A DNA stretch of 64,000 nucleotides, taken from NCBI RefSeq assembly GCF_013426915.1, contig NZ_AP023181.1, forward strand, positions 434,001-498,000, in the 5' to 3' direction. The position numbers and the translations under genes were made by a program. Source of the DNA: Paraburkholderia sp. PGU19. GTDB taxonomy: Bacteria > Pseudomonadota > Gammaproteobacteria > Burkholderiales > Burkholderiaceae. Positions 1-64,000 of the stretch are shown piece after piece (the stretch's first letter is position 1; each line of letters opens with the position of its first letter). The notes under the pieces are model-generated. The model saw only the letters and a list, made by a program, of their open reading frames with translations, searched no databases and was not told where the DNA came from.

Positions 1-2130
1 CGCACGCGTATAGGCGCCCGAGACGCCGCGCGTCAGCGGCGCACCACTCTTTCTGACGAGCACCAGCGACGCGTTGCGACCGGCGGCGGCCGCGACACTG
101 AATGGCGGCAGCTTGGCCTGTTCGAGATCGCGCGCGACACGATTGAACATGCGTTGCGCGAGCGGCATCTTCGCAAGCGTCGTACGCGCCTGCGCGATCA
201 GGTCCTTGTCGAGCGGCAGCGACGCGTCGAACTGCGCGGGCTGGAACAGCGCCGCGAGATGACCGTCGATGTCGTTGCGCTGATCGTCGCTCGCATTGCT
301 CAACGGCCCGCGCCGCCAGTCGATGTCGGCCCATAGCCGCACGGAATCGGCGTCGAAGTGGGCCGAATCGCCGAGCATCAGATACGCGCGCAGCACCTCG
401 TACTGGAAGTCGGGATTGTTCGCGTCGCCGCGCCGCAGTTCGTCTTCCATCCTGTGCACGACGAGCGGCAGCAAGGTCTGCTTCAGCAGACGCCGGTAGC
501 TCGCCTGCGCTTCGAGGCCCAGCTTGTCGCCCTGGTACAAACCGAGCCGCGACAGCCACGGCACGCTCCTGTTGCGATCCGCGTAGCCGCCAGGCAGGTC
601 GCGGGCCGCATTGAGCAACGGCAGCAGCAATAGCGGATCGTCGCCCGCGCGGGTGTTCTGCGCGAGCTTCTGCAGTTCGGTCACATGCTGCTCGACATTG
701 GCGATGTAAGCGCGGTTGCGCTGATAGCTGACGAAAAACAGCACCAGCGCGAGCACCACCGCAATGCCGATCAGCCCTAGCGCGATGCGCTGCAGCCACG
801 TGCGGCGGCGCTCCAGTTTCGGGTTGGTGCCTGCCAGCCCGGCTTCCTGAAAAATCACGTCGCGCATCAGCCGCGTGATGAAGTACGCCCGTCCGCTTGC
901 CGGGTCCGGCAACACGACCTGACGCTGCAAGCCGAGTGCCGCCGCAACCGCGCTCATCACGCGGTCGATTGGCCGCCCTTCCTGGGTCCCGCTCGTGAAG
1001 TAGACGCCGCGCAGCAGTGCCGCCTCATCGAAGCGCGACGTGCTGAACGTTTCCTGCAGGAAGCCCGTCAGCATGTTTTCGAGGCCGGCGAACTGCTGCG
1101 GAAAACCGTACACGAGCGCACGCCGGCGCGTGTCGGTCTCCTGCTGCATGCGGTGCAACACACGTGCCTGCAACTGCTTTTCGAGCGCAGCGAACTCGCC
1201 GGGGAACGACGCCAGCGCTTCGTCCGGGCCGCCCTGCGCAACGTAAGGGAACGTCACGCCCCACACCTGTTCGCGCTCGTCACGGCCGAGGTCGTCGAAG
1301 AATTCCGCGAACCCCGCCAGCAGGTCGCACTTCGTCACGACCACGTAGACGGGAAAGCGCATCCCAAGGCGGGTGTACAACTCCTTGAGTCGTTCGCGCA
1401 CCGCGCCTGCCTGTACCGCGCGCTGCGTGTCGGACAGCTGCAGCAGATCCTGCACCGACAGCGCGACGATCACACCGTTCAGCGGCCGCCGCGGCCGGTA
1501 TTTGCGCAACAGTTGCAGAAAGCCGCCCCATGCGGCCTGATCCGCTTCGGCGAAGCTGTCCTGCGTGGTGAAGCGGCCGGCCGTGTCGAGCAGCACGGCA
1601 TCGTCGGTGAACCACCAGTCGCAATTACGCGTGCCGCCAACACCGCCCACTGCCTGCTTGCCAAGCCGGTCGGCGAGCGGAAACTTGAGGCCCGAATGCA
1701 GCAGTGCCGTCGTCTTGCCGGTGCCGGGCGCGCCGACGAACATGTACCACGGCAACTGGTAGACGTACTGGCTACCGAAGCGCCCCTTGACGCGTGCCTT
1801 GCGCAGGATCGCCATGGCCTCGTCGAAGCGCTGCTTCAGCGCGGCGACATCGGCTTCCGATTCTTTCCTGCCAGGCTGCGGCGCCTCCTCGGCGACCACC
1901 CGCGTGAATTTCACGTTCGCGAGCCGCACGATCAGCCAGCGCACGCCCCAGTAGAGCACCCACAGTGCGAACAGCACCGCGATCACGATCCAGCGGCTCG
2001 CGGCCGTTTCGAGCGGCGCCTTGCCCGCAAACGCCAGCAACGGCCCTTCGATCCAGACGATCAGCGCAAGCGCCAGCACGCCGAGCAACGACAGCACGAT
2101 CGGCCGCATGAACCAGCCAAGCAGTTTCAT
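1..2130 (-). CDS. tssM: T6SS inner-membrane complex protein TssM (IcmF), C-terminus beyond the window
   Basis: TssM is the large inner-membrane protein that links TssL to the TssJ lipoprotein and supports the T6SS tail. The frame is open from an ATG at 2130 to the left edge, giving 710 codons of a protein usually 1100-1300 residues long. Two membrane segments lie within the first 65 residues and a third near residue 455. A Walker A motif, GAPGTGKTT, sits near residue 130, with a downstream DTAGRF (Walker B-like) as in IcmF GTPase-like domains. It starts 43 bases after tssL and is the last visible gene of the operon. The C-terminal periplasmic part is not in the window, so completeness cannot be judged. 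Confidence 0.95.
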   Translation of the reverse strand, partial: MKLLGWFMRPIVLSLLGVLALALIVWIEGPLLAFAGKAPLETAASRWIVIAVLFALWVLYWGVRWLIVRLANVKFTRVVAEEAPQPGRKESEADVAALKQRFDEAMAILRKARVKGRFGSQYVYQLPWYMFVGAPGTGKTTALLHSGLKFPLADRLGKQAVGGVGGTRNCDWWFTDDAVLLDTAGRFTTQDSFAEADQAAWGGFLQLLRKYRPRRPLNGVIVALSVQDLLQLSDTQRAVQAGAVRERLKELYTRLGMRFPVYVVVTKCDLLAGFAEFFDDLGRDEREQVWGVTFPYVAQGGPDEALASFPGEFAALEKQLQARVLHRMQQETDTRRRALVYGFPQQFAGLENMLTGFLQETFSTSRFDEAALLRGVYFTSGTQEGRPIDRVMSAVAAALGLQRQVVLPDPASGRAYFITRLMRDVIFQEAGLAGTNPKLERRRTWLQRIALGLIGIAVVLALVLFFVSYQRNRAYIANVEQHVTELQKLAQNTRAGDDPLLLLPLLNAARDLPGGYADRNRSVPWLSRLGLYQGDKLGLEAQASYRRLLKQTLLPLVVHRMEDELRRGDANNPDFQYEVLRAYLMLGDSAHFDADSVRLWADIDWRRGPLSNASDDQRNDIDGHLAALFQPAQFDASLPLDKDLIAQARTTLAKMPLAQRMFNRVARDLEQAKLPPFSVAAAAGRNASLVLVRKSGAPLTRGVSGAYTRA

Positions 2131-2173
2131 GAGCAACCACCTTCAAGGTGCGGCGCACGGAGGGCGAACGGAC

Positions 2174-3463
2174 TCACGATGCCGCCCCCGGCGCGAGTAT
2201 GGTGATGTCGACGCGGCGGTTCTTCGCGCGGTTCGCAGGCGAGTCGTTCGGCGCGATCGGCTCGGTGTCGCCTCGGCCTTCTGCTTCGAAACGCTTCGGC
2301 GTGCCGGTGCGTGCGGCGAGCATGTCCCTCACGACATCGGCGCGTGCCTGCGACAAATGCCAGTTCGACGGAAAACGCGCCGACAGCAGCCGCTGGTTGT
2401 CCGTATGTCCGGCGACGACGACATTGCCGGGCACATCCTTGAGCGCGTCGCCAATGCGCTGGATCAGCGGGAGATAACTCGATTCGAGTTCCGCGCTGCC
2501 CGACGCGAACAGCCCATCGCCTTTGATCTCGACGACCGTCCGGTCCGGCAATTCGGCGACAGTCACGAGTCCCTGCGCGATTTCCGGCGCGAGGAACTGC
2601 GACAGCTTCGGCGCGAGCGCGGGCGGCGGCGGTGCGGCTTTCGCGGCGAGCGGCTGAGGCGCGACGCGTACACCATGCAAAGCCGCGAACACGCGATCGG
2701 ACTCGTCGTTCAGGCGCAGACTCAGCACCAGATGCACGGCGACGAGCACCACGCAGGCGATCGCGGCGGCGACCCACAGCGGCACCAGTTGCAACAGCGG
2801 CTTGCGCTCGGCCTTCACGGGCAGCCAGTGCACCGACAGATCGCGTTCGGCGGCGCCCCGCTGCGAACGGATCATCGTTTCGAGCCGTTCGCGGATCGTG
2901 TCCAACTGCGTGCGGCCGCCGTCGATCAGCCGGTAGCGCCCCTCGAAGCCCAGCCCGAGAATGACGTAGATCAGTTCGAGCACATCGGCATTCCCGGTGG
3001 GGTTCTGCGCGAGCCGTTGCAGGATCAGGAAAAAGCGCTCGCCGCCCGACGCCTCGTTATGAAACGTCACGAGCAGGCTGCGGCTCGCCCACATCCCCGC
3101 GCCCCACGGCGTGCTGGAGATCGCCTCGTCGAGGAACGTGCACAGGCAGTAGCGCGATGCGCCGAGCTTCTCGTCGTCGATGCCGCTCGCGCGCCCTTGC
3201 GTTTCGAACGTACGGATCATCTGGATCAGTTGCGTGCGCAGCTCTTCGACGTTCGGATGGGTCGGCAGCTGACGCAGCGGAACGGCCAGCTCCAGCAGCG
3301 GATTGGCCGCACGCAGCAACGGATTGAGGCCGCCCGTCAGCGTCGCGATCGGCGCCGCGGTGGCCGCAGCGGCGACAAAAGCGGCACGCGCGCCCCCGGG
3401 CGTCGGAATCAGAATCGTCGCGCCAGGATCTTCGAGTGGGCCACGTGGTTCGTCAGGAGTCAC
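2174..3463 (-). CDS. tssL: T6SS protein TssL (DotU) with C-terminal OmpA/peptidoglycan-binding domain
   Basis: TssL anchors the T6SS membrane complex in the inner membrane. This 429-residue form is the extended type. It has a short Pro/Ala-rich N-terminus, a cytoplasmic DotU domain (about residues 60-215), one membrane segment near 220-245 and a periplasmic OmpA-like domain (about 310-425). The OmpA part shows GHTDN followed by LSQARADVV, the pattern that binds peptidoglycan, so this TssL carries its own cell-wall anchor. It follows tssK by 23 bases and precedes tssM, which supports co-transcription. Confidence 0.95.
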   Translation of the reverse strand: MTPDEPRGPLEDPGATILIPTPGGARAAFVAAAATAAPIATLTGGLNPLLRAANPLLELAVPLRQLPTHPNVEELRTQLIQMIRTFETQGRASGIDDEKLGASRYCLCTFLDEAISSTPWGAGMWASRSLLVTFHNEASGGERFFLILQRLAQNPTGNADVLELIYVILGLGFEGRYRLIDGGRTQLDTIRERLETMIRSQRGAAERDLSVHWLPVKAERKPLLQLVPLWVAAAIACVVLVAVHLVLSLRLNDESDRVFAALHGVRVAPQPLAAKAAPPPPALAPKLSQFLAPEIAQGLVTVAELPDRTVVEIKGDGLFASGSAELESSYLPLIQRIGDALKDVPGNVVVAGHTDNQRLLSARFPSNWHLSQARADVVRDMLAARTGTPKRFEAEGRGDTEPIAPNDSPANRAKNRRVDITILAPGAAS

Positions 3464-3486
3464 GATGAGTGTCCTCGATCAATGCG

Positions 3487-4821
3487 TCAGCGGCGAATGG
3501 CCCAAAACTCCATCGCCAGCCCTGGAAAGTCGCCCGCGACGTGCAACGCCATGCCGGCGGAGGTCGCGAACTGCTTCCACAATTCGTTGCCGCGATCGAG
3601 CTCGAAGTACGTGAATCCCGCATGAAACGGCAACTGGCGTGGCGCGACAGGCAGCGCGCGCAGCCCGATACCAGGCAACTGCAGATTCACGAGATCGCGA
3701 ATGCGCTCGACCGGCCCAATCTTCACCTGCGGCGCGAAGCCCGTCAGGATGTGCTCGGCCGGCATCTGCGCACGGACGGCCAGCACGAAAGTCGCCGAAG
3801 CGAACAGGTTCTTGTCCGGCACGAGAGCGACCCGCAGGCCGAACTTGCGTTCTTCGAGCGGAATCGGCACCGCATGCGGGTCCATCACCATGCTGAGCGA
3901 CGCGCGCAGATCGTCGATCACGGGCGCGAAGGTCTCCCGCAGCCGGTCGTGCCGGTACACCGGGTACGCTGGCGGGCGCTTGGTCGGCTGGCTGAACGTG
4001 GCGAGTTCTCCCGCCAGTTGCACGGCGATCTGGTACAGCGCTTCCGGATGCAGCCCCGTCATCGTCGACAGGTGGGCGGCGAGCGGCTCGTGGCGGTTGA
4101 TCAGTTGCAGCAGCAGGAAGTCCGACACTTCCGCGACGCCCGTCACACCCGGCTGCGCGAGACGCGCGGCGAGCGCCTCGCCGCGCTGGTGAAGCAGGCC
4201 GACGAGGTCGTCGGCGAACGCGGCGAGACGCCGCCCGACCCGGTAGTCGAGACACGGCGGGCTGTAGTCGTTCTCTAGCACGACGCGGTTGTCGGGCAGC
4301 CGCTCGACGACGCGCGCACAACCAAGCACCGCATACGCATGCGCGACGTCCGGTTCGAGTGCGAGCCGCACGCGCAGCTTGCCGATCTGCATCAGCGCCG
4401 GCGCGGCATTCGGATCGTTACTGTCGCCGATTTCGAGTTCGGCCACGCGATGCCGCGCGAAGTTTTCCTCGCTGGCTTCGTTGCCCGTCTCGGCAATGCC
4501 CGGACGGCGGACGGGCAGCGCGAGCGCGACCAGCGTGTTGCGCGTGCCTTCTGGAATATCGAGCGGTTCGGGCAGATCGTCGTCGGCGGGCAGATTGAAT
4601 GGCGTGCCATCGGGCATCACACCGGCGCACGACAGGAGCGCGACCTTGCCGAGCTTGAGCAGTTGCTCGTCGATCTCGAGCACGGTCAGCCCCCAGCTGT
4701 ACGGACGCAGACCGGCAGCCCGCGTTTCCAACTGGGTCTGCAGATAACGGTCGTGCTGCTGCAGATGCTGCGGCTGCAGGAACATCCCCTCCGACCAGAT
4801 GACTTTGCTGTTCCAGGACAT
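3487..4821 (-). CDS. tssK: T6SS baseplate protein TssK
   Basis: TssK is the trimeric baseplate adaptor that connects the TssEFG wedges to the TssLM membrane complex. The 444-residue product begins MSWNSKVIWSEGMFLQPQHLQQHDR in sense, and the segment WSEGMFLQPQHLQQ is a family hallmark. The length matches the family (about 440-450). It lies between the FHA gene and tssL in a tight minus-strand operon. No irregularities are visible. Confidence 0.95.
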   Translation of the reverse strand: MSWNSKVIWSEGMFLQPQHLQQHDRYLQTQLETRAAGLRPYSWGLTVLEIDEQLLKLGKVALLSCAGVMPDGTPFNLPADDDLPEPLDIPEGTRNTLVALALPVRRPGIAETGNEASEENFARHRVAELEIGDSNDPNAAPALMQIGKLRVRLALEPDVAHAYAVLGCARVVERLPDNRVVLENDYSPPCLDYRVGRRLAAFADDLVGLLHQRGEALAARLAQPGVTGVAEVSDFLLLQLINRHEPLAAHLSTMTGLHPEALYQIAVQLAGELATFSQPTKRPPAYPVYRHDRLRETFAPVIDDLRASLSMVMDPHAVPIPLEERKFGLRVALVPDKNLFASATFVLAVRAQMPAEHILTGFAPQVKIGPVERIRDLVNLQLPGIGLRALPVAPRQLPFHAGFTYFELDRGNELWKQFATSAGMALHVAGDFPGLAMEFWAIRR

Positions 4822-4875
4822 TTTTTCTCGTGTCTTTCTCGTGGCCTTCTCGTAATGAGAAGGGGTCAGTGGTGG

Positions 4876-6648
4876 CTAGTGGTGGCTACTGGGGTCCGTC
4901 TTGCCGCGCTTGCGCGCGGCGTGCAGCGCGTCGATCTGCGCTTCGTACGCATCGTTGAACGCCTTGCCGAACAGTCTCTGAAAATCGTCTTCTGCTTCGC
5001 GCGCGACGTCTGCCTGTCTGTCGACGAACAGGTCCCACAGTTTCGCCTTGCGGTTCGACAACACCTTGTCGATCACCCCGCCCGCTTTCAACTGCGCTTC
5101 GATGCTGGCGGGATCGAAACGGCCGAGCACTTCGGCCAACCCCGCGCGCATGCCGACGATCACGGCCAGTTCGTGCGACTCGATGTCGTCGAACGCGCGC
5201 TCCAGCGCTTCGGCGGGCGGCAGATAACCGGCGCCGCGGCCCGTGAGCATCTGCGCGAGCGCGCTGTCGACATCGGGGAAAAATTTCAGCGGATTGTTGT
5301 CGCGCGCGACAATCAGCGTGACGTCGAGGCGCGCTTCGCGACGCGTCATCGAACGGGCGCGCAGCACGGCCATCGTGCCGCGCAGCGCCTCGCGCAGCAT
5401 CGTGCCGACCAGTCGCGCGAGTTCGGCGGGTGGCAGGTTCGGCGCGCGCGAAGGATCGAGGCCAAGCCCTTCGAGCAGCGCCGCGAACGCGTCGCCATTC
5501 GCAATCGGGCCACGCGGCGGCACGGGTTCAGGCTGGGCGGCTGGCGTGGAGGCGGTTGCGTTTGGGGCGGCCATCGCAGCGGGGGCCGGCTCGGGTTCGC
5601 GTTGCACGGGCGATGGTTGCTGCACCGCTGGCTGTGCGGGAGCAGGCGCAGGTGCGGGCGCGACGCGAGCAGGCGGCGGTGCAGCATCAGGCAACGAAGA
5701 AGCCGGCGCGATCTCGGTGAGATCTTCCGGAATGAGTGGGGCTGCCGATGGCGCAAGCAGATCATCGAACGGCGTTGCAGCGCCACCGCCCGGACCATCG
5801 AGCAGGCTTTTGGGCAAGCCAGTGGGCCCGGTTTGCGACGCGGGAACCGGCGGCGGGGGTGCGTGCGCTGGCGCAACGTTCGACGCAAACGCGGACGGAT
5901 TGGACGGCGCAGACGGCGACGGAGCAAACAGCGGCGACGTGTGCACGCCGCCCGGCTGCGCCGGCTTTTCCCATTGTGCGAGCACGTCCGCGAGCGGATC
6001 GTAATCAGCGGGAATACCGGAGGGCGACGGTGTCGCCGCACTGGGCACGATGGGCGGCGCAGAGGCAGGCGCAGGCGCTCGCGGCGCCGCCACAGGCGCG
6101 GAGAACGCCTGAAACTCCGGCGCGACGTGATCGCTTTCAGAGCCCGCGTAGCGCGGCCCCGACGCAATCCCCGCGCGTTCGCCAAACGCGGGCTGTCCGA
6201 GAGGATCGAGCGAGCCAAGGCCAAACGGGTCGCCTTGCGCATCGGCCGGCAACGGTCCGCCTAGCACTTTCACCGCCGCCAGCGGGTCGGGCAGGCCCGT
6301 CACGCTGCGCGCGCCCGGCACGCGTTCCGCAATCGTCACTTCGAGCAGATAGGTGCCGATCACCAGACGGTCACCGTTCGCGAGCCGCGCCTCGCGCGTG
6401 CCGCCCAGCGCCCGCTGGTTCAGCACGCTCGGGTTGCTGCCCAGATCGCACAACAAATACTCGCCGCCACGGAATTCGATCCGCGCATGCACGCGCGAAA
6501 TCGCGCGCTGCTGGTCGGGCAACACCAGCGTGCAATCGGTCGCGCGGCCAATCGTCCCGCCTGTCGGGCCGAATTCGACCGCGATCGGCTCGGCGACCGG
6601 CTCGTCATTGAAGCGCGCGACGCGCAACGAAAGAATCGGATCGTTCAC
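4876..6648 (-). CDS. tagH: T6SS-associated FHA-domain protein (TagH type)
   Basis: FHA domains bind phosphothreonine. In T6SS the FHA protein is the target and reader of the PpkA kinase/PppA phosphatase pathway. The 590-residue product has an FHA domain at about residues 20-100 (GGTIGRATDCTLVLPD, then ISRVHARI). A long Pro/Ala-rich linker with many PAP/APAP runs spans about 190-400, and a conserved T6SS FHA C-terminal domain runs from about 400 to the end. I chose the GTG at 6648 because GGGGAG lies 5 bases upstream. An in-frame TTG 18 bases further out would place that Shine-Dalgarno inside the gene. The gene follows vgrG and precedes tssK. A kinase (30718) and phosphatase (21379) in the same window are likely partners. 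Confidence 0.85.
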   Translation of the reverse strand: MNDPILSLRVARFNDEPVAEPIAVEFGPTGGTIGRATDCTLVLPDQQRAISRVHARIEFRGGEYLLCDLGSNPSVLNQRALGGTREARLANGDRLVIGTYLLEVTIAERVPGARSVTGLPDPLAAVKVLGGPLPADAQGDPFGLGSLDPLGQPAFGERAGIASGPRYAGSESDHVAPEFQAFSAPVAAPRAPAPASAPPIVPSAATPSPSGIPADYDPLADVLAQWEKPAQPGGVHTSPLFAPSPSAPSNPSAFASNVAPAHAPPPPVPASQTGPTGLPKSLLDGPGGGAATPFDDLLAPSAAPLIPEDLTEIAPASSLPDAAPPPARVAPAPAPAPAQPAVQQPSPVQREPEPAPAAMAAPNATASTPAAQPEPVPPRGPIANGDAFAALLEGLGLDPSRAPNLPPAELARLVGTMLREALRGTMAVLRARSMTRREARLDVTLIVARDNNPLKFFPDVDSALAQMLTGRGAGYLPPAEALERAFDDIESHELAVIVGMRAGLAEVLGRFDPASIEAQLKAGGVIDKVLSNRKAKLWDLFVDRQADVAREAEDDFQRLFGKAFNDAYEAQIDALHAARKRGKTDPSSHH

Positions 6649-6681
6649 TTGTCTCCCCGGCCGCAATGGCCAAGCATCGCG

Positions 6682-8671
6682 TCATGATTTGAGCTTCTTC
6701 GTGCCATCGTCGGCGTCCTTCGGCGCGGTCGGCGCGGTCGGCGACGAGCCGCTGCCGGAGCCGGCCGAACCGCCGGAATTCAACAGGATCGGCGTCCCCG
6801 ATACCGCGACGCTCGCTGGCCCCACCACCACGAACGCGCCGCCTGCCTTTAGCGTAATACTGACGCCCGCTTCAATCACGACATTCATGCCGGCTTTGAT
6901 ATGCACATTCATGCCCGCATCCATCGCGTAGTCCATGCCGACTTTTTCCTGCAGCTTCTGGCTGACGTTCAGCGAATCGTTGCCGTCCACTTTTGCGTTC
7001 CGGTCACCCGTCACGGCGTCGTGCCGGGCACCCGTCACCGCGATGAATTCGTTGCCGGTGACCTTCAGATGCCGGTCGTTGCCGACATTCGCCAGCGTAT
7101 CGTTCTTGATCCACGTTTCGTGGTCTTTCTCCGCGTGAAAGAACAGTTGCTCGCTGCCCTTCGTGTCGTCGAAGCGCATTTCGTTGAACCCGCCGCCGCC
7201 TTTGGTCGAGTTGCTCTTCAGCGTCGAGAGCGCGGAGTTGGCCGGCAGGTCGTAGGGCGGCATCGTGTTCGCGTTGTACACACAGCCCGTGACGAGCGGC
7301 CGGTCCGGATCGCCTTCGATGAAATCGACCAGCACTTCCTGGCCGATGCGCGGAATGAAGAACGTGCCCCAGCGCTTGCCCGCCCAACTGTGCGACACGC
7401 GCACCCAGCAGCGCTTCATCCGTTCACTGCTATCGGACGGCGGCGCGAACTGCTCCCAGTGAAACTGCACCTTGATGCGGCCATACTTGTCAGTCAGGAT
7501 CTCGTCGCCGTCGGGGCCGACCACCATCGCGGTCTGCGGGCCCGCGACGACGGGGCGCGGCGTGATGCGTTCGGCGCGGAACTGGTTCTCCTTGCGCAGC
7601 GCGGTGAAGCTGCAATCGAAGAATGGCAGCGCGCGGTGATCGTTATCATTCGAGACGTAGGTGTCCGAGTTGATTTCGTACTCGGCGCTGACCACCAGGT
7701 AGTCGTGATTCTGCGCATCGCACGCATGTTCCTGCAGCTTGAAAAGCCCCCCGGCCATACACCGCGCGCGCTGGTGCGCCCGCTGATGCTGTCGTTGCGC
7801 GCCTGGCGGATTTCCACGCCGACTTTCGCGTAACGGTCGCCATCGCTGGATTCGATGTGGCCGCTTAGATGCTCCTGCATCGTGTATACGGGCGGGTCGT
7901 AGACTTTCGGCCGCGCCGCGCGTGACAGCAGGCCCTGCTGATTGCTCGACGACGGTTTCTCGAAGTCGTACTCGTTGACTTCGTACTTGCCCGTCTGCAA
8001 CTCCGCGCCCGACGACCATTGATACACGCACTCCTTCTCCTGCACGGGCTCGTACCAGCCATCGTATGAAATGGTCGCGTAATGATCGATCGACGCATGG
8101 ACGTCCGCGGAATCGGTCATCACGAGCGTGTGCTTGCCGCCTTTGTGCTCGAAGTAGTAGTAGATGCCCTCGTGCTCCATCAGCCGGCTGACGAACGCGA
8201 AATCGGTCTCGCGATACTGCGCGCAATGCTCCAGCGACGGATAGGTCGCCGAGCATTTGTTGCTCAGGTCGACGTCATAGTCCTGCAATACCTTCGCGAT
8301 GATGTCCGGCACCGTCATCTCGTGAAAGAAGCGGCAGTGCGATGCGCGCGTGAGCAGCCACAGCCGGGCCGTACCATCGCTTCGTAGCGGGCCATCCGGT
8401 TGCGGGTCTTGTCGCCGGGCGCAAGGAGGCGAAATGCGGTGACGATGCCGTTGATCTGCCGCTCGCCTTCGGACGGCAAGTCGATCGCCACCGAGATGTC
8501 CTGGCCGAGCAGGTCGCCCGGCTTCAGGTCGTTGCTCGTGCTGAGCAGGTCCAGATGAAACTCGCTCAACCGGCCCAGCTCCTCATGGCCCGTCAGGCGC
8601 AGAAACAGCAGGTCGCTGCCGGCAGGGGCGCAACTGACGGTGACGTGTCGGTCGGTGGCTTGGCTGGTCAT
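6682..8671 (-). pseudogene. vgrG: vgrG (TssI) T6SS spike protein interrupted by two -1 frameshifts
   Basis: VgrG trimers form the T6SS puncturing spike. The full protein can be read only by changing frame twice. Frame one (8671 to about 8366) gives the N-terminal gp27-like domain ending RYEAMVRP. Frame two (about 8365 to 7752) continues WLWLLTRASHCRFF and runs through the next gp27-like segment. Frame three (about 7746 to 6682) begins GGLFKLQEH and gives the gp5 OB-fold (IKVQFHWEQF), the beta-helix and a Ser/Gly-rich tail. Both shifts fit loss of one base: one between 8365 and 8366 in GGCCC/GGCTG, one in a six-G run (plus-strand C at 7747-7752). Adding two bases makes the length divisible by three (664 codons). 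Sequencing or assembly error is a live alternative to true inactivation. Confidence 0.85.
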
Positions 8672-8672
8672 G

Positions 8673-9062
8673 TCACGGAATCATCGTCTTGACGGTGGCC
8701 GGGTTGACGATCGTGACCACGCCGCCCCAGTTGCACATGCACTTCGATACGTTGTCGAGCGACGGCTGATTGCCGAGCAGCACGGTCGGTGCGCCCGTCA
8801 CCCATGGCGACATCGTCGCGGGCACGCACGGCATCGGTGTCAGCACGCCGAGCGCGGCCGTCGTTGCGGCGGCCACCGTCGGGTTGGCTAGCGAGCTGCA
8901 CACGCCGAACGGCATGATATTGACCAGCGGCACGTGGTCCATGATGTTGGCCGCGGGCGGCCCCTCACCCATCACGCGATTCACCGGCAGGACGACGAGC
9001 GTCGACGGCGCTGCGCCGAACGAGCACTGCAGCGTCGCGCCCATGCTGACTTGTTGCGGCAT
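8673..9062 (-). CDS. DUF4280 (PAAR-like) T6SS spike-tip protein
   Basis: The 129-residue product carries the DUF4280 pattern: an early MGATLQCSFGAAPSTL, a central NIMPFGVCSSLANP, and a late CMCNWGGVVTIVNPA. DUF4280 proteins are PAAR-like tips that sharpen VgrG. The segment ALGVLTPMPCVP and several paired cysteines fit a small metal-stabilised cone. The stop is one base from the vgrG start, so the two genes are translationally close, as expected for a tip and its spike. No toxin domain is fused to it. Confidence 0.85.
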   Translation of the reverse strand: MPQQVSMGATLQCSFGAAPSTLVVLPVNRVMGEGPPAANIMDHVPLVNIMPFGVCSSLANPTVAAATTAALGVLTPMPCVPATMSPWVTGAPTVLLGNQPSLDNVSKCMCNWGGVVTIVNPATVKTMIP

Positions 9063-9105
9063 ACGAATACTCCGTCAAATGAAACGGGCCGATCCGGCCG
9101 CCTCA

Positions 9106-11805
9106 TCAATCGAACGTGTAGACGAACTCGCCGTCGCGCGCGCCGATCTGCACCCTCGACACGGTCGCGCCGTTCATCATCCGCGTCAGGAACTCGTTGC
9201 TGATATGTGGCAGCAGCGTGTTCGTCAGGATCGCGTCGATCATCCGGCCGCCGCTTTCCAGTTCAGTGCAGCGGCTCGCGATCAGCTTCACGACGTCGTC
9301 GTCATACGCGAACGGAATCTTGTGCGTCGCACGCACGCGCTTTTCGATTCGCCCGAGCTGCAAACGGATGATCGCGCCGAGCATCTCATCCGACAATGGG
9401 TAGTACGGAATCACGACCACGCGCCCGAGCAGCGCAGGCGGGAACACCTTCAGCAGCGGCTCGCGCAGCGCCTTCGCGATGCCCTCTGGCTCGGGCATCA
9501 GTTCGGGGTCTTTGCACAGGTTCGTGATCAGATCGGTGCCGGCGTTGGTCGTGAGCAGGATCAGCGTGTTCTTGAAGTCGATCACGCGCCCTTCGCCGTC
9601 TTCCATCCAGCCCTTGTCGAACACCTGGAAGAAGATCTCGTGCACATCGGGATGCGCCTTTTCCACTTCGTCGAGCAGCACGACGCTATACGGACGGCGC
9701 CGCACCGCCTCCGTCAGCACACCGCCTTCGCCATAGCCGACGTAGCCCGGCGGCGCGCCCTTGAGCGACGACACCGTATGCGCTTCCTGATACTCGCTCA
9801 TGTTGATCGTGATGACGTTCTGCTCGCCGCCGTACAGCACTTCGGCGAGCGCCAGCGCGGTTTCCGTCTTGCCGACACCGGACGTGCCCGCGAGCATGAA
9901 CACGCCGATCGGCTTGTTCGGATTGTCGAGACCGGCGCGCGAAGTCTGGATACGCCGGGCGATCATCTCGGTCGCGTGGCCCTGGCCAATGATCCGCTTG
10001 TTCAGGTTCTCGGCGAGCTTCAGCACGTTCTCGATCTCATTGCGGACCATCCGGCCCACGGGAATCCCCGTCCAGTCCTGTACCACCGAGGCGACCGCCT
10101 GCTGGTCGACGGTTGGCAGGATCAGCGGATCGTCGCCCTGGTGCGCCGCGAGCTTCGCCTGCAATTCGCGCAGTTCGGCAAGGCGCGCTTCGCGTGTGCC
10201 GTCATCAGCGGGCGCAATGGGGGTTGCTTCGGCTGCGCCTTCGACCTTGCCGGTTTCGTTGCGCAACTGCGCGCGCAGTTCGAGGATGCGCTTGACCAGT
10301 TCCTTCTCCGCCTCCCAGCGCGCTTCGAGTTCGCTCAGACGCGCGCGTTCGGCCGTCACGCGCTCGGTCGCCGCCGCAAGCCGTTCGCCCGTATCGATGC
10401 CGACCGCGGTCTCGCGTCCGATGATTTCCAGCTCTGTTTCGAGCGCGGCGATGCGCTTTCTCGAATCGTCGACGGAAGGCGGCGTCGCATGCTGGCTCAC
10501 CGCGACACGCGCGCAAGCGGTGTCGAGCAGGCTCACCGCCTTGTCCGGCAACTGGCGCGCGGGGATGTAGCGGTGCGACAGCCGCACGGCCGCTTCAAGC
10601 GCCTCGTCGAGCACCTGCACCTTGTGATGCTTTTCCATCGTCGACGTGATGCCGCGCATCATCAGGACGGCCTTTGTCTCGTCCGGCTCCGGCACCTGCA
10701 CGACCTGAAAGCGCCGCGTGAGTGCCGGGTCTTTTTCGATGTGCTTCTTGTATTCGGCCCACGTTGTCGCCGCGACGGTGCGCAGCGTGCCGCGCGCGAG
10801 CGCCGGCTTCAGCAGGTTCGCCGCGTCGCCCGTGCCCGCCGCGCCGCCCGCGCCGACCAGCGTGTGCGCTTCGTCGATGAACAGGATGATCGGTTTTTCG
10901 GAAGCCTGCACTTCCTCGATCACCTGACGCAGCCGGTTCTCGAACTCGCCCTTCATGCTCGCGCCCGCCTGCAGCAGGCCCACGTCGAGCGTGCGCAACT
11001 GCACGTCGTGCAGCGTAGGCGGCACGTCGCCCGCGACGATGCGCTGCGCGAAGCCCTCGACCACGGCCGTCTTGCCGACCCCGGCTTCGCCCGTCAGGAT
11101 CGGGTTGTTCTGACGGCGCCGCATCAGAATGTCGACCACCTGGCGAATCTCTTCGTCGCGACCGACGATGGGATCGAGCTTGCCGTTGCGCGCCTGCTCG
11201 GTCAGATCGGTGGTGAAGCGCCGCAGTGCTTCCTGCTTGCCCATCGCGGCGGGCGGCACTGCGCCGCCGGTGTCGCCGGGCTGGGCTGCGCCGGCGGCCT
11301 GAGAACCGTCGCTCGCGGTCATCCCCGCTTCGGGCGAGCCACCGAGCAGACTGTCGAATTCGTCGACGAGGGGATCGAGCTTGACCCGCTCGAACTGGCG
11401 CGAGATGCCGTACAGCCCGTTGCGCAGCGACGGCGTCTTCAGCAGCCCGACCACCAGGTGACCCGTGCGCACCTGATACTCGCCGAACAGCAGCGAGCCG
11501 AACACCCAGCCGCGTTCGACGGCTTCCTCCACCTGCGACGAAATATCGACCACCGACCCTGCCCCACGCGGCAGCCGGTCGAGTGCGTCGGTCAGATCGC
11601 GCGCGAGCGCCGAAGGCTCGATGCCGAAGTGCTTGACGATCCGATGCAGATCCGAGTCCTGCAACTGCAGAATCTGGTGGAACCAGTGCACGAGCTCGAT
11701 ATACGGATTGCCGCGCAACTTGCAGAACACGTTTGCGCTTTCTATCGCGCGATAGGCCAGCTTGTTCAGCTTGCCGAACAACGCTGCACGCTTGATTTCG
11801 GCCAT
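9106..11805 (-). CDS. clpV: T6SS disaggregase ClpV (TssH)
   Basis: ClpV is the AAA+ ATPase that takes apart contracted TssBC sheaths so the subunits can be reused. The 899-residue protein has an N-terminal Clp repeat domain (first about 150 residues). The first AAA module has Walker [11 protein letters not shown] near residue 240 and [14 protein letters not shown] coiled middle domain follows, then a second AAA module with [11 protein letters not shown] near 640, and a C-terminal small domain. Length and order are normal for the family. An Ala/Gly/Pro-rich linker near residues 160-185 is the only loose part. It starts 4 bases after tssG. Confidence 0.96.
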
Positions 11806-11809
11806 TTTG

Positions 11810-12889
11810 CTAGTCCTTCGGTGAGTGTTGGGATGCCGGCCCGCTCGCCCGTGCGTCGCTACGCGCGGGCTCGGTGGGCCGTCCGGACAATGAAGCGGGA
11901 TGCAACCGCAACTGACGCTGGTCCTGCGCGGCCGCGCCGCTCAGCAGCCAGCTCGTGTAGCCTAGCCGGGCGCGGCGTCCCAGCGCGAGGCGTGGCACGT
12001 CCTCCTGCCTGAGCCACAGGTTCACGTCCCAATCGAGGCCGTCGCGCGCGTAGTTGCGCACCCAGTCGGTGAGACGCCGCAGGCTGTCGCCGCCGGGCAG
12101 GAAGCGTTCGTAGTCTGCGAGCGTCAATGGCCCGATGACGATGCGGAACTTGTGCTGACAATCCCACACGCGCCCGCCGAGCAGCGTCGAGATGCCGAGC
12201 GACGCCGAGCCGTCCCGAGCGCCCAGGCGCGATAGCGTGTCGCGGGGCAGTTCCATCCAGTGGCCGACCCATTGTTCGATCCGCACGGGCAGGTTGAAAA
12301 AACGCGCAAGGATCAGTTGCAGTCCTGCGGCGGGACGAGTCGGACCGGACAGCAGGCCCGCGAAATGCAGCTTCGCGAAGTCGGGCACCGCATCGCGCTC
12401 GCGCAGCGCCGCTTCACCGAGGCCAAACGTGCTGCCAACATAGACGGAAAAACGGTCGCGCTCCGGCCGGTCGAGACTCACGGTCGGCTGCGCATTGGCC
12501 CAGGCGCGATAGAACAGCGACACCATCCGGTGATGGAAGATATCGAGAAAGCGCGCGAAGGTGGGATCGTTGGCATTGCGCGCGCGGTCGCGCACGTATT
12601 CGGTCAGATGCACGGGCATCGGGCCGTGCGGCCCCATGAGGCCGAAAAAATTCACCGCCAGCCGGGCCGCGTGTCCGTCGTGAGACGGCCAGAACGCCCC
12701 GAGCGTGGTCGGGTGAAAGATCAGCTCGGGCTCCTGCGAAAAGCGCACCGCGTCGTCGCGCGGGCGCAGCGATTCGCCGATCCGCGGCTTGTCCCTGTGA
12801 GCGTTCTCGATGAGCCTCAGGGCCTGGAAGAAATCGAAGCGGTAGGCGTGCGCTTCAAGCTCGCGCAGCAGGGTCAGAGCGTTCGGCAT
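11810..12889 (-). CDS. tssG: T6SS baseplate protein TssG (VasB/ImpH)
   Basis: TssG forms the baseplate wedge together with TssE and two TssF copies. I set the start at the ATG at 12889 (MPNALTLLRELEAHAYRFDFFQALRLIE) because AGGGG precedes it at good spacing and this is the usual TssG N-terminus. The frame is open further upstream, but there it only shadows tssF. The product is 359 residues, close to the family norm. The first 16 bases overlap the end of tssF, which suggests translational coupling. The C-terminal 40 residues are rich in Ala, Arg, Pro and Ser and look disordered. Confidence 0.93.
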   Translation of the reverse strand: MPNALTLLRELEAHAYRFDFFQALRLIENAHRDKPRIGESLRPRDDAVRFSQEPELIFHPTTLGAFWPSHDGHAARLAVNFFGLMGPHGPMPVHLTEYVRDRARNANDPTFARFLDIFHHRMVSLFYRAWANAQPTVSLDRPERDRFSVYVGSTFGLGEAALRERDAVPDFAKLHFAGLLSGPTRPAAGLQLILARFFNLPVRIEQWVGHWMELPRDTLSRLGARDGSASLGISTLLGGRVWDCQHKFRIVIGPLTLADYERFLPGGDSLRRLTDWVRNYARDGLDWDVNLWLRQEDVPRLALGRRARLGYTSWLLSGAAAQDQRQLRLHPASLSGRPTEPARSDARASGPASQHSPKD

Positions 12890-14751
12890 TGTCCGCCCCT
12901 CGCTGGCCAGCGCATGATCTCGCCGCGCGACAGCGTTCTGACCACCGTCTCCGCGAATGAATTGATCGATACGTATTGCGCAAAGTACTGCGACAGCACG
13001 GCGCCGAGCAAAAAGGCGCCGGCGCCTTCGAAAGCCGCGTCGTCGAGCGTCAGCGTGATCGCGAGGCCGCGTCCGAACACGATCGGCCCCGCACAGGGCA
13101 GACGCCGCGTGACGGGATGCGATTCGATCGAATGCAAGCCTTCGATCATCCTCTGCGCGGCGGGATCGTCGACCGGGCAATAGAGGCTCAGGAGATCGCG
13201 CATGGCGCGGGCGCCCTCTTTCGCGTCGCTATCGACGAGCGATGCATAGTTCAGCGACAGGTGACTCAGGAGCCGCCACGCGACTGCGCCATGCGCAAAC
13301 GACGGCAGCGGCCGGCTCGGGCCGCTCACGCAGCGCACGCTTTCGATAGGCGCCTCGACGTCGAGCGTGAAATCACTCGCGCCAACACCGATCGACAAGG
13401 TGAGCGGCAGGTCGCGATTCGTGCAAAGCACCTGCAAACCAAGCTGGCGCAAATCGCCGCGAAACGGCGCGTTCGCCGCGTCCACGAGGGCGATGAAGGT
13501 CTCGCTGCCGAGATAGCTGGTGCGCGGTCCGCGCTCGGCCTGGCGCGACGAGCGCACGCGCCTGTCGCGCCGCACCTGGTAGTACGCGCCTGCGCCATAG
13601 CCGGCGCCGAGGTCGCGCGCGTGATAGAACGGCTCGAACTTCTGCTCGGCGGCGGCACCTGCGCCATAGCCGGTGACCTCCTCGATCCGGTAGATCTCGA
13701 AGTCCATTGGCCGGGTGCGGTCGGCCACCACGTGGTATTCGAACTGCTCGGCCGACAGCGCGATGCGGTCGGTGCGGCGCGGAAACAGGTTGATCGCGGG
13801 CGTGCAGTAGAGTGCGAAGTTCGAGGCGTCGACTGCCTGCTCCAGCATCGGGTCGCCGCGCTTCAACAACACGATCACTTCGACCTCGTTGTCGCCGCAG
13901 CGGCGCAGCGCCTGCTGCAACCCGTCGATCGCGACGAACATGAAACGCGGTGAGAACGCGAAATACTCCTGCAGCAGCCGGTAACCCTGAAACGATTGCT
14001 TGCTGATCGGCAGCAACGCTTCGTCTTCCGCGAAGCCCATCGGCGCAACGGCCGTCGCGGGCAATTGCGCGTGCCAGGTCGCTGGCCGCGACACTGGCAT
14101 CACGACCACACCCATCGCCGATCCGACGAGGCGCTCGTAGAGACGCGTCGGCATCGAGTCGGTGCCGCGCAGATAGAGCGCCAGTTTGTCGAGCTTCAGC
14201 TGGTTGATCTTCAGACCACCCGTCGCGCGCAGGCGCAGCCGCAGGCCCGCTTTGACGCCGGCCGGCAACGCGATATCGGCACCGCCCAGCGACCCCGAAT
14301 GCGTGAAGAACTTCGCGTCGGCGATTTCGAGCGGCCACAGCGTCAGGTCGTGCGCGCTGCGATATTCGCAACGCGTCGAGCCGTTCTTGTCGAGCAGGCT
14401 GCGCAACGCGCTGCCGCGTGCAATCTTCACCCCTTCCGCGAGGCCCGAGTTGCTCAGATCGGGCCGGATCTGCACGACGGCCATCGACGGCGTCGGCGCC
14501 AGATAGTGCGGATAGACAAGCTCAGCGAGATGCTGGGTGAAACGCGGAAACTCCGCATCGATCTTCAGTTGCACACGCGCGGCGAGAAAGCTGAAACCTT
14601 CGAGCAGGCGCTCGACATACGGGTCCGCGCATTCGAGGCTTTCGAGCCCGAGCCGCCCGGCGATCTTCGGATATTCTTTTGCGAACTCGCCGCCCATTTC
14701 CCGCAGGTGCTGGAGTTCCGCGCTGTAGTACTTGATCAGTTCCGGGTTCAT
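12874..14751 (-). CDS. tssF: T6SS baseplate protein TssF (VasA/ImpG)
   Basis: TssF is the major wedge protein of the T6SS baseplate. The 625-residue product begins MNPELIKYYSAELQHLREMGGEFA, followed by PYVERLLEGFSFLAARVQLKID. Both are typical of VasA/ImpG proteins, and the length is normal. It lies 4 bases after tssE and overlaps tssG, so E, F and G are a coupled set. No damage is visible. Confidence 0.96.
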   Translation of the reverse strand: MNPELIKYYSAELQHLREMGGEFAKEYPKIAGRLGLESLECADPYVERLLEGFSFLAARVQLKIDAEFPRFTQHLAELVYPHYLAPTPSMAVVQIRPDLSNSGLAEGVKIARGSALRSLLDKNGSTRCEYRSAHDLTLWPLEIADAKFFTHSGSLGGADIALPAGVKAGLRLRLRATGGLKINQLKLDKLALYLRGTDSMPTRLYERLVGSAMGVVVMPVSRPATWHAQLPATAVAPMGFAEDEALLPISKQSFQGYRLLQEYFAFSPRFMFVAIDGLQQALRRCGDNEVEVIVLLKRGDPMLEQAVDASNFALYCTPAINLFPRRTDRIALSAEQFEYHVVADRTRPMDFEIYRIEEVTGYGAGAAAEQKFEPFYHARDLGAGYGAGAYYQVRRDRRVRSSRQAERGPRTSYLGSETFIALVDAANAPFRGDLRQLGLQVLCTNRDLPLTLSIGVGASDFTLDVEAPIESVRCVSGPSRPLPSFAHGAVAWRLLSHLSLNYASLVDSDAKEGARAMRDLLSLYCPVDDPAAQRMIEGLHSIESHPVTRRLPCAGPIVFGRGLAITLTLDDAAFEGAGAFLLGAVLSQYFAQYVSINSFAETVVRTLSRGEIMRWPARGGQCRTL

Positions 14752-14755
14752 GTGT

Positions 14756-15268
14756 TCAGCGCGCGCCGCTCTGGTCGATCACTCTGATTTCCCCGGCCTC
14801 CAGATCCAGTTCAGTTCTGAAATAGAGTCGCTCCGGGTACGGCTGTGCCCACAGATCTCCCTCGATCAAAAACGACACGGTGTTGTGCTGGGCCGTCGTC
14901 TCTTCGACCTGGATCGCCGTCACGCGCACTGTCTCGCGCAAGATGCGTGGCTCGAATGCCCAGATCGCATCGCGCACATGTTTCTCGAGCTTCGCCGGAT
15001 CGACACCTGAGGCGGTTTTGCCGGCGATATCGGGAAAGCCGTAGTTCAACACCGACGTGCTGACATACGGATAGCCCGACACATCCTGCACCGACGAAAG
15101 GCCGTTCGCGTTGAGCAGCCACGCGAGATCGCGCTGCACGCTCTGACGCAGTGCGCGTATCGACAGCACGCGGCGTTCGCGTGCCTCCTGCTTGACGTCG
15201 GGCTCGTGGTCGGTCAGCCGGTCGAGCAGCGACGGTTGCAGCCGGTCGCGCGTACTCAGCTCAGCCAT
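14756..15268 (-). CDS. tssE: T6SS baseplate gp25-like protein TssE
   Basis: TssE is the gp25/lysozyme-like baseplate protein that nucleates sheath assembly. The 170-residue product has LLDRLTD near the start, the family signature YPYVSTSVLNYGFPD in the middle and FEPRILRETVRV later. Its length is normal. The start overlaps the last 8 bases of tagJ, suggesting coupled translation. Confidence 0.94.
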   Translation of the reverse strand: MAELSTRDRLQPSLLDRLTDHEPDVKQEARERRVLSIRALRQSVQRDLAWLLNANGLSSVQDVSGYPYVSTSVLNYGFPDIAGKTASGVDPAKLEKHVRDAIWAFEPRILRETVRVTAIQVEETTAQHNTVSFLIEGDLWAQPYPERLYFRTELDLEAGEIRVIDQSGAR

Positions 15269-16100
15269 GATCCGGCGCGGCGCCAGCGCCGCCCTCGCTG
15301 CCTGACGGAGCCTCGACCGCGAGTTCGATCGTGCGGATATCGAGCAATGCGTAGTCGTTCGCGTCGGTTGTCAGCATGCGTTGCCCGACCGGGCGCGCGT
15401 CTGCCGCATCGCTGCCAATCCATTCGGTCAGGTGCGCGAGCCACAGCGCATGTTTCTTTTCGGCCAGTGTGCCGGCATAGCGCGTCGGAATCAGTCCGAC
15501 CGCCTGGCCCTCGTTGGCCCAGGTGAACACCGCCGGCGTCCAGACCCGGTCGCGCAGGTCGACGGGCGCCTCGATCTCGATGCGCTTGATGCGGAAAAAC
15601 GGCACCCAATAGTAACGGCCGTTGAGCACCGTTTCGAGCGTCGGCCCAAGCCGTGTGTCGGCATCGGCGATCCACTCGAACGGTTCGCTGTTCACGCTGC
15701 CCGAGGTGGTGGGTGCATCGCCGAGCGCCTGCTCGCGTGCGGCCACGGCCGCCGCGTGGTCGCCTGCTGCATCGAGCCGTAATGCTTCGACCAGCAATGC
15801 GAGCCAGCTGGTCGGCTCGCCGAAAATCAATGGCGCACGCGCACCGTTGAAGACTGCTTCGCGCAGCGCCTCACATTGCAGCGCCTCGCGATACATTTGA
15901 ACCATTGGCAATGCCGCGGCGTCGAGATCGCCAGCCACATTGAGTTGTGTCAACGCGCGGTCCCATGCGCCGAGCACTGCGAGCAGCTGGAACAGGAACA
16001 CGCGGTGCGACGCTTTCGACGGATCGTTGCGAACCTGCATTTGCAACAGACGCAGGCATTCGTCCAGATTGCCTTCGCGCAAGCTTTCTTCTGCCGTCAT
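15261..16100 (-). CDS. tagJ: T6SS accessory protein TagJ (ImpE/HsiE)
   Basis: The 279-residue protein matches the ImpE family. Its N-terminal half has TPR-like helices (AEESLREGNLDECLRLLQ, DPSKASHRVFLFQLLAVLGAWDRAL), and its C-terminal half contains GRYYWVPFFRIKRIEIEAP. In Pseudomonas aeruginosa H1-T6SS the TagJ homologue binds TssB and helps recruit ClpV. Here it sits between hcp and tssE, the usual place in TagJ-positive clusters. Two strong hairpins separate it from hcp. Confidence 0.9.
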   Translation of the reverse strand: MTAEESLREGNLDECLRLLQMQVRNDPSKASHRVFLFQLLAVLGAWDRALTQLNVAGDLDAAALPMVQMYREALQCEALREAVFNGARAPLIFGEPTSWLALLVEALRLDAAGDHAAAVAAREQALGDAPTTSGSVNSEPFEWIADADTRLGPTLETVLNGRYYWVPFFRIKRIEIEAPVDLRDRVWTPAVFTWANEGQAVGLIPTRYAGTLAEKKHALWLAHLTEWIGSDAADARPVGQRMLTTDANDYALLDIRTIELAVEAPSGSEGGAGAAPDHG

Positions 16101-16141
16101 GTCAGTTCGCTCCGTCAGGCCAGGTCAATGCTGCTGCACCA

Positions 16142-16180
16142 CACTGCGATGCCATCGGCTTGTGCCATGACATCGCAGTG
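16142..16180 (-). terminator. Stem-loop in the hcp-tagJ gap (second hairpin after hcp)
   Basis: CACTGCGATG at 16142-16151 pairs perfectly with CATCGCAGTG at 16171-16180 around a 19-base loop. It directly abuts the hairpin at 16181-16218. No U-tract follows on the minus strand, so it is more likely an RNA-stability or processing element than a full terminator. This is inferred from base pairing alone. Confidence 0.55.
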
Positions 16181-16218
16181 CCGCCGCGCCACACGCCACG
16201 TGGCACGTGGCACGGCGG
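16181..16218 (-). terminator. Long near-perfect hairpin 10 bases after hcp
   Basis: The 38-base block is almost fully self-complementary. CCGCCG pairs with CGGCGG, and GCCAC pairs with GTGGC twice, interrupted by one C-A mismatch and one AC/AC internal loop. It begins 10 bases after the hcp stop codon. Such structures often protect the highly expressed hcp message and reduce read-through into the rest of the operon. There is no U-tract, so the termination strength is unknown. Confidence 0.6.
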
Positions 16219-16228
16219 TACGCTGCCG

Positions 16229-16723
16229 CTAGCCGTTGGTTGCGTCGTTTTTCACGATGTTCCACTTCATCTCGACGACGCCTCCTTCCTTGGCGCCCTT
16301 CGCGTTCTGCGGCTGATACTCGACGTGGAACTGCTCGAAGTTCAGTGTCACGTTCTCGGTGAAGCGATCCTCACCACCCGAGCCGCCTGTCGAATACGAA
16401 CTGATCAGGCATGCCGTCAGCGTGACCTTGTAGTACTCGAGCGGATTGTCACCCCCGGCCTTGCGCACCGTCAGAATGCACGAGTCGATATGCTTGCCCT
16501 GGGCGCAGGCGAGCATGATCGTCGGCGTCGACTTGTCGACGTACTTGGTGAACGAAATGTCCTGTACGTTCACCTTGCCCGCGCCGCCACCTGTTCCCAT
16601 GTGCATCGTGCCGCTTTGGCTCAACCCCCAGCTCCACGCGAGCACATCGATCTCTTCCTTATGGGACTTGTCCTGAGATTCGCCCTTGATGTCACCAATC
16701 TTAATGAACATATCGACGGCCAT
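16229..16723 (-). CDS. hcp: T6SS tube protein Hcp (TssD)
   Basis: Hcp hexamers stack into the inner T6SS tube and carry small effectors. The 164-residue product has the family start MAVDMFIKIGDIKGES and HKEEIDVLAWSWGLSQSG, and later VTLTACLISSYSTGGSGGEDRFTENVTL in sense, typical of the Hcp1 type. I chose the ATG at 16723 because GGAG lies just upstream; a GTG 12 bases earlier would bury that site. It follows tssC by 44 bases and is followed by two hairpins, as expected for the most abundant product of the cluster. Confidence 0.95.
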   Translation of the reverse strand: MAVDMFIKIGDIKGESQDKSHKEEIDVLAWSWGLSQSGTMHMGTGGGAGKVNVQDISFTKYVDKSTPTIMLACAQGKHIDSCILTVRKAGGDNPLEYYKVTLTACLISSYSTGGSGGEDRFTENVTLNFEQFHVEYQPQNAKGAKEGGVVEMKWNIVKNDATNG

Positions 16724-16767
16724 GTTCTTCTCCACTCAAACGGTTCACCACTCACAATGGAATTCCG

Positions 16768-18264
16768 TCATGCCGCCTTGGCGGACGGAAGCTTCGAGAC
16801 CAGCCGCAATGACACGGTCAGGCCTTCCAACTGATAATGCGGACGCAGGAAAAACTTCGACGTGTAATAACCCGGGTTGCCTTCGACTTCTTCGATCACG
16901 ACTTCAGCTGCGGCAAGCGGCCGGCGCGCTTTCGACTCTTCGGTGGAATGGGCCGGGTCGCCGTCGACATATTGCAGAATCCAGTTCTGCAGCCAGCGCT
17001 GCATGTCGTCCTTTTCCTTGAAGCTGCCGATCTTGTCGCGCACGATGCACTTCAGGTAATGCGCGAAGCGGCTGCATGCGAACAGATAAGGCAGTCGCGC
17101 AGCCAGATTCGCGTTCGCGGTCGCGTCGGCATCTTCGTATTCGGCCGGCTTATGCAACGATTGCGCACCGATAAACGCAGCAAAGTCCGAGTTCTTCTTG
17201 TGCACGAGCGGCATGAAGCCGTTCTTTGCCAACTCTGCCTCGCGCCGGTCGCTGATCGCGATTTCGGTCGGGCACTTCATGTCGACGCCGCCGTCGTCGG
17301 TCGGGAACGAATGCACGGGCAAACCTTCCACTGCCCCGCCCGACTCGATGCCGCGAATCCGCGAGCACCAGCCATACATCTTGAACGAGCGGTTGATGTT
17401 GGTCGCCATCGCATACGCGGCGTTGGCCCACGTGTACTTGCCGCTGTCCGCGCCCGCGGTATCTTCCTCGAAGTCGAACTCTTCGACGGGATTGGTCTTC
17501 GCGCCGTACGGCGCACGCGCGAGAAAGCGCGGCATCGCGAGGCCGATATAGCGCGAGTCTTCCGATTCGCGCAGCGAGCGCCACGCGGCATGCTCCGGTG
17601 TCTGGAAGATCTTCGTCAGGTCGCGCGGATTCGCCAGTTCCTGCCACGAATCCATCAACATCACCGACGGGTCAGCGGCAGCGATGAAAGGCGCATGCGC
17701 GGCAGCGGATATCTTCGCGATCTGCGTCAACAGGTCGACATCCGGCCCGCTATTGTCGAAGTAGTAATCGGCGACCAGCGCGCCATAGGGCTCGCCGCCG
17801 AACTGGCCATATTCTTCTTCATAGAGCTTCTTGAAGAACGGGCTCTGGTCCCAGGCGGTGCCTTTGTATTTCTTGAGCGTCTTGTGCAGTTCGCCCTTCG
17901 AAATGTTCATCACGCGAATCTTCAGCGTTTCGTCAGTCTCGGTGTTGTTCACCAGATAGTGCAGACCGCGCCACGCGCTCTCCACTTTCTGGAACTCCTC
18001 CGAGTGGATGATCAGGTTGATCTGCTCACTGAGCTTCTTGTCGATCTGTGCGATCAGGCTCTCGATGGTCACCAGCACGTCATTGGAAATGACAGCGGTG
18101 TCGCGCAGCGCCTGTTCCGCCAGCGTGCGCACCGCCGTCTCGACGGCTTCTTTTGCCTTATCGCTTTTCGGCTTGAATTCCTTTTGCAGCAGATTCGCGA
18201 AGTCGCTCATCTCGAGCGTGCCCTCGGTCTGCTGCGCTTGTCCTTCGGGGGTGGGTTCGGCCAT
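16768..18264 (-). CDS. tssC: T6SS sheath large subunit TssC
   Basis: TssC (VipB) forms the contractile sheath with TssB. The 498-residue product contains AWRGLHYLVNNTETDETLKIR and DLTKIFQTPEHAAWRSLRESEDSRYIGLAMPRFLAR in sense, both characteristic. The C-terminus holds FFLRPHYQLEGLTVSLRLVSKLP, the donor-strand region that knits sheath subunits together. Length and spacing to tssB (26 bases) are normal. Confidence 0.97.
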   Translation of the reverse strand: MAEPTPEGQAQQTEGTLEMSDFANLLQKEFKPKSDKAKEAVETAVRTLAEQALRDTAVISNDVLVTIESLIAQIDKKLSEQINLIIHSEEFQKVESAWRGLHYLVNNTETDETLKIRVMNISKGELHKTLKKYKGTAWDQSPFFKKLYEEEYGQFGGEPYGALVADYYFDNSGPDVDLLTQIAKISAAAHAPFIAAADPSVMLMDSWQELANPRDLTKIFQTPEHAAWRSLRESEDSRYIGLAMPRFLARAPYGAKTNPVEEFDFEEDTAGADSGKYTWANAAYAMATNINRSFKMYGWCSRIRGIESGGAVEGLPVHSFPTDDGGVDMKCPTEIAISDRREAELAKNGFMPLVHKKNSDFAAFIGAQSLHKPAEYEDADATANANLAARLPYLFACSRFAHYLKCIVRDKIGSFKEKDDMQRWLQNWILQYVDGDPAHSTEESKARRPLAAAEVVIEEVEGNPGYYTSKFFLRPHYQLEGLTVSLRLVSKLPSAKAA

Positions 18265-18290
18265 GGTCTGACTCCACTGTTAGGTCGCGC

Positions 18291-18791
18291 TTATTCCTGT
18301 GGCTTCGGCGCGGATGCGAGCGATTGCAGCAAAGCCGGGTCGTTCAGCACCTTTGCGATCAATTCCTCGGCGCCCGTCTTGCCGTCCATGTAAGTCAAGA
18401 GGTTCTGCAACTGGCCGCGTGCCTCCAGCAGCTTCGACAGCGCATCGACCTTGCGGGCGACTGCGGCAGGCGAGAAGTCGTCCATGCTCTCGAAGGTCAT
18501 GTCGACGGCAAGATTGCCTTCGCCCGTCAACATGTTCGGCACCTGGACCGCGACGCGCGGCTTCATCGACTTCAGGCGTTCATCGAAGTTGTCGACGTCG
18601 ATTTCCAGAAACTTGCGGTCCGCAACGGGCGCGAGCGGGTCCGCCGGCTGTCCGGAGAGATCGGCCATCACGCCCATCACGAAGGGCAGATTCACCTTCT
18701 TCTCCGAGCCGTACACCTCGACGTCATACTCGATCTGCACGCGCGGCGCGCGATTGCGTGCTATGAATTTCTGACTGCTTTCCTTGGCCAC
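18291..18791 (-). CDS. tssB: T6SS sheath small subunit TssB
   Basis: TssB (VipA) pairs with TssC in the contractile sheath and carries the N-terminal helix recognised by ClpV in many systems. The 166-residue product begins MAKESSQKFIARNRAPRVQI. It includes LPFVMGVMADLSGQ and FLEIDVDNFDERLKSM, both family hallmarks. The stop is 79 bases before the tssA frame ends upstream, and tssC follows closely. Confidence 0.96.
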   Translation of the reverse strand: MAKESSQKFIARNRAPRVQIEYDVEVYGSEKKVNLPFVMGVMADLSGQPADPLAPVADRKFLEIDVDNFDERLKSMKPRVAVQVPNMLTGEGNLAVDMTFESMDDFSPAAVARKVDALSKLLEARGQLQNLLTYMDGKTGAEELIAKVLNDPALLQSLASAPKPQE

Positions 18792-18870
18792 GACAGTTCC
18801 CCTGGTTGACGCCGCACCGTCGACAGGCGGAGCAGCGTATCAGTTACGATGCTGATGAACTCCCCGACGA

Positions 18871-19905
18871 CTATTCTTCGATACCGCCAACCTGCCGGGC
18901 CTGACCGAGACCTTCCGGCGCGAGGTCCTGCAATATTTCGATGAAGCTCTTGTCCACCAGACGGCGCGCCCGTGTCAGCAACAACGGCACCGGACTCGAC
19001 GGCTCGTGCTGTTCGTAATAGGCGCAGATCTTGTCCAGCAGGCGGATGACGTCCTGCCGGCTATTGACTTCTCCACTGGGCGCCGCGCGCATGACCCCGC
19101 CCGGGCTGACGGTTGCGTCATCCCCTCCCTCGCCGACAGATGCTTCGCCCGCTGTCTGCTGATCAGCGTCGCTAACCCGCGCGCCAAGGAAGCCGGCCGC
19201 CTGTTGCAACAGACGCGACAGTGGCGACAGGTCGATCGCCTGGGCCGCGCCGACGCGCTCCGTCAACAGCGTTTCAATCCGGGTGTTGCTTTGGCGCGCT
19301 GAGAGCAACGCGGCGTGCGTAGCCGCCGCTTCGTCTCGCACGTCGGCGATGGCCGCGTCGATCGAGGCGAGCGATGGCGGTTCGACGCCCTCGGGTACGG
19401 GCGTGTCGCCCGTCGCATATTCGATATCGCGCAGCCTGACGATTCCGTGCGTGCGCGACGCGGCAAGCGCTGTGTCGCGCACATCCAGCAACATCCCCGA
19501 CTGTTCGACAAGCACGGCGAGCGCATTGATGCGCGCGGTCGGATCGTTATCGTCGTCGGGGTCGAGTTGCGGGTAGACGTGATCCCAATGCCGCTCGAGC
19601 AGGCCTTCGATCAACGCCATTCCTTCGGCGAGACCGGTGAAGCCCTGGCGGTTCAGGAGCGCGCGTGCAAGATGCGCGGCGACGCGCAGGTCGCGACTTT
19701 TGTTGAACAGTTCGAGCGCAAGGGCCTGGGCTGCTTTCCAGTCAGGCGGTGTGGCGGCGACGACGGTGTCGCCATACTGGACTTCCGGTTTGCCGTGCAC
19801 GACCTGTTCGAGTTCGAGAAACATCGGGTCGTATTCGACATCGTCCCCGCAGGGACTGTCAGGCGATATTTCGGCGAGCAGTACCCCGGCATCGAGCGTG
19901 GCCAT
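18871..19905 (-). CDS. tssA: T6SS assembly protein TssA (ImpA N-terminal family)
   Basis: TssA primes and caps the growing sheath/tube. The 344-residue product has the ImpA N-terminal domain (LLAEISPDSPCGDDVEYDPMFLELEQ in sense, then PDWKAAQALALELFNKSRDLRVAAHLARALL). Its C-terminal half ends in the usual KICAYYEQHEPSSPVPLLLTRARRLV. This makes it a short TssA without the long C-terminal VasJ extension. It is the first gene of the minus-strand operon, next to the divergent 670-base gap. Confidence 0.93.
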   Translation of the reverse strand: MATLDAGVLLAEISPDSPCGDDVEYDPMFLELEQVVHGKPEVQYGDTVVAATPPDWKAAQALALELFNKSRDLRVAAHLARALLNRQGFTGLAEGMALIEGLLERHWDHVYPQLDPDDDNDPTARINALAVLVEQSGMLLDVRDTALAASRTHGIVRLRDIEYATGDTPVPEGVEPPSLASIDAAIADVRDEAAATHAALLSARQSNTRIETLLTERVGAAQAIDLSPLSRLLQQAAGFLGARVSDADQQTAGEASVGEGGDDATVSPGGVMRAAPSGEVNSRQDVIRLLDKICAYYEQHEPSSPVPLLLTRARRLVDKSFIEILQDLAPEGLGQARQVGGIEE

Positions 19906-20575
19906 TGTTGTATCGGCTTCAGTCTGAAACGAATAGTTTTAGCGTGCTCGCGCCTCGCGACGGATCACGCCACGTTAACTTCCGAATCCGGTCTTCCTCA
20001 AACCGATTTACAACAAATCAAATTTGGAATCCCGATAAAAATACGCGATGCCGCAGCGTTCCTCTACGAACATTTCACAACAGACCGATATGAGCATAGC
20101 ACGCAATATTTAAAAGAAAAGGAGCGCCACGGTGGTCACAAACTTGAAAGGAGCGAGTCGCAAATCCGATCGAAATAACAGTTTCTAAGCACCTGAAAAA
20201 AACGCAAGATGTGCATGGCCTGCGGTCTTTTGCTCATCGATCGGAATGAATCATTGTCTCTCCATTGATAACGAATTACTCATCAATCGACGTGATTGCT
20301 GTCAGCGAATGTTTCAGCTTTATGAAATTAAAAATGTCGCGTCAACGAGTACAGCAAGGTAAACCCTCATATAGGTTTTGTTGTCTGATGTGCAATACCT
20401 AGAGCATTGCCTTGCGCAGTTTCGAAGTGAATAACTGTCTCTTTGAGTCACGCTCGACAACCGTGAGCTGACAGTCGTATCCGCATTCCAGTTTCCCCTG
20501 CTGCAATCGAACAGACGCACATCGGGTATTCACATCTGCACAGCGTGACGCTGTGCTCATCATGCGGGGTGACAT
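19906..20575. promoter_or_regulatory. Divergent intergenic region between tssA and the sigma-like gene
   Basis: This 670-base gap is visibly richer in A and T than its surroundings, above all at about 19970-20400, which has A-runs and TTTATGAAATTAAAAATG. It must hold the T6SS promoter (minus) and the promoter of the sigma-like gene (plus). A duplicated AAAGGAGCG word occurs near 20118 and 20150. I tested a TGGC...TTGC pair near 20213 as a sigma-54 site, but the spacing is wrong. I see no gene here. Confidence 0.6.
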
Positions 20576-21403
20576 GTGACACACATTGAAAGCGCACGGT
20601 CGGCCGATAGCGTCTGCGACAGTGCGTTGTCGGACCTGTGGCAGAGGCGCACCTGTCTGAATCAGGACGAGATGGCATCGATCTATACGGTCGTGCGCCG
20701 CGCATTGCAGGGGTATCACCCGTTCGAGTTGCAGGCGCTAGGTGAAGACAAGGAAGAACTCATTTCCCAGTTCATCTACTTCAAGGTCTTCCGGCTCGAA
20801 GCCGCGCACGCGCACCCGGAAGCCTTCCCACTGCATAGCGCGCCATCGAACGGTCATGCGGTGTGCGCGTACTTTCGCCGCTATCTGATCGACTGCCTGC
20901 GCAATGCCGGCCATCAACGCAACGTGTCGTTCGACGATGACGACGTGCTAGCCGAGGTCGAGCAGCAAGCGGCCGTGCAAAGCGATCCTGTCGGCTCGGT
21001 GCTGGCCCAGTACGGTCTGGACGAGCGAACCGTGCGGGAATCGGCAGCGCGCTTCATCGCGGGGATCGATGAGTCCGACCAGTTGCTGCTGGCGGGCAGT
21101 CTGGGCTGGCTGTCGAATGAAAAGGGCGGGCTGTCGCGGATCGCCGCACGCTACCGGATCGCGTCGTATCACTATCGCGCCCGCAAGCTCGGCGTGACGC
21201 TGAAAAAAAGCGCCCTGCCCGCCGATTTCGCGGCGACCAGCATCGGCGAGTGGATCAAGCACACGCTCGGCATCGACATCGCCACGGAGAATCGCGTCGC
21301 GATCCTGTTCGTTCTTGGCATCCTCTCCGAACAGTCGCGCGCCCCGGCAGTTGAACCCGATCCGAGCAGAGGTTTCCTGTGCAGCTTGCCACAGCAAGCC
21401 TGA
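20576..21403 (+). CDS. Sigma-70-like protein of unrecognised family, linked to T6SS/PP2C
   Basis: The 275-residue product has the outline of a small sigma factor but no clear family match. A region-2-like helix block lies at about residues 55-110 (ELISQFIYFKVFRLEAAH, AYFRRYLIDCLRNAG). A region-4-like helix-turn-helix follows at about 165-205 (IDESDQLLLAGSLGWLS, LSRIAARYRIASYHYRARKLG). An extra C-terminal segment of about 60 residues (SIGEWIKHTLGIDIATENR) is unlike ordinary ECF factors. I used the GTG at 20576 because GGGG lies 7 bases upstream; the overlapping ATG at 20574 runs straight into a stop. The end overlaps the PP2C start. It diverges from tssA, so a role in T6SS transcription is plausible but inferred. 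Confidence 0.65.
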   Translation: MTHIESARSADSVCDSALSDLWQRRTCLNQDEMASIYTVVRRALQGYHPFELQALGEDKEELISQFIYFKVFRLEAAHAHPEAFPLHSAPSNGHAVCAYFRRYLIDCLRNAGHQRNVSFDDDDVLAEVEQQAAVQSDPVGSVLAQYGLDERTVRESAARFIAGIDESDQLLLAGSLGWLSNEKGGLSRIAARYRIASYHYRARKLGVTLKKSALPADFAATSIGEWIKHTLGIDIATENRVAILFVLGILSEQSRAPAVEPDPSRGFLCSLPQQA

Positions 21404-22173
21404 GCGACCCAGGCGGCCGCAAGCGCAACGAGGACGCGCTGGGTGACTGGTCGAGCGAGCGCCTTTACTATTGCGTGCTCGCCGACGGTGCGGGCGGACA
21501 CGGCGGCGGCGATACGGCATCGGCGATCGTCGTCAATAGCGTGCTGGCGGATCTGCGCTACCTGACGGTCGCCGAGTTGCCGCCGACGGGCCAACGCCTC
21601 GTCAAAGCGATCGGCCACGCGAACGCGAACATCCTGGAAGAACAGGCACGCGGCGATGCCGCGCTGAAAGACATGCGCTCGACGGTCGTGCTGCTTGCGA
21701 TCGACTGCGAACTGCGCACGGCAGCGTGGGCGCACTGCGGCGATTCGCGGCTGTACTGTTTTCGCGGCGGGCAGGTCAGTGTGCAAACACGCGACCATAG
21801 CCTCGTTCAGGATATGATCGACGCGGGCCTGATCACGCCTGAGCAGGCGCGCCATCATCCGCGCCGCAACGTGCTGCTCGCCGCGCTCGGCACAGCTGGC
21901 GAGCTGGATATCGTTGGCTTCGATGGCACGTTCAACCTGCTCGATCGCGATGCTTTCCTGATTTGCAGCGATGGGCTGTGGGAGTACGTCGACGAGACTT
22001 ATATGAGCGAGACGCTTGGCGAAGCCGCGACCCCCGACGCATGGCTCGGCGCGCTCGCTGCGCGCGTGCGCGAGATCGCGCCCGCCAGCCACGATAACTT
22101 CAGCGCACTGGCCGTGTGGATCGTCGATCCGGAAGACACCCAGGCCACGGTGCTGCAGGTGGCGCCTTCATGA
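21379..22173 (+). CDS. PP2C-type serine/threonine phosphatase (PppA-like)
   Basis: PP2C enzymes remove phosphate from Ser/Thr using two metal ions. The 264-residue protein has the expected aspartates in RNEDA, LADGAGGHGGGD, AHCGDSRLY, CSDGLWEYV and HDNFSALAVW. It has no membrane segment, so it should be cytoplasmic. Its start overlaps the end of the sigma-like gene by 25 bases. In T6SS the PppA phosphatase opposes a PpkA kinase on the FHA protein; this enzyme is placed to do so with the kinase at 30718 and FHA gene at 4876. The start codon could alternatively be a few codons downstream. Confidence 0.88.
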   Translation: MQLATASLSDPGGRKRNEDALGDWSSERLYYCVLADGAGGHGGGDTASAIVVNSVLADLRYLTVAELPPTGQRLVKAIGHANANILEEQARGDAALKDMRSTVVLLAIDCELRTAAWAHCGDSRLYCFRGGQVSVQTRDHSLVQDMIDAGLITPEQARHHPRRNVLLAALGTAGELDIVGFDGTFNLLDRDAFLICSDGLWEYVDETYMSETLGEAATPDAWLGALAARVREIAPASHDNFSALAVWIVDPEDTQATVLQVAPS

Positions 22174-22206
22174 ATGCGCCGCCTGTCTGAATCGCGCACG
22201 ATAACG

Positions 22207-25200
22207 CTAGAAGTCCCCGCATCCATGTTGACCATTCAGCAACATGCAACTGTTCAGATTGGGTTGCGATCGCACGCGCTTCCATTCGACTGCGAGGATG
22301 TCCTGATTGTCCCCCGGCGGCGCGGTGGTGAACAGCGGCTGATTCGAACCGATACAGATGTTGGTGCCCTGCAGGTTGTTCTCGTAGACGAAGGTTTGCT
22401 CCTGGTTGCTGAAGAACTGCTGCAAGCCCGCTTGCGAAACGGGATCGATCAACTGCGTGACCGTCAGCACGCCCGGCACCTCGATCACGATATAGCCGAC
22501 GTTCGACCCGAAGTTTGAAAGGATCGGATACTTCCCAGGCGGTGAACTCTGGTTGGCGGGCGACGTTAGCGTGCCCGTCAGCGCGCCGGCGGCGGTGTCG
22601 CCGTTGATCAGGCCGCTGGTGGTAAACGTGAACACGGGGTTGGGTGCGCCAGCAATACGCGTCTTGCCATCGGCTGTCACCGTCACGGTTGGCCTTGCGA
22701 TATAGACGTAATGATTACCCGTGGTCGGCACCGTGCCGCCCCAACTGCAACCAGCACCGAATGTGCAGCCATAGAAATTGGGCTGCGCGGTATTGGGCTG
22801 AACGTTGCCGCGCGTCTCGCCCACCCATGTGCTCGCCCAGATCCGCCAGCCGTTGCCGGCAACGATCGTGCCGGAACCCGCCGCGTTGAACACGCCGCTT
22901 TCCATGACCAGATCGATCGTGCCGCCCGCACTCAGGCTGGTGCTCGGACCGCCCAGCCCGATATTGCCCGTCGTGGCCTGAGCGATGAGGTTGCCCGTCA
23001 ACGTTGAGTTGGTGCCATCGAGCGTGGTCAACTGGCTCGTACTGGAATTGAATGTCTGGCTGACCACCGGACCGATGACGAAGCCGTGCGAGTTCGTGAA
23101 GTACACGTTGCCGGCGTTGACCATCGCCAGCACGCCGACGTCGTTTTGCGGATCGGTCAGCGTGAAGGTGCCGGGCCCCGAAAGCAGCAGGCTCGCTGCC
23201 TGAATGCCGCCCGGGTCGGTAACCGGACCGCCGGAAGCGAGCGTCAACGTGTGGCCGGGGATCGAGATGCCAAATGGAAGCGTGATGCCCTGGCTGCCCG
23301 ACCCCGGATTGGACAGCGTCAGATTGTTCGCGAGGCCCGGCCGTGTCAGCACGCAGACCGCGCTGTCCGATGCGCACACGCCGTTTACCGTGATGAGCCC
23401 CGTGTGCGTGGTCGAACCCAGCACGATGTTCGGGATCGAAACGAACGTCGAAAACGTCGCCGCGTCGATGCTCAGGCCACCTGTGCCGAATAGCGTAATC
23501 GGTGTCGCGTTCTGCGCGATGATCGCGAAGGTGTTCGGATCGACCGTCGCGGGCATGATCGACAACGTGCCGCCGGGCGACGACAACGTCGAGTTACTGA
23601 TGAACAGACTGCTGGTCGTGCCGTCATTCGACGCGCGCAAGACGATGGAGCCTGGCTGGGCCGTCGAGACCGTGGGGTCGGCCAGCAGCGCGGCGCCGAC
23701 GATCGGCGTGCCGCCGCCCGAGAACGGCGGCACGCCGATCGCGAGGCCAGGGTCGGCCGTGTTGGTCGAACCGGCGATCTGGATCGTGCCCGTTTGCCCC
23801 GTTGCCTTGATGTCGCCATTGGCGATCAGCACGCCGGCATCGCCCTGCAGGTTCGGGCTGCTGCCGCCCGTCGGTCCGCTCACGGTGCCGCGAATATCAA
23901 TGAGACCGCCATTGTTCGAAACGATCTGCGTTCCGTCAGTGATCTGCACGCCATTGGCCAACGGACCCGTGCCGTTGCCGTAGATGCTCAACGTGCCGCT
24001 GCCCGTCGTGACGGACGAGGCCGCACCCGGCGTGCACTCGCAAATGCTGTTTTCGAGAATAACGCCAAGTACCGACGCATTGGACGGGACCCCGACAGTT
24101 TGCCCGATCAACTGGATATTGCCGCTCGTCGACTGGACCGACGCACTGTGCAGATCGAGCGCGAAGCTGTTGTTGAGCGACGACGATACCGTGCCCGTGA
24201 TGCCGATATTGCCGCCGCTCGTGCTCACGTTCGCGTTGAATAACTGAACGCCGTCGACAAAAGTCACGGTGCCGCCCGAGACACTGCCGGAGAGGTTGAT
24301 CGCACCTGTCGTGTTCGTCACGGACGTGCCCGACACCGAAAGCCCGAACAACCCGTTCGCAGTTGCGTTGCCAGTAATGGCAATCGCGCCGCCTGAACTG
24401 CTGACGGCGGGGCCGGCAACGGTACCGCCGACGGGCGTGAAGCCGCCCGAGATACTGACGCCCGTGCCTTCCTCGCCGGGCGTGGTCCCAACGATGTTGA
24501 TACCGCCCGTCGAGGTATTGAGCGAGCTGTTAAAGAGGCTGACGCCGGTGCTGAGTCCGATGCCGTTGGTGCTGCCCGTTAGCGTCATCGTGCCGGCACC
24601 GCCGGTGAGCAGACTGTTAGTAATACCGACGCCAACGCCTTCCGCCAATGTCGTCGTGCCGGTGAGCGTGAGTGCGCCGCCGCCAGTATCGACCGTCGAG
24701 TTGTTGATGGTGACCGGGCTCGACCCGGCCGCATTGACCGTGAAGCTGCCGCCATGGGTCGTCACCGTCGTATTGCTGATCGCGACGGAACTGAAGGCAT
24801 TCGCTCCGCCCACGTTCCCATTGAGCGCGATACTGAGCGGCCCCAAGGTCGACATGATGGGTTGGCCAGTGTCGACGATCGAACCGAGCGCGGTCAGCGT
24901 CAGGGTTGGGATGGTGGTCGGATTTGCCGGTGTGGCCGCGACGATCGGCGCCTGAATGTTGATGTCACCCAGTGAAAAGTTGGTGGGTGTCGAGCCGACT
25001 GTCGTGATCGTCACGGAGACGCCCTGATTCAGCTGGTTGGTGATGAGGGAATTGACCACCTCGCTGTCCGTGCCCGCCGGCGTAAAAATGGCCGGCGATC
25101 CATTGGCCGGCGGCGTCTCGGTCGCCGGTGTTCCCGATGCCGCCGCCACGATGGCGATATTGTCGGGATCGATCTTCCACGCCCCGCCTTTCCCCTTTGG

Positions 25201-26436
25201 TGCCGAAGCGTCGATGGTCGCGCTCGTGACATCGAGATAGTGACCCGATGTTTCGATCAAGCCACCATTGCCGCCCTGCGCCCCGCCCCTCGCAGAAAGC
25301 GTGCCGTAGATCCGGCTCGCCGTTTCACTGAACGCCACCACATTTCCGCCAGGTCCATTGATCAGCGCATCGGCATGAATGCTTGCCGTTGGCGACATCC
25401 ACAGGGCGTTGGCATTACGAATGCTCGGGTCCTGTCCGGCGGCACCGCCGCCAACGCGCACCGTGCCGCCGCCCGCCGCACCGCTCGCATCGACTCGCGC
25501 GCCGTCCACGAGCGCAAGGTTGTAGCCTGTCACATCGATCCGGCCACCCGTCAGGCCCGCGCCGCCCGTTGCATCGAGCGTGCCGCCGACCGAAGCGACA
25601 CCGCTCGTGCCACCATCGAGCACGATGTGCCCATTGCGCTCGGCGACGCTTTGCGCACGGATGATTCCCTGCTGGTTGATCACGGTGCCCGCCAGCGCAT
25701 CGGCCGTCTGCGCGCTCATCACTACCGTCCCGCCATCGGCGGCGAGCGTGCCCGTGTTGCCGATCAGCGCATGGGCCGCCCCCTGGTTTATTTTCAGCGT
25801 GGTCAGCCCGTCGCCCGCGAAGTCCAGCGTGATGTCGTTTCCCGCGCCGATGGCAACCGTACCGAGGCGCGCGCTCACCATACCCGAATTGCTCACGCTG
25901 CCGCCAAGCAGCGCGATCGTGCCACCCGTGCCGGCCGTCAGCGTCCCGGCGTTGCTGACGGGCGCGACGGACGTGCCGACGAAGCGATAGTTGCCAGCGA
26001 GAAAATCAGCGTTCGAAATATTCAGCGTCGACGCGATCATCGAGCCGACATTCACCGATGAACCGGGAGCGAAGATCACGCCCGCCGGGTTGACGAGAAA
26101 CACTTTGCCATTGGCCTGAAGCCGCCCTGCAATCACGCTCGGATCATTGCCCATCACGCGGTTGAGCAGCGCCGCACTGGCCGACGGCTGCGCAATCGTC
26201 ACGCCTTCGTTCGCGCCGATCGAGAAGGTGTTCCAGTTGACGATCGCCTTGGGCGTCTTCTGCGTGATATTCATCTGCCCGGCAGCGGGCGTATTGACGC
26301 TCACCGTACCCGACACCACCTGCGCACCCGTCGGATTTGCAAGCAGCGACGACATGTAGGACCCGGCAAGCAGCGTAGCCGCCGCACAGACGATCGTGCC
26401 GGCAACCCGCAACGGCACGCTGCATGGTTTGTTCAT
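22207..26436 (-). CDS. TpsA: two-partner-secreted filamentous haemagglutinin-like exoprotein
   Basis: The 1409-residue protein is the cargo of a two-partner (type Vb) secretion system. A signal peptide spans about residues 1-34 and ends near SSLLA. The haemagglutination-activity (TPS) domain follows, with IVNWNTFSIG, NRVMGNDPSVIAGRLQANGK and the NPNG-like NPAGVIFAPG. The middle about 900 residues are Gly/Ser/Thr-rich and repeat phrases such as SSGGAIAITG, a beta-helix pattern. Near residues 1240-1325 lies an MBG-like domain (AGAPNPVFTFTTSGLINGD, then GVLTVTQ). The C-terminus holds three cysteines, including C-x8-C near the end. The gene is last in a CHAT-tpsB-tpsA operon. An adhesin or contact factor is the likeliest role; no toxin domain is visible. 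Confidence 0.85.
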   Translation of the reverse strand: MNKPCSVPLRVAGTIVCAAATLLAGSYMSSLLANPTGAQVVSGTVSVNTPAAGQMNITQKTPKAIVNWNTFSIGANEGVTIAQPSASAALLNRVMGNDPSVIAGRLQANGKVFLVNPAGVIFAPGSSVNVGSMIASTLNISNADFLAGNYRFVGTSVAPVSNAGTLTAGTGGTIALLGGSVSNSGMVSARLGTVAIGAGNDITLDFAGDGLTTLKINQGAAHALIGNTGTLAADGGTVVMSAQTADALAGTVINQQGIIRAQSVAERNGHIVLDGGTSGVASVGGTLDATGGAGLTGGRIDVTGYNLALVDGARVDASGAAGGGTVRVGGGAAGQDPSIRNANALWMSPTASIHADALINGPGGNVVAFSETASRIYGTLSARGGAQGGNGGLIETSGHYLDVTSATIDASAPKGKGGAWKIDPDNIAIVAAASGTPATETPPANGSPAIFTPAGTDSEVVNSLITNQLNQGVSVTITTVGSTPTNFSLGDINIQAPIVAATPANPTTIPTLTLTALGSIVDTGQPIMSTLGPLSIALNGNVGGANAFSSVAISNTTVTTHGGSFTVNAAGSSPVTINNSTVDTGGGALTLTGTTTLAEGVGVGITNSLLTGGAGTMTLTGSTNGIGLSTGVSLFNSSLNTSTGGINIVGTTPGEEGTGVSISGGFTPVGGTVAGPAVSSSGGAIAITGNATANGLFGLSVSGTSVTNTTGAINLSGSVSGGTVTFVDGVQLFNANVSTSGGNIGITGTVSSSLNNSFALDLHSASVQSTSGNIQLIGQTVGVPSNASVLGVILENSICECTPGAASSVTTGSGTLSIYGNGTGPLANGVQITDGTQIVSNNGGLIDIRGTVSGPTGGSSPNLQGDAGVLIANGDIKATGQTGTIQIAGSTNTADPGLAIGVPPFSGGGTPIVGAALLADPTVSTAQPGSIVLRASNDGTTSSLFISNSTLSSPGGTLSIMPATVDPNTFAIIAQNATPITLFGTGGLSIDAATFSTFVSIPNIVLGSTTHTGLITVNGVCASDSAVCVLTRPGLANNLTLSNPGSGSQGITLPFGISIPGHTLTLASGGPVTDPGGIQAASLLLSGPGTFTLTDPQNDVGVLAMVNAGNVYFTNSHGFVIGPVVSQTFNSSTSQLTTLDGTNSTLTGNLIAQATTGNIGLGGPSTSLSAGGTIDLVMESGVFNAAGSGTIVAGNGWRIWASTWVGETRGNVQPNTAQPNFYGCTFGAGCSWGGTVPTTGNHYVYIARPTVTVTADGKTRIAGAPNPVFTFTTSGLINGDTAAGALTGTLTSPANQSSPPGKYPILSNFGSNVGYIVIEVPGVLTVTQLIDPVSQAGLQQFFSNQEQTFVYENNLQGTNICIGSNQPLFTTAPPGDNQDILAVEWKRVRSQPNLNSCMLLNGQHGCGDF

Positions 26437-26449
26437 GGCAAACCTCCGC

Positions 26450-26466
26450 GCCGGGCAAAGCCCGGC
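26450..26466 (-). promoter_or_regulatory. Hairpin just upstream of the tpsA Shine-Dalgarno
   Basis: GCCGGGC and GCCCGGC pair perfectly around a three-base loop. On the minus-strand mRNA this sits 2-3 bases before the GGAGG that serves tpsA (start 26436). It may end a short tpsB message, protect tpsA mRNA or tune ribosome access. The role is inferred. Confidence 0.45.
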
Positions 26467-26558
26467 TCAACCACCACTCAGCCATCCCGCTTGCGCCACC
26501 CTTGCCGCTTGCGCAACGTCTGCGAACTGAAGCAGGAAGTCGGGCGTCTTCAGAACAA

Positions 26559-28235
26559 CTAGAACGTCTTGGTCAACTGCACATAAAAACGCGGCACCTT
26601 GTCGTCGCCGGTGGTGTCCGAGCCCGTCGTGCGCCAGGCAACCGTGCCTTGCAGCGCGATCCCACCCGGCGCCACCCAGTACGCGCCAAAGCCGACGCCG
26701 CTGCGCGTGATCATGTTCGGCCCCTGTTCCGGCCGCGAGTTGGCGTTGTACCAGCCAGTACCGAAGTCGAAGAAGCCGAACACCGTCGCCTTCGCATTGA
26801 TCGCGTAGCGTCCTTCGACCGTTGCAACAAAGCCCTCGTCGACGAGCCCTTCAGACGGCGAGTAGGCGCGCACCGCATGCGGCCCGCCCAGCAGGAAGCG
26901 CGACGAGTTGTCGAGGGTCGTGCCGGCCCACTGGCCGGATATGCCGGCAAACATGCTGAAGCGCTCCGTCACCGAATTCAGGCGGTTCGCGAAGAACGTC
27001 GCGCGCACTTCGGTGCCATGCGTGTTGCGCCCAAACGCGGACGCATCGAGTTCCTCGGCCGCCGCATTCCTGAAATGCAGGCTGCCGATCAGGAACTCCA
27101 CGTCCGCGCTATTGAAGCCGCCGCCCAGCAGCGCGTCGCGGCTTTCATAGCTGAGACCGACGCTCCCCTCGACCAGCGAGCGCGGATTGTGCAGGTCCAC
27201 CACGCCGATGTTGTCAATGAGATCACGATACTCGAGGTTTGCGCGGGCCAGCAGGTTCTGGTTGCGGGTACGCAGCAGCGGATGCGTCACCGTCAGATCG
27301 ACGACGGTCGCCTCGCCCTGCGCATCGAGCGACGCGAAATCCTTGCCGAGCGCATAGTTGAGCCGCGACAGCGCGACACCCACGCGCGTGCCATATGCAT
27401 TCACGGGCGCCTCGTAGCCGATGCGGCCATACACGGTATCGAGCCGCTCGCTGGCCAGAATCCGCAAGTCGAGGTTGTCGCCGATCATGAACGGCGAGTT
27501 GAGCCGCGCCAGCGCGCCCAGACGCCAGGTGCCGCTCGAAGGCGCGCCGTAGTTGTCGAGGTCGACGGCAAAGGTCCAGCGTTTGGCGGGCGCGACGCTG
27601 ATCGTCAGATCGACCGTGCCCGGCTCGTCGCCCGTTTCGATTGCCGAGGTCACGACGATGCCGGGCAGGTCCGACAGCAGCAGCATCGTGCGCTCGAGAT
27701 CGTGCTGCTGCAGCGGCTGGCCGGTCGGAATCTGCGCGACGCGTGCGCGCAGCAGGTCTTCGCGGATCGGCGTGCCCGCCGCGACATCGAGCCGCACATG
27801 GCCGAGACGTCCTTCGAGCACGGTGAATTCGACCGTGCCCGCGCTCACGTCCTGCTGCGGAATCACCACCTGGGCGAGCAGATAGCCACGCGCGCGATAG
27901 ACCTGCGTCACCTTGGCGGCAATCGTTTCGAGATCCGCAAATCCGATCGGCTTGCCGATCTGGTCGCGCACGGGCGCAAGCAGCTCGTCGGACGGAATGG
28001 TGTCGTTGCCCTTGAACGTGATGCCCTTGAGCACGAACGTCGGACCGGGCGCCGTGACGGGCGGTGCGCCCGCCTGCGGTACGGCCGGTAGGGCTTGCGC
28101 ACCACCCGGCGGCGCCGGGCGCGTGTCGCGCGGCGCGGTTTGCTGAAGGATGCTGCCGGCATTCGGCAGCGTCTGGCCCCACGCGATCGTCCCGCTGCAG
28201 GCCATCGCTGCCGCAATCAGTCGGAGTTTTTTCAT
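26559..28235 (-). CDS. TpsB: two-partner secretion outer-membrane transporter (ShlB/FhaC family)
   Basis: TpsB is an Omp85-superfamily 16-strand barrel that exports its TpsA partner. The 558-residue protein has a signal peptide (about 1-20, ending AWGQ). POTRA domains are visible as FVLKGITFKGNDTIP, YRARGYLLAQVVIPQQDV and the second-POTRA start IREDLLRARVAQI. The barrel begins near residue 235 and ends with the aromatic FYVQLTKTF. The conserved lid-loop motif appears as VRAYSPSEG instead of the usual VRGY/F; the changed Gly is unusual. It lies 8 bases from the CHAT gene and 122 bases before tpsA, so one operon is likely. Confidence 0.92.
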   Translation of the reverse strand: MKKLRLIAAAMACSGTIAWGQTLPNAGSILQQTAPRDTRPAPPGGAQALPAVPQAGAPPVTAPGPTFVLKGITFKGNDTIPSDELLAPVRDQIGKPIGFADLETIAAKVTQVYRARGYLLAQVVIPQQDVSAGTVEFTVLEGRLGHVRLDVAAGTPIREDLLRARVAQIPTGQPLQQHDLERTMLLLSDLPGIVVTSAIETGDEPGTVDLTISVAPAKRWTFAVDLDNYGAPSSGTWRLGALARLNSPFMIGDNLDLRILASERLDTVYGRIGYEAPVNAYGTRVGVALSRLNYALGKDFASLDAQGEATVVDLTVTHPLLRTRNQNLLARANLEYRDLIDNIGVVDLHNPRSLVEGSVGLSYESRDALLGGGFNSADVEFLIGSLHFRNAAAEELDASAFGRNTHGTEVRATFFANRLNSVTERFSMFAGISGQWAGTTLDNSSRFLLGGPHAVRAYSPSEGLVDEGFVATVEGRYAINAKATVFGFFDFGTGWYNANSRPEQGPNMITRSGVGFGAYWVAPGGIALQGTVAWRTTGSDTTGDDKVPRFYVQLTKTF

Positions 28236-28243
28236 TGTTCTTC

Positions 28244-30493
28244 TTAGCGCGCAATGCTCAGGCGCCAGCCTCCCATCAGGTCGAATGGTGCCCAGAAGAA
28301 CGGATGTGCGAATCGTGAGTTCTGCATCACTGCGAGTTGCGCGGTCCGCATCGCGTCGATGGCTTCATGGCCGTCGGCGAGCTGCGCGTAAAACGTGCGC
28401 ATGGTCAACGCGCTTGATTCGTCGGCCACCGGCCACATCGACACGATCAGGCTCGTCGCGCCCGCATAGAAGAAGGCGCGCGTGAAGCCGAGAATCTCGT
28501 CGCCGCGCGCGATCCGCCCAAGCCCCGTCTCGCACGCCGACAGCGTGACGAGCGACACGTTGTTCAGCTTCAGGTTGTAGATGTCTTTCGCGAGCAGCGA
28601 GTCGGGGCCGTCAGCAGGCTGCGTCGCGGGCGCGAGCAGGATGCGCGAATGCAATGGATCGATCGTGTCGGCCTCCGCGTGGGTGGCGACATGCAGCACC
28701 CGGCCCGTAGGCGCATTCTCGCGAAAGCTCACACGCGTCGCGCTGGATTGCAGAAACACTTCCTGGCGCGCAAACAGCGGCGCGATGCCGCGCACCTCCG
28801 CCTCGGCGCCGGGCAGCGCATAAGCGGGTGCGATCGTCGGATTGCCGAATGCGACGAGATTGCTCGCCACCTTCAGCTCGCGCGTGGCGAGCTGCACCGC
28901 GACGCTCGCCGAAGGCTCCAGCGCGATCGCGTGGCGCTGGATCAGGAAACCATCCGGGCCGTGCAACGCCTGGAACGGCAGATAGTGCAGCGCGCCGTGC
29001 GGGACGATGATCAGCCGGTCGTCGGCGCGCAATCCGAGTGGCGCGATCAGCAGCGCGTAGAGCTTGTCGCCATAGGTGATCGCGGTTGGCCGGCGGCGCA
29101 CGATTGCGTTACGGAAATCGGTGACGGCGGCGTCCATGTCGGCGCGCGCGATGGGGAGCGTATAACCCTTCAGCCCTTCGTTGCGGATCACCCACACGAT
29201 GATCGATTTCTCGAGGTTGTGATATTCGACGAGCGTCTCGTTTGGCTTCAGTGCGTTGCGCACCACGTCGAGACCCGGCACATCGCCGTTCAGTTGACGG
29301 TCGTTCACACCGGCATCGACGCGATTGCGCACGACGTCGAGCAGCGCACGCGCGCGGCTGCGTTCGGACAGATTCCACGCCGAGGCATAGTCGCCCACTT
29401 CGACCGTCAGCGTGATCGCCATTTCGAACACGGACTGCGTATCGCCGAAGAGGCCCGTCTTGAACTCTTCGCTGCGAAAGCGCGCGCGGATCTTCTCCGA
29501 ATCGTCCACGGCCTGCAGATAGGCTTCGCGCGCCCTCGCCCGCTGGCCAAGCGCAAGGTCGGCACGGCCGATGCCTTCGTGCGCCCACAGGCGGTCGTAG
29601 TTCGCGTCGCTGCCGCCGCTTTCCGACAGCAGCGTGGTGAACGCGAGCAGCGCTTCCTGGGGCTTGCCTTCGGCGAGCAGCAGGTTGCCTTCGATGCGGC
29701 GGTACTCCGGCGCGAGGTCCGCGCTCGGCGCGGGACTGGCGGCGTTGAAAGTCTTGCGCGCGCCGGCCGTGTCGCCCGCGGCGATCTGCGCGTTCGTGAT
29801 CGACAGCAGCACCAGCGGACGGTAGCGCGGCGACGCCGTTTCGAGCGCGCGGTTGTAGGCGTCGATTGCGTCTTGCGGATGGCCGCGGCGCAGCGCGATG
29901 TCGCCGAGCACCTTGTTGGCGGGCGCAAACACCTGTTCGGGCGCTTTCGGGGTCGAGGCCAGCGCTTCCTGTGCGTATTTCTCGGCGTCGTCGAGATCGC
30001 CGGCGTAGCTGTACGCGATCGCGAGGTCACGCTTCGACAGCGCGGCCAGATCGGCATTGTCGGTACGCTGCGCCATCACCAGCGCGCGGGCGGCCGCCTC
30101 GACGCTGTCGCGGAAGTCGCCGCGCTCGGCCGCCGATACGGCCATGCTGCAATAGTCGTACGCGGGCAGCGTGACGCGATCACGCGAGAGCAGCAGACGC
30201 CCTTCGGAAGTCAACGACTGCAGCGTTTCGGCATCGCGTTCGCGTTCGCTCGCCTGTCGAAAGCCTTGAGATTCGGGCGCGAGGCCCGGCGCGGGGCCGG
30301 TGGCAGGTGCGGCTGGCGCGGCCGCGAACGCGCCGCCCCATACGCCTGAAGTTGCACAGACGACGAGCGCAGCGATGCCCATCATGCGTGACCCGGCATG
30401 CGCCCTGACACGCAAGCGCGTAGTGCCGCTTTGCACTGCACGCCTCGCGATGCGCGCTACGCAGGACATCGGGTTTCTTATGAGTTCGTTCAC
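28244..30493 (-). CDS. Exported TPR-CHAT caspase-like cysteine protease
   Basis: CHAT domains are caspase-like (clan CD) peptidases. The 749-residue protein opens with a long n-region and a hydrophobic export signal (MMGIAALVVCATSGVWGGAFA near residues 37-58 in sense), so it is probably periplasmic. TPR-like helix pairs fill about 100-350 (YSYAGDLDDAEKYAQEAL, NKVLGDIALRRGHPQDAIDAYNRAL). The CHAT domain fills about 440-745, with the predicted catalytic His at 605 (LHVATHAEAD) and Cys at 654 (LSACETGLG). Both are present, so it should be active. The GTG start at 30493 has AGGAAG upstream. It leads the operon with tpsB and tpsA, suggesting it acts on the secreted protein or its transporter. Confidence 0.9.
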   Translation of the reverse strand: MNELIRNPMSCVARIARRAVQSGTTRLRVRAHAGSRMMGIAALVVCATSGVWGGAFAAAPAAPATGPAPGLAPESQGFRQASERERDAETLQSLTSEGRLLLSRDRVTLPAYDYCSMAVSAAERGDFRDSVEAAARALVMAQRTDNADLAALSKRDLAIAYSYAGDLDDAEKYAQEALASTPKAPEQVFAPANKVLGDIALRRGHPQDAIDAYNRALETASPRYRPLVLLSITNAQIAAGDTAGARKTFNAASPAPSADLAPEYRRIEGNLLLAEGKPQEALLAFTTLLSESGGSDANYDRLWAHEGIGRADLALGQRARAREAYLQAVDDSEKIRARFRSEEFKTGLFGDTQSVFEMAITLTVEVGDYASAWNLSERSRARALLDVVRNRVDAGVNDRQLNGDVPGLDVVRNALKPNETLVEYHNLEKSIIVWVIRNEGLKGYTLPIARADMDAAVTDFRNAIVRRRPTAITYGDKLYALLIAPLGLRADDRLIIVPHGALHYLPFQALHGPDGFLIQRHAIALEPSASVAVQLATRELKVASNLVAFGNPTIAPAYALPGAEAEVRGIAPLFARQEVFLQSSATRVSFRENAPTGRVLHVATHAEADTIDPLHSRILLAPATQPADGPDSLLAKDIYNLKLNNVSLVTLSACETGLGRIARGDEILGFTRAFFYAGATSLIVSMWPVADESSALTMRTFYAQLADGHEAIDAMRTAQLAVMQNSRFAHPFFWAPFDLMGGWRLSIAR

Positions 30494-30717
30494 ATCGTCT
30501 TCCTGCTGGAAGGTCCATGGACGCGACCGGAGAGCCGTTGTGACTGCGAGGGTGTGCGGGCCAGAGCGAGCGCCGCCAGAAATGCCTGCAACTCTTTCTA
30601 AAGAAACGATTGTGTACGCGCATTTTGAAAACGGCCGGGGACGCGGGAGGCCGTCGCTTCAAAAATGGCCGCGTGATTCGTCTTGTTGATACACGCACGT
30701 GCGCGTGGGGATGGCGC

Positions 30718-32817
30718 ATGCTCGTTCGCAGCGCCGCGCGACTGGACTTTCCTGTGAATCCCGTCCCGATGAACAGCCCCGATGACAAGACGGTAATCGT
30801 GCCACACCCACCCGAGCCCGACAGCCAGCCGGTGGGCGTCGATCCAGCGGGCTCGGATAGCTCGGATAGCGCGACCATCGTGCCGCCGGCGGCCGTCGCA
30901 GGCGTAGAGTCGCATCACGCGCTGTCGGTCGGCATGCGGGTCGCGGAGTTCGAAATCAAGGGCTTGATCGGTGAAGGCGGCTTTGGCATTGTCTATCTCG
31001 CGCACGACACCCAATTGGGCCGCAACGTCGCGCTCAAGGAATACATGCCAGCCTCACTGGCTTCGCGCGGCAGCAACGCGGAAGTCACGGTGCGCTCCGA
31101 GCGCCACAAGGAAACGTTTCTCGCGGGCCTGAAAAGCTTCGTCAATGAAGCGCGCCTGCTCGCGCAGTTCGATCATCATTCGCTCGTCAAGGTCTACCGG
31201 TTCTGGGAAGCGAACAGCACCGCCTACATGGTGATGCCGTACTACGATGGCGTCACGCTGCGCGACGCGCTGCGAGCGAAGAATGCGCCGCCCGACGAAG
31301 CGTGGCTGCGCGCGCTACTGACGTCGCTCGTCAGCGCACTCGACGTGATGCACCGCGCGCAGTGCTACCACCGCGACATCGCGCCGGACAATATCCTGCT
31401 GCTGAAGGACAGCGGCCGTCCGCTGCTGCTCGACTTCGGCGCGGCGCGGCGCGTGATCGGCGATATGACACAGGCGCTGACTGTCATCCTCAAGCCCGGC
31501 TATGCCCCCGTCGAACAGTATGCGGAAGTCCCGTCGCTGAAACAGGGGCCGTGGACCGACATCTATGCGCTTGCCGCGGTCGTCTACTTCGCGATCGTCG
31601 GCAAGACGCCGCCGCCCTCGGTAGGCCGGATGATGAGTGACAGTTACGTGCCGCTCGCGATGCAAGCGTCAGGCCGTTATTCGCCCGCCTTCCTGCGTGC
31701 TATCGATCACGCGCTCGCCGTGCGGCCCGATGAGCGGCCGCAGAGCATGCAGGCGTTCGCGGCGGAGTTAGGCCTTGCATTGAGCGCTCAGGACGGAACC
31801 CATGACGAGCCCGCCGCGTTGTCTTCACCGCGTACGGCAGCGCCTGCCGCGAGCAGTAGCGTGCCGGCCCGCGAGGCGAGCGACGCGCTGCGACCGGGCA
31901 CGGCAAGCCGTGACAACCTGGGGGCTTCCCCTCCTGGTGCCACGGCGGCGGGCGCGTCGCGCACGACAAGCCGGCGCTCCACGGCAATAGCGGTTGGCGC
32001 CGTCGTCGTCGTCGGGCTGGCGGGGCTTGGAGGCTGGTTCGCGATGCGGCCCTCGACGAAAACCGCACCGCCCGTCGTCGCCGTTACAGCCAGCGACCAT
32101 CCGGCGGCGTCGGAAGCGCAACACGCGCAGACCGTGCCCCCGCCCGCTCCGTCCACGCCACAGGTTGCGGGCAACGCCATGCAAACGCCGTCGGCGAGCG
32201 GGCCTGCAAGCGCCCCCGTCAGCACTGCCGCGAATACGGCGGCAAATACGACCGCGAACTCGATACCAGACATCACACCCGCGCTGCCGCCTTACACGCC
32301 CGGTGGCGAACTCGACCGGATCGTCTCCCTTGCCGACCCGTCGATCAGCGTCAAGGCCCTCTCGCGTATCACCACCGCGCGGATCAGCAAGGATCATCTG
32401 CAATTCAGCGTCGGCAGCAATCGCGCGGGCTACGTGTACGTCTTCATGGTCGATCCCGCCGGGCAATATCTGATGCTGTTTCCGAACGGGCTCGACAAGA
32501 ACAATGCGATCGCCGCCGGCCAGACCCTTTCGTTGCCGCGCGCAAGCTGGCCAATGATGGCGGGCGCGCCGGCTGGCCCGAACCACTTTCTCGTACTGGT
32601 CTCATCCGCGCCGCGCGACTTTTCAGACGGCGGGCTGCATGGCGAATCGGTGTTCGCGGATTTTCCTGAAGACGCGCAACGCGCCGCCGCGATACGCCGC
32701 ACGGTCAGCTATTCGCCGTTCGCCGGCAAGCCGCGCTGTGCAACTGGCGCGTCCCGCTGCCCGGATACGTTCGGCGCAGCGACTTTCACGATCGACGTCG
32801 TCGGGTCGCCGACGTAG
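30718..32817 (+). CDS. Membrane serine/threonine kinase with C-terminal DUF4384 domain
   Basis: The 699-residue protein has a Pro/Asp-rich leader (about 1-75) and a Hanks-type kinase domain (about 80-350). All key motifs are present: glycine loop GEGGFGIVYLA, VALKEYM lysine, HRDIAPDN catalytic loop and DFGAAR. A disordered Ala/Ser/Pro linker and one membrane segment (about 420-442, AIAVGAVVVVGLAGLGGWFAM in sense) follow. A periplasmic DUF4384 domain (about 530-690) contains YVYVFMVDPAGQYLMLFPN. DUF4384 is often joined to kinases or caspase-like proteins at the cell surface. The ATG at 30718 was chosen because GGGGA lies 8 bases upstream; an ATG at 30769 is possible. It diverges from the CHAT operon and precedes an MltA-like gene. 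Likely the PpkA-like partner of the PP2C and FHA proteins. Confidence 0.88.
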   Translation: MLVRSAARLDFPVNPVPMNSPDDKTVIVPHPPEPDSQPVGVDPAGSDSSDSATIVPPAAVAGVESHHALSVGMRVAEFEIKGLIGEGGFGIVYLAHDTQLGRNVALKEYMPASLASRGSNAEVTVRSERHKETFLAGLKSFVNEARLLAQFDHHSLVKVYRFWEANSTAYMVMPYYDGVTLRDALRAKNAPPDEAWLRALLTSLVSALDVMHRAQCYHRDIAPDNILLLKDSGRPLLLDFGAARRVIGDMTQALTVILKPGYAPVEQYAEVPSLKQGPWTDIYALAAVVYFAIVGKTPPPSVGRMMSDSYVPLAMQASGRYSPAFLRAIDHALAVRPDERPQSMQAFAAELGLALSAQDGTHDEPAALSSPRTAAPAASSSVPAREASDALRPGTASRDNLGASPPGATAAGASRTTSRRSTAIAVGAVVVVGLAGLGGWFAMRPSTKTAPPVVAVTASDHPAASEAQHAQTVPPPAPSTPQVAGNAMQTPSASGPASAPVSTAANTAANTTANSIPDITPALPPYTPGGELDRIVSLADPSISVKALSRITTARISKDHLQFSVGSNRAGYVYVFMVDPAGQYLMLFPNGLDKNNAIAAGQTLSLPRASWPMMAGAPAGPNHFLVLVSSAPRDFSDGGLHGESVFADFPEDAQRAAAIRRTVSYSPFAGKPRCATGASRCPDTFGAATFTIDVVGSPT

Positions 32818-32858
32818 CGGACAAGGTGGACGTCCACGCATGGGGCGCAGGAGGCGGC

Positions 32859-34673
32859 ATGCACAACGTACGTTGGATGCTCTGTGTGGTTGCGGCGCTC
32901 GTGGGTTGTGCTGGCAATCAGCCCGCCTCGACGACGACCTTTGGACCGGCGGGCACGCCGTCACCCCAACCTGCGGCGCAAGAGTCTTCACAGATGCCGT
33001 CGCCCGCACCTGCGGCGCCGCTTCCGTCCATGCAATCGCAAGCGGCACCCGTCACGCCCGCGACGGTGGCGACCACGCCCGCCGCACCTGCGACATCCGC
33101 CGCCGCGTCCGCGCCGGTTGCAAACGCGAGCGGCAGCATCGCCTTCTCCACCCGTCACGCATACTACGCATCGGCCCGCTTCGCTGATCTGCCCGGTTGG
33201 AACACCGACGACCTCAGTAGCTCATGGGACGCTTTCAAACGCAGCTGTGCGGTACTCGGCTCGCGTGCCGGCTGGTCGGAGCCGTGCGCGGCGTCACGCT
33301 CGGTCGATGCGCGCAACGTCGCCGCGATCCGTCAGTTCTTCGAGACGTATTTCAATGCGTACCAGATCCGCAATGCCGACAAGAGCGGCGACGGCACGCT
33401 GACCGGCTACTACGAGCCCCTGCTGAATGGCAGCCGGCAGTACGGCGGCGCCTTTCTCTACCCGGTCTACGGCACGCCCGACGATATGCTGTATCTCGAT
33501 GCCCGTCGCCTGCCGGACAGCGCACGCGGCACGGCGAGCACCGCGCGCATCGATGGCCGCATGGTCATCCCCGTCACCGGCATCACGCCGGGGAGCACCA
33601 AGGGCGTCTACGTGCTCGATCTGCGCGACAGTGTTCCCGACATACGCGACAAGAAGATCCGTCTGCGGCTCGATCATGATCGCATCGTGCCGTACTACAC
33701 GCGTGCCGAGATCGAGCGCGGTGCGCTCAAGGCGCCGATTCTCGCTTACGTCGACGATCCCGTGATGCTGTACTCGATGCAGGTGCAAGGAGCAGGCAAG
33801 GTGCGCATGAGCGACGGCACGGTGCGCCGCTTCGCTTACGCGGAGCAGAACGGCCGCCCGTTCCTGCCGCCCGTTGCGCGCGCGAACGCCGGCAGCGGGC
33901 AGCGGATCACCGTGCGTGGCATCGACGTCGAAATAGACGTCGAGGACGAGTCGGCGACGGGCGGCGCCGGCAACGCTAGCGCACCGACGCCTGGCGATGC
34001 GACGGGCGGCGTGCCTGCCACCCGCACGCAGGACGATGACGAACCGGTGTCGCCGCTGCTGCGCGGTTTCAAGCTGGCGGCAGCGACACCACAAGGATCG
34101 GCGCCCGCCGTGCGTCCCGCTGCCAGCGACAACACGGCAGGCGGGATGTCGAAAGGCTCCGTTGCTTCGAAGACGGGCGACGCCGCCACGGGCGCATCGA
34201 CGAACAATGCCCCCGTCAAGCGCGTGTTCGCCATCTCGGACCCGAGCTACGTGTTCTTCCGGCTGATTCCCGATTCGCCGAATGGGCCCGTCGGCGCACT
34301 GGGTGTCGCGTTGTCGGCGGGCCGCTCCATCGCCGTCGATCCGCGCACGACGCCGCTCGGCGCGCCGGTGTTCCTCTCGACGCGCGACGATCCGCAAGCG
34401 CCCGGCGCCATCGACCGCCTGATGATGGCGCAGGACTCAGGCGGTGCCATTCAGGGTGCAGTGAGAGCGGACTATTTTTATGGCTTTGGCCAAACCGCGC
34501 AGGCGCAGGCGAGCCGGACGAAGGAACGCATACGCATGTGGGTGCTGTTGCCGAAAGGGCTGCCCATCGCCGCGCGGGACGCGACGCTGAAAACGCGGGG
34601 CGGCGGCGCGGCGGCGTCGAGTGCCGATTGCCTTGTCAGCGATCCCGAGTTGTGCGTCGACGATACGCCTTGA
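32859..34673 (+). CDS. mltA: MltA-type lytic transglycosylase lipoprotein with 3D domain and large insert
   Basis: MltA cleaves peptidoglycan glycan strands to 1,6-anhydro products from the outer membrane. I start at the ATG at 32859 because AGGAGG lies 4 bases upstream and the next residues give a lipoprotein signal with lipobox ALVGC (Cys about 17). An Ala/Pro/Thr-rich stretch follows to about residue 100. The MltA domain (about 175-370) contains LTGYYEPLLNGS and VMLYSMQVQGAGKV. A low-complexity insert (about 375-450) precedes the 3D domain with the catalytic Asp in MAQDSGGAIQGAVRADYF. At 604 residues it is far longer than ordinary MltA (about 370). It is 41 bases from the kinase gene; wall remodelling for a secretion machine is an attractive inference. 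Confidence 0.9.
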   Translation: MHNVRWMLCVVAALVGCAGNQPASTTTFGPAGTPSPQPAAQESSQMPSPAPAAPLPSMQSQAAPVTPATVATTPAAPATSAAASAPVANASGSIAFSTRHAYYASARFADLPGWNTDDLSSSWDAFKRSCAVLGSRAGWSEPCAASRSVDARNVAAIRQFFETYFNAYQIRNADKSGDGTLTGYYEPLLNGSRQYGGAFLYPVYGTPDDMLYLDARRLPDSARGTASTARIDGRMVIPVTGITPGSTKGVYVLDLRDSVPDIRDKKIRLRLDHDRIVPYYTRAEIERGALKAPILAYVDDPVMLYSMQVQGAGKVRMSDGTVRRFAYAEQNGRPFLPPVARANAGSGQRITVRGIDVEIDVEDESATGGAGNASAPTPGDATGGVPATRTQDDDEPVSPLLRGFKLAAATPQGSAPAVRPAASDNTAGGMSKGSVASKTGDAATGASTNNAPVKRVFAISDPSYVFFRLIPDSPNGPVGALGVALSAGRSIAVDPRTTPLGAPVFLSTRDDPQAPGAIDRLMMAQDSGGAIQGAVRADYFYGFGQTAQAQASRTKERIRMWVLLPKGLPIAARDATLKTRGGGAAASSADCLVSDPELCVDDTP

Positions 34674-35088
34674 GGGCGCTTCGCTTCGTGGCAATCTCCT
34701 GTCGGTATTCAGGGACCGGACGAATGTCCGCAGAGTGCTGAACCGACGGCCAGGAGGCGACATGTGCCCGCACCGCAGGTCGGCCATTCAGGTGCCGGAT
34801 CGACTTGTGGGCCACAAAAAGAAAACGCCCGCGTTATTAAACACAGGCGTTTCCGTGGCCCCGCTACCGCGCCCCATTGAACGACTTGATCGTTCGCTAT
34901 GCATCAGAGGCCGGCTTCCGCGCGACTCACTATCAGTATAGGACGCGCTGAGGAATATCCAAGTCGACGAAGCTTGCCTTTGGACGAGCCAGAACGCCAA
35001 TGTGATTTAGCGGGACCGTACTATTTGGCTGCGCCCTGTTGCGTCGATCTTAACGAAGATCCGACCCGCAATATGCGCCGCCGTGTCA
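34674..35088. other. Intergenic region between the mltA and histidine kinase stops
   Basis: These 415 bases separate two convergent genes. They hold a small stem (CGGAC-GAAT-GTCCG near 34722) and the terminator at 34809-34861. I found no protein-coding frame with a plausible start and Shine-Dalgarno and no tRNA-like fold. Confidence 0.5.
34809..34861 (-). terminator. Rho-independent terminator for the 38138-35089 operon
   Basis: On the minus strand, AAACGCC and GGCGTTT (34846-34852 with 34823-34829) form a stem whose 3' side runs straight into TTTTCTTTTT, the expected U-tract. An outer pair (GTGGCCC with GGGCCAC) can extend the structure. It lies about 235 bases beyond the histidine-kinase stop at 35089, unusually far, leaving a long 3' untranslated stretch. 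Confidence 0.65.
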
Positions 35089-36480
35089 TCAATGACGCGG
35101 CGCCAGCGGCAGGCACACTTTGAACTTCGTCTCGCCTGGGCGCGACGCGACGCTGATCGTGCCGTTGTGCCGCTGCACAACGGTCCGGTACGCGATGTGA
35201 AGCCCCAGGCCATTGCCCTTGCCTAACGGCTTGGTCGTAAAGAAAGGCTCAAAAAGCCGCGCGACGATATCGTCCGGAATGCCGGACCCCGTGTCCATGA
35301 TTTCGATGACCGCAAAACTGCCTTCCAGGCGCGAGCGTATCGTGAGTTCGCCGTTGCCATCCATCGCGTCGACGGCATTGTCTATCAGATTCGTCCACAC
35401 CTGATTCAGCTCGCTGCCATAGACGGGTACGTGCGGCAGCATGCGATCGTAGTCGCGGTTTACGGTCACGCCTTGCTTGAGCTTGTGGCGCATGATCGTC
35501 AGCGTATCCTCGATGCCGCTATGTATATCGACCTCCTGCAATGGCGCCTGGTCCATATATGAGTAGTCCTTCATCGCCTTCACGATCTCTGAGATACGGC
35601 CCGCACCGATCCATGCCTGATCTCCCAAAGACCGCAGTTCCAGCGTCGCAGCCAGCCAGCGCACGCCCGCGTCGAATTGCTCTGGTGTCACTCGCGCGGC
35701 GACGGGTTCGAGATCGTCTGGCATGAGACCGGCCACCGCGAGTTGCGGCGCGATCAGCCACGGTTTGGCAAGCCCGTGTGCAGCGAGCCAATCGGTGAGC
35801 ATGCTTTCGGCTTCGCTTTGCCGCAATGCAGCTTGAGGTGCCGTATCGGCGGCAGGCACGGCACGGCTTGCCCAGCCGTTCAACATGTCGACGACATCGG
35901 CGGGTATCGCGCTCACCACCAGTGCTCGCGTCGCTTCACGCATGTTGTCGAGCGATTCGCGCAGACCATCGGCTGCGCGCGCCACGGCGGCGGCTGGATT
36001 GTTCAGTTCATGCGCGAGACCCGCCGACAGGCGACCCAGTGCGGCAAGCTTCTCGCCATTGAGGATGAACGCGTCATAGGCGCTGATGCGCGCGTAGATC
36101 GACCGGAAGATGTGACGGCTGAAGGACTCGCATTCGTTCAGCAGCGTGCGGACCACCGGCTCGGGAATGGCGACCAGAAAACAATCGGTCGCGGCCGTGA
36201 AGGTCAATGGCAGCGGCATGTCCGCCAGCAGCGAGGTCTCTGCAATCGATGTCGGCGCGGGCCGCCGGTCATCGAACACTTGCCGCCCGCCCACCATTTT
36301 TTCCGTCACGATTTCGCCGTCGAGCAGCACGAACTGATGCGTGACGCGCTGCCCCTCTCGCATCAGGATCTCACCCATCTTCAGATGGTATTCGTCCAGA
36401 TTCGCGCGCAGCCATGCGCGTCGCTCCTCCGGCAATCCAGAGAAGAGAGGCATCTCAAACAGCGCGGTCAGATCGCTCAT
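35089..36480 (-). CDS. Cyclic-nucleotide-domain sensor histidine kinase (paralogue 1)
   Basis: The 463-residue soluble kinase has an N-terminal cyclic-nucleotide-binding (Crp-like) domain (about 1-125: [32 protein letters not shown]). A dimerisation/phosphoacceptor segment has its His near residue 157 ([18 protein letters not shown]). An intervening about 120-residue helical region and a C-terminal HATPase follow ([36 protein letters not shown]). No membrane segment is seen, so the signal is probably cytoplasmic. Its ATG overlaps the stop of the receiver-flavoprotein gene (ATGA), so the two are coupled and are probably cognate partners. A close paralogue lies at 38303. Confidence 0.88.
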
Positions 36481-38138
36481 GGACTCGCCAGATATTGGTG
36501 GATGAAATGCACGGCAATCGATCCTTCGCCGACGGCAGCCGCCACGCGTTTGACGGAATCGGCACGCACGTCGCCCGCCGCGAAGATGCCGGGGACACTC
36601 GTTTCGAGCAGATACGGATCGCGTCCAACCTGCCATCCCGAAGGCTTCCTGCCGCCCTTGACGAGCGTACGGCCCGTCAGCAGAAAACCATGCTCGTCCC
36701 GCTCGACGACCCCGCGCAGCCATTCCGTGCAAGGCGCAGCGCCGATGAAAACGAACAGGCCGCTCGCTTCAACCGTCTCGATGCGCCCAGTCTGCAAGTC
36801 ACGCAACACGATCGCGTCGAGATGTCCGTCGCCGCTCACGCTTTCGACCTCGGTATAGGGCCGCACGCGAATATTCCCGGTTTCGTGTATCTGCTGGACC
36901 AGATAGTGCGACATGCCCGCGCTCAGCGACGGTCCCCGGCACAGCAATGTGACCGATCGCGCGTACCGGGAAAGGAACATCGCGCCCTGTCCCGCCGAAT
37001 TCGCGGCGCCCACGATATATAAATCCTGATTGGCGCAAGCGACGGCCTCGACGAGCGCCGCGCCGTAATAGACGCCCGCGCCCGTCAGCGCCTGCACGCC
37101 GCGCGCTTCCAGTTTGCGATACGACACGCCGCTCGCGACCATCAGCGCAAGACAGCTGACCTCGGAGCCATCGGAGAGCTTGACGAACTTGTACGGCGCT
37201 TCTATTCGCAAGCCGACTGCATGTTGCGTCAGTATCATTTCGGCGCCGAAGCGCCTTGCCTGCATCAGCGCTCGCCGCGACAGCTCCGCGCCGCTCACGC
37301 CCGCCGGAAAGCCAAGGTAGTTATCGATGTGCGAACTGGTGCCTGCCTGACCGCCGGGCGCATCACATTCGATGATCGCCACCTGCAGTCCTTCCGATGC
37401 GCCATACACGGCGGCAGCGAGCCCCGCCGGCCCGCCGCCCACGATCACGAGGTCATAGAAAGGGGTCGTCGAGCGCGTGCGCAGTCCTACTTGCTCGGCG
37501 ATCTGCGCCGTCGTCGGACGGCTCATCACGGTACCGTCCTCGAAGATCAGCACGGGCAACTGACGCATGCCCGGATGCAGCGCGTTGAGCAACGGATCGG
37601 CCTCGTCGTGCCGCTCCACATCGAGCCATCGGAACGGAATGTGATTGCGCGCCAGAAAGTCGCGCAGCAAATGCCCTTGCGGCGACCAGCGGTGATCGAG
37701 CAGGCGGATGCCTTGCGATGCGGGACGAAACGATGCGTGCCAGTCCGCGAGCAGATCATCGAGCGCCGGATAGAAGTTCTGTTCGGGCGGATGCCACGGC
37801 TTGAGCAGGTACTGATCGAGATGCACCGTATTGATCGCGCGGATGGCGGCATCCGTATCCGCGTACGCGGTCAACAGCACGCGCTTGGCTTCCGGGAACA
37901 GTTCGATTGCCTGTTCGAGGAACTCGATACCGCTCATCTGCGGCATGCGCTGATCCGCGATGAAAAGCGCAATGAAGCGGTTTTGCAGACGCAATTGTTG
38001 CGCGGCTTCCAGCGCGGCCGACCCCGACTCCATGCGCACGATCTGGTAATGCTCGCCGTACGCAACCTGAAGATCGCGCGCGACCGCACCGGCCACGATC
38101 GGGTCGTCATCGACAGCGAGGATTACGGGCTTTTCCAT
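36477..38138 (-). CDS. Receiver domain fused to glutaredoxin-like and thioredoxin-reductase-like flavoprotein domains
   Basis: The 553-residue protein starts with a response-regulator receiver (acidic DDD at 10-12, phosphoacceptor Asp62 in FIADQRMPQMSG, Lys113 in LLKPW). A glutaredoxin-like fold (about 140-225) follows, with LPVLIFEDGTVMSRPT but no CxxC. The rest is a thioredoxin-reductase-like FAD/NAD(P) module (VIVGGGPAGLAAAVYGASEG, GGQAGTSSHIDNYLGFPAG, GIFAAGDVR). The redox CxxC of true thioredoxin reductase is missing and the five remaining cysteines are scattered. It may therefore be a flavin-based redox sensor or NAD(P)H oxidase controlled by phosphorylation. It is flanked by two cyclic-nucleotide-domain kinases, probably its donors. 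Confidence 0.88.
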   Translation of the reverse strand: MEKPVILAVDDDPIVAGAVARDLQVAYGEHYQIVRMESGSAALEAAQQLRLQNRFIALFIADQRMPQMSGIEFLEQAIELFPEAKRVLLTAYADTDAAIRAINTVHLDQYLLKPWHPPEQNFYPALDDLLADWHASFRPASQGIRLLDHRWSPQGHLLRDFLARNHIPFRWLDVERHDEADPLLNALHPGMRQLPVLIFEDGTVMSRPTTAQIAEQVGLRTRSTTPFYDLVIVGGGPAGLAAAVYGASEGLQVAIIECDAPGGQAGTSSHIDNYLGFPAGVSGAELSRRALMQARRFGAEMILTQHAVGLRIEAPYKFVKLSDGSEVSCLALMVASGVSYRKLEARGVQALTGAGVYYGAALVEAVACANQDLYIVGAANSAGQGAMFLSRYARSVTLLCRGPSLSAGMSHYLVQQIHETGNIRVRPYTEVESVSGDGHLDAIVLRDLQTGRIETVEASGLFVFIGAAPCTEWLRGVVERDEHGFLLTGRTLVKGGRKPSGWQVGRDPYLLETSVPGIFAAGDVRADSVKRVAAAVGEGSIAVHFIHQYLASP

Positions 38139-38302
38139 GACAGCGTCAGCGGCTCACGCCAGTTCAAACGCCGGCTACGCGCTGTTCGTGTATCTGTGCC
38201 AGCGATGAATCGCGGCGTCTGTTGCAAGCATTGTAGGCGCTGCCGCGCCAAGGTCGTGATCGCTATCTCGATCGTGAAATGGGGCCGGTTCGACATGAGT
38301 GG

Positions 38303-39706
38303 CTACGCGGCGGGCGGCACGTTGAAGCCCAATGGCAGTGTCACGCGGAAAGTCGTCCAGCCCGGACCCGACTGCGCATGTATCGTGCCGCCGTGCCGGT
38401 TGACCACGATGCGGTACGCAATATGCAGACCGAGCCCCACGCCATGATCGCGTGCCCCGGCGACGTGCTTTGAAGTGAAGAAAGGCTCGAAGAGATGAGT
38501 CAATGCTTCTGGCGGAATGCCCGGCCCGTTGTCGGTGATTTCGACGACGGCACAGTCGGCATCGCGCCGCGTGCGGATCGTGATCGTGCCCTGTCCGTTC
38601 ATCGCCTCGATCGCGTTCTCGATGATCCGCGTCCAGACCTGGTTCAATTCGCTCCCGTATACCTGAAGTCGCGGCAAGCCAGGGTCGTAGTCGCGTATCA
38701 CGTCGATGCCGCGCTTCATCTCGTGCATCATCACGGTCAGCGTGTCGTCGATGCCTTCGTGAATGTCGATCTCCTGTTGGGGGCCCTGATCCATGAACGA
38801 ATACGACTTCATCGCGGCCACGATATCGGAGATGCGCAGTGCGCCTTGCATCGCTTCGTCCATCATCGAGCGAAGGTCCAGCACGCGTGCAATCCAGCCG
38901 ATGGCGGAATCGAACTGCGCTGTGTCCAGGCTGCTGGCCAACGGGCCGAGGTCCTCCACGGTGAAGCCATGTGCAACGAGGACGGGTGCCACGAGCCATG
39001 GCTTCTTGACGCCCTGCGTGGCCAGCCAGTCGCCGAGCCGTACTTCTGCTTCGCTTCGCTGCAACGAATTCATCGCACCATTGGGCACCTTGCCGTTGAC
39101 CAGCGCACTGAGTCGAGCAACGACCTCGCGCGGCACGGCATTGCAGCCGAGCGCCAACGCCGCGTCTTCGAGCGCCGCAAACTCGCGGCGCATGTGATCG
39201 AGCGAACGCGTCAACGCGGCAGCAGGATTGTTCAGTTCGTGCGCGAGCCCTGCCGCGAGCTTGCCCAGGGCGGCGAGTTTCGCGCGATTGAGGTCCGCTG
39301 TTTCCAGCGCGGTCAGCCAGTCCGTCATTACGCGTGCGACGACACGCCCAAACGGACCGCACGACATGAACAGCTCACGGAAAGCCGCTTCGGGCAGCCG
39401 CGCAAGACGGCTATCGCGCATGGCCGTCAGCGTGGCCGGGAAAGGTATCGAAGCGATCACGCACGGCGTGCCGAACACATCCGGCGAAGAAAAGCGCTCG
39501 CCGTAGTCGCGTCCGTCGTCGCGTCTCGTCGTCGTGAGTTCGCCTTCGAGCAGGATCAGCAGGCTCGTGGTCATTTCGCCTTCGTGCAGCAGCACCTCGC
39601 CAGCACTGACCGAGAACTCGGTCAGGTTGTCACGCAGCCATTGCAGCCGATCTTCCGGGAGGTCCGCGAACACGGATACCTGGCTCAACGTGTGGAGTTC
39701 GATCAT
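38303..39706 (-). CDS. Cyclic-nucleotide-domain sensor histidine kinase (paralogue 2)
   Basis: The 467-residue protein shares the layout of the kinase at 35089: a Crp-like domain (about 1-125, LLILLEGELTTT), a His-box near residue 155 ([18 protein letters not shown]), a helical middle, and a HATPase ([37 protein letters not shown]). The two are clearly paralogous by eye ([29 protein letters not shown] against [20 protein letters not shown]). It has no membrane segment. A 164-base gap separates it from the receiver-flavoprotein gene, which lies next in the same direction. Confidence 0.88.
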   Translation of the reverse strand: MIELHTLSQVSVFADLPEDRLQWLRDNLTEFSVSAGEVLLHEGEMTTSLLILLEGELTTTRRDDGRDYGERFSSPDVFGTPCVIASIPFPATLTAMRDSRLARLPEAAFRELFMSCGPFGRVVARVMTDWLTALETADLNRAKLAALGKLAAGLAHELNNPAAALTRSLDHMRREFAALEDAALALGCNAVPREVVARLSALVNGKVPNGAMNSLQRSEAEVRLGDWLATQGVKKPWLVAPVLVAHGFTVEDLGPLASSLDTAQFDSAIGWIARVLDLRSMMDEAMQGALRISDIVAAMKSYSFMDQGPQQEIDIHEGIDDTLTVMMHEMKRGIDVIRDYDPGLPRLQVYGSELNQVWTRIIENAIEAMNGQGTITIRTRRDADCAVVEITDNGPGIPPEALTHLFEPFFTSKHVAGARDHGVGLGLHIAYRIVVNRHGGTIHAQSGPGWTTFRVTLPLGFNVPPAA

Positions 39707-39808
39707 GGCTCGCTACAAAGAGGCAGCAACCCGGCGACAGCGCATGTCGCCGGGTTCGAACGCGTTGATTCAGTTTAGGTGCTCGGCGGGTCGACGGCCA
39801 ATCACCTT

Positions 39809-40453
39809 CTACGCCGGATTCACAACCGAAGCACGCGCATCGACCTTTACTTTCCATGCACGAAGCGCGTTGCACTCGGCCGGCACGTCGATCTTGGCGA
39901 AGTGCGCAAACAGCAGCCCAGCCCAGACGGTTATGTCAGCCATCGAAAACGCATCGCCTGCGACATAAGGCTGGGCCTCGAGCACGCTATCGAAATAGCG
40001 CATGCCCGCGACTGCCTTCTCGCCCTGGAGCTTCCCCCACTCGGCGCGCGCCGCCCACTGCGGCTGTTTGTATTCGCGCAGCGCATCGCCCAATCCCGCC
40101 GTCGCATGATGAAAATAAATGCCTACGGGATCGATGAGCTCCGACTCGGCACGCTTTTGCATCATGTGAATCACACCTTTGTCGCGCGCGGTCTTGCCCG
40201 TGAGGATCGGGTCGCCGTCCAGATTGTCGAGATACTCGGTAATCGCCGTACATTCAGCGATGCGGGTTCCATCGTCGAGTTCCAGCACCGGCACGGTGCC
40301 TGTCGGATTGATCTTCAAAAAAGCGGCTTGTTTGTGTTCCGCCGCAGGCAGGTCGACCTTGACGAACTCGACCTGCGAAGCAAGCTGCTTCTCGGCCAGC
40401 ACGATGCGAATGCGCAACGGGTTCGGGAACCCGGGGATGTCATAGATTTTCAT
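39809..40453 (-). CDS. Glutathione S-transferase family protein
   Basis: The 214-residue protein has the thioredoxin-like N-terminal GST domain (MKIYDIPGFPNPLRIRIVL; GTVPVLELDDGTRIAECTAITEYLD, including the cis-Pro and the Ser/Cys-type ESxAI-like region). An all-helical C-terminal domain with FSMADITVWAGLLF follows. It should conjugate or reduce electrophiles with glutathione. It is transcribed divergently from a TetR gene, and a 20-bp TetR-type operator lies 23 bases ahead of its start codon, so it is probably repressed by that regulator. Confidence 0.88.
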   Translation of the reverse strand: MKIYDIPGFPNPLRIRIVLAEKQLASQVEFVKVDLPAAEHKQAAFLKINPTGTVPVLELDDGTRIAECTAITEYLDNLDGDPILTGKTARDKGVIHMMQKRAESELIDPVGIYFHHATAGLGDALREYKQPQWAARAEWGKLQGEKAVAGMRYFDSVLEAQPYVAGDAFSMADITVWAGLLFAHFAKIDVPAECNALRAWKVKVDARASVVNPA

Positions 40454-40476
40454 ATCCTTTCCTTGATCGAAGTGGA

Positions 40477-40496
40477 CTTACCAACCGCTAAGTAAG
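40477..40496. promoter_or_regulatory. TetR-type operator O1 in front of the GST gene
   Basis: CTTACCAACCGCTAAGTAAG is a 20-base imperfect dyad. Its left half equals that of O3 and its right half equals that of O2. It lies 23 bases ahead of the GST start at 40453, where a bound repressor would block that promoter. Confidence 0.7.
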
Positions 40497-40537
40497 TGCG
40501 ATCGAATCATAGAGAAGGTAGAGCTGTCGTGTCAAGA

Positions 40538-40557
40538 CTTACTTATCGCTAAGTAAG
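40538..40557. promoter_or_regulatory. TetR-type operator O2
   Basis: CTTACTTATCGCTAAGTAAG is a perfect dyad with 8-base arms and TCGC at the centre. It directly abuts O3, and its start is 61 bases, about six helical turns, from the start of O1. Confidence 0.75.
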
Positions 40558-40577
40558 CTTACCAATCAGTTGGTAAG
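40558..40577. promoter_or_regulatory. TetR-type operator O3 at the tetR promoter
   Basis: CTTACCAATCAGTTGGTAAG is a perfect dyad with 8-base arms around TCAG. It ends 9 bases ahead of the tetR start at 40587, so binding should autoregulate the gene. Confidence 0.75.
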
Positions 40578-40586
40578 TAATCTGCT

Positions 40587-41165
40587 ATGATTGCGCGCAT
40601 GAATACTCCTGACACGAAAAGCCGCATCCTCGCGGTGGCGCGCTACATGGTGCAGGCCCACGGATACAACGCCCTCAGCATTCGCGAGGTCGCGAACGAA
40701 GTCGGCATCAAGGGCCCCGCCGTTCACCATCACTACCCGACCAAGGGCGACCTCGGCGCGGCGCTTGCGCGCCAGTACAGCGACGATGCCGTCGCATTTC
40801 TGGAGGGATTGCTGGAGCAGCACAGGAGCGAGCGCGCGACCTTCGACCACTACATCAAGGTGTTTCGCGCAGCCCTCGAAAACGACAACCGCATGTGCCT
40901 GAGCGGCATCATGGCGGCCGAGCATCATGACCTTCCCGAGGAGGTCAAGGTCGAGGTACAGCGATTCATGGATATCAACATCGAATGGCTGACTCGCCTG
41001 CTTTCGCTCGATGCCGAGCGAAAGGACAAGAAAGCAAACAAGGCGCGTGCGGTGGCAATCTTTGCGGCAATCGAAGGGGCACAGCTCATTGCGCGCGGCC
41101 GGTCCGACATTCGGGTTTTCGATGAGACGCTGCGCGCGTATCGAACGCACGGACTGATTCCCTGA
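40587..41165 (+). CDS. TetR-family transcriptional repressor
   Basis: The 192-residue protein has the TetR helix-turn-helix at about residues 10-55 (LSIREVANEVGIKGPAVHHHYPTKGDLGAAL) and a variable C-terminal ligand domain. MNTPDTK at 40599 is an alternative start; neither start has a strong Shine-Dalgarno. It diverges from a GST gene with three 20-bp dyads between them, the standard arrangement of a repressor that controls itself and a detoxification enzyme. The inducer is unknown; a reactive electrophile is likely given the GST. Confidence 0.92.
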   Translation: MIARMNTPDTKSRILAVARYMVQAHGYNALSIREVANEVGIKGPAVHHHYPTKGDLGAALARQYSDDAVAFLEGLLEQHRSERATFDHYIKVFRAALENDNRMCLSGIMAAEHHDLPEEVKVEVQRFMDINIEWLTRLLSLDAERKDKKANKARAVAIFAAIEGAQLIARGRSDIRVFDETLRAYRTHGLIP

Positions 41166-41275
41166 CGTTGGCCACGCATGAACGCGTCTCCGCGAGTGAC
41201 GCGTAGGCAGTCCAGACGCAGTCTGCGTCGATATAAATCAGGATTGGCGCCGCTCATTGCGGGCCGGCGTGTGGA

Positions 41276-41404
41276 TTAAACCTTGCTCGCCCGCACGTCG
41301 AAGGCGCCCCCAGTAAGCACCTTAACGCGCAACGTCACCGGCTTCTTGCCGGGCAACAGCGGAAACACCAGTTCCGCAAAACGGATCGATTCTTCGATCT
41401 CGCG
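41276..41404 (-). pseudogene. C-terminal remnant of an LLM-class flavin monooxygenase
   Basis: Directly after the stop of the acyl-CoA dehydrogenase, and in the same frame, 42 codons read REIEESIRFAELVFPLLP and continue to a TAA at 41276. This resembles the tail of a bacterial luciferase-like (LLM) monooxygenase. There is no start codon or Shine-Dalgarno, so most of the gene is gone. SfnB-type dehydrogenases and LLM monooxygenases commonly sit together in sulfur-scavenging operons, which fits a deletion that fused the two ends. The family assignment rests on a short piece. Confidence 0.5.
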
Positions 41405-42688
41405 CTATCCATTGACGGCAACCGCGCTGTCCGTCGCAGCACGTCCCAGTTCGCTGGGCGAATGCGCGAGACTGAACCGTTCGTTGGACGCCGCGCCGTT
41501 CAGATGAAAGTGGCCCACCGCCGCTTCGCGCTGGATCGCGGGATTATGCGAAGCGAGCACACGCGCATTGCGCCAGTGACGATCGAGCCGCCGCGTCTCA
41601 CTCGTCGCAGACGCTCCGCCCACTTCGAATACGAGTGTGGCCGCCTCCAGCACCTGTTCGATCACGATCTGCTGCGCCTGGTAGGCTTCGATATCGAGCG
41701 CAATATAAGTGTCTGTATTCGCGCGGCCCGCGAGTCTCGCCTGATACGCGTTTTCGAGCGAGCGCACCACCGATGCCGTAATACTCTCAGCCGAATAGGC
41801 GAGACTGGCCAGCCGCCCCACCACACGATGCACGAGAGGATTGTCGCGCGGGCTCGAGCGACCTGGCACGCCGAACGTGCGCGTGTGCGCCTGCGCGAAC
41901 GCAACGCCGTCACGCAGCACGGCGCGCGCGATGCCAGTCAGCGTCGCGAGATGGACGGTCTGATAGAAAGCCGTCAGGGAGGTATTGCGACGCGGCTCCG
42001 ACGCCTTGTAGCGCACCAGTAGCTGATCGTCGCTCACATGGACGGAGTCGAAGCGCGTCGTGCCGCTCGCAGTCAAACGCTGACCGAAGCCATCCCAATC
42101 ATCAATACGCGCGACGCCAGGCGCATCGGCGCGCACCAACACGCGCACGTCGTCGGCGCCGTCGTGCGCGGCGACGTCGATCCAGTCCGCGTAAAGCGTG
42201 CCCGTGCTGTAGTACTTCTCGCCGTTCAACCACCAGCCGTTGCCGCTCTTGTCGGCCACCAGCGTGACGCTGTTGTGCGTGCTCGCGGTGCGCTCGGATA
42301 TCGCGGCACCGACGGTCTCGCCCGCCGCGATCTTCGTGAGCCAGCGCTCGCGCAATGCCTCATCATCGCTTTCGAGCCGACTTTCGATAAAGCCTGAATT
42401 CAGCCGCAATATCTGCGGCAGATTCGAATCGGCCTCACCCAGGCGCGTCAAAAGACGAAAGAACTGCGGCAACGTCGCGCCGCTACCGCCATAGCGCTTT
42501 GGCACTCGCAACGCGGTGAACCCTGCTTCCTTCAGCCAGCGCACTGCATCGTAGGCGAGTTCCCGATTCTGCTCGCGCTCGATACTGCCAGCCGCAATCC
42601 GCTCGAATATGGGCGCGAAGCGCGCATCAAGCTCCGCGTCGTCGGCATCGCTGGTGGCATCGTGCTGGGCGGTGGGAATCGTACTCAT
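41405..42688 (-). CDS. Acyl-CoA dehydrogenase-like flavoprotein, SfnB (sulfur acquisition) type
   Basis: The 427-residue protein follows the acyl-CoA dehydrogenase plan. A helical N-terminal domain (ERIAAGSIEREQNRELAYDAV, LRVPKRYGGSGATLPQFF) precedes a middle beta domain (GAAISERTAS, WWLNGEKYYSTGTLYADW) and a C-terminal helical domain (RLDRHWRNARVLASHNP). The last motif and HFHLNGA near the end are typical of the DszC/SfnB group, which oxidise organosulfur or related substrates with reduced flavin rather than acyl-CoA. It was probably paired with the monooxygenase whose remnant follows. The exact substrate is unknown. Confidence 0.8.
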   Translation of the reverse strand: MSTIPTAQHDATSDADDAELDARFAPIFERIAAGSIEREQNRELAYDAVRWLKEAGFTALRVPKRYGGSGATLPQFFRLLTRLGEADSNLPQILRLNSGFIESRLESDDEALRERWLTKIAAGETVGAAISERTASTHNSVTLVADKSGNGWWLNGEKYYSTGTLYADWIDVAAHDGADDVRVLVRADAPGVARIDDWDGFGQRLTASGTTRFDSVHVSDDQLLVRYKASEPRRNTSLTAFYQTVHLATLTGIARAVLRDGVAFAQAHTRTFGVPGRSSPRDNPLVHRVVGRLASLAYSAESITASVVRSLENAYQARLAGRANTDTYIALDIEAYQAQQIVIEQVLEAATLVFEVGGASATSETRRLDRHWRNARVLASHNPAIQREAAVGHFHLNGAASNERFSLAHSPSELGRAATDSAVAVNG

Positions 42689-42983
42689 CGACAGTCTCCG
42701 GACAGGTTCACAGCATTCCAGATTAAGCGTCGCGGGTTCGCCGTTGCAACCAACAAAAGCCGATAACGATATGCGTTGATGCGCGTACCGCGTGCTTATT
42801 CACGCTGCGCACGGTTGCCTATATTTAAAGGTTTTGCCGGCATTCATTCAGACTCCGCTTTCCGAATGAAACTGACTGTGCATATCACCGTATCTGCGTT
42901 CATGAGACTCTAGTTTGTCGCGTTCAGCGCGGTTCTGCCGTTTTGAACGCGGCACTTTTTTCTCACTCACCTACGGGGTTGAT
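42689..42983. promoter_or_regulatory. Upstream region of the FeeM-like gene with a leader hairpin
   Basis: These 295 bases separate divergent genes and contain AT-rich words such as CTATATTTAAAGG near 42820. Near the 3' end, CGCGTTCA (42919-42926) pairs with TGAACGCG (42944-42951) and is followed at once by GGCAC and a six- to seven-T run (about 42955-42961). This resembles a terminator or attenuator placed 23 bases ahead of the downstream ATG. Confidence 0.5.
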
Positions 42984-43784
42984 ATGGACCGCATCGATTC
43001 AGTCGTTTTGAAGCAAAATACGGGTTATACGTTGCTCGAAGAAGGCTTTAATTCGGGCACGGTAAAGAAAACGGAAAGGCTGCCGTTTACGATAAAGGTG
43101 GTAAGTAACCGGATGGAACTCGACAAGGCGGTCGAGATGCGCCGCGCCGCGTATCGGCGGCACTTGCCGGAATTCGCCGAAACCATGGGCGTCGAAGCGC
43201 TGGATGGCGCGCATGGCACGGTCGTGCTGCTCGCGCAATCGCGGCTGGATGGTGGGCCGCTCGGCACCATGCGGGTCCAGACGAACGCATTCGATTCGCT
43301 CGCCGTCGAACAATCGGTCCGACTGCCGGACTGGCTGGGCCAGGTGCGCCTCGCCGAGGCAACGCGACTCGGCGTGGCGCGCGGCGCGATCGGGCGGATG
43401 GTGAAGGTGGCGCTGTGCAAGGCGTATTACATGTTTTGCGCGCAGAACGGGGTCGACTGGATGTTAATTACCGCGCGTTCGCCGCTCGATCGGGAATATG
43501 AGGCGATGCTGTTCGAAGATGTATATGGGCAGAATGAATTCCTGCCGATGTCGCACGTCGGCGGCTTGCCGCATCGGGTGATGGCGAAACCGGTTGCACT
43601 GGTTCGTCAGCGCTGGGCGAAGGTCAACCATCCGTTCTATGGGTTCTTCTTCGAAACGGATCACGTCGACATCGACGTCAGCGTCGCATCGCTGCAGGGC
43701 GAAGCCGGCCACGGCATCGAGCGCGGCAGCCTGCCGGACAGCGCCTCGGATTATCTGAGGTCGTTGAGCGAAGCCGAAGCGTAA
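42984..43784 (+). CDS. FeeM-like N-acyl amino acid synthase (GNAT fold)
   Basis: The 266-residue product resembles the N-acyl amino acid synthase family (FeeM), relatives of acyl-homoserine-lactone synthases. FTIKVVSNRMELDKAVEMRRAAYRR in sense is the usual entry, followed by GPLGTMRVQTNAF, VRLAEATRLGVA and LCKAYYMFCAQNGVDWMLITARSPLDREYEAMLFEDV. Such enzymes join an acyl group to an amino acid, giving long-chain N-acyl amino acids. I start at the ATG at 42984 (CGGGG upstream); an earlier in-frame codon at 42915 would place coding sequence across the leader hairpin. It stands alone, followed by a strong hairpin. The product could act as a signal or surfactant, but that is inferred. Confidence 0.68.
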   Translation: MDRIDSVVLKQNTGYTLLEEGFNSGTVKKTERLPFTIKVVSNRMELDKAVEMRRAAYRRHLPEFAETMGVEALDGAHGTVVLLAQSRLDGGPLGTMRVQTNAFDSLAVEQSVRLPDWLGQVRLAEATRLGVARGAIGRMVKVALCKAYYMFCAQNGVDWMLITARSPLDREYEAMLFEDVYGQNEFLPMSHVGGLPHRVMAKPVALVRQRWAKVNHPFYGFFFETDHVDIDVSVASLQGEAGHGIERGSLPDSASDYLRSLSEAEA

Positions 43785-43800
43785 GGCAGTTGAGGTAAGG

Positions 43801-43828
43801 TGTCCGCCCGAAGCAATTCGGGCGGACA
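43801..43828 (+). terminator. Perfect 12-bp hairpin after the FeeM-like gene
   Basis: TGTCCGCCCGAA and TTCGGGCGGACA pair perfectly around GCAA, 16 bases after the stop at 43784. No U-tract follows in the plus direction (AAAAG instead), so termination may need Rho or the hairpin may protect mRNA. It also argues against coding sequence starting at 43800. Confidence 0.55.
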
Positions 43829-43925
43829 AAAGATGGAGGGGCGTCGGCGCAGTCGCGCTTCCGCTGCCAGCCGTCGTAGCATGGCAATGAAAATTGGGAA
43901 TGAAGTCACTGGGGAAATGCAGCAG

Positions 43926-46871
43926 ATGACAAGCGTTAAGTGGGCGTTTCGGGACCGACTGACCGGCTGGGCTTTCCTGCGCTTCTCCGTTTACGTAGCG
44001 CCATTTGTGATTGCGCTTGGCACCGTTGCAGTCCTGCTCTGGGGCCCGCGCCAATTCGACACCACGGGGACCGTTCCGCTCAGCTTTTCTGTGATCGCGG
44101 ATCCGTCGGCGACGCTGTCGCCCGCCGCCGCCATCGAACGCCTGCGTAGTGGTGCACACACCGCCCGCTTCAGTACCCATCTGGCGGAAACGCCGTTCTG
44201 GTTCATGCTCACCGCGCCTGCCATGGACAGCGGAGACGCCACATTCGTCGACCTGCCGTCGCGGCATGCGCAAACGATTTCCTGCTGGCGGACGGCCCCC
44301 GTCCTCACGCTGCTCGGCGCGGGCGACCGTCACGGCACGAGCGGCGCGATGCGCGACAACAAGGCCGGCTTTGCGCTGAAGCTCGACGGGCATGCGCCCG
44401 ATGCACAGATCCTGTGCCGGGGCACGTTCTCGGGACCCGCCTATATCAGCGCCTCGGCATCGAGCCTCGACAAGCTCGAAGAGACAACACTCGATTTCTA
44501 CCAGAGCGCAGCGCTGATTACGGGCGGCCTGCTGACGCTCGCAATCTTCGTGTTCGTGACGGCAATCATCAATCGCGAATGGACTTACGTCATTTTTGCC
44601 GCATGGCTGGTCGGCAACCTGCGGCTGAGCGCCAACGCGATGGGCTTCGACACCGAATGGGTGGGCCGGCTCATCCCGCCTGACCATATCGAGTTTTTGC
44701 GGGAATTCACGTTCGCGGCCTACTACGTGCTGACCACGACGCTCTTCGTGGAGCTGTTTCGCCGCGAGCTGAAAGCCATCGGTCTGCGCTGGAGCCTGCA
44801 GGCTGTGCGGTATGGCGGCTGCGTGCTGATGGCCGCCGCGTTCTTGCTGAGTTACGCGCACTTCATTCCCGTGCTGTGGGCAACCGCCAGTTTCTGCATC
44901 CTGGTGCTGACCTACTTCCTCGTGCAGCTGTTCATCAAGGCGCGCTCCCGCACCGTGCTCTGGTATGTCGCGTCGATGGCCATCGTGCTGGTCGCGACGC
45001 TGTCGGAAGTGCTCGCCGCCGCGTTCGGTGTGAAAGCGCTGGCCGGAACGCATAGCCCCGTCGTGACGGCGCTGTCGTCGAGCATGCTGTGCGCGTTCGC
45101 GATTGCGGAACGGATGCGCGAAGAACGCGAGCGCCGCCGGCAGATGCAGGTCGAGCTGCGCAACACCTATGACGTCACGCCGATCGGCCTTTTCACGCTG
45201 AACGGCGAAAGCTGCTTCGTCCGCGCCAATCCGGCGCTGCACTCGATGCTCGGCCTGAATGACGAACACGACGGCACGCGCCGCTGGGCCGACTATTTCG
45301 CCCCGGGCGCCGAGCGCGCGCTGGGTGAACTGCTGGAGCGCGACGACTCGGCGTCGATCGAAATCGACGGCACCACGGGCACGAGGACAGAGTCGCGGCG
45401 CTACTCGCTGCGGGCGATTCGCGCGAACGGTTTTATCGAAGGCTCGCTCGAGGACGTGACAGACCGCTCGAAGGCGGTCGAGCGGCTGCACTTCCTGGCC
45501 GAGCATGATCCCCTCACCGGTCTGCTGAACCGTCGCGGCATCGAGCATGCAATCGACCGGCAATGCGGCGAAAGCGCCCCGTGGGCGCTCGCGTATCTCG
45601 ACCTCGACCGCTTCAAGCTGTTCAACGACCTGTTCGGCCACGGCACCGGCGACGAAATACTGCGGCATGTCGCGGCGCGCCTCGTCGAGCGTCTCGGCGC
45701 CCATATTCCGATCGGGCGCATCGGCGGTGACGAGTTCGTGTGCGTGCTCGCGAACATGCCGATCGACGATGCCATCGTGCGCTGCCGCGAACTCGTCACC
45801 GCGTTGAACTCCGCGCCATTTCATGTCGACACGCGAGCGTTCCAGGTCAGGGGATCGATCGGCGTCGTCGAGTGCTCGCAGGGCGAACGGGCGCTGGACG
45901 CCCTCGCCTATGCCGACCGCGCGTGCCGCGCCGCGAAACGCGGCGGCAATGCGCGGCTGGTGGCACTGCGCAAGGGCGCGCCGGCGTTCGAGGAGCGCGC
46001 CGCCGAAATCAACCTGATCGAGGCGCTGGGACAGAGCCGCCTGCCCGATGGGCTGTTCCTCGTGATGCAACCCATCATGTCGATGCACACGCCGACCGAA
46101 GCGCTCGACTTCGAGATACTGCTGCGCATGCGCACGCCGGACGGCGCGGTGGCGACGGCCGCCAAACTGATCGCCGCCGCCGAGGACTCCGGCACGATCG
46201 TGGAGATCGACCGCTGGGTGCTCACTACGACACTCGCATGGCTCAGTGAGAACCGCGCATCGCTCTCCACCACCCGCTTCGTGTGCGTGAATCTGAGCGG
46301 CGGCTCGCTCAACGACGAACACTTCCTCGACGAGTTGTTCGCGCTGTTCTCGCGTCACGAGGACATCGTTCATTACCTGTGCATCGAAATTACCGAAAGC
46401 GTCGCGCTGCACGATCTCGAACATACGGAGCGCTTCATCGCGCGCGTGCACGACATGGGTGCAAAGATCGCCATCGACGATTTCGGCGCGGGTCAGACAT
46501 CGTTGCGTTACCTGAAGACGCTGTCGGCCGATGCATTGAAGATAGACGGCGAGTTCGTGCGCACGATGTGCAACCATCCCGCCGATATCGCGATCGTGGA
46601 GGCGATCATTACGCTCGCACGCAATCTGGGCATGCGCAGCATCGCCGAGTGGGTCGAAGACTTCCAGACCTTGCGCGCGCTGGAGGAACTGGGCGTCGAC
46701 TATGTGCAGGGCTTCGGAATCGCGAAACCGCAAGAGGCCAAGGATATTCTCGCGGCCTCTTCAGCCGCGAGCTTCGTGACTAATGGCGAACTCGCACGGT
46801 ATCTGAAAGAACAGCAGACGGTACATCGGGGCGCCGACGATCAGCGAATGGAGCGTGAAAACGCGGTATGA
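43926..46871 (+). CDS. Membrane GGDEF-EAL cyclic-di-GMP enzyme
   Basis: The protein turns cyclic-di-GMP over. The frame is open from 43800, but the start is unclear. I favour the ATG at 43926 (MTSVKWAFRDRLTGW, GGGG 11 bases upstream), giving 981 residues; ATGs at 43881 and 43887 are possible. A first membrane helix, about 170 periplasmic residues, then several helices (about 210-390) resemble 7TMR-type sensors. A PAS-like domain, a GGDEF domain with intact IGGDEF, and an EAL domain follow. The EAL catalytic residues look mostly kept: FEILLR in place of EALLR, VNLSGG, IEITES, AIDDFGAG, LKIDGEF, AEWVED (Gly to Trp in AEGVE). No RxxD I-site is visible. It could therefore both make and break cyclic-di-GMP. 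Confidence 0.9.
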   Translation: MTSVKWAFRDRLTGWAFLRFSVYVAPFVIALGTVAVLLWGPRQFDTTGTVPLSFSVIADPSATLSPAAAIERLRSGAHTARFSTHLAETPFWFMLTAPAMDSGDATFVDLPSRHAQTISCWRTAPVLTLLGAGDRHGTSGAMRDNKAGFALKLDGHAPDAQILCRGTFSGPAYISASASSLDKLEETTLDFYQSAALITGGLLTLAIFVFVTAIINREWTYVIFAAWLVGNLRLSANAMGFDTEWVGRLIPPDHIEFLREFTFAAYYVLTTTLFVELFRRELKAIGLRWSLQAVRYGGCVLMAAAFLLSYAHFIPVLWATASFCILVLTYFLVQLFIKARSRTVLWYVASMAIVLVATLSEVLAAAFGVKALAGTHSPVVTALSSSMLCAFAIAERMREERERRRQMQVELRNTYDVTPIGLFTLNGESCFVRANPALHSMLGLNDEHDGTRRWADYFAPGAERALGELLERDDSASIEIDGTTGTRTESRRYSLRAIRANGFIEGSLEDVTDRSKAVERLHFLAEHDPLTGLLNRRGIEHAIDRQCGESAPWALAYLDLDRFKLFNDLFGHGTGDEILRHVAARLVERLGAHIPIGRIGGDEFVCVLANMPIDDAIVRCRELVTALNSAPFHVDTRAFQVRGSIGVVECSQGERALDALAYADRACRAAKRGGNARLVALRKGAPAFEERAAEINLIEALGQSRLPDGLFLVMQPIMSMHTPTEALDFEILLRMRTPDGAVATAAKLIAAAEDSGTIVEIDRWVLTTTLAWLSENRASLSTTRFVCVNLSGGSLNDEHFLDELFALFSRHEDIVHYLCIEITESVALHDLEHTERFIARVHDMGAKIAIDDFGAGQTSLRYLKTLSADALKIDGEFVRTMCNHPADIAIVEAIITLARNLGMRSIAEWVEDFQTLRALEELGVDYVQGFGIAKPQEAKDILAASSAASFVTNGELARYLKEQQTVHRGADDQRMERENAV

Positions 46872-46910
46872 GGCGGGTACGGCCGCGTGTCGCGTTGAAC
46901 GTCTATCTGA

Positions 46911-46936
46911 GGCTGGCAAGCAGGCGCTCGCCAGCC
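46911..46936. terminator. Possible bidirectional terminator between convergent genes
   Basis: GGCTGGC and GCCAGCC pair across a 12-base loop between the GGDEF-EAL stop (46871) and the permease stop (46982). No T-run flanks it, so this rests on the stem and the convergent position only. Confidence 0.35.
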
Positions 46937-46981
46937 CTGGCGGTTCATGGCCTCCGGATGACGGCCGTCACCCAACGAACC

Positions 46982-48259
46982 TCACACCACAGCCGCGACG
47001 CCCAACGTCAGCAGCAGCGCCGTGACGGAGATGAGCGTTTCGCAAACCGTCCACGTCTTGAAGGTCTGCGGCACGCTCATGCCGAAGTACTCCTTCACGA
47101 GCCAGAAGCCGCCGTCGTTGACGTGCGACAGAATCAGCGAACCCGCGCCCGTTGCCAGCACCAGCAATTCGGGGCGCACGCCCGTCGCTGTCGAGGCAGC
47201 CGCTGCCGCGATCGGCGCGATGATACCCGCGGCCGTCGCCATCGCGACCGTCGCCGAACCCGTTGCGACGCGAATCAGCCCTGCCACCAGCCATGCAAGG
47301 ATCAGCAACGGCACATGCGCGCCCGTCGCGACATCGACGATCGCCTTCGACGCGCCGCTGTCGATCAGAATGCGCCCGAAGCCCGCACCCGCGCCCACCA
47401 CCAGCGTGATGCTCGCGGTCGGTGCAAGACACTCGTTGGTGAACTTCAGGATCTGCTCGCGTCCGAAGCCGCGCGTCGTGCCGAACGTATAGAAGCTCAG
47501 CAGCACGGCAAGCAGCAGCGCCATGTCGGGGTGGCCGATCAGGTGCAGCACGTCGTTGGCCGTGGTCTTCGCGGGCACGAGCAGATCGGCCCAGCTGCCG
47601 ACCAGCATCAGCAACACCGGCAACAGCACCGTCAACAGCGTGATGCCGAAGCCCGGCAACGCCTGATTGGCGCGCTTCGCGTCCTGCTCGATGAACTGCT
47701 GCGCCATCGGATTCACGCCTTCCAGCACCACGACGCGCGCGACCAGCTTCGAAAACAGCGGACCGGCAAGGGCCGCAGTCGGAATGCCGACGATCAGCGC
47801 GTAGAAAATCGTGTGGCCGATATCCGCGCCATACGCGGTGACGGCCAGCAGCGCAGCCGGGTGCGGCGGAATCAGGCCGTGCACGACGGACAGACCCGCG
47901 ACCATCGGAATGCCGACGCGGATCATCGACGTGCCCGTGCGTTGCGCCACGTTGAACGCAATCGGGATCAGCAGCACGAAGCCCACTTCGAAGAACACGG
48001 GCAGGCCGACGAGAAACGCGATACACATCATCGCCCAGTGCACGTTCTTCGGTCCGAACAGGTCAATCAGCGTGCGCGCGATACGCTCGGCGCCGCCCGA
48101 CTCGGCCATCATCTTGCCGAGCATCGTGCCGAGGCCGACGACGATCGCGATATGGCCGAGCGTGCCGCCGACGCCCGTTTCGAACGACTTGAGAATCGAC
48201 GTCATCGGCATGCCGACGGCCAGCGCGAGTGCGACCGACACCACCATCAGCGACAGGAA
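46982..48259 (-). pseudogene. Gluconate permease (GntP family) lacking its native 5' end
   Basis: From about codon FLSLMVVSVALALAVGMP inward, the protein is a normal GntP/GntT H+ symporter to its C-terminus. Hallmarks are GHIAIVVGLGTMLGKMMAESGGAERIA, PVFFEVGFVLLIPIAF, HGLIPPHPAALLAV, GSATVAMATAAGI and SHVNDGGFWLVKEYF. Family members begin with about 25 more residues forming the first membrane helix. Here the upstream frame instead encodes Arg-rich text antisense to an autotransporter remnant. The first in-family ATG is at 48247 without a Shine-Dalgarno. Either a deletion removed the start and promoter, or translation begins at a non-native site. It should be non-functional or poorly expressed. 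Confidence 0.75.
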
Positions 48260-48277
48260 GCGTCGGCGGCTGCGCAG

Positions 48278-48557
48278 GCGGCGCTGCCGCTCGCGCTCGG
48301 CGGCGTCAAGGTGACGCCGCGCATCGGCATGCGCTTTTCTGTATCTGCACGGCCGCACCGTGACGGTCGGCGCGCAGGACGGCACGCTGTTCGCCGCGTC
48401 CAGCACCACACTGCCGCGTGATCAGCTAACAGCAGGCGTCAGCCTCGGCATGCAGCCGACGAAAGCGCTGAGCGTGTCGATCGACTACGACGCGCTGATC
48501 GCGACGGGACATGCGTCCGCGCAGGCGGCACATCTGCAGGTGGGTTATCGGTTCTGA
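48278..48557 (+). pseudogene. C-terminal beta-barrel remnant of a type V autotransporter
   Basis: The first part reads ALPLALGGVKVTPRIGMRF in one frame. After an apparent extra T in the T-run at 48335-48338, the next frame reads LYLHGRTVTVGAQDG and ends LTAGVSLGMQPTKALSVSIDYDAL...AHLQVGYRF. This is the end of an autotransporter barrel, with the terminal Tyr-Arg-Phe signature recognised by the BAM complex. Passenger, signal and most of the barrel are missing. It abuts the truncated permease, so a deletion probably joined the two genes. Confidence 0.7.
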
Positions 48558-48648
48558 GCGCGCGAAGTTACGCGGCGGCTCGCGGGCGGCGTGCTTAGGC
48601 ATGCCGCCGCCGATGCCGCCCTGCCCGCTCGCATGCGGGCTTCGTCGG

Positions 48649-49482
48649 TCATGAGAACGCCGCCTGATAGACCTTCGGTGTCACGCCCGTTTGCTGCTTG
48701 AATACGCGCGTGAAGTGCGACTGATCGGCAAAGCCGGTTCGCGCGCCGACTTCCGCGATGGGTCTGCCGGATCGCAGCATCGGCATGGCGTGACGCACGC
48801 GTTCCTGCTGCTGGAACGCATGCGGGCTCAGCCCGGCTTCGCGCTCGAATGCACGCAGCAGCACGAACGGCGTCACGTTGAATTCGCTGGCCAGCGTCGA
48901 CAGCGTGATGCGTGCGTGCAGGTCTTCGCACAGACGGCTCTTGACCGCGCGAACCAGCGCAGGCTCCCTGCGCACCACAGGGAGACCGGCGGCGCGTGCC
49001 GCATGCCGCGCATGCAGCCCGACGACAGCACACGCGAGCGCTTCGCCGCGCTTGAAGGGATCATCGTCCACTTCGGAACACCAGTTCACGCCGTAAAGGT
49101 AGCGCGACACCTCGGCGTCGACGATGAACGGGCTCGTCACCTCGAACCGTTCGCGCCGTGGAATGCCGAGCCGCTCGCAATACGCAGCGAGCGCCGCAGG
49201 CTGCACGTGTTCGACGCGCATCTTCCAGTGGCCATCGCCAGCGGCTACGCCTGCATGCACGACGTCCGCGTCGATGACGATCACGTCGCCGCGACGGCAC
49301 AGGCGCCGCTCCTGCCGGACCTCGACCGCGAGCGTTCCGCCTGTGATCACGGCAAGGCAATGGGTGTCATGCGTGTGCGGCGGATACCGGTGGCCGACGA
49401 ACTGGCCTTTGAGCATGACGGCATCCATGACGTCGGGCGCGCGCCAGAGCTTGACGGAAGGCGTCGGCAATGTGGCTTTCAT
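48649..49482 (-). CDS. AraC-family transcriptional regulator
   Basis: The 277-residue protein has an N-terminal cupin ligand-binding domain (GHRYPPHTHDTHCLAVITGG, RRGDVIVIDADVVHAG) and two C-terminal AraC helix-turn-helix motifs (ITLSTLASEFNVTPFVLLRAFEREAG; PIAEVGARTGFADQSHFTRVFKQQTGVTP). Its start overlaps the stop of the oxidoreductase gene (ATGA), so it is the last gene of a four-gene operon and probably controls it. The ligand is unknown. Confidence 0.92.
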   Translation of the reverse strand: MKATLPTPSVKLWRAPDVMDAVMLKGQFVGHRYPPHTHDTHCLAVITGGTLAVEVRQERRLCRRGDVIVIDADVVHAGVAAGDGHWKMRVEHVQPAALAAYCERLGIPRRERFEVTSPFIVDAEVSRYLYGVNWCSEVDDDPFKRGEALACAVVGLHARHAARAAGLPVVRREPALVRAVKSRLCEDLHARITLSTLASEFNVTPFVLLRAFEREAGLSPHAFQQQERVRHAMPMLRSGRPIAEVGARTGFADQSHFTRVFKQQTGVTPKVYQAAFS

Positions 49483-50201
49483 CGTGATGCGGCCTGTGGA
49501 AGCGGACGAAAAATATCATCATAGTCCTCCAGCCGCGGCATCGTCAGCGACGGCTGCTCGTCGAGCCGTTCGACGAAATCGCTCCAACGCGTAAGCATAT
49601 CCGCCCGCTCGGCTGGCGAGCAGTAAGGAACATGCCACGCGAAGAACGGTTCGAGCACTTCGTAACCGACATAGCCGAGCGTGCCCTGCAGCAAATGACG
49701 CAGCATGCCGCGCGCGAGTTCGCCATGAATGCCTTGCGCGCCGAACATGTGCTCGCGTCCGCCCAGCGTCACGCCGATCACGGCCCGTTTGCCCACCATG
49801 CCGCCTCGACCGTAGATGCGCTTGCCGCCATACAGCGCGCCCGACAGGAAGCAGCGGTCGATCCAGCCCTTGACGAGCGCCGGCACGGAGAACCAGTAGA
49901 GCGGGAACACCAGCATCAGGATATCGCTCGCCATTAGTGCGTCGACTTCGCGCTGGATGTCGGGCGCAACGGCATCGTGTTCGAGCGCATGGCGCTGCTC
50001 CAACGCGTAGACGAGATAGTCCTGATTGGCGCGTTCGGTGAAATCGCTCGCGCGGACGACGGGATCGAAGTCGAGCGCATACAGATCGGAAAAGCTCACA
50101 TGGTCGCCGCGCGCCGTCAGCAGGCGTCGCGCGTCATGTGCCATTGCCGTGCAGAAGGAGCGCGGCTCCGGGTGAGCGTGGACGATATGAACGCTACGCA
50201 T
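49479..50201 (-). CDS. NAD(P)H:quinone oxidoreductase-like flavodoxin-fold protein
   Basis: The 240-residue protein matches the NQO/KefF-type flavodoxin-fold family: MRSVHIVHAHPEPRSFCTAM, then VFPLYWFSVPALVKGWIDRCF and GVTLGG. It should bind FAD or FMN and reduce quinones or related electrophiles with NAD(P)H. The ATG at 50201 lies inside the last codons of the hydratase gene with GGAGG upstream, so these genes are translationally coupled. The hydratase and AraC neighbours suggest a small catabolic or detoxifying operon. Confidence 0.85.
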   Translation of the reverse strand: MRSVHIVHAHPEPRSFCTAMAHDARRLLTARGDHVSFSDLYALDFDPVVRASDFTERANQDYLVYALEQRHALEHDAVAPDIQREVDALMASDILMLVFPLYWFSVPALVKGWIDRCFLSGALYGGKRIYGRGGMVGKRAVIGVTLGGREHMFGAQGIHGELARGMLRHLLQGTLGYVGYEVLEPFFAWHVPYCSPAERADMLTRWSDFVERLDEQPSLTMPRLEDYDDIFRPLPQAASR

Positions 50202-50928
50202 GAGGGATGGACCTCCATGAAACAGCCGGGATATACGCGTTGAGATACGCGAGCTCGCTCTCGATTGCCTGCGCGGCCGACAGCGTGGCGCCTTCGCGCA
50301 ACAGGCGTCGTGTGGCCTGAAGCGCGCTCGGCGGCTTTGAAGCGAGGCGCGATGCGTACTCGACGGCCGCTTCGCGCACCTCGGCGTCACGCACCACGCG
50401 CGACACGAAGCCACGTTGCAAGGCTTCCGCCGCGCCAACCGGCCGGCCGCTCATCAGCCAGTCGCGTGCGACCAGATCGCCGACCCGGCGAGCCAGCAAC
50501 GCAGTCGCGCCCGCTTCGGGGACGATGCCCAGGTCGGCGAATGGAAAGCGGAACATCGCGCTTTCGCCGGCGACCACCCAGTCGGCATGCAGCAGCATCG
50601 TCGCGCCGAAGCCCACCGCCGCGCCGTTCACAGCGGCGACCAGCGGCTTGGGCTGTTCGGCAAAGGCATTGATGCAACGCGCGACTGCGCCGTCGGCGGT
50701 CTGCGGCCAGAGCGAGCCGAATGCAGCTGTGTCGTGACCCGCGCAGAAGCAATCGCTGGTTCCATGCAGCAGCACGCAATGGACGCGCACGTCGCCTTGT
50801 GCAAGCCGCAGCGCGTTCGCTAGCGCATCGAACATCGTGCCGTTGAGCGCGTTGCGCTTGTCTGGGCGGTTGATGCCGATGGACCAGACCTGTCCGTCCA
50901 GTTCCGATGTGAGGTTGGCGATCATCAT
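50194..50928 (-). CDS. Enoyl-CoA hydratase/isomerase (crotonase) family protein
   Basis: The 244-residue protein carries crotonase hallmarks: INRPDKRNALNGTMFDAL, the oxyanion-hole segment CFCAGHDTAAF, and PKPLVAAVNGAAVGFGATMLLHAD. The usual catalytic Glu region reads FADLGIVPEAGATALLARRVG, which fits hydratases and isomerases alike. I start at the ATG at 50928, which overlaps the stop of the DUF2000 gene (ATGA). The frame is open further upstream but only as a shadow. The substrate is not evident. Confidence 0.87.
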   Translation of the reverse strand: MMIANLTSELDGQVWSIGINRPDKRNALNGTMFDALANALRLAQGDVRVHCVLLHGTSDCFCAGHDTAAFGSLWPQTADGAVARCINAFAEQPKPLVAAVNGAAVGFGATMLLHADWVVAGESAMFRFPFADLGIVPEAGATALLARRVGDLVARDWLMSGRPVGAAEALQRGFVSRVVRDAEVREAAVEYASRLASKPPSALQATRRLLREGATLSAAQAIESELAYLNAYIPAVSWRSIPHA

Positions 50929-51377
50929 GCGAACAGCGCAAAGCCGCCGACCAGTTTGCCGATCCTGTTCCTCGGTCCGACGAGGCCGATTGCGAGGTAC
51001 TGCATCGAAGGGCCGGACAGCGCGTTGACGGCGTCGAGGAAGGCGTCGTAGTCGGTGGTGGCCTGCCCTTGCACGGGAAAATCCACCACGTCGCAGTGCG
51101 TCAGCGATTTCTGCCGAAGCTCGCTCAATTGCTGCGCAGTGGCCTTGAGCACGGGAATGCCGATCGGGATCAGACCGGGATGCGCGGTGCCGTCGCGCTC
51201 CCGCAATGGCGCGCCGACGAGATGGCTGTGGCGCTGCCCCAGCGTGAACGCGACGACGGCTGCCGCGTTCGACGCCTTGCCCGGCGCCAGCGCTGCGTCC
51301 ACGACGATGACGCAGCGCTCGGGCTTGCGGGCGGCTTCTATATCGATCGACGACGGTGCTTCTGCTTGCAAAGACAA
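50925..51377 (-). CDS. DUF2000 family protein
   Basis: The 150-residue protein fits DUF2000, a family of unknown function with a PTH2-like fold. It has CVIVVDAALAPGKASNAAAVVAFTLGQ at the start, VLKATAQQLSELRQKS in the middle and YLAIGLVGPRNRIGKLVGGFALF at the end in sense. It is the first gene of the minus-strand operon with the crotonase, oxidoreductase and AraC genes. I do not assign a reaction. Confidence 0.8.
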   Translation of the reverse strand: MSLQAEAPSSIDIEAARKPERCVIVVDAALAPGKASNAAAVVAFTLGQRHSHLVGAPLRERDGTAHPGLIPIGIPVLKATAQQLSELRQKSLTHCDVVDFPVQGQATTDYDAFLDAVNALSGPSMQYLAIGLVGPRNRIGKLVGGFALFA

Positions 51378-51625
51378 TTCCCCTCTCCTGATGAACCAAC
51401 CTTGGAGAGATGCTAGGGAAAGTTTTGTCGAAAGTATTGGACGATTTTGCAGGGCGTCGCCTGATCGCGGGCAAGCCGATCCGACGATAACGCCTCTTCA
51501 TCTCTGCCCCTACCCGTTTCGGGTAGTCCCGCCTTTCCCACACTGCCTCTATCGTCGTATCGCATACCGCCTGGAGACAGCGACGGCGCGCCCACGCCTG
51601 CCGCACAACAAAAAGGAACCCATCG
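51378..51625. promoter_or_regulatory. Divergent promoter region between DUF2000 and GMC genes
   Basis: These 248 bases should hold promoters for the minus-strand four-gene operon and the plus-strand oxidoreductase. Just before 51626, AAGGAA gives a clear Shine-Dalgarno for the latter. No distinct operator dyad was found by eye. Confidence 0.45.
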
Positions 51626-53293
51626 ATGACCCGGTCCGCCTCCCCGCCTCTTTCAGGCGAATACGACTATCTCGTGATCGGCGCCGGCTCCGCCGGTTGC
51701 GCCGTTGCGGGACGTCTGTCCGACGATCCGACCGTCAGCGTCGCCGTGCTCGAAAACGGCGGCCCCGACGACCACTACCTGATCTGGACACCGGTCGGTC
51801 TCGCTAAAACCGTCGTCAAGCCGGGCCCGTACAACTACGGCTACTACACCGAGCCGCAACCGGCACTCGACGGCCGCCGCAGCTATCAGCCGCGTGGACG
51901 CGTGCTCGGCGGCTCGTCGTCGCTCAACGGCATGGTGTATATCCGGGGCCATCGCAAGGATTACCACGACTGGGCCGCGCAAGGCTGCACAGGGTGGAGC
52001 TACGACGACGTCCTGCCGTATTTCAGGCGCAGCGAAAACAACACGCGCTTTGCCGGCACGGCCAACCCGTGGCATGGAACGGACGGGCCCTTGTACGTCA
52101 ACGACCTTCGTTCGCCCAACCCGTTTTGCCAGTACTTCCTGCAGGCCGCGCAGCAGGCGGGACACGCACTGAACGACGACTTCAACGGCGCCGAACAGGA
52201 AGGCTTCGGCTACTACCAGGTGACCCAGCACAACGGCGAACGCTGGAACGCCGCGCGTGCGTACCTGCACCGCGGCAAGACCGTCGATGGGCGCTACAAC
52301 GGCGGCCGCCATAACCTGCATGTGCTGACGGGAACGCAGGCGCTGCGCCTCGTGTTCGAAGGCCGGCGCGCGGTGGGCGTGGTGGTCTCGCGCGACGGCG
52401 TCGAACAGACCTTGCGCGCCCGACGCGAGGTGATCGTGAGCGGCGGCGTGTTCAATTCACCGCAACTGCTGCTCGCCTCGGGCATCGGTCCGGCGAAGCA
52501 TCTGCAGGAAATGGGCATCGATGTACGTCACGATCTGCCCGGCGTCGGCGAGAACCTGCAGGATCATCTCGACATCGTCATCAATACGCAGCTCGACAGC
52601 ACCGATCTGTTCGGCGCCACGCTGCGCGGCGGCTTGCGGCTGTTGAAGGAGATCCGCCGCTACCGGCGCCAGCGTGCCGGCATGCTGACATCGAACTTCG
52701 TCGAAGCGGGCGCGTTCGTGAAGAGCCGGCCCGAACTCGATCGCCCCGACCTGAATCTCGTGTTCACGGTCGCGCTGATCGGCAATCGCAACATGGGCAG
52801 CCGGCGCAAGCTGGGGCACGGTTACTCGGGGCATATCTGCGTGCTGCGCCCCGAGAGCCGCGGTGTCGTTCGCCTCCGGTCGCCCGACATGCGCGAAGCG
52901 CCGCTGATCGATACGCGTCTGATGAGCGCGCCGCGCGACATGGAAACGCTGATCACCGGCATTCGCATCATGCGCGACGTGATGAACCAGCCGGCCATGA
53001 AAGACCTCGGTGGACGCGAGATGAAAAGCGAAAGCTTCGCGAGCGAAGAAAGTCTGCGCGCCTTCGTGCGCGGCCACGCCGATTGTTTGTACCACCCGGT
53101 CGGCACCTGCCGGATGGGGGCGGCCAGTGACCCGCTTGCGGTCGTCGATAACGAACTGCGCGTGAGAGGTGTCGAGCGATTGCGCGTCGTCGATTGCTCG
53201 ATCATGCCCACGCTGATCGGCGGCAATACGAATGCGCCCGCGATGATGATCGGTGAAAAGGCGGCGGACATGATTCGTGCCGCTGCGCGCTGA
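51626..53293 (+). CDS. GMC-family FAD-dependent oxidoreductase (choline dehydrogenase-like)
   Basis: GMC enzymes oxidise alcohols using FAD. The 555-residue protein shows the dinucleotide fold YLVIGAGSAGCAVAGRLS near residue 15, GMC signature 1 around RGRVLGGSSSLNGMVYIRGH and signature 2 near GVFNSPQLLLASGIGP. The active-site His lies in LYHPVGTCRMG and the Asn in GGNTNAPAMMIGEKAA near the end. It lacks a signal peptide and should be cytoplasmic. Downstream, 77 bases away, is an alkylsulfatase that releases long-chain alcohols, so oxidation of that alcohol is a plausible job. Confidence 0.9.
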   Translation: MTRSASPPLSGEYDYLVIGAGSAGCAVAGRLSDDPTVSVAVLENGGPDDHYLIWTPVGLAKTVVKPGPYNYGYYTEPQPALDGRRSYQPRGRVLGGSSSLNGMVYIRGHRKDYHDWAAQGCTGWSYDDVLPYFRRSENNTRFAGTANPWHGTDGPLYVNDLRSPNPFCQYFLQAAQQAGHALNDDFNGAEQEGFGYYQVTQHNGERWNAARAYLHRGKTVDGRYNGGRHNLHVLTGTQALRLVFEGRRAVGVVVSRDGVEQTLRARREVIVSGGVFNSPQLLLASGIGPAKHLQEMGIDVRHDLPGVGENLQDHLDIVINTQLDSTDLFGATLRGGLRLLKEIRRYRRQRAGMLTSNFVEAGAFVKSRPELDRPDLNLVFTVALIGNRNMGSRRKLGHGYSGHICVLRPESRGVVRLRSPDMREAPLIDTRLMSAPRDMETLITGIRIMRDVMNQPAMKDLGGREMKSESFASEESLRAFVRGHADCLYHPVGTCRMGAASDPLAVVDNELRVRGVERLRVVDCSIMPTLIGGNTNAPAMMIGEKAADMIRAAAR

Positions 53294-53370
53294 TTCGGAA
53301 AACCAACAACCTGGATTTAGCGTCCGCGAGTCCTGAGGACGCGGGCGCGACCTGTTAACGGGAGCATTTG

Positions 53371-55287
53371 ATGCCACACCAGACGCCTTATCAATCATTG
53401 CCTGCGTCCGCTGTCACTGTGTCCGCGCAAAAGCGTGCGCTGCGCGAACTGCCGCCGGACGATCCCCTTGAAAAAGCCGACGCACGACGTGGTTTCATCG
53501 GCACGATTCCCGATGCGGAGATTCGCGGCGCGTACGATCAACTGGTCTGGAGCCTGGCAGACTACCGTTTTCTCGAAGAAGAACGCGCGCCCGCGACGGC
53601 TCACCCCGCGCTATGGCGTCACGCGCGGCTGAACACGCTGCATGGGCTGTTCAGGGTCACGGAACGCATCTACCAGGTGCGAGGCTTCGACGTCTCGAAC
53701 ATCACGTTCATCGAGGGCGACAGCGGGCTGATCGTGATCGATCCGCTGACCTGCAAGGAGACAGCCGCCGCCGCGCTCGATCTGTATTGTGTGCATCGCC
53801 CGAAGCGCCCCGTTGTCGCGGTGATCTACAGCCACAGTCACGCCGATCATTTCGGCGGTGTGCGTGGCGTCGTCAGCGAGCAGGATGTGATCGCAGGCAA
53901 GACAGCGATCATCGCGCCAGTGGGATTCATGGAAGAGGCGGTGTCGGAGAACGTGATGGCGGGCACGGCCATGGCGCGCCGGGCGCAGTTTCAGTTCGGC
54001 CACACGCTCCCGCGCAACGCCTGCTGCCAGATCGACTCGGGCATGGGTAAAACCATCCCACGCGGGACCATCACGCTGATCCCGCCGACGCAACTGATCA
54101 CAGAGCCTTCAGAGACGCATGTAATCGATGGCGTCGAAATCGTGTTCCAGCTGACGCCCGAAAGCGAGGCGCCCGCCGAGATGCACTTCTATTTTCCGCA
54201 ACAGCGCGCGCTCAATCTCGCCGAGAACGGGACGCGCTCGTTGCACAACCTCTGTCCGCCGCGCGGCGCGCAGGTTCGTAACGCGCAACTGTGGTCGCGC
54301 TACCTCGGCGAATCGCTGGACCGCTATGGACGCGACGCGCAGGTCGTGTTCGCGCAGCACAACTGGCCGACGTGGGGCAACGAGCGGATCGTCGACTACC
54401 TGGAGGCACAACGGGATCTGTACAAGTTCCTGCACGACCAGACCGTGCGGCTCATGAATCGCGGACTGAATGCCGTCGAAATCGCCGAGCAGATCCGGCT
54501 GCCCGATGCGTTACTCAACAAGTGGCATACGCGTGGGTACTACGGCACTGTATCGCACAACGTGAAGGCGATTTACCAGCACTATCTGAGCTGGTACGAC
54601 GGCAATCCGAGCCACCTGCATGCGCTGCCGCCGGAAGCGTCGGCGTCCCGCTACGTCGAGTATATGGGCGGCGCCGATGCGATTCTCGAACGTGCCCGTG
54701 TGGATTTCGAAAAAGGCGAGTACCGGTGGGTCGCGCAAGTGATGAATCATCTGGTGTTCGCCCAGCCGCGCTTGCGCGAGGCGCGCGAACTCGGCGCGGC
54801 TGCGCTGGAGCAGATGGGCTATCAGGCGGAATCGGCGACGTGGCGGAACGCGTTTCTGCTCGGCGCGCGCGAGTTGCGCGAGGGGCGCGGCGATGCTTCG
54901 ACACAATTCGGCAACCGCAGCCGTGACATGGTGTGCACGATAACGGAAGAAATGTTCTTCGACTACCTTGCGGTAAGAGTCGATGGTTTGAAGTCGCAGC
55001 ATCTGAAGATGCAGATCGACTGGCGGTTCACGGATAGTCGCAGGCGGTTCACACTGAGTCTGCAACATGGTGCGTTGACGTGGTCATCGTCCGTGCGTGG
55101 GGAAGGTACCGATCTGCACGTTTCGATGTCGAGGCAGACGCTGAATCGCATTCTCTGTGGCGAGACGGGCTTCAAGGATGCTGTCGCGGCGCGTGAGATT
55201 CAACTGGAAGGCGATGTTGCGCTGTTCCGCGCGCTGCTCGAAACGCTGGACCAGTTCGACGGCGATTTCAATGTCGTCGAGCCGTAG
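53371..55287 (+). CDS. Alkyl/aryl-sulfatase (SdsA1-type, metallo-beta-lactamase fold)
   Basis: Type III sulfatases of this family hydrolyse alkyl sulfates such as SDS to alcohol plus sulfate. The 638-residue protein has the zinc motif SHSHADHFGG near residue 155, an alkylsulfatase dimerisation domain (WGNERIVDYLEAQRDLYKFLHDQTVRLMNRG), and a C-terminal SCP2-like domain (LKSQHLKMQIDWRFTDS, DLHVSMSRQTLNRILCGE). Unlike secreted SdsA1, no signal peptide is visible after the ATG at 53371 (GGGAG upstream). It may therefore act in the cytoplasm on imported sulfate esters. The upstream GMC oxidoreductase could oxidise the alcohol product. Confidence 0.9.
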   Translation: MPHQTPYQSLPASAVTVSAQKRALRELPPDDPLEKADARRGFIGTIPDAEIRGAYDQLVWSLADYRFLEEERAPATAHPALWRHARLNTLHGLFRVTERIYQVRGFDVSNITFIEGDSGLIVIDPLTCKETAAAALDLYCVHRPKRPVVAVIYSHSHADHFGGVRGVVSEQDVIAGKTAIIAPVGFMEEAVSENVMAGTAMARRAQFQFGHTLPRNACCQIDSGMGKTIPRGTITLIPPTQLITEPSETHVIDGVEIVFQLTPESEAPAEMHFYFPQQRALNLAENGTRSLHNLCPPRGAQVRNAQLWSRYLGESLDRYGRDAQVVFAQHNWPTWGNERIVDYLEAQRDLYKFLHDQTVRLMNRGLNAVEIAEQIRLPDALLNKWHTRGYYGTVSHNVKAIYQHYLSWYDGNPSHLHALPPEASASRYVEYMGGADAILERARVDFEKGEYRWVAQVMNHLVFAQPRLREARELGAAALEQMGYQAESATWRNAFLLGARELREGRGDASTQFGNRSRDMVCTITEEMFFDYLAVRVDGLKSQHLKMQIDWRFTDSRRRFTLSLQHGALTWSSSVRGEGTDLHVSMSRQTLNRILCGETGFKDAVAAREIQLEGDVALFRALLETLDQFDGDFNVVEP

Positions 55288-55327
55288 TCCGTCTAGTCCG
55301 ACACCACGGCCGCCTTGCCCTACTCTA

Positions 55328-55357
55328 ATCATAAAGATCATTCAGATCCTTTATGAT
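55328..55357. terminator. Bidirectional terminator-like hairpin after the sulfatase
   Basis: ATCATAAAG pairs with CTTTATGAT around a short loop, between the sulfatase stop (55287) and the VOC remnant stop (55368). It is AT-rich in an otherwise GC-rich region and is placed for convergent termination. No long T-run is present. Confidence 0.45.
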
Positions 55358-55367
55358 CAGGCCATTC

Positions 55368-55619
55368 TTAGTTGTCGAATGTGCTGCGATTTTCAGGCGC
55401 CGCGTCGCGGCGTGTGTTCAATTCGAACATCACACCGCCCGGCGCGGGGCAGAAAAAGCGCGAGCCGCGGCCATTATTGAAAATGCCGGTTTCCATCTGC
55501 ACGCCGTCCGCCTTGAAACGCTCATACAACGTGTGAACATCATCGACGCCCGGCAGTTCGAAGCCGACATGAAAGCTCTTCGGCCATGCCGGGACATCGT
55601 CGCTGGCGTGATCGATCGT
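55368..55619 (-). pseudogene. VOC/glyoxalase-family gene remnant (C-terminal half)
   Basis: About 83 codons read SFHVGFELPGVDDVHTLYERF, then GSRFFCPAPGGVMFELN and a TAA at 55368. This is the second half of a vicinal-oxygen-chelate domain with its terminal metal-binding Glu (FELN). A TGA at 55620-55622 closes the frame upstream and no start codon is present, so the N-terminal half is missing. I found no matching N-terminal segment in the other frames nearby. Confidence 0.65.
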
Positions 55620-55735
55620 TCATTCCATGTTTTCCTTGTGGTGTCTCGTGCCGTCAAAACGGTGCAACGAAACCTATTCTGCGGGCCACGGGATCACGGA
55701 ATGAAGATGCGGGCCACCCGCCAGGAAAACAGAAA

Positions 55736-55837
55736 TCAGATAGCGCCGCTGAATGAAACGGCAATGGCAAGTCCGATATTGATTACGACCAGCACGATCC
55801 AGCCAGTCAACGCCCATAGAGGTTCGACACGAAGCAT
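55736..55837 (-). CDS. Small single-span membrane protein (33 residues)
   Basis: A 33-residue frame starts with ATG at 55837, preceded by TGGAGGG at ideal spacing. It encodes LWALTGWIVLVVINIGLAIAVSFSG, one clear membrane helix, with a few charged residues at the N-terminus (MLRVEP). The strong Shine-Dalgarno and pure membrane helix support a real gene. The function is unknown; it stands alone between a VOC remnant and a LysR gene. Confidence 0.5.
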   Translation of the reverse strand: MLRVEPLWALTGWIVLVVINIGLAIAVSFSGAI

Positions 55838-55978
55838 GATGCCCTCCAACCAGGTATCGACGGCGCGTCGATATGACTGAATGGTAGGAGGCGCGCTTCT
55901 GCACCGGTAGATACACGCGAGAACACTCACCGTTTCCGCGTGAGCACCAATGCGCACCTCTAAGCGACGATCAGCGCA

Positions 55979-57007
55979 TCACACCTGACGCTCGCTTTCC
56001 CGCGAATCGATATAGAAATCGTCGAGGCAAAGCAGATTCAGCGCCCGGATATGCTCAGTCATGAAATCGACGAACACACGGATGCGCGAAGGCAGATGCT
56101 GTCGGCAGAGGTAGCAGATGTAGTGTCCCCGATCGTCCGGCACGTGCCGCCTCAAGGCCATCACGAGTTCATTGCGCGCGATGTGATCGGCGACCAGATA
56201 GCCCGGCAATTGCGCGATGCCGCGCCCTTCGAGCACCGCGTGCAATACCAGGTCCGCATCGTTGAACGTCAATCGGGCCGTCGGCAGGAACTTGCGCATA
56301 TGGCCGTCGACCTTGAACTCCCACTCGTAGACGCGCCCGCCCGAGAACCTGAGGTTGACGCATTCATGCCGCGCCAGTTCTTCGAGCGTCATGGGCAAAC
56401 CATGTTCTTCGGCGTAGAGACGCGACGCGCACAGCACCATTTGCATCGGCACCAGCTGCTTCGCAATGATGCTGGAGTCCTCGATGCAACCGTCGCGAAA
56501 CGCCACGTCGATCTGCTCGGCGGCGAAATCCGCTGGCTTGTCATCAAGGATGAGGTCGACGGCGATATCGGCGTAAGCCTCGCAAAACTGCGCAAGCAAC
56601 GGCGCCACGACCTTGCGCCCGAAGCCCACATTCGAACTGATGCGAAGCATGCCGCGCGGCGGACCATGGCGCAGATCGAGCATGTCGTTCATGGCGTCGA
56701 CGATATGCGTCACACCCTGATTACAGTTTTCGAAGAAGCGCTCGCCCTCGCGGGTCAGATGCGTGGACCTCGTCGTGCGGAGAAATAGGCGGGTACTGAG
56801 TTGCGATTCAAGCTTCTGAACATTGCGGCTGACGGCCGAGCGCCCTATTCCCAGACGCTCGCCCGCTTTCGCAAAACTGCCTTCCGTCGCGACCGCCATG
56901 AAGGCGATGATTCCTGCGTAGCTCGTCGAAAAACAGGTGGACAGGGCGTCGGCCGGGTTGGGCAAGCCAACGCGAAAAGCATGCAGCGATGCATCCGAAT
57001 GATCCAT
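55979..57007 (-). CDS. LysR-family transcriptional regulator
   Basis: The 342-residue product has the LysR helix-turn-helix (FMAVATEGSFAKAGERLGIGRSAVSRNVQKLESQLSTRLFLRTTRS in sense) at about residues 40-85 and a periplasmic-binding-like effector domain after it. I use the ATG at 57007 (MDHSDASLHAF). This leaves a 30-residue leader longer than usual, and an ATG 15 bases further upstream is possible. The frame remains open through the tandem repeat upstream, but that reads as Arg/Pro-rich nonsense. It diverges from an Ohr/OsmC gene. Confidence 0.88.
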   Translation of the reverse strand: MDHSDASLHAFRVGLPNPADALSTCFSTSYAGIIAFMAVATEGSFAKAGERLGIGRSAVSRNVQKLESQLSTRLFLRTTRSTHLTREGERFFENCNQGVTHIVDAMNDMLDLRHGPPRGMLRISSNVGFGRKVVAPLLAQFCEAYADIAVDLILDDKPADFAAEQIDVAFRDGCIEDSSIIAKQLVPMQMVLCASRLYAEEHGLPMTLEELARHECVNLRFSGGRVYEWEFKVDGHMRKFLPTARLTFNDADLVLHAVLEGRGIAQLPGYLVADHIARNELVMALRRHVPDDRGHYICYLCRQHLPSRIRVFVDFMTEHIRALNLLCLDDFYIDSRESERQV

Positions 57008-57438
57008 CGACGGTTCCCACATTTTGGCGCGTGTGCGGAAGTAATCTGCCTCGCCCGCTGAAAGGAGAAGGCACTTTGCGAAGCGGCCCCGCAGTACGCC
57101 CGGCGCGGCCCCCTTTCGGCGGGGCCGCCTTTCGGCGCGGCCGGCTTTCGGCGGGGCCGGCTTTCGGCGGGGCCGCCTTTCGGCGGGCTTTCTCAGTGTA
57201 GGACACATCGAACCGATGTGGGACCGCTTCCCGTCCCTGCGTATTTCGACTGAACAAAAAGCGCGCCGCGGATTGACGCCATTCTGGAAACACCGTGAGT
57301 CCGTCAACGACTCTACCGCGACATTTTTCCGTCACTTAACATGGGGTCGGGTTCACTGTCGCTTCGTCTGAAAAGGGAGCAGGCTGAGCAAGGGCCATCG
57401 ATCACATCGAGGTTCGCCGCCAGGCCTGAGAACGAATC
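57008..57438. promoter_or_regulatory. Divergent gap between lysR and ohr/osmC genes
   Basis: These 431 bases include the 16-bp tandem repeat at 57102-57192 and otherwise hold no plausible gene. The promoters for both neighbours should lie here. Confidence 0.45.
57102..57192. repeat. 16-bp tandem repeat (five full units and a partial)
   Basis: Five 16-base units of the type GGCGGGGCCGCCTTTC start at 57102, 57118, 57134, 57150 and 57166; an 11-base partial ends at 57192. Units differ at two or three G/C positions. Each unit boundary can form a CCGCC-TTTC-GGCGG stem, so the block is a row of potential hairpins. It lies about 95-185 bases upstream of the LysR start. Confidence 0.8.
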
Positions 57439-57936
57439 ATGAAAAAGAAACTGCAAGCGCCCCCGCTCTCCCTGCTCGACCGATATCGTGGCCGGGAATT
57501 CGAGGCGCTCTACACGACATCGGTCACCGTATCCGGCGGCGAGACGGGACATGGCCGCGCATCGGGCGTTGCTCGCTCAGCGGACGGCAACCTCGATGTG
57601 CAATTACGCTTGCCCACCGAACTCGGCGGTCCCGGCGACGGAACCAATCCCGAGCAACTATTCGCCGCGGGCTTTGCCGGCTGCTTTCATGGCGCGCTCA
57701 ATCTGCTCGGCAAGCGGGCCAAGATGGAACTCAACGATATTGCCGTCGACGTGCAGGTCGCCTTTGGCCGCGATCCGATGGATGGCGGCTACGCGCTCGT
57801 AATCGATGTGCGGGTGCGGATACCGGGCGTCGACCGGGCGGTGGCGGAAGAACTCGTGCGCAACGCGGAACGTTTGTGCCCGTATGCGAAGATGGCGAGA
57901 CAGGGGACGGTCAATATCGTGGCCGTCGTCGATTGA
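57439..57936 (+). CDS. Organic hydroperoxide resistance protein (Ohr/OsmC family)
   Basis: Ohr enzymes reduce organic hydroperoxides with two cysteines. The 165-residue protein has the expected GFAGCFHGAL (peroxidatic Cys) and LCPYAKM (resolving Cys), plus TNPEQLFAAG just before the first. The length is slightly above the Ohr norm (about 140) through a 20-residue N-terminal extension. No OhrR repressor is adjacent; the divergent LysR gene is the nearest candidate regulator. It converges on the MFS gene with a 15-base gap. Confidence 0.88.
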   Translation: MKKKLQAPPLSLLDRYRGREFEALYTTSVTVSGGETGHGRASGVARSADGNLDVQLRLPTELGGPGDGTNPEQLFAAGFAGCFHGALNLLGKRAKMELNDIAVDVQVAFGRDPMDGGYALVIDVRVRIPGVDRAVAEELVRNAERLCPYAKMARQGTVNIVAVVD

Positions 57937-57951
57937 GCGCGGACCGTCGGA

Positions 57952-59181
57952 CTACTCCGCGCTCACGGGAACGACCGTGGTCCGCACCCCGACGGGCAAC
58001 GACCGGCCAACCTTCGGCAGCCAGACAAAAGCGATCGTCACGATGATCAAGCCCGCGAACAGCATCGGCACCACCATCGGCCACGCGCCGTAGCGATACT
58101 GCGGATCGACGAAGGCGGCAGCCGTCTGCCCCATGCAGAAGGCCGCGCCCATCATGATGAAGCCGGACCACGACACCGCGCGACCCGCGAGATGAGGCAG
58201 GCCGCCCACGGCGCCTGCCTGCCCGCACGGCTGATGAATGCCGTGCCCGAGGCTATAGACCCCATGCCCCAGCAGCAACGGCCACACGGTGCCCGGCAAC
58301 AGCCAGCAACCCAGCGCCTGGATGATTGCGCCCGCGATACTCAGGATCGCGCCCTGCCGCACCGTCAACAGCACACCCTGGCGATACAGCAGATGCCGGC
58401 AGCCAATCGTGCTCAACATGTAGACGGCCGAACCGCATGCGGGAATCCAGCCATACATCTGCGGCGACAGGCCCAGGTAGCCGATGTACACCATCGGCGA
58501 AAGCAGCAGGAAACAGAACATTCCGCCATAGGTCGTCGCGGCGAGCAGCGCCCACGCCCGGAACTCGGTGCTCTGGAAAATCTCGCGAACGCTGCCGGCG
58601 GGCGCCTGCGTCGTCTCGCCTTGCTGCAGGGTTTCGCCGAAGCCACGCCAGCACGCGACGCATAACACCAGCGCGTAGAGACTCATGACCGCGAGCACCC
58701 AGCGCCAGCCGGCATGCTGCGCGATAAAGGCGCCGACTATGGGTGCCGTGAGCGCCGTCGCGCCGAGGCCCGTCAGGCCGCGCGCCATCACGTGCGGTCC
58801 GTCTCTGGCGGGATACAGGTCGCGCACCGCCGCGCGTGAGCAGACGAGAATCGCGGCCATCGCGAGACCCTGAAATGCGCGCGCCGCCGTCAGCATCGAC
58901 GCATCGGCGGCAAGTGCGCCCGCGAGCGCAGCGACGACATAAGCGGCGAGACCCGTCAGCAAGACGGGGCGGCGTCCATAGCGATCGGCGAGGCTGCCCA
59001 TCGGCAGCTGGCCGATGCCGAAGGCAAGCGCGAACACCGTGAGGCTCGAGCTGGCCGAACCGAGCGACGCAGCGATCTCAGGGAGCGCAGGCAGGTAGCT
59101 GTCGGTCGCGACGGGCTGCGCCGCGAGCAGAAACGGCAGAAGTAACGCGAAGCTCAGCGAGCCGCGATACGAAGGGGACAT
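57952..59181 (-). CDS. MFS drug-efflux transporter, Bcr/CflA type
   Basis: The 409-residue protein has twelve likely membrane helices and the DHA1 (Bcr/CflA) features. These are the early DSYLPALPEIA, the loop GSLADRYGRRPVLLTG, the helix-4 AARAFQGLAMAAILVCSRAAVRDL in sense, and GFGETL at mid-protein. It should export small toxic compounds by proton exchange. It follows the aroE-like gene (12-base gap) in the same direction, so the two may be co-transcribed. Confidence 0.85.
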   Translation of the reverse strand: MSPSYRGSLSFALLLPFLLAAQPVATDSYLPALPEIAASLGSASSSLTVFALAFGIGQLPMGSLADRYGRRPVLLTGLAAYVVAALAGALAADASMLTAARAFQGLAMAAILVCSRAAVRDLYPARDGPHVMARGLTGLGATALTAPIVGAFIAQHAGWRWVLAVMSLYALVLCVACWRGFGETLQQGETTQAPAGSVREIFQSTEFRAWALLAATTYGGMFCFLLLSPMVYIGYLGLSPQMYGWIPACGSAVYMLSTIGCRHLLYRQGVLLTVRQGAILSIAGAIIQALGCWLLPGTVWPLLLGHGVYSLGHGIHQPCGQAGAVGGLPHLAGRAVSWSGFIMMGAAFCMGQTAAAFVDPQYRYGAWPMVVPMLFAGLIIVTIAFVWLPKVGRSLPVGVRTTVVPVSAE

Positions 59182-59193
59182 CGAAGCAGCGAC

Positions 59194-60027
59194 TTAGTAG
59201 GCGATGGTCGCCGCGCTGCGCAACTCGTCGGGCGTCGCCGTCCCGAAGCCGAAGAACTCCAGATAGGCGGGAATCATCTCGAACAGCATGTCGGTGCCGA
59301 CCTGCACTTCACAGCCCTTCTCACGCGCGGCGCGCAGGAACGGCGTGTACTCCGACTTCATCACGACTTCGCCGACAAAACACTCGGGCGCGATGCGCGC
59401 GACATCGAAGGGCAGCGGATCGCCCTCCTTCATGCCGAGCGGTGTCGCGTTCACCACGACCTCGTAGCCGTCGGGATCTTTCGAGCCAGTGCGGACCGTC
59501 AACGCCGGGTAGTGCTCGCGCAAACGCTGCGCGAGCCCCTCGGCGGATTCGTTGCGCGCGTCGTACAACGCGAGTTCGGCGACGCCCGCCGCCGCCAGCG
59601 ACGCCGCGATCGCCGAACCGACACCGCCCGAACCCGAGATCAGCACGCGTGCGCCCTTCAGTTGCCGCCCCTTGCCCAGCACGCCGCGCACGAAGCCGGC
59701 GCCGTCGAACTGATCGCCGAGCAGCGTGCCGTCGGGACGCTTGAGCACCGCGTTGCAGGCGCCCGCGATGCGCACGGCGGGCGTGACTTCATCGACCAGG
59801 CCGACCGTCGTCACCTTGTGCGGCATCGTGATGAGCGCCCCACGCAGATTGGTGAAGCGGAAGATCGACTTGAAGCTCTGCTCGTAGTCTTCCGCCTTGA
59901 CGCCCATCGGCACGACGACGGCGTCGATGCCCTTCTGCTCGAACCATGGGTTGTAAATCATCGGCGACTTGAAGCTCTCGGTCGGAAAACCGATGTGCGC
60001 GACGAGGGTGGTCTTTCCGGAAATCAT
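59194..60027 (-). CDS. Shikimate/quinate dehydrogenase-like protein (AroE family)
   Basis: AroE-type enzymes interconvert 3-dehydroshikimate (or dehydroquinate) and shikimate (or quinate) with NAD(P)H. The 277-residue protein has the family Lys in ITMPHK, the Asp in DQFDGAGF and the cofactor loop LISGSGGVGSAIA. The substrate loop reads GFPTESFKSPMIYN, and the usual NTDG is QFDG, so it is not a standard housekeeping AroE. The start is the ATG at 60027. It follows an MHS-family transporter by 62 bases, which points to use of external shikimate or quinate. Confidence 0.82.
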   Translation of the reverse strand: MISGKTTLVAHIGFPTESFKSPMIYNPWFEQKGIDAVVVPMGVKAEDYEQSFKSIFRFTNLRGALITMPHKVTTVGLVDEVTPAVRIAGACNAVLKRPDGTLLGDQFDGAGFVRGVLGKGRQLKGARVLISGSGGVGSAIAASLAAAGVAELALYDARNESAEGLAQRLREHYPALTVRTGSKDPDGYEVVVNATPLGMKEGDPLPFDVARIAPECFVGEVVMKSEYTPFLRAAREKGCEVQVGTDMLFEMIPAYLEFFGFGTATPDELRSAATIAY

Positions 60028-60089
60028 GGTCAAGGTGCTCTCTCAGGCGTCTAGTTCCGCTCGGCGGGCTCAGCGGGCTTTAGCGTGCT

Positions 60090-61472
60090 TCAGTGGGCGA
60101 ATGCCGCAGCCCGCGCAGCGTCGTACTCGGATTTGTCGACGGGATGCGCGTCGGGCTGGCCGAGTTCGTCCATATGAACACGGTACGTCTCACGGGCACT
60201 GAACGCGGCCAGCGAGGCGATGATGGTGATCGCGAAAGCGAGGGCGCCGATCGTCAACCAGATATTGCTGGATCCCGGAGGCGCCACGGCCGTGAACAGC
60301 GCGGGCAGCATCGCGGTGATCGCGGTGCCGATATTCTGCGCAATCGCCATCGCCGAGACGCGGGTGGCCGTCGGGAACAGTTCGGGGTAGAAGCTCGGGA
60401 ACACGGCGTTGTAGCCCTGATAGACCACGCCCCACATCAGAATCGACATCACGAAGGCGAGCGGCACGTTATGGATGCTGATGGCGTAGAGGTACGCGAA
60501 CGCCAGCACGCCCGACAGCAGCGAACCGATGATCATGGGCGGCTTGCGGCCGATCTTGTCCGACAGGTTGCCGACGTACGGAATCACCACCACGGCGACG
60601 ATGTTGCCGACCACGGGAATCCACAGGTACATGTCCTTCGCGAAGCCGATGCCGTAGGCCGGCTGCACCGCGTACGCCGCGCCGAAGATGGTCGCCACGA
60701 CGGGGATCACGTTCATCAGCGCCATGCAGATCACGCGCAGCATGTTCGGCGTGCTGTACTTGAACGCATCGACGATCGGCGAGCGGGCACGTGCGGCACC
60801 GCCTTCTTCCTTGAACGCGGGCGTCTCGTCGACCTTGCGGCGAATGATCCAGCCCGCGATGATGACCACGAAGCTCAGCAGGAACGGAATGCGCCAGCCC
60901 CAGACATTGAACTGCTCGGCGGGCATGTAATGCGCGAGCGGCAGGAACACGGCGGCAGCCAGAATCTGCCCGGCCTGCACGCCTTGCAGCGTGAAGCTGG
61001 AGTAGAAGCCGCGCCGCCCGAACGGTGCGTGCTCCAGAATCATCGAGCTTGCGCCGGAGATTTCGCCCGCCACCGCGAAGCCCTGCACCAGACGCAGCAG
61101 CACCAGAAACAGGGGCGCCAGCAGACCGACCTGATCGTACGTGGGCAACAGGCCAACGCCGATCGTCGAAAAGCCCATCAGGAACATGCAGGCCAGCAGC
61201 ACTTTCTTGCGGCCGTGCGTGTCGCCGAGGTGGCCGAGCACGAAGGCGCCGATTGGCCGCGCCACGTAGCCCACGCCGTACGTCGCCAGCGACGCGACGA
61301 TCGCGGTCGTGGCATTGCCCTTGGGAAAGAATATCTGCGGAAAGATCAGCGCCGATGCGGTCGCATAGATGAAGAAATCGTAGTATTCAAGCGCCGATCC
61401 GATCCAGCCGCTGGCGGCGGCCTTCTTCGACTGATGCTTACCCTGGGGCTCGTGAGCCGGGACTGCGGTCAT
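60090..61472 (-). CDS. MHS-family MFS symporter, possibly shikimate/quinate
   Basis: The 460-residue protein is a metabolite:H+ symporter (MHS) MFS member: GSALEYYDFFIYATASAL, ARPIGAFVLGHLGDTHGRKKVLL, RLVQGFAVAGEISGASSMILEHAP. It has about 12 membrane helices. Its place directly upstream of an AroE-like gene favours shikimate or quinate uptake, as in ShiA, but this is context only; other organic acids remain possible. It is preceded by a perfect 36-base dyad. Confidence 0.82.
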   Translation of the reverse strand: MTAVPAHEPQGKHQSKKAAASGWIGSALEYYDFFIYATASALIFPQIFFPKGNATTAIVASLATYGVGYVARPIGAFVLGHLGDTHGRKKVLLACMFLMGFSTIGVGLLPTYDQVGLLAPLFLVLLRLVQGFAVAGEISGASSMILEHAPFGRRGFYSSFTLQGVQAGQILAAAVFLPLAHYMPAEQFNVWGWRIPFLLSFVVIIAGWIIRRKVDETPAFKEEGGAARARSPIVDAFKYSTPNMLRVICMALMNVIPVVATIFGAAYAVQPAYGIGFAKDMYLWIPVVGNIVAVVVIPYVGNLSDKIGRKPPMIIGSLLSGVLAFAYLYAISIHNVPLAFVMSILMWGVVYQGYNAVFPSFYPELFPTATRVSAMAIAQNIGTAITAMLPALFTAVAPPGSSNIWLTIGALAFAITIIASLAAFSARETYRVHMDELGQPDAHPVDKSEYDAARAAAFAH

Positions 61473-61856
61473 GGTTGTCTCCTAGCTTTGTAGGCTGACG
61501 ACTATCTGAATGTCGACAGGATGGAGCGCAGCGTAGCGCCCCGAGGCCCTACAGCACAAGGGATTATCGCCCCATTTTGTTCGATCATCGCGCATCACTG
61601 CGCGATGATCGAACGCTCTGAGGGTTTCTCCGGGTTCTGGAGGGATGTCGGACGGTGCCTTTAGTGACTTGCGGACGTACGTCTCAACGGATAGCGGCGG
61701 GCACGGCGCTGCTGGGCGTCGTGGCACTGGGCGTCACCGCTGCCTGAGCGGGGATTCGCAGCCCTGCCGCAGGCAGGCTGTATCATGGCGGCCTCGCGTC
61801 GCCACGTTCATGCGGCGCTCCTGCCTTCATTCACAACGACCCAGAGGAACACCGCC
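61473..61856. promoter_or_regulatory. Divergent region between the MHS transporter and ppnP
   Basis: This 384-base gap carries the 15-bp-arm dyad (61579-61614) and the promoters of two divergent genes. I see no convincing small gene in it. Confidence 0.5.
61579..61614. promoter_or_regulatory. Perfect 15-bp inverted repeat, likely operator
   Basis: GTTCGATCATCGCGC and GCGCGATGATCGAAC are exact reverse complements separated by ATCACT. The block is 107 bases upstream of the transporter start and 243 bases upstream of ppnP. No T-run flanks either side, so an operator is likelier than a terminator. Confidence 0.65.
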
Positions 61857-62177
61857 ATGACGGCCGCAACGCAATTCGATCAGGTTTCCGTTGTCAAACG
61901 CGCCAACGTCTACTTCGACGGCAAGTGCGTGTCGCACACCGTTCTTTTCGCCGACGGCACGCGCAAGACGCTCGGCGTGATCTTGCCCGGCACGCTCAAC
62001 TTCGGCACCGACGCACCCGAACTGATGGAAGTGCAGGCAGGCACATGCCGCATTCGTCTGGAAGGCAGCGACGAGTGGAAAACGTACAACGCGGGCGAGA
62101 CGTTCTCGGTGCCCGGCAAGAGCCGCTTTGACATCGACGTGATCGAAACGCTCGACTACGTCTGCACCTATCTGTAA
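61857..62177 (+). CDS. ppnP: Pyrimidine/purine nucleoside phosphorylase PpnP
   Basis: PpnP cleaves nucleosides with phosphate to bases plus ribose-1-phosphate. The 106-residue protein fits DUF1255/Ppn[18 protein letters not shown], then [39 protein letters not shown] in sense and a C-terminal YVCTYL. The ATG at 61857 has AGAGGAAC upstream. Its length is the family norm (about 94-106). Confidence 0.88.
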
Positions 62178-62190
62178 CGACTCACGTGCG

Positions 62191-62222
62191 TTGCCGCGAC
62201 GGTGCACCTGTGTTCGCGGCAA
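62191..62222. terminator. Bidirectional terminator between ppnP and lysR
   Basis: TTGCCGCGA and TCGCGGCAA pair perfectly around a 14-base loop, midway between two convergent stops (62177 and 62234). No T-run follows, so the strength is uncertain. Confidence 0.5.
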
Positions 62223-62233
62223 CACGCCTTGTG

Positions 62234-63196
62234 TCATTGCAACGCCCGTTTAGCGCTTTGCTTGCGCGTGCGTTTCGGCGTTGAGTCAGGGACGATCAGC
62301 GCCAGCTTCTCCATCACTTCCTCATGCTCCGAGCGGAGCACTTCGACGAACGCCGCAGCCAGCCGTTCGCGTGGCTGATTCGGCGGAAACAGCAGATACA
62401 TCGGAAACATCACGGCCGGCGAGAACGGCCGGATGGCGATATCCGGCCCGGCAAAATCCAGCGCCACGCCGGGATGCGCCAGCGTTACGCCCATTCCGCA
62501 GCGCACCAGTTCGCAGCAGATCGCCGTGTATTGCGCCTCGATCGCGAGCTTGCGTTCGACGCCTGCGCGCACGAACACCTCATCCATCTGCGCGCGCGTG
62601 CCGTCGCCATGACACAGCGAAATAAACGACTCGCCTTGCAGATCGGCCGGCTTGATGACGGCCTTCGAAGCCAGCCGATGCGCGGCAGGCATCACGCAGA
62701 CGGCGGCGACTGTCGACAGCATTTCGACATCGCAATTCGACGCCTCGCTGATGTACACGGCCACGCCGAGATCGCAGAACTGCGATGCCGTCCAGTGATT
62801 GACCGTGCCTGACGTGTTGACGTGCAGCGACACGGTCACGCCCGGATGCAAGTCCTGAAAGCGCTTGATCGCATGCGGCACGAGCGTCAGACCCGCTGAC
62901 GGCATCGCCGCGATGCGCAGACGTCCGCTGCCCAGGTTGCGAATCTGCGCAGCGGCATTGGTGAGCCCCTGCAGGCCAACATACGCGCGCTCCACTTCAC
63001 GAAAGAACGCCGTGCCTTCGCTGGTCGGTATCAGCCGCACGCCGCTGCGCTGAAACAGCAGCAAGCCCGTCTCCCGTTCGAGCTGCGAGATCAGCCGGCT
63101 CACGTTCGGCTGCGACGTGAAGAGCGCCTTTGCCGCCGCCGTCATCGACCCCGCCACCATCACCGCGCGAAACGCCTCGATATGCTTCAGGTTCAT
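62234..63196 (-). CDS. LysR-family regulator (opine/amino-acid catabolism type)
   Basis: The 320-residue protein has a classic LysR N-terminus (MNLKHIEAFRAVMVAGSMTAAAKALFTSQPNVSRLISQLERETGLLLFQR in sense) and an effector domain with GVTVSLHVNTSGT and CCELVRCGMGVTLAHP. The style resembles OccR/NocR-type regulators. A short Arg/Lys-rich tail follows. The start is the ATG at 63196. It diverges from a solute-binding protein gene 135 bases away and probably regulates it. Confidence 0.9.
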   Translation of the reverse strand: MNLKHIEAFRAVMVAGSMTAAAKALFTSQPNVSRLISQLERETGLLLFQRSGVRLIPTSEGTAFFREVERAYVGLQGLTNAAAQIRNLGSGRLRIAAMPSAGLTLVPHAIKRFQDLHPGVTVSLHVNTSGTVNHWTASQFCDLGVAVYISEASNCDVEMLSTVAAVCVMPAAHRLASKAVIKPADLQGESFISLCHGDGTRAQMDEVFVRAGVERKLAIEAQYTAICCELVRCGMGVTLAHPGVALDFAGPDIAIRPFSPAVMFPMYLLFPPNQPRERLAAAFVEVLRSEHEEVMEKLALIVPDSTPKRTRKQSAKRALQ

Positions 63197-63206
63197 CGTC
63201 CTCAAC

Positions 63207-63225
63207 CCATATCAACCATGTATGG
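63207..63225. promoter_or_regulatory. Candidate LysR-type site in the divergent gap
   Basis: CCATATCAACCATGTATGG has 5-base complementary ends (CCATA/TATGG) and contains a T-N11-A pattern. It lies 11 bases upstream of the lysR start, the usual autoregulatory position. The evidence is the dyad alone. Confidence 0.35.
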
Positions 63226-63331
63226 ATAGCTATTTTATTCGTATTGGACGATATGACCATTGCGGACCAGACTGTGATCCATTGACACGCCGCCAGAGCG
63301 TCCTTTCCCACATCGAATGGAGATCGTCGTC

Positions 63332-64000
63332 ATGCAAGAAACGCTGCGCCGCCGTTGCCGTCTTACGATCCGTGTTCTCTCCTCCGCCCTCTGCGCCGCC
63401 TGTCTGACCGCACCGTTGCTCGCGCACGCTGAGACGACGCTGTATGTCGCGAACGTCGGTGGCTCGAATGAGCAGTTGTATCGCCAGAAAATCATCCCGC
63501 CGTTCGAGAAGGCGCATGACGTGAAGATCGTCTACGTCGCGGGCAATTCGAGCGACACGCTCGCGAAACTCCAGGCGCAGAAAGGGCATCAGCAGATCAA
63601 CGTCGCGGTGATGGACGACGGCCCGATGTATCAGGCAATGCAGCTCGGCCTGTGCGCGAAGGTCGACGAGGCGCCCGTGATGAAGGACCTCTATCCGCTC
63701 GCGCGTCTCGGCCCGACGGCCGTCGGCGTCGGCATGGTGGCGACGGGCATCGGCTACAACGAGCAGGCGTTCAAGAAGCTCGGCCTGCCCGCGCCCGACT
63801 CGTGGCAAGTGCTGACCGACAAGCGCCTGAAGGGCAAGCTCGGCGTGCCGCCCATCACCAACACGTATGGCCTGCATACGCTCGTGATGCTCGCGCGCAT
63901 GAACGGCGGCGGCGAGAAGAACATCGACCCGGGCTTCACCGCGATGACGAAGCAGGTCGCGCCCGATGTGCTGTCGTGGGCGCCGACGCCCGGCGAGATG
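63332..64000 (+). CDS. ABC transporter periplasmic solute-binding protein (spermidine/putrescine-like), 3' end beyond window
   Basis: The first 223 residues of an extracellular solute-binding protein are present. A signal peptide (about 1-33, ending LLAHA) precedes TLYVANVGGSNEQLYRQKIIPPFEKAH, then VMDDGPMYQAMQLGLC and LKGKLGVPPITNTYGLHTL, typical of the polyamine/iron-type (PotD-like) family. I use the ATG at 63332 with GGAG 10 bases upstream; an ATG at 63317 is in frame. The remaining transporter genes should follow beyond the right edge. The substrate cannot be told from sequence. Confidence 0.85.
   Translation, partial: MQETLRRRCRLTIRVLSSALCAACLTAPLLAHAETTLYVANVGGSNEQLYRQKIIPPFEKAHDVKIVYVAGNSSDTLAKLQAQKGHQQINVAVMDDGPMYQAMQLGLCAKVDEAPVMKDLYPLARLGPTAVGVGMVATGIGYNEQAFKKLGLPAPDSWQVLTDKRLKGKLGVPPITNTYGLHTLVMLARMNGGGEKNIDPGFTAMTKQVAPDVLSWAPTPGEM

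Follow-up and report, generated by a model that had tools for sequence, protein, structure and literature searches.

The locus described here raises the question of why the genes of a TPR-CHAT protease and a two-partner secretion (TPS) pair lie between a type VI secretion system (T6SS) cluster and a PpkA-type kinase gene in Paraburkholderia sp. PGU19. The window, i.e., the whole stretch of DNA analyzed, spans 64,000 nucleotides. In the reading that we prefer, with a probability of about 0.48, CHAT, TpsB, and TpsA serve the T6SS as a surface arm, in which CHAT acts on the TpsA tail and the DUF4384 domain of the kinase reads the resulting state.

Organization of the locus

The features of the window are as follows.

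1..19905, minus strand: T6SS core cluster, from TssM (extending past the window edge) to TssA (18871-19905), by profile matches
4876-6666: FHA protein within the T6SS cluster, by profile match
20576..21403, plus strand: sigma-like gene, with no Pfam match and an NCBIfam sigma-factor match of E 0.004
21379..22173, plus strand: PP2C Ser/Thr phosphatase, PppA-like (PF13672/PP2C_2, 52.6 bits)
22207..26436, minus strand: TpsA exoprotein, 1409 aa (TPS PF05860, 108.9 bits; MBG_2 PF18676; TIGR01901)
25603..26334, minus strand: TPS secretion domain of TpsA, residues 35-278 (Pfam)
22462..22686, minus strand: MBG_2 domain of TpsA, residues 1251-1325 (Pfam)
22210..22407, minus strand: C-terminal tail of TpsA, residues 1344-1409, with three Cys and an invariant EWKRVR (alignments of 27 and 20 sequences)
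26559..28235, minus strand: TpsB outer-membrane transporter (POTRA_2 and ShlB, Pfam)
28244..30493, minus strand: TPR-CHAT putative protease, apparently exported (CHAT 220 bits plus TPRs; hydrophobic N-terminus; AF2 model)
28271..29074, minus strand: CHAT domain, residues 474-741, with His605 and Cys654 (Pfam; alignment)
30610..32817, plus strand: PpkA-type Ser/Thr kinase (Pkinase, 103.5 bits; PpkA 5hnv is the best solved relative)
32392..32610, plus strand: DUF4384 domain of the kinase, residues 595-667, predicted periplasmic (PF14326, 60.7 bits)
32826..34673, plus strand: MltA/3D murein transglycosylase-like protein (PF03562 and PF06725; lipobox-like LVGC by eye)

The initial annotation had described CHAT, TpsB, and TpsA as a minus-strand trio, and its ORFs, strands, and gaps (8 bp between CHAT and TpsB, 122 bp between TpsB and TpsA, from ORF coordinates) are exactly as claimed. 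Co-transcription of TpsA is only putative because of the 122-bp spacing, and a promoter scan found nothing. The kinase and MltA lipoprotein that had been placed on one flank are supported by Pfam (Pkinase and DUF4384; MltA and 3D), and profile matches likewise located the FHA protein in the neighboring T6SS cluster. On the other flank, where a phosphatase and a sigma-like factor had been proposed, Pfam supports the PP2C assignment (against NF033484 of NCBIfam the gene scores 155 bits, under the cut-off of 230), but the sigma label is weak, as the gene has no Pfam match and its NCBIfam match falls far under the cut-off. The two genes overlap by 25 bp, and 33 bp separate the TpsA 3′ end from the PP2C gene, which is convergent with it. 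The span first annotated, 22207-34673, omits the sigma-like/PP2C pair and the T6SS, both of which are part of the picture.

Conservation and linkage to type VI secretion

In a survey of 144 genomes of the genus (cut-offs of E 1e-50 for CHAT and E 1e-240 for TssC), CHAT was present in 29. With CHAT-TpsB-TssC distances taken between match ends, TpsB lay 11-152 bp from CHAT on the same strand and TssC at most 23.3 kb away, also on CHAT's strand, in all 29, and 28 had a relative of the sigma-like gene at most 20.1 kb away on the contig of CHAT. The CHAT, TpsB, and TpsA ORFs share one strand in 26 of 26 fetched loci (L021-L046), in which start codons are longest-ORF starts. A kinase relative was found in the fetched flank of 25/25 CHAT loci; PP2C (17/25) and MltA (18/25) were found less completely, partly because the flanks end. 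In two Caballeronia plasmids, tssA lies 11 and 13 bp after the TpsA end. A check for a conserved neighborhood, set beforehand, thus found CHAT, TpsB, and the T6SS together in every CHAT-positive genome of the genus, and the neighborhood is conserved far beyond chance. The 29/29 linkage and the kinase relative in 25/25 loci rule out a mere local oddity.

The trio could still be a passenger that was inserted by chance beside the T6SS and carried along, as its presence in only 29 of the 144 genomes and its absence from sister T6SS clades on the TssC tree might suggest. This is barely credible, since the linkage is complete and occurs in two arrangements, TpsA and tssA are only 11-13 bp apart in Caballeronia, and the CHAT-bearing T6SSs do not form one clade (single clade rejected, p-AU 0.008), which indicates that the trio joined a T6SS on more than one occasion or was repeatedly lost.

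T6SSs that lack CHAT bear on a more serious alternative. In one such group, a distant TPS pair occupies the corresponding position, before tssA, so the T6SS may recruit the TPS itself. In 7 of 9 CHAT-less T6SS loci, neither TPS nor CHAT was seen in the fetched sequence, which reached ~5-18 kb toward the tssA side and only slightly toward the tssM side. On the TpsB tree, the CHAT-less T6SS pair falls outside the CHAT group with a non-T6SS TpsB (97/93), where long branches meet. At least two separate gains of TPS by these T6SSs are not claimed, since a grouping of all T6SS-linked TpsBs remains acceptable (p-AU 0.065). The trio might be an adhesin system that shares its regulation with the T6SS, in which TpsA gathers cells, CHAT serves as a routine maturation protease, and kinase signaling plays no part. 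The distant CHAT-less TPS pair, the CHAT-less loci in which no TPS was seen, and the adhesin-like character of TpsA, which is rich in repeats and MBG, are in its favor. However, the constant presence of a kinase relative near CHAT, with DUF4384 in all three linked kinases checked (those of the window, L078, and L056), and the tendency of DUF4384 elsewhere to neighbor caspase-fold proteases argue against it, and we regard it as possible but tentative compared to a surface arm that signals through the kinase.

The CHAT protein as a putative protease

By sequence, CHAT is a member of the caspase/separase-like family with a His-Cys dyad and a putative protease; His605 and Cys654 are invariant in 30/30 sequences. 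Its gene has a GTG start, and the true start may be further in. As had been proposed, the N-terminus is hydrophobic and of the signal-peptide type, which points to export into the periplasm, and most of 29 aligned relatives are alike (by eye and hydrophobicity); P0184 clearly lacks such an N-terminus and P0105 is doubtful, perhaps through start choice. A fold search with an AF2 model of CHAT matched Csx29, separase, and DdvA, whereas a PDB sequence search with the CHAT profile returned TPR proteins only. A type III-E CRISPR Craspase was rejected, as CHAT scores 26.4 bits against the NCBIfam Csx29 model with a cut-off of 300; no CRISPR genes were seen among the window genes scanned. LapG belongs to a different protease family from CHAT, and a LapG-type identity was also rejected because the only families that Pfam shows in the protein are CHAT and TPR.

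The long TPR region and the position of CHAT as a separate gene adjoining the transporter would also suit a scaffold or chaperone for periplasmic TpsA with no working protease. The invariance of the dyad makes this very unlikely, and favors a CHAT that acts on TpsA as a protease.

TpsA and its C-terminal tail

TpsA, with its N-terminal TPS domain, adjoins TpsB, with POTRA and a ShlB barrel, which is the gene arrangement of type Vb secretion; by sequence the two are a TPS pair, and secretion through TpsB is predicted. The C-terminal tail is present in 27 of 27 TpsA sequences that accompany CHAT and was unmatched in the TpsAs of L071 and L082, both from CHAT-less T6SSs, which are closely related and count as one comparison. 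Within clade A, identity is 85% in the tail versus 68-71% in preceding stretches; when clade A is compared with clade B, the excess of the tail is slight (58% versus 51-55% for its surroundings), too small to support a claim of hyperconservation, which was toned down. A tail search gave 58 matches, counted irrespective of genome context, and a structure model of the tail from 19 sequences showed no confident fold. A contact-dependent inhibition system (CdiA/CdiI) was rejected because the TpsA C-terminus is conserved rather than variable, Pfam shows no toxin domain, and the convergent PP2C gene is 33 bp off.

The separase consensus is ExxR. The invariant EWKR in the tail resembles such a motif, as a hint only; by eye, it is not shared by the TpsA ends of L088, L089, and L095. 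CHAT-TPS pairs outside the T6SS carry other TpsA C-termini, several CHAT-TpsB pairs (L064, L090-L094) have no TpsA adjoining TpsB within the fetched stretch, and four plasmid CHAT loci (three cyanobacterial, one Azospirillum) have no annotated TPS adjoining CHAT.

Kinase, phosphatase, and the direction of control

The T6SS cluster and its surroundings contain a PpkA-type kinase, a PP2C phosphatase, and an FHA protein, as in T6SS threonine phosphorylation. The kinase (E 7.5e-89 to PpkA 5hnv) likely starts near 30769, by eye, and a hydrophobicity scan shows one hydrophobic stretch at residues 459-477. The kinase of L071, which precedes a T6SS with a CHAT-less TPS, lacks DUF4384. Two relatives of the sigma-like gene occur on C2 and C5 of the same genome. 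Around the one on C2, ~19 kb to each side held no match to the T6SS proteins of the window; near the one on C5, the only such match was to DotU, at 34% and a distance of 12 kb.

It had been proposed that the protease is under kinase/phosphatase control. As worded, this was not borne out, as the kinase and phosphatase domains are predicted to be cytoplasmic and CHAT is apparently exported, which makes direct phospho-control unlikely. It would fit better if the envelope signaled to DUF4384 of the kinase, or if control were transcriptional.

Of 22 DUF4384 loci, 15 have Peptidase_C14 no more than 10 kb away (apparently within one ORF in six), and of 55 loci across the order, one of them that of the window, at least 11 have CHAT within 10 kb of ShlB, compared to ~0.25 and ~0.42 expected under even placement, with contig ends and relatedness ignored. 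In six of the 22, the 10-kb neighborhood holds neither C14 nor CHAT. In two non-T6SS CHAT-TpsB loci (L092 and L095), a CHASE2-cyclase membrane receptor is near CHAT. Together with the DUF4384-C14 association and the TPR-CHAT fold of DdvA, a transmembrane anti-sigma factor, this could mean that CHAT mainly targets the kinase by cleaving or binding DUF4384 (or another envelope protein), with TpsA as its activator. We consider this unlikely, since TpsA is favored as the partner both by its conserved tail and by the precedent of LapG and CdrA, as given in the available part of its source.

Proposed mechanism

In the preferred surface-arm reading, TpsB would export TpsA, of which the last ~66 residues, with three Cys, would remain periplasmic and hold the exoprotein within TpsB or close to it. 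Once exported, the TPR-CHAT protein would recognize and cut (or clasp) this tail and thereby set whether TpsA is surface-held or shed. The state of the arm would reach the cytosol through the periplasmic DUF4384 of the PpkA-type kinase, which would signal to FHA and PP2C for T6SS assembly and possibly to the sigma-like factor for expression. We infer that the tail is cleaved, that TpsA is anchored at the surface, that DUF4384 is the link, and that signals run this way. Action on the tail is suggested by its presence with CHAT and its absence from the L071/L082 TpsAs, and by the LapG-CdrA precedent; DUF4384 is the candidate reader because the domain tends to neighbor caspase-fold proteases. In a further version, which is distinctly unlikely, contact with another cell would alter or pull TpsA, the tail would engage CHAT, CHAT would switch the kinase via DUF4384, and the T6SS would fire.

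Comparison with known systems

We know of no T6SS link for the CdrA/CdrB-LapG system of Pseudomonas aeruginosa. By analogy, it is the precedent for release or trimming of an exoprotein by a periplasmic cysteine protease: in the available part of PMC5422565, the periplasmic C-terminal tail of CdrA is cut by the periplasmic protease LapG, which leads to release. The likeness is a TPS exoprotein with such a protease, with cleavage by CHAT being putative; the protease is under c-di-GMP control there, and CHAT is encoded beside TpsB. The same portion of that source describes the disulfide-bearing C-terminus of HMW1/HxuA as expected to be periplasmic, locking TpsA in TpsB, which resembles the three-Cys tail by description. 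Unlike the window trio, HMW1/HxuA lack an operon protease.

Csx29 (Craspase) and separase, which by the structure model appear to share the TPR-CHAT fold, are cytosolic or nuclear. In DdvA (PDB 8rot, 8rw5), CHAT is within one membrane protein, judging by entry titles and the aligned range, while the window CHAT is separate and beside the TPS and T6SS. Kinase, PP2C, and FHA are shared with the PpkA/PppA/FHA pathway, in which TagQRST are the sensor proteins; the putative sensor of the window kinase is DUF4384, and to our knowledge a TPS-CHAT arm is no part of this pathway. Xanthomonas PknS-EcfK also combines a T6SS with a membrane kinase, a periplasmic domain, and a sigma factor, although the sigma identity in the window is weak; that paper (PMC13147305) does not mention DUF4384. 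A T6SS paper (PMC8356804) makes no mention of CHAT, kinase, adhesin, or filamentous haemagglutinin, and PMC10434147 none of CHAT, kinase, phosphatase, two-partner, or filamentous hemagglutinin. A literature search of a limited collection found no paper on a CHAT-TpsB-TpsA-T6SS unit.

Implications

In this group of soil-dwelling bacteria, the place of the trio in the T6SS cluster suggests a surface-sensing or surface-release arm of the T6SS. In our view of the field, T6SS contact sensing and the roles of CHAT proteins outside CRISPR and defense are open questions, and a conserved gene set in which T6SS core genes and a PpkA kinase gene accompany those of a TPS protein and an apparently exported protease of the caspase fold is a concrete and testable case. 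An operon-encoded TPS maturation protease would change the picture in the available part of PMC5422565, in which the genes of such proteases apparently lie outside TPS operons. If the surface trigger is true, a secretion machine would receive signals from a protein on the outer surface through a caspase-type relay in the periplasm.

Gene order and domains of the locus

The host genome is 11.2 Mb and of the Paraburkholderia type, and the nearest named CHAT proteins come from P. hospita and its kin. An ORF check bore out the coordinates, strands and both intergenic gaps of the initial annotation, and the genes are arranged as follows.

1-19905, minus: type VI secretion system (T6SS) cluster
20576-21403, plus: sigma-like gene, between the T6SS cluster and TpsA
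21379-22173, plus: PP2C gene, overlapping the sigma-like gene by 25 bp
22207-26436, minus: TpsA exoprotein
26559-28235, minus: TpsB
28244-30493, minus: TPR-CHAT protease (CHAT)
30610-32817, plus: PpkA-type kinase
32826-34673, plus: MltA lipoprotein gene

The kinase is a relative of PpkA (5hnv, E 7.5e-89). Its DUF4384 should be periplasmic, as predicted from its position C-terminal of the sole hydrophobic stretch found in a hydrophobicity scan (residues 459-477).

Within the T6SS, the VgrG gene (6682-8671, minus) is split over three ORFs in different frames and so appears here to be either broken or wrongly assembled. At 35089-39706 (minus), two cyclic-nucleotide-binding, HATPase-bearing genes flank a fusion of a response regulator with a pyridine-nucleotide-disulphide oxidoreductase (36477-38138). 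At 42915-46871 (plus), a FeeM-like N-acyl amino acid synthase gene is followed after 15 bp by a 7TM-GGDEF-EAL gene.

Conservation of the module

CHAT was present at E 1e-50 or better in 29 of 144 genus genomes, including that of the window. In all 29, the CHAT match was separated by 11-152 bp from a TpsB match in the same orientation, and TssC, also on CHAT's strand, lay 8.1-23.3 kb away; the sigma-like gene was about 6.3-20.0 kb from CHAT in 28. A scan of genome contigs gave 25 loci. Each has CHAT, TpsB and TpsA in order on the same strand, along with a kinase relative inside the fetched flank. PP2C was present in 17 of these loci and MltA in 18, certain fetched flanks stopping short of these genes. 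TssC at 90% identity or more defined 24 loci in 23 genomes, 23 of them accompanying the CHAT genes of the genus scan. The 24th is a decayed second T6SS copy in one genome (G006:C30, L053 and L054), which keeps remnants of the TpsA tail, kinase and CHAT.

Two arrangements and T6SS phylogeny

Clade A shares the window's gene order. In clade B, comprising six genus genomes (G064, G086, G090, G107, G121 and G139) and Caballeronia, the CHAT-TpsB-TpsA trio lies inside the T6SS. Two annotated Caballeronia records show it flanked by tssJ and tssK at one end and by tssA at the other, with tssA 11 or 13 bp past the TpsA end; tssB and tssC come directly next in one record, and six further genes intervene in the other. 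In a 34-row TssC tree, clades lacking CHAT separated A (10 rows) from B (7 rows). A single clade of A and B was rejected (p-AU 0.008), and clade A as a single clade was not (p-AU 0.218). The union of CHAT with the T6SS may reflect two gains, or a single gain with several losses. No TPS or CHAT was seen in the stretches fetched for seven sister T6SSs (L069-L070, L073-L074, L075, L076-L077, L080-L081, L084-L085 and L086-L087).

Another CHAT-less T6SS group (TssC about 81%) carries TpsB, a TpsA of 2.7-2.9 thousand residues and a kinase ahead of tssA (L071, L082); two more genomes join it, judged by position. CHAT was not found at E 1e-5 in three of these four genomes and lay on a separate contig in the fourth. 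The group's TpsB is 34-35% identical to that of the window. A TpsB tree of 43 rows joined A and B (100/100) and placed this group elsewhere, and a single clade of all T6SS-linked TpsBs was not rejected (p-AU 0.065).

The TpsA C-terminal tail

Measured on longest ORFs, TpsA lengths span 1244-2579 residues, and all 27 sequences compared share a C-terminal tail of about 66 residues with three cysteines and EWKRVR, a pattern also seen in a second comparison of 20 sequences. A database search with the tail gave 58 proteins among 63 candidates, every one with a TPS and/or MBG domain. Tail identity was 85% within clade A versus 68-71% in the preceding stretches, and 58% between A and B versus 51-55%. 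Fourfold sites differ by 40-43% in the A-B comparison, so constraint acts at the protein level. Structure prediction of the tail alone gave no confident fold, and the tail had no match, even at E 10, in two TpsAs of the CHAT-less T6SS group (L071, L082). These sequence features fit a candidate partner-binding or processing segment.

In two relatives, a family 41 TPR glycosyltransferase adjoins the TpsA end on the opposite strand (L021:17898-20096, L026:17796-19928), recalling HMW1C, the modifier of HMW1 (PMC5422565). In the former, the glycosyltransferase ORF overlaps a papain-like Peptidase_C70 ORF (L021:20002-20541) by 95 bp.

The wider pattern across the order

Among 150 order genomes, CHAT lay within 10 kb of ShlB in at least 11 of 55 loci, the window included, and on the same strand in at least nine, versus about 0.42 expected under even placement. 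L088 and L095 were confirmed to encode a TPS-domain protein next to the CHAT-TpsB pair, and none was seen in the stretches fetched for L064 and L090-L094. Loci from other families of the order also have CHAT close to TpsB (L088, L089, L092 and L095).

Of 22 DUF4384 loci, 15 had a C14 caspase domain no more than 10 kb away, versus about 0.25 expected on the same assumption, and 16 had C14 or CHAT at that range; matching open-frame lengths suggest that DUF4384 and C14 form one protein in six of these. A CHASE2-cyclase occurs near CHAT in two CHAT-TpsB loci (L092 and L095), and DUF4384 is among the accessory domains of cyanobacterial orthocaspases, according to a review (PMC7475262). A recurring theme thus seems to be a caspase-fold protease next to either a membrane receptor or a caspase-associated domain. 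Three order genomes have ShlB and DUF4384 no more than 10 kb apart (G038:C1, G039:C4 and G185:C5), and in the first two ShlB is equally close to a C14 caspase domain; these loci are a possible parallel in which C14 replaces CHAT.

Proposed mechanism

The initial annotation had the kinase controlling the protease, a direction that is disfavored because the signal must pass outward across the membrane. Since the protease gene adjoins TpsB here, we propose that CHAT would act on the TpsA tail and that the kinase would sense the resulting state through DUF4384. Envelope input through this periplasmic domain is plausible by analogy with the Xanthomonas kinase PknS, whose periplasmic part seems to be required for T6SS activation (PMC13147305). 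The T6SS-linked module is real and conserved. Its parts are known and their combination is new, no description of it having been found in the literature searched.
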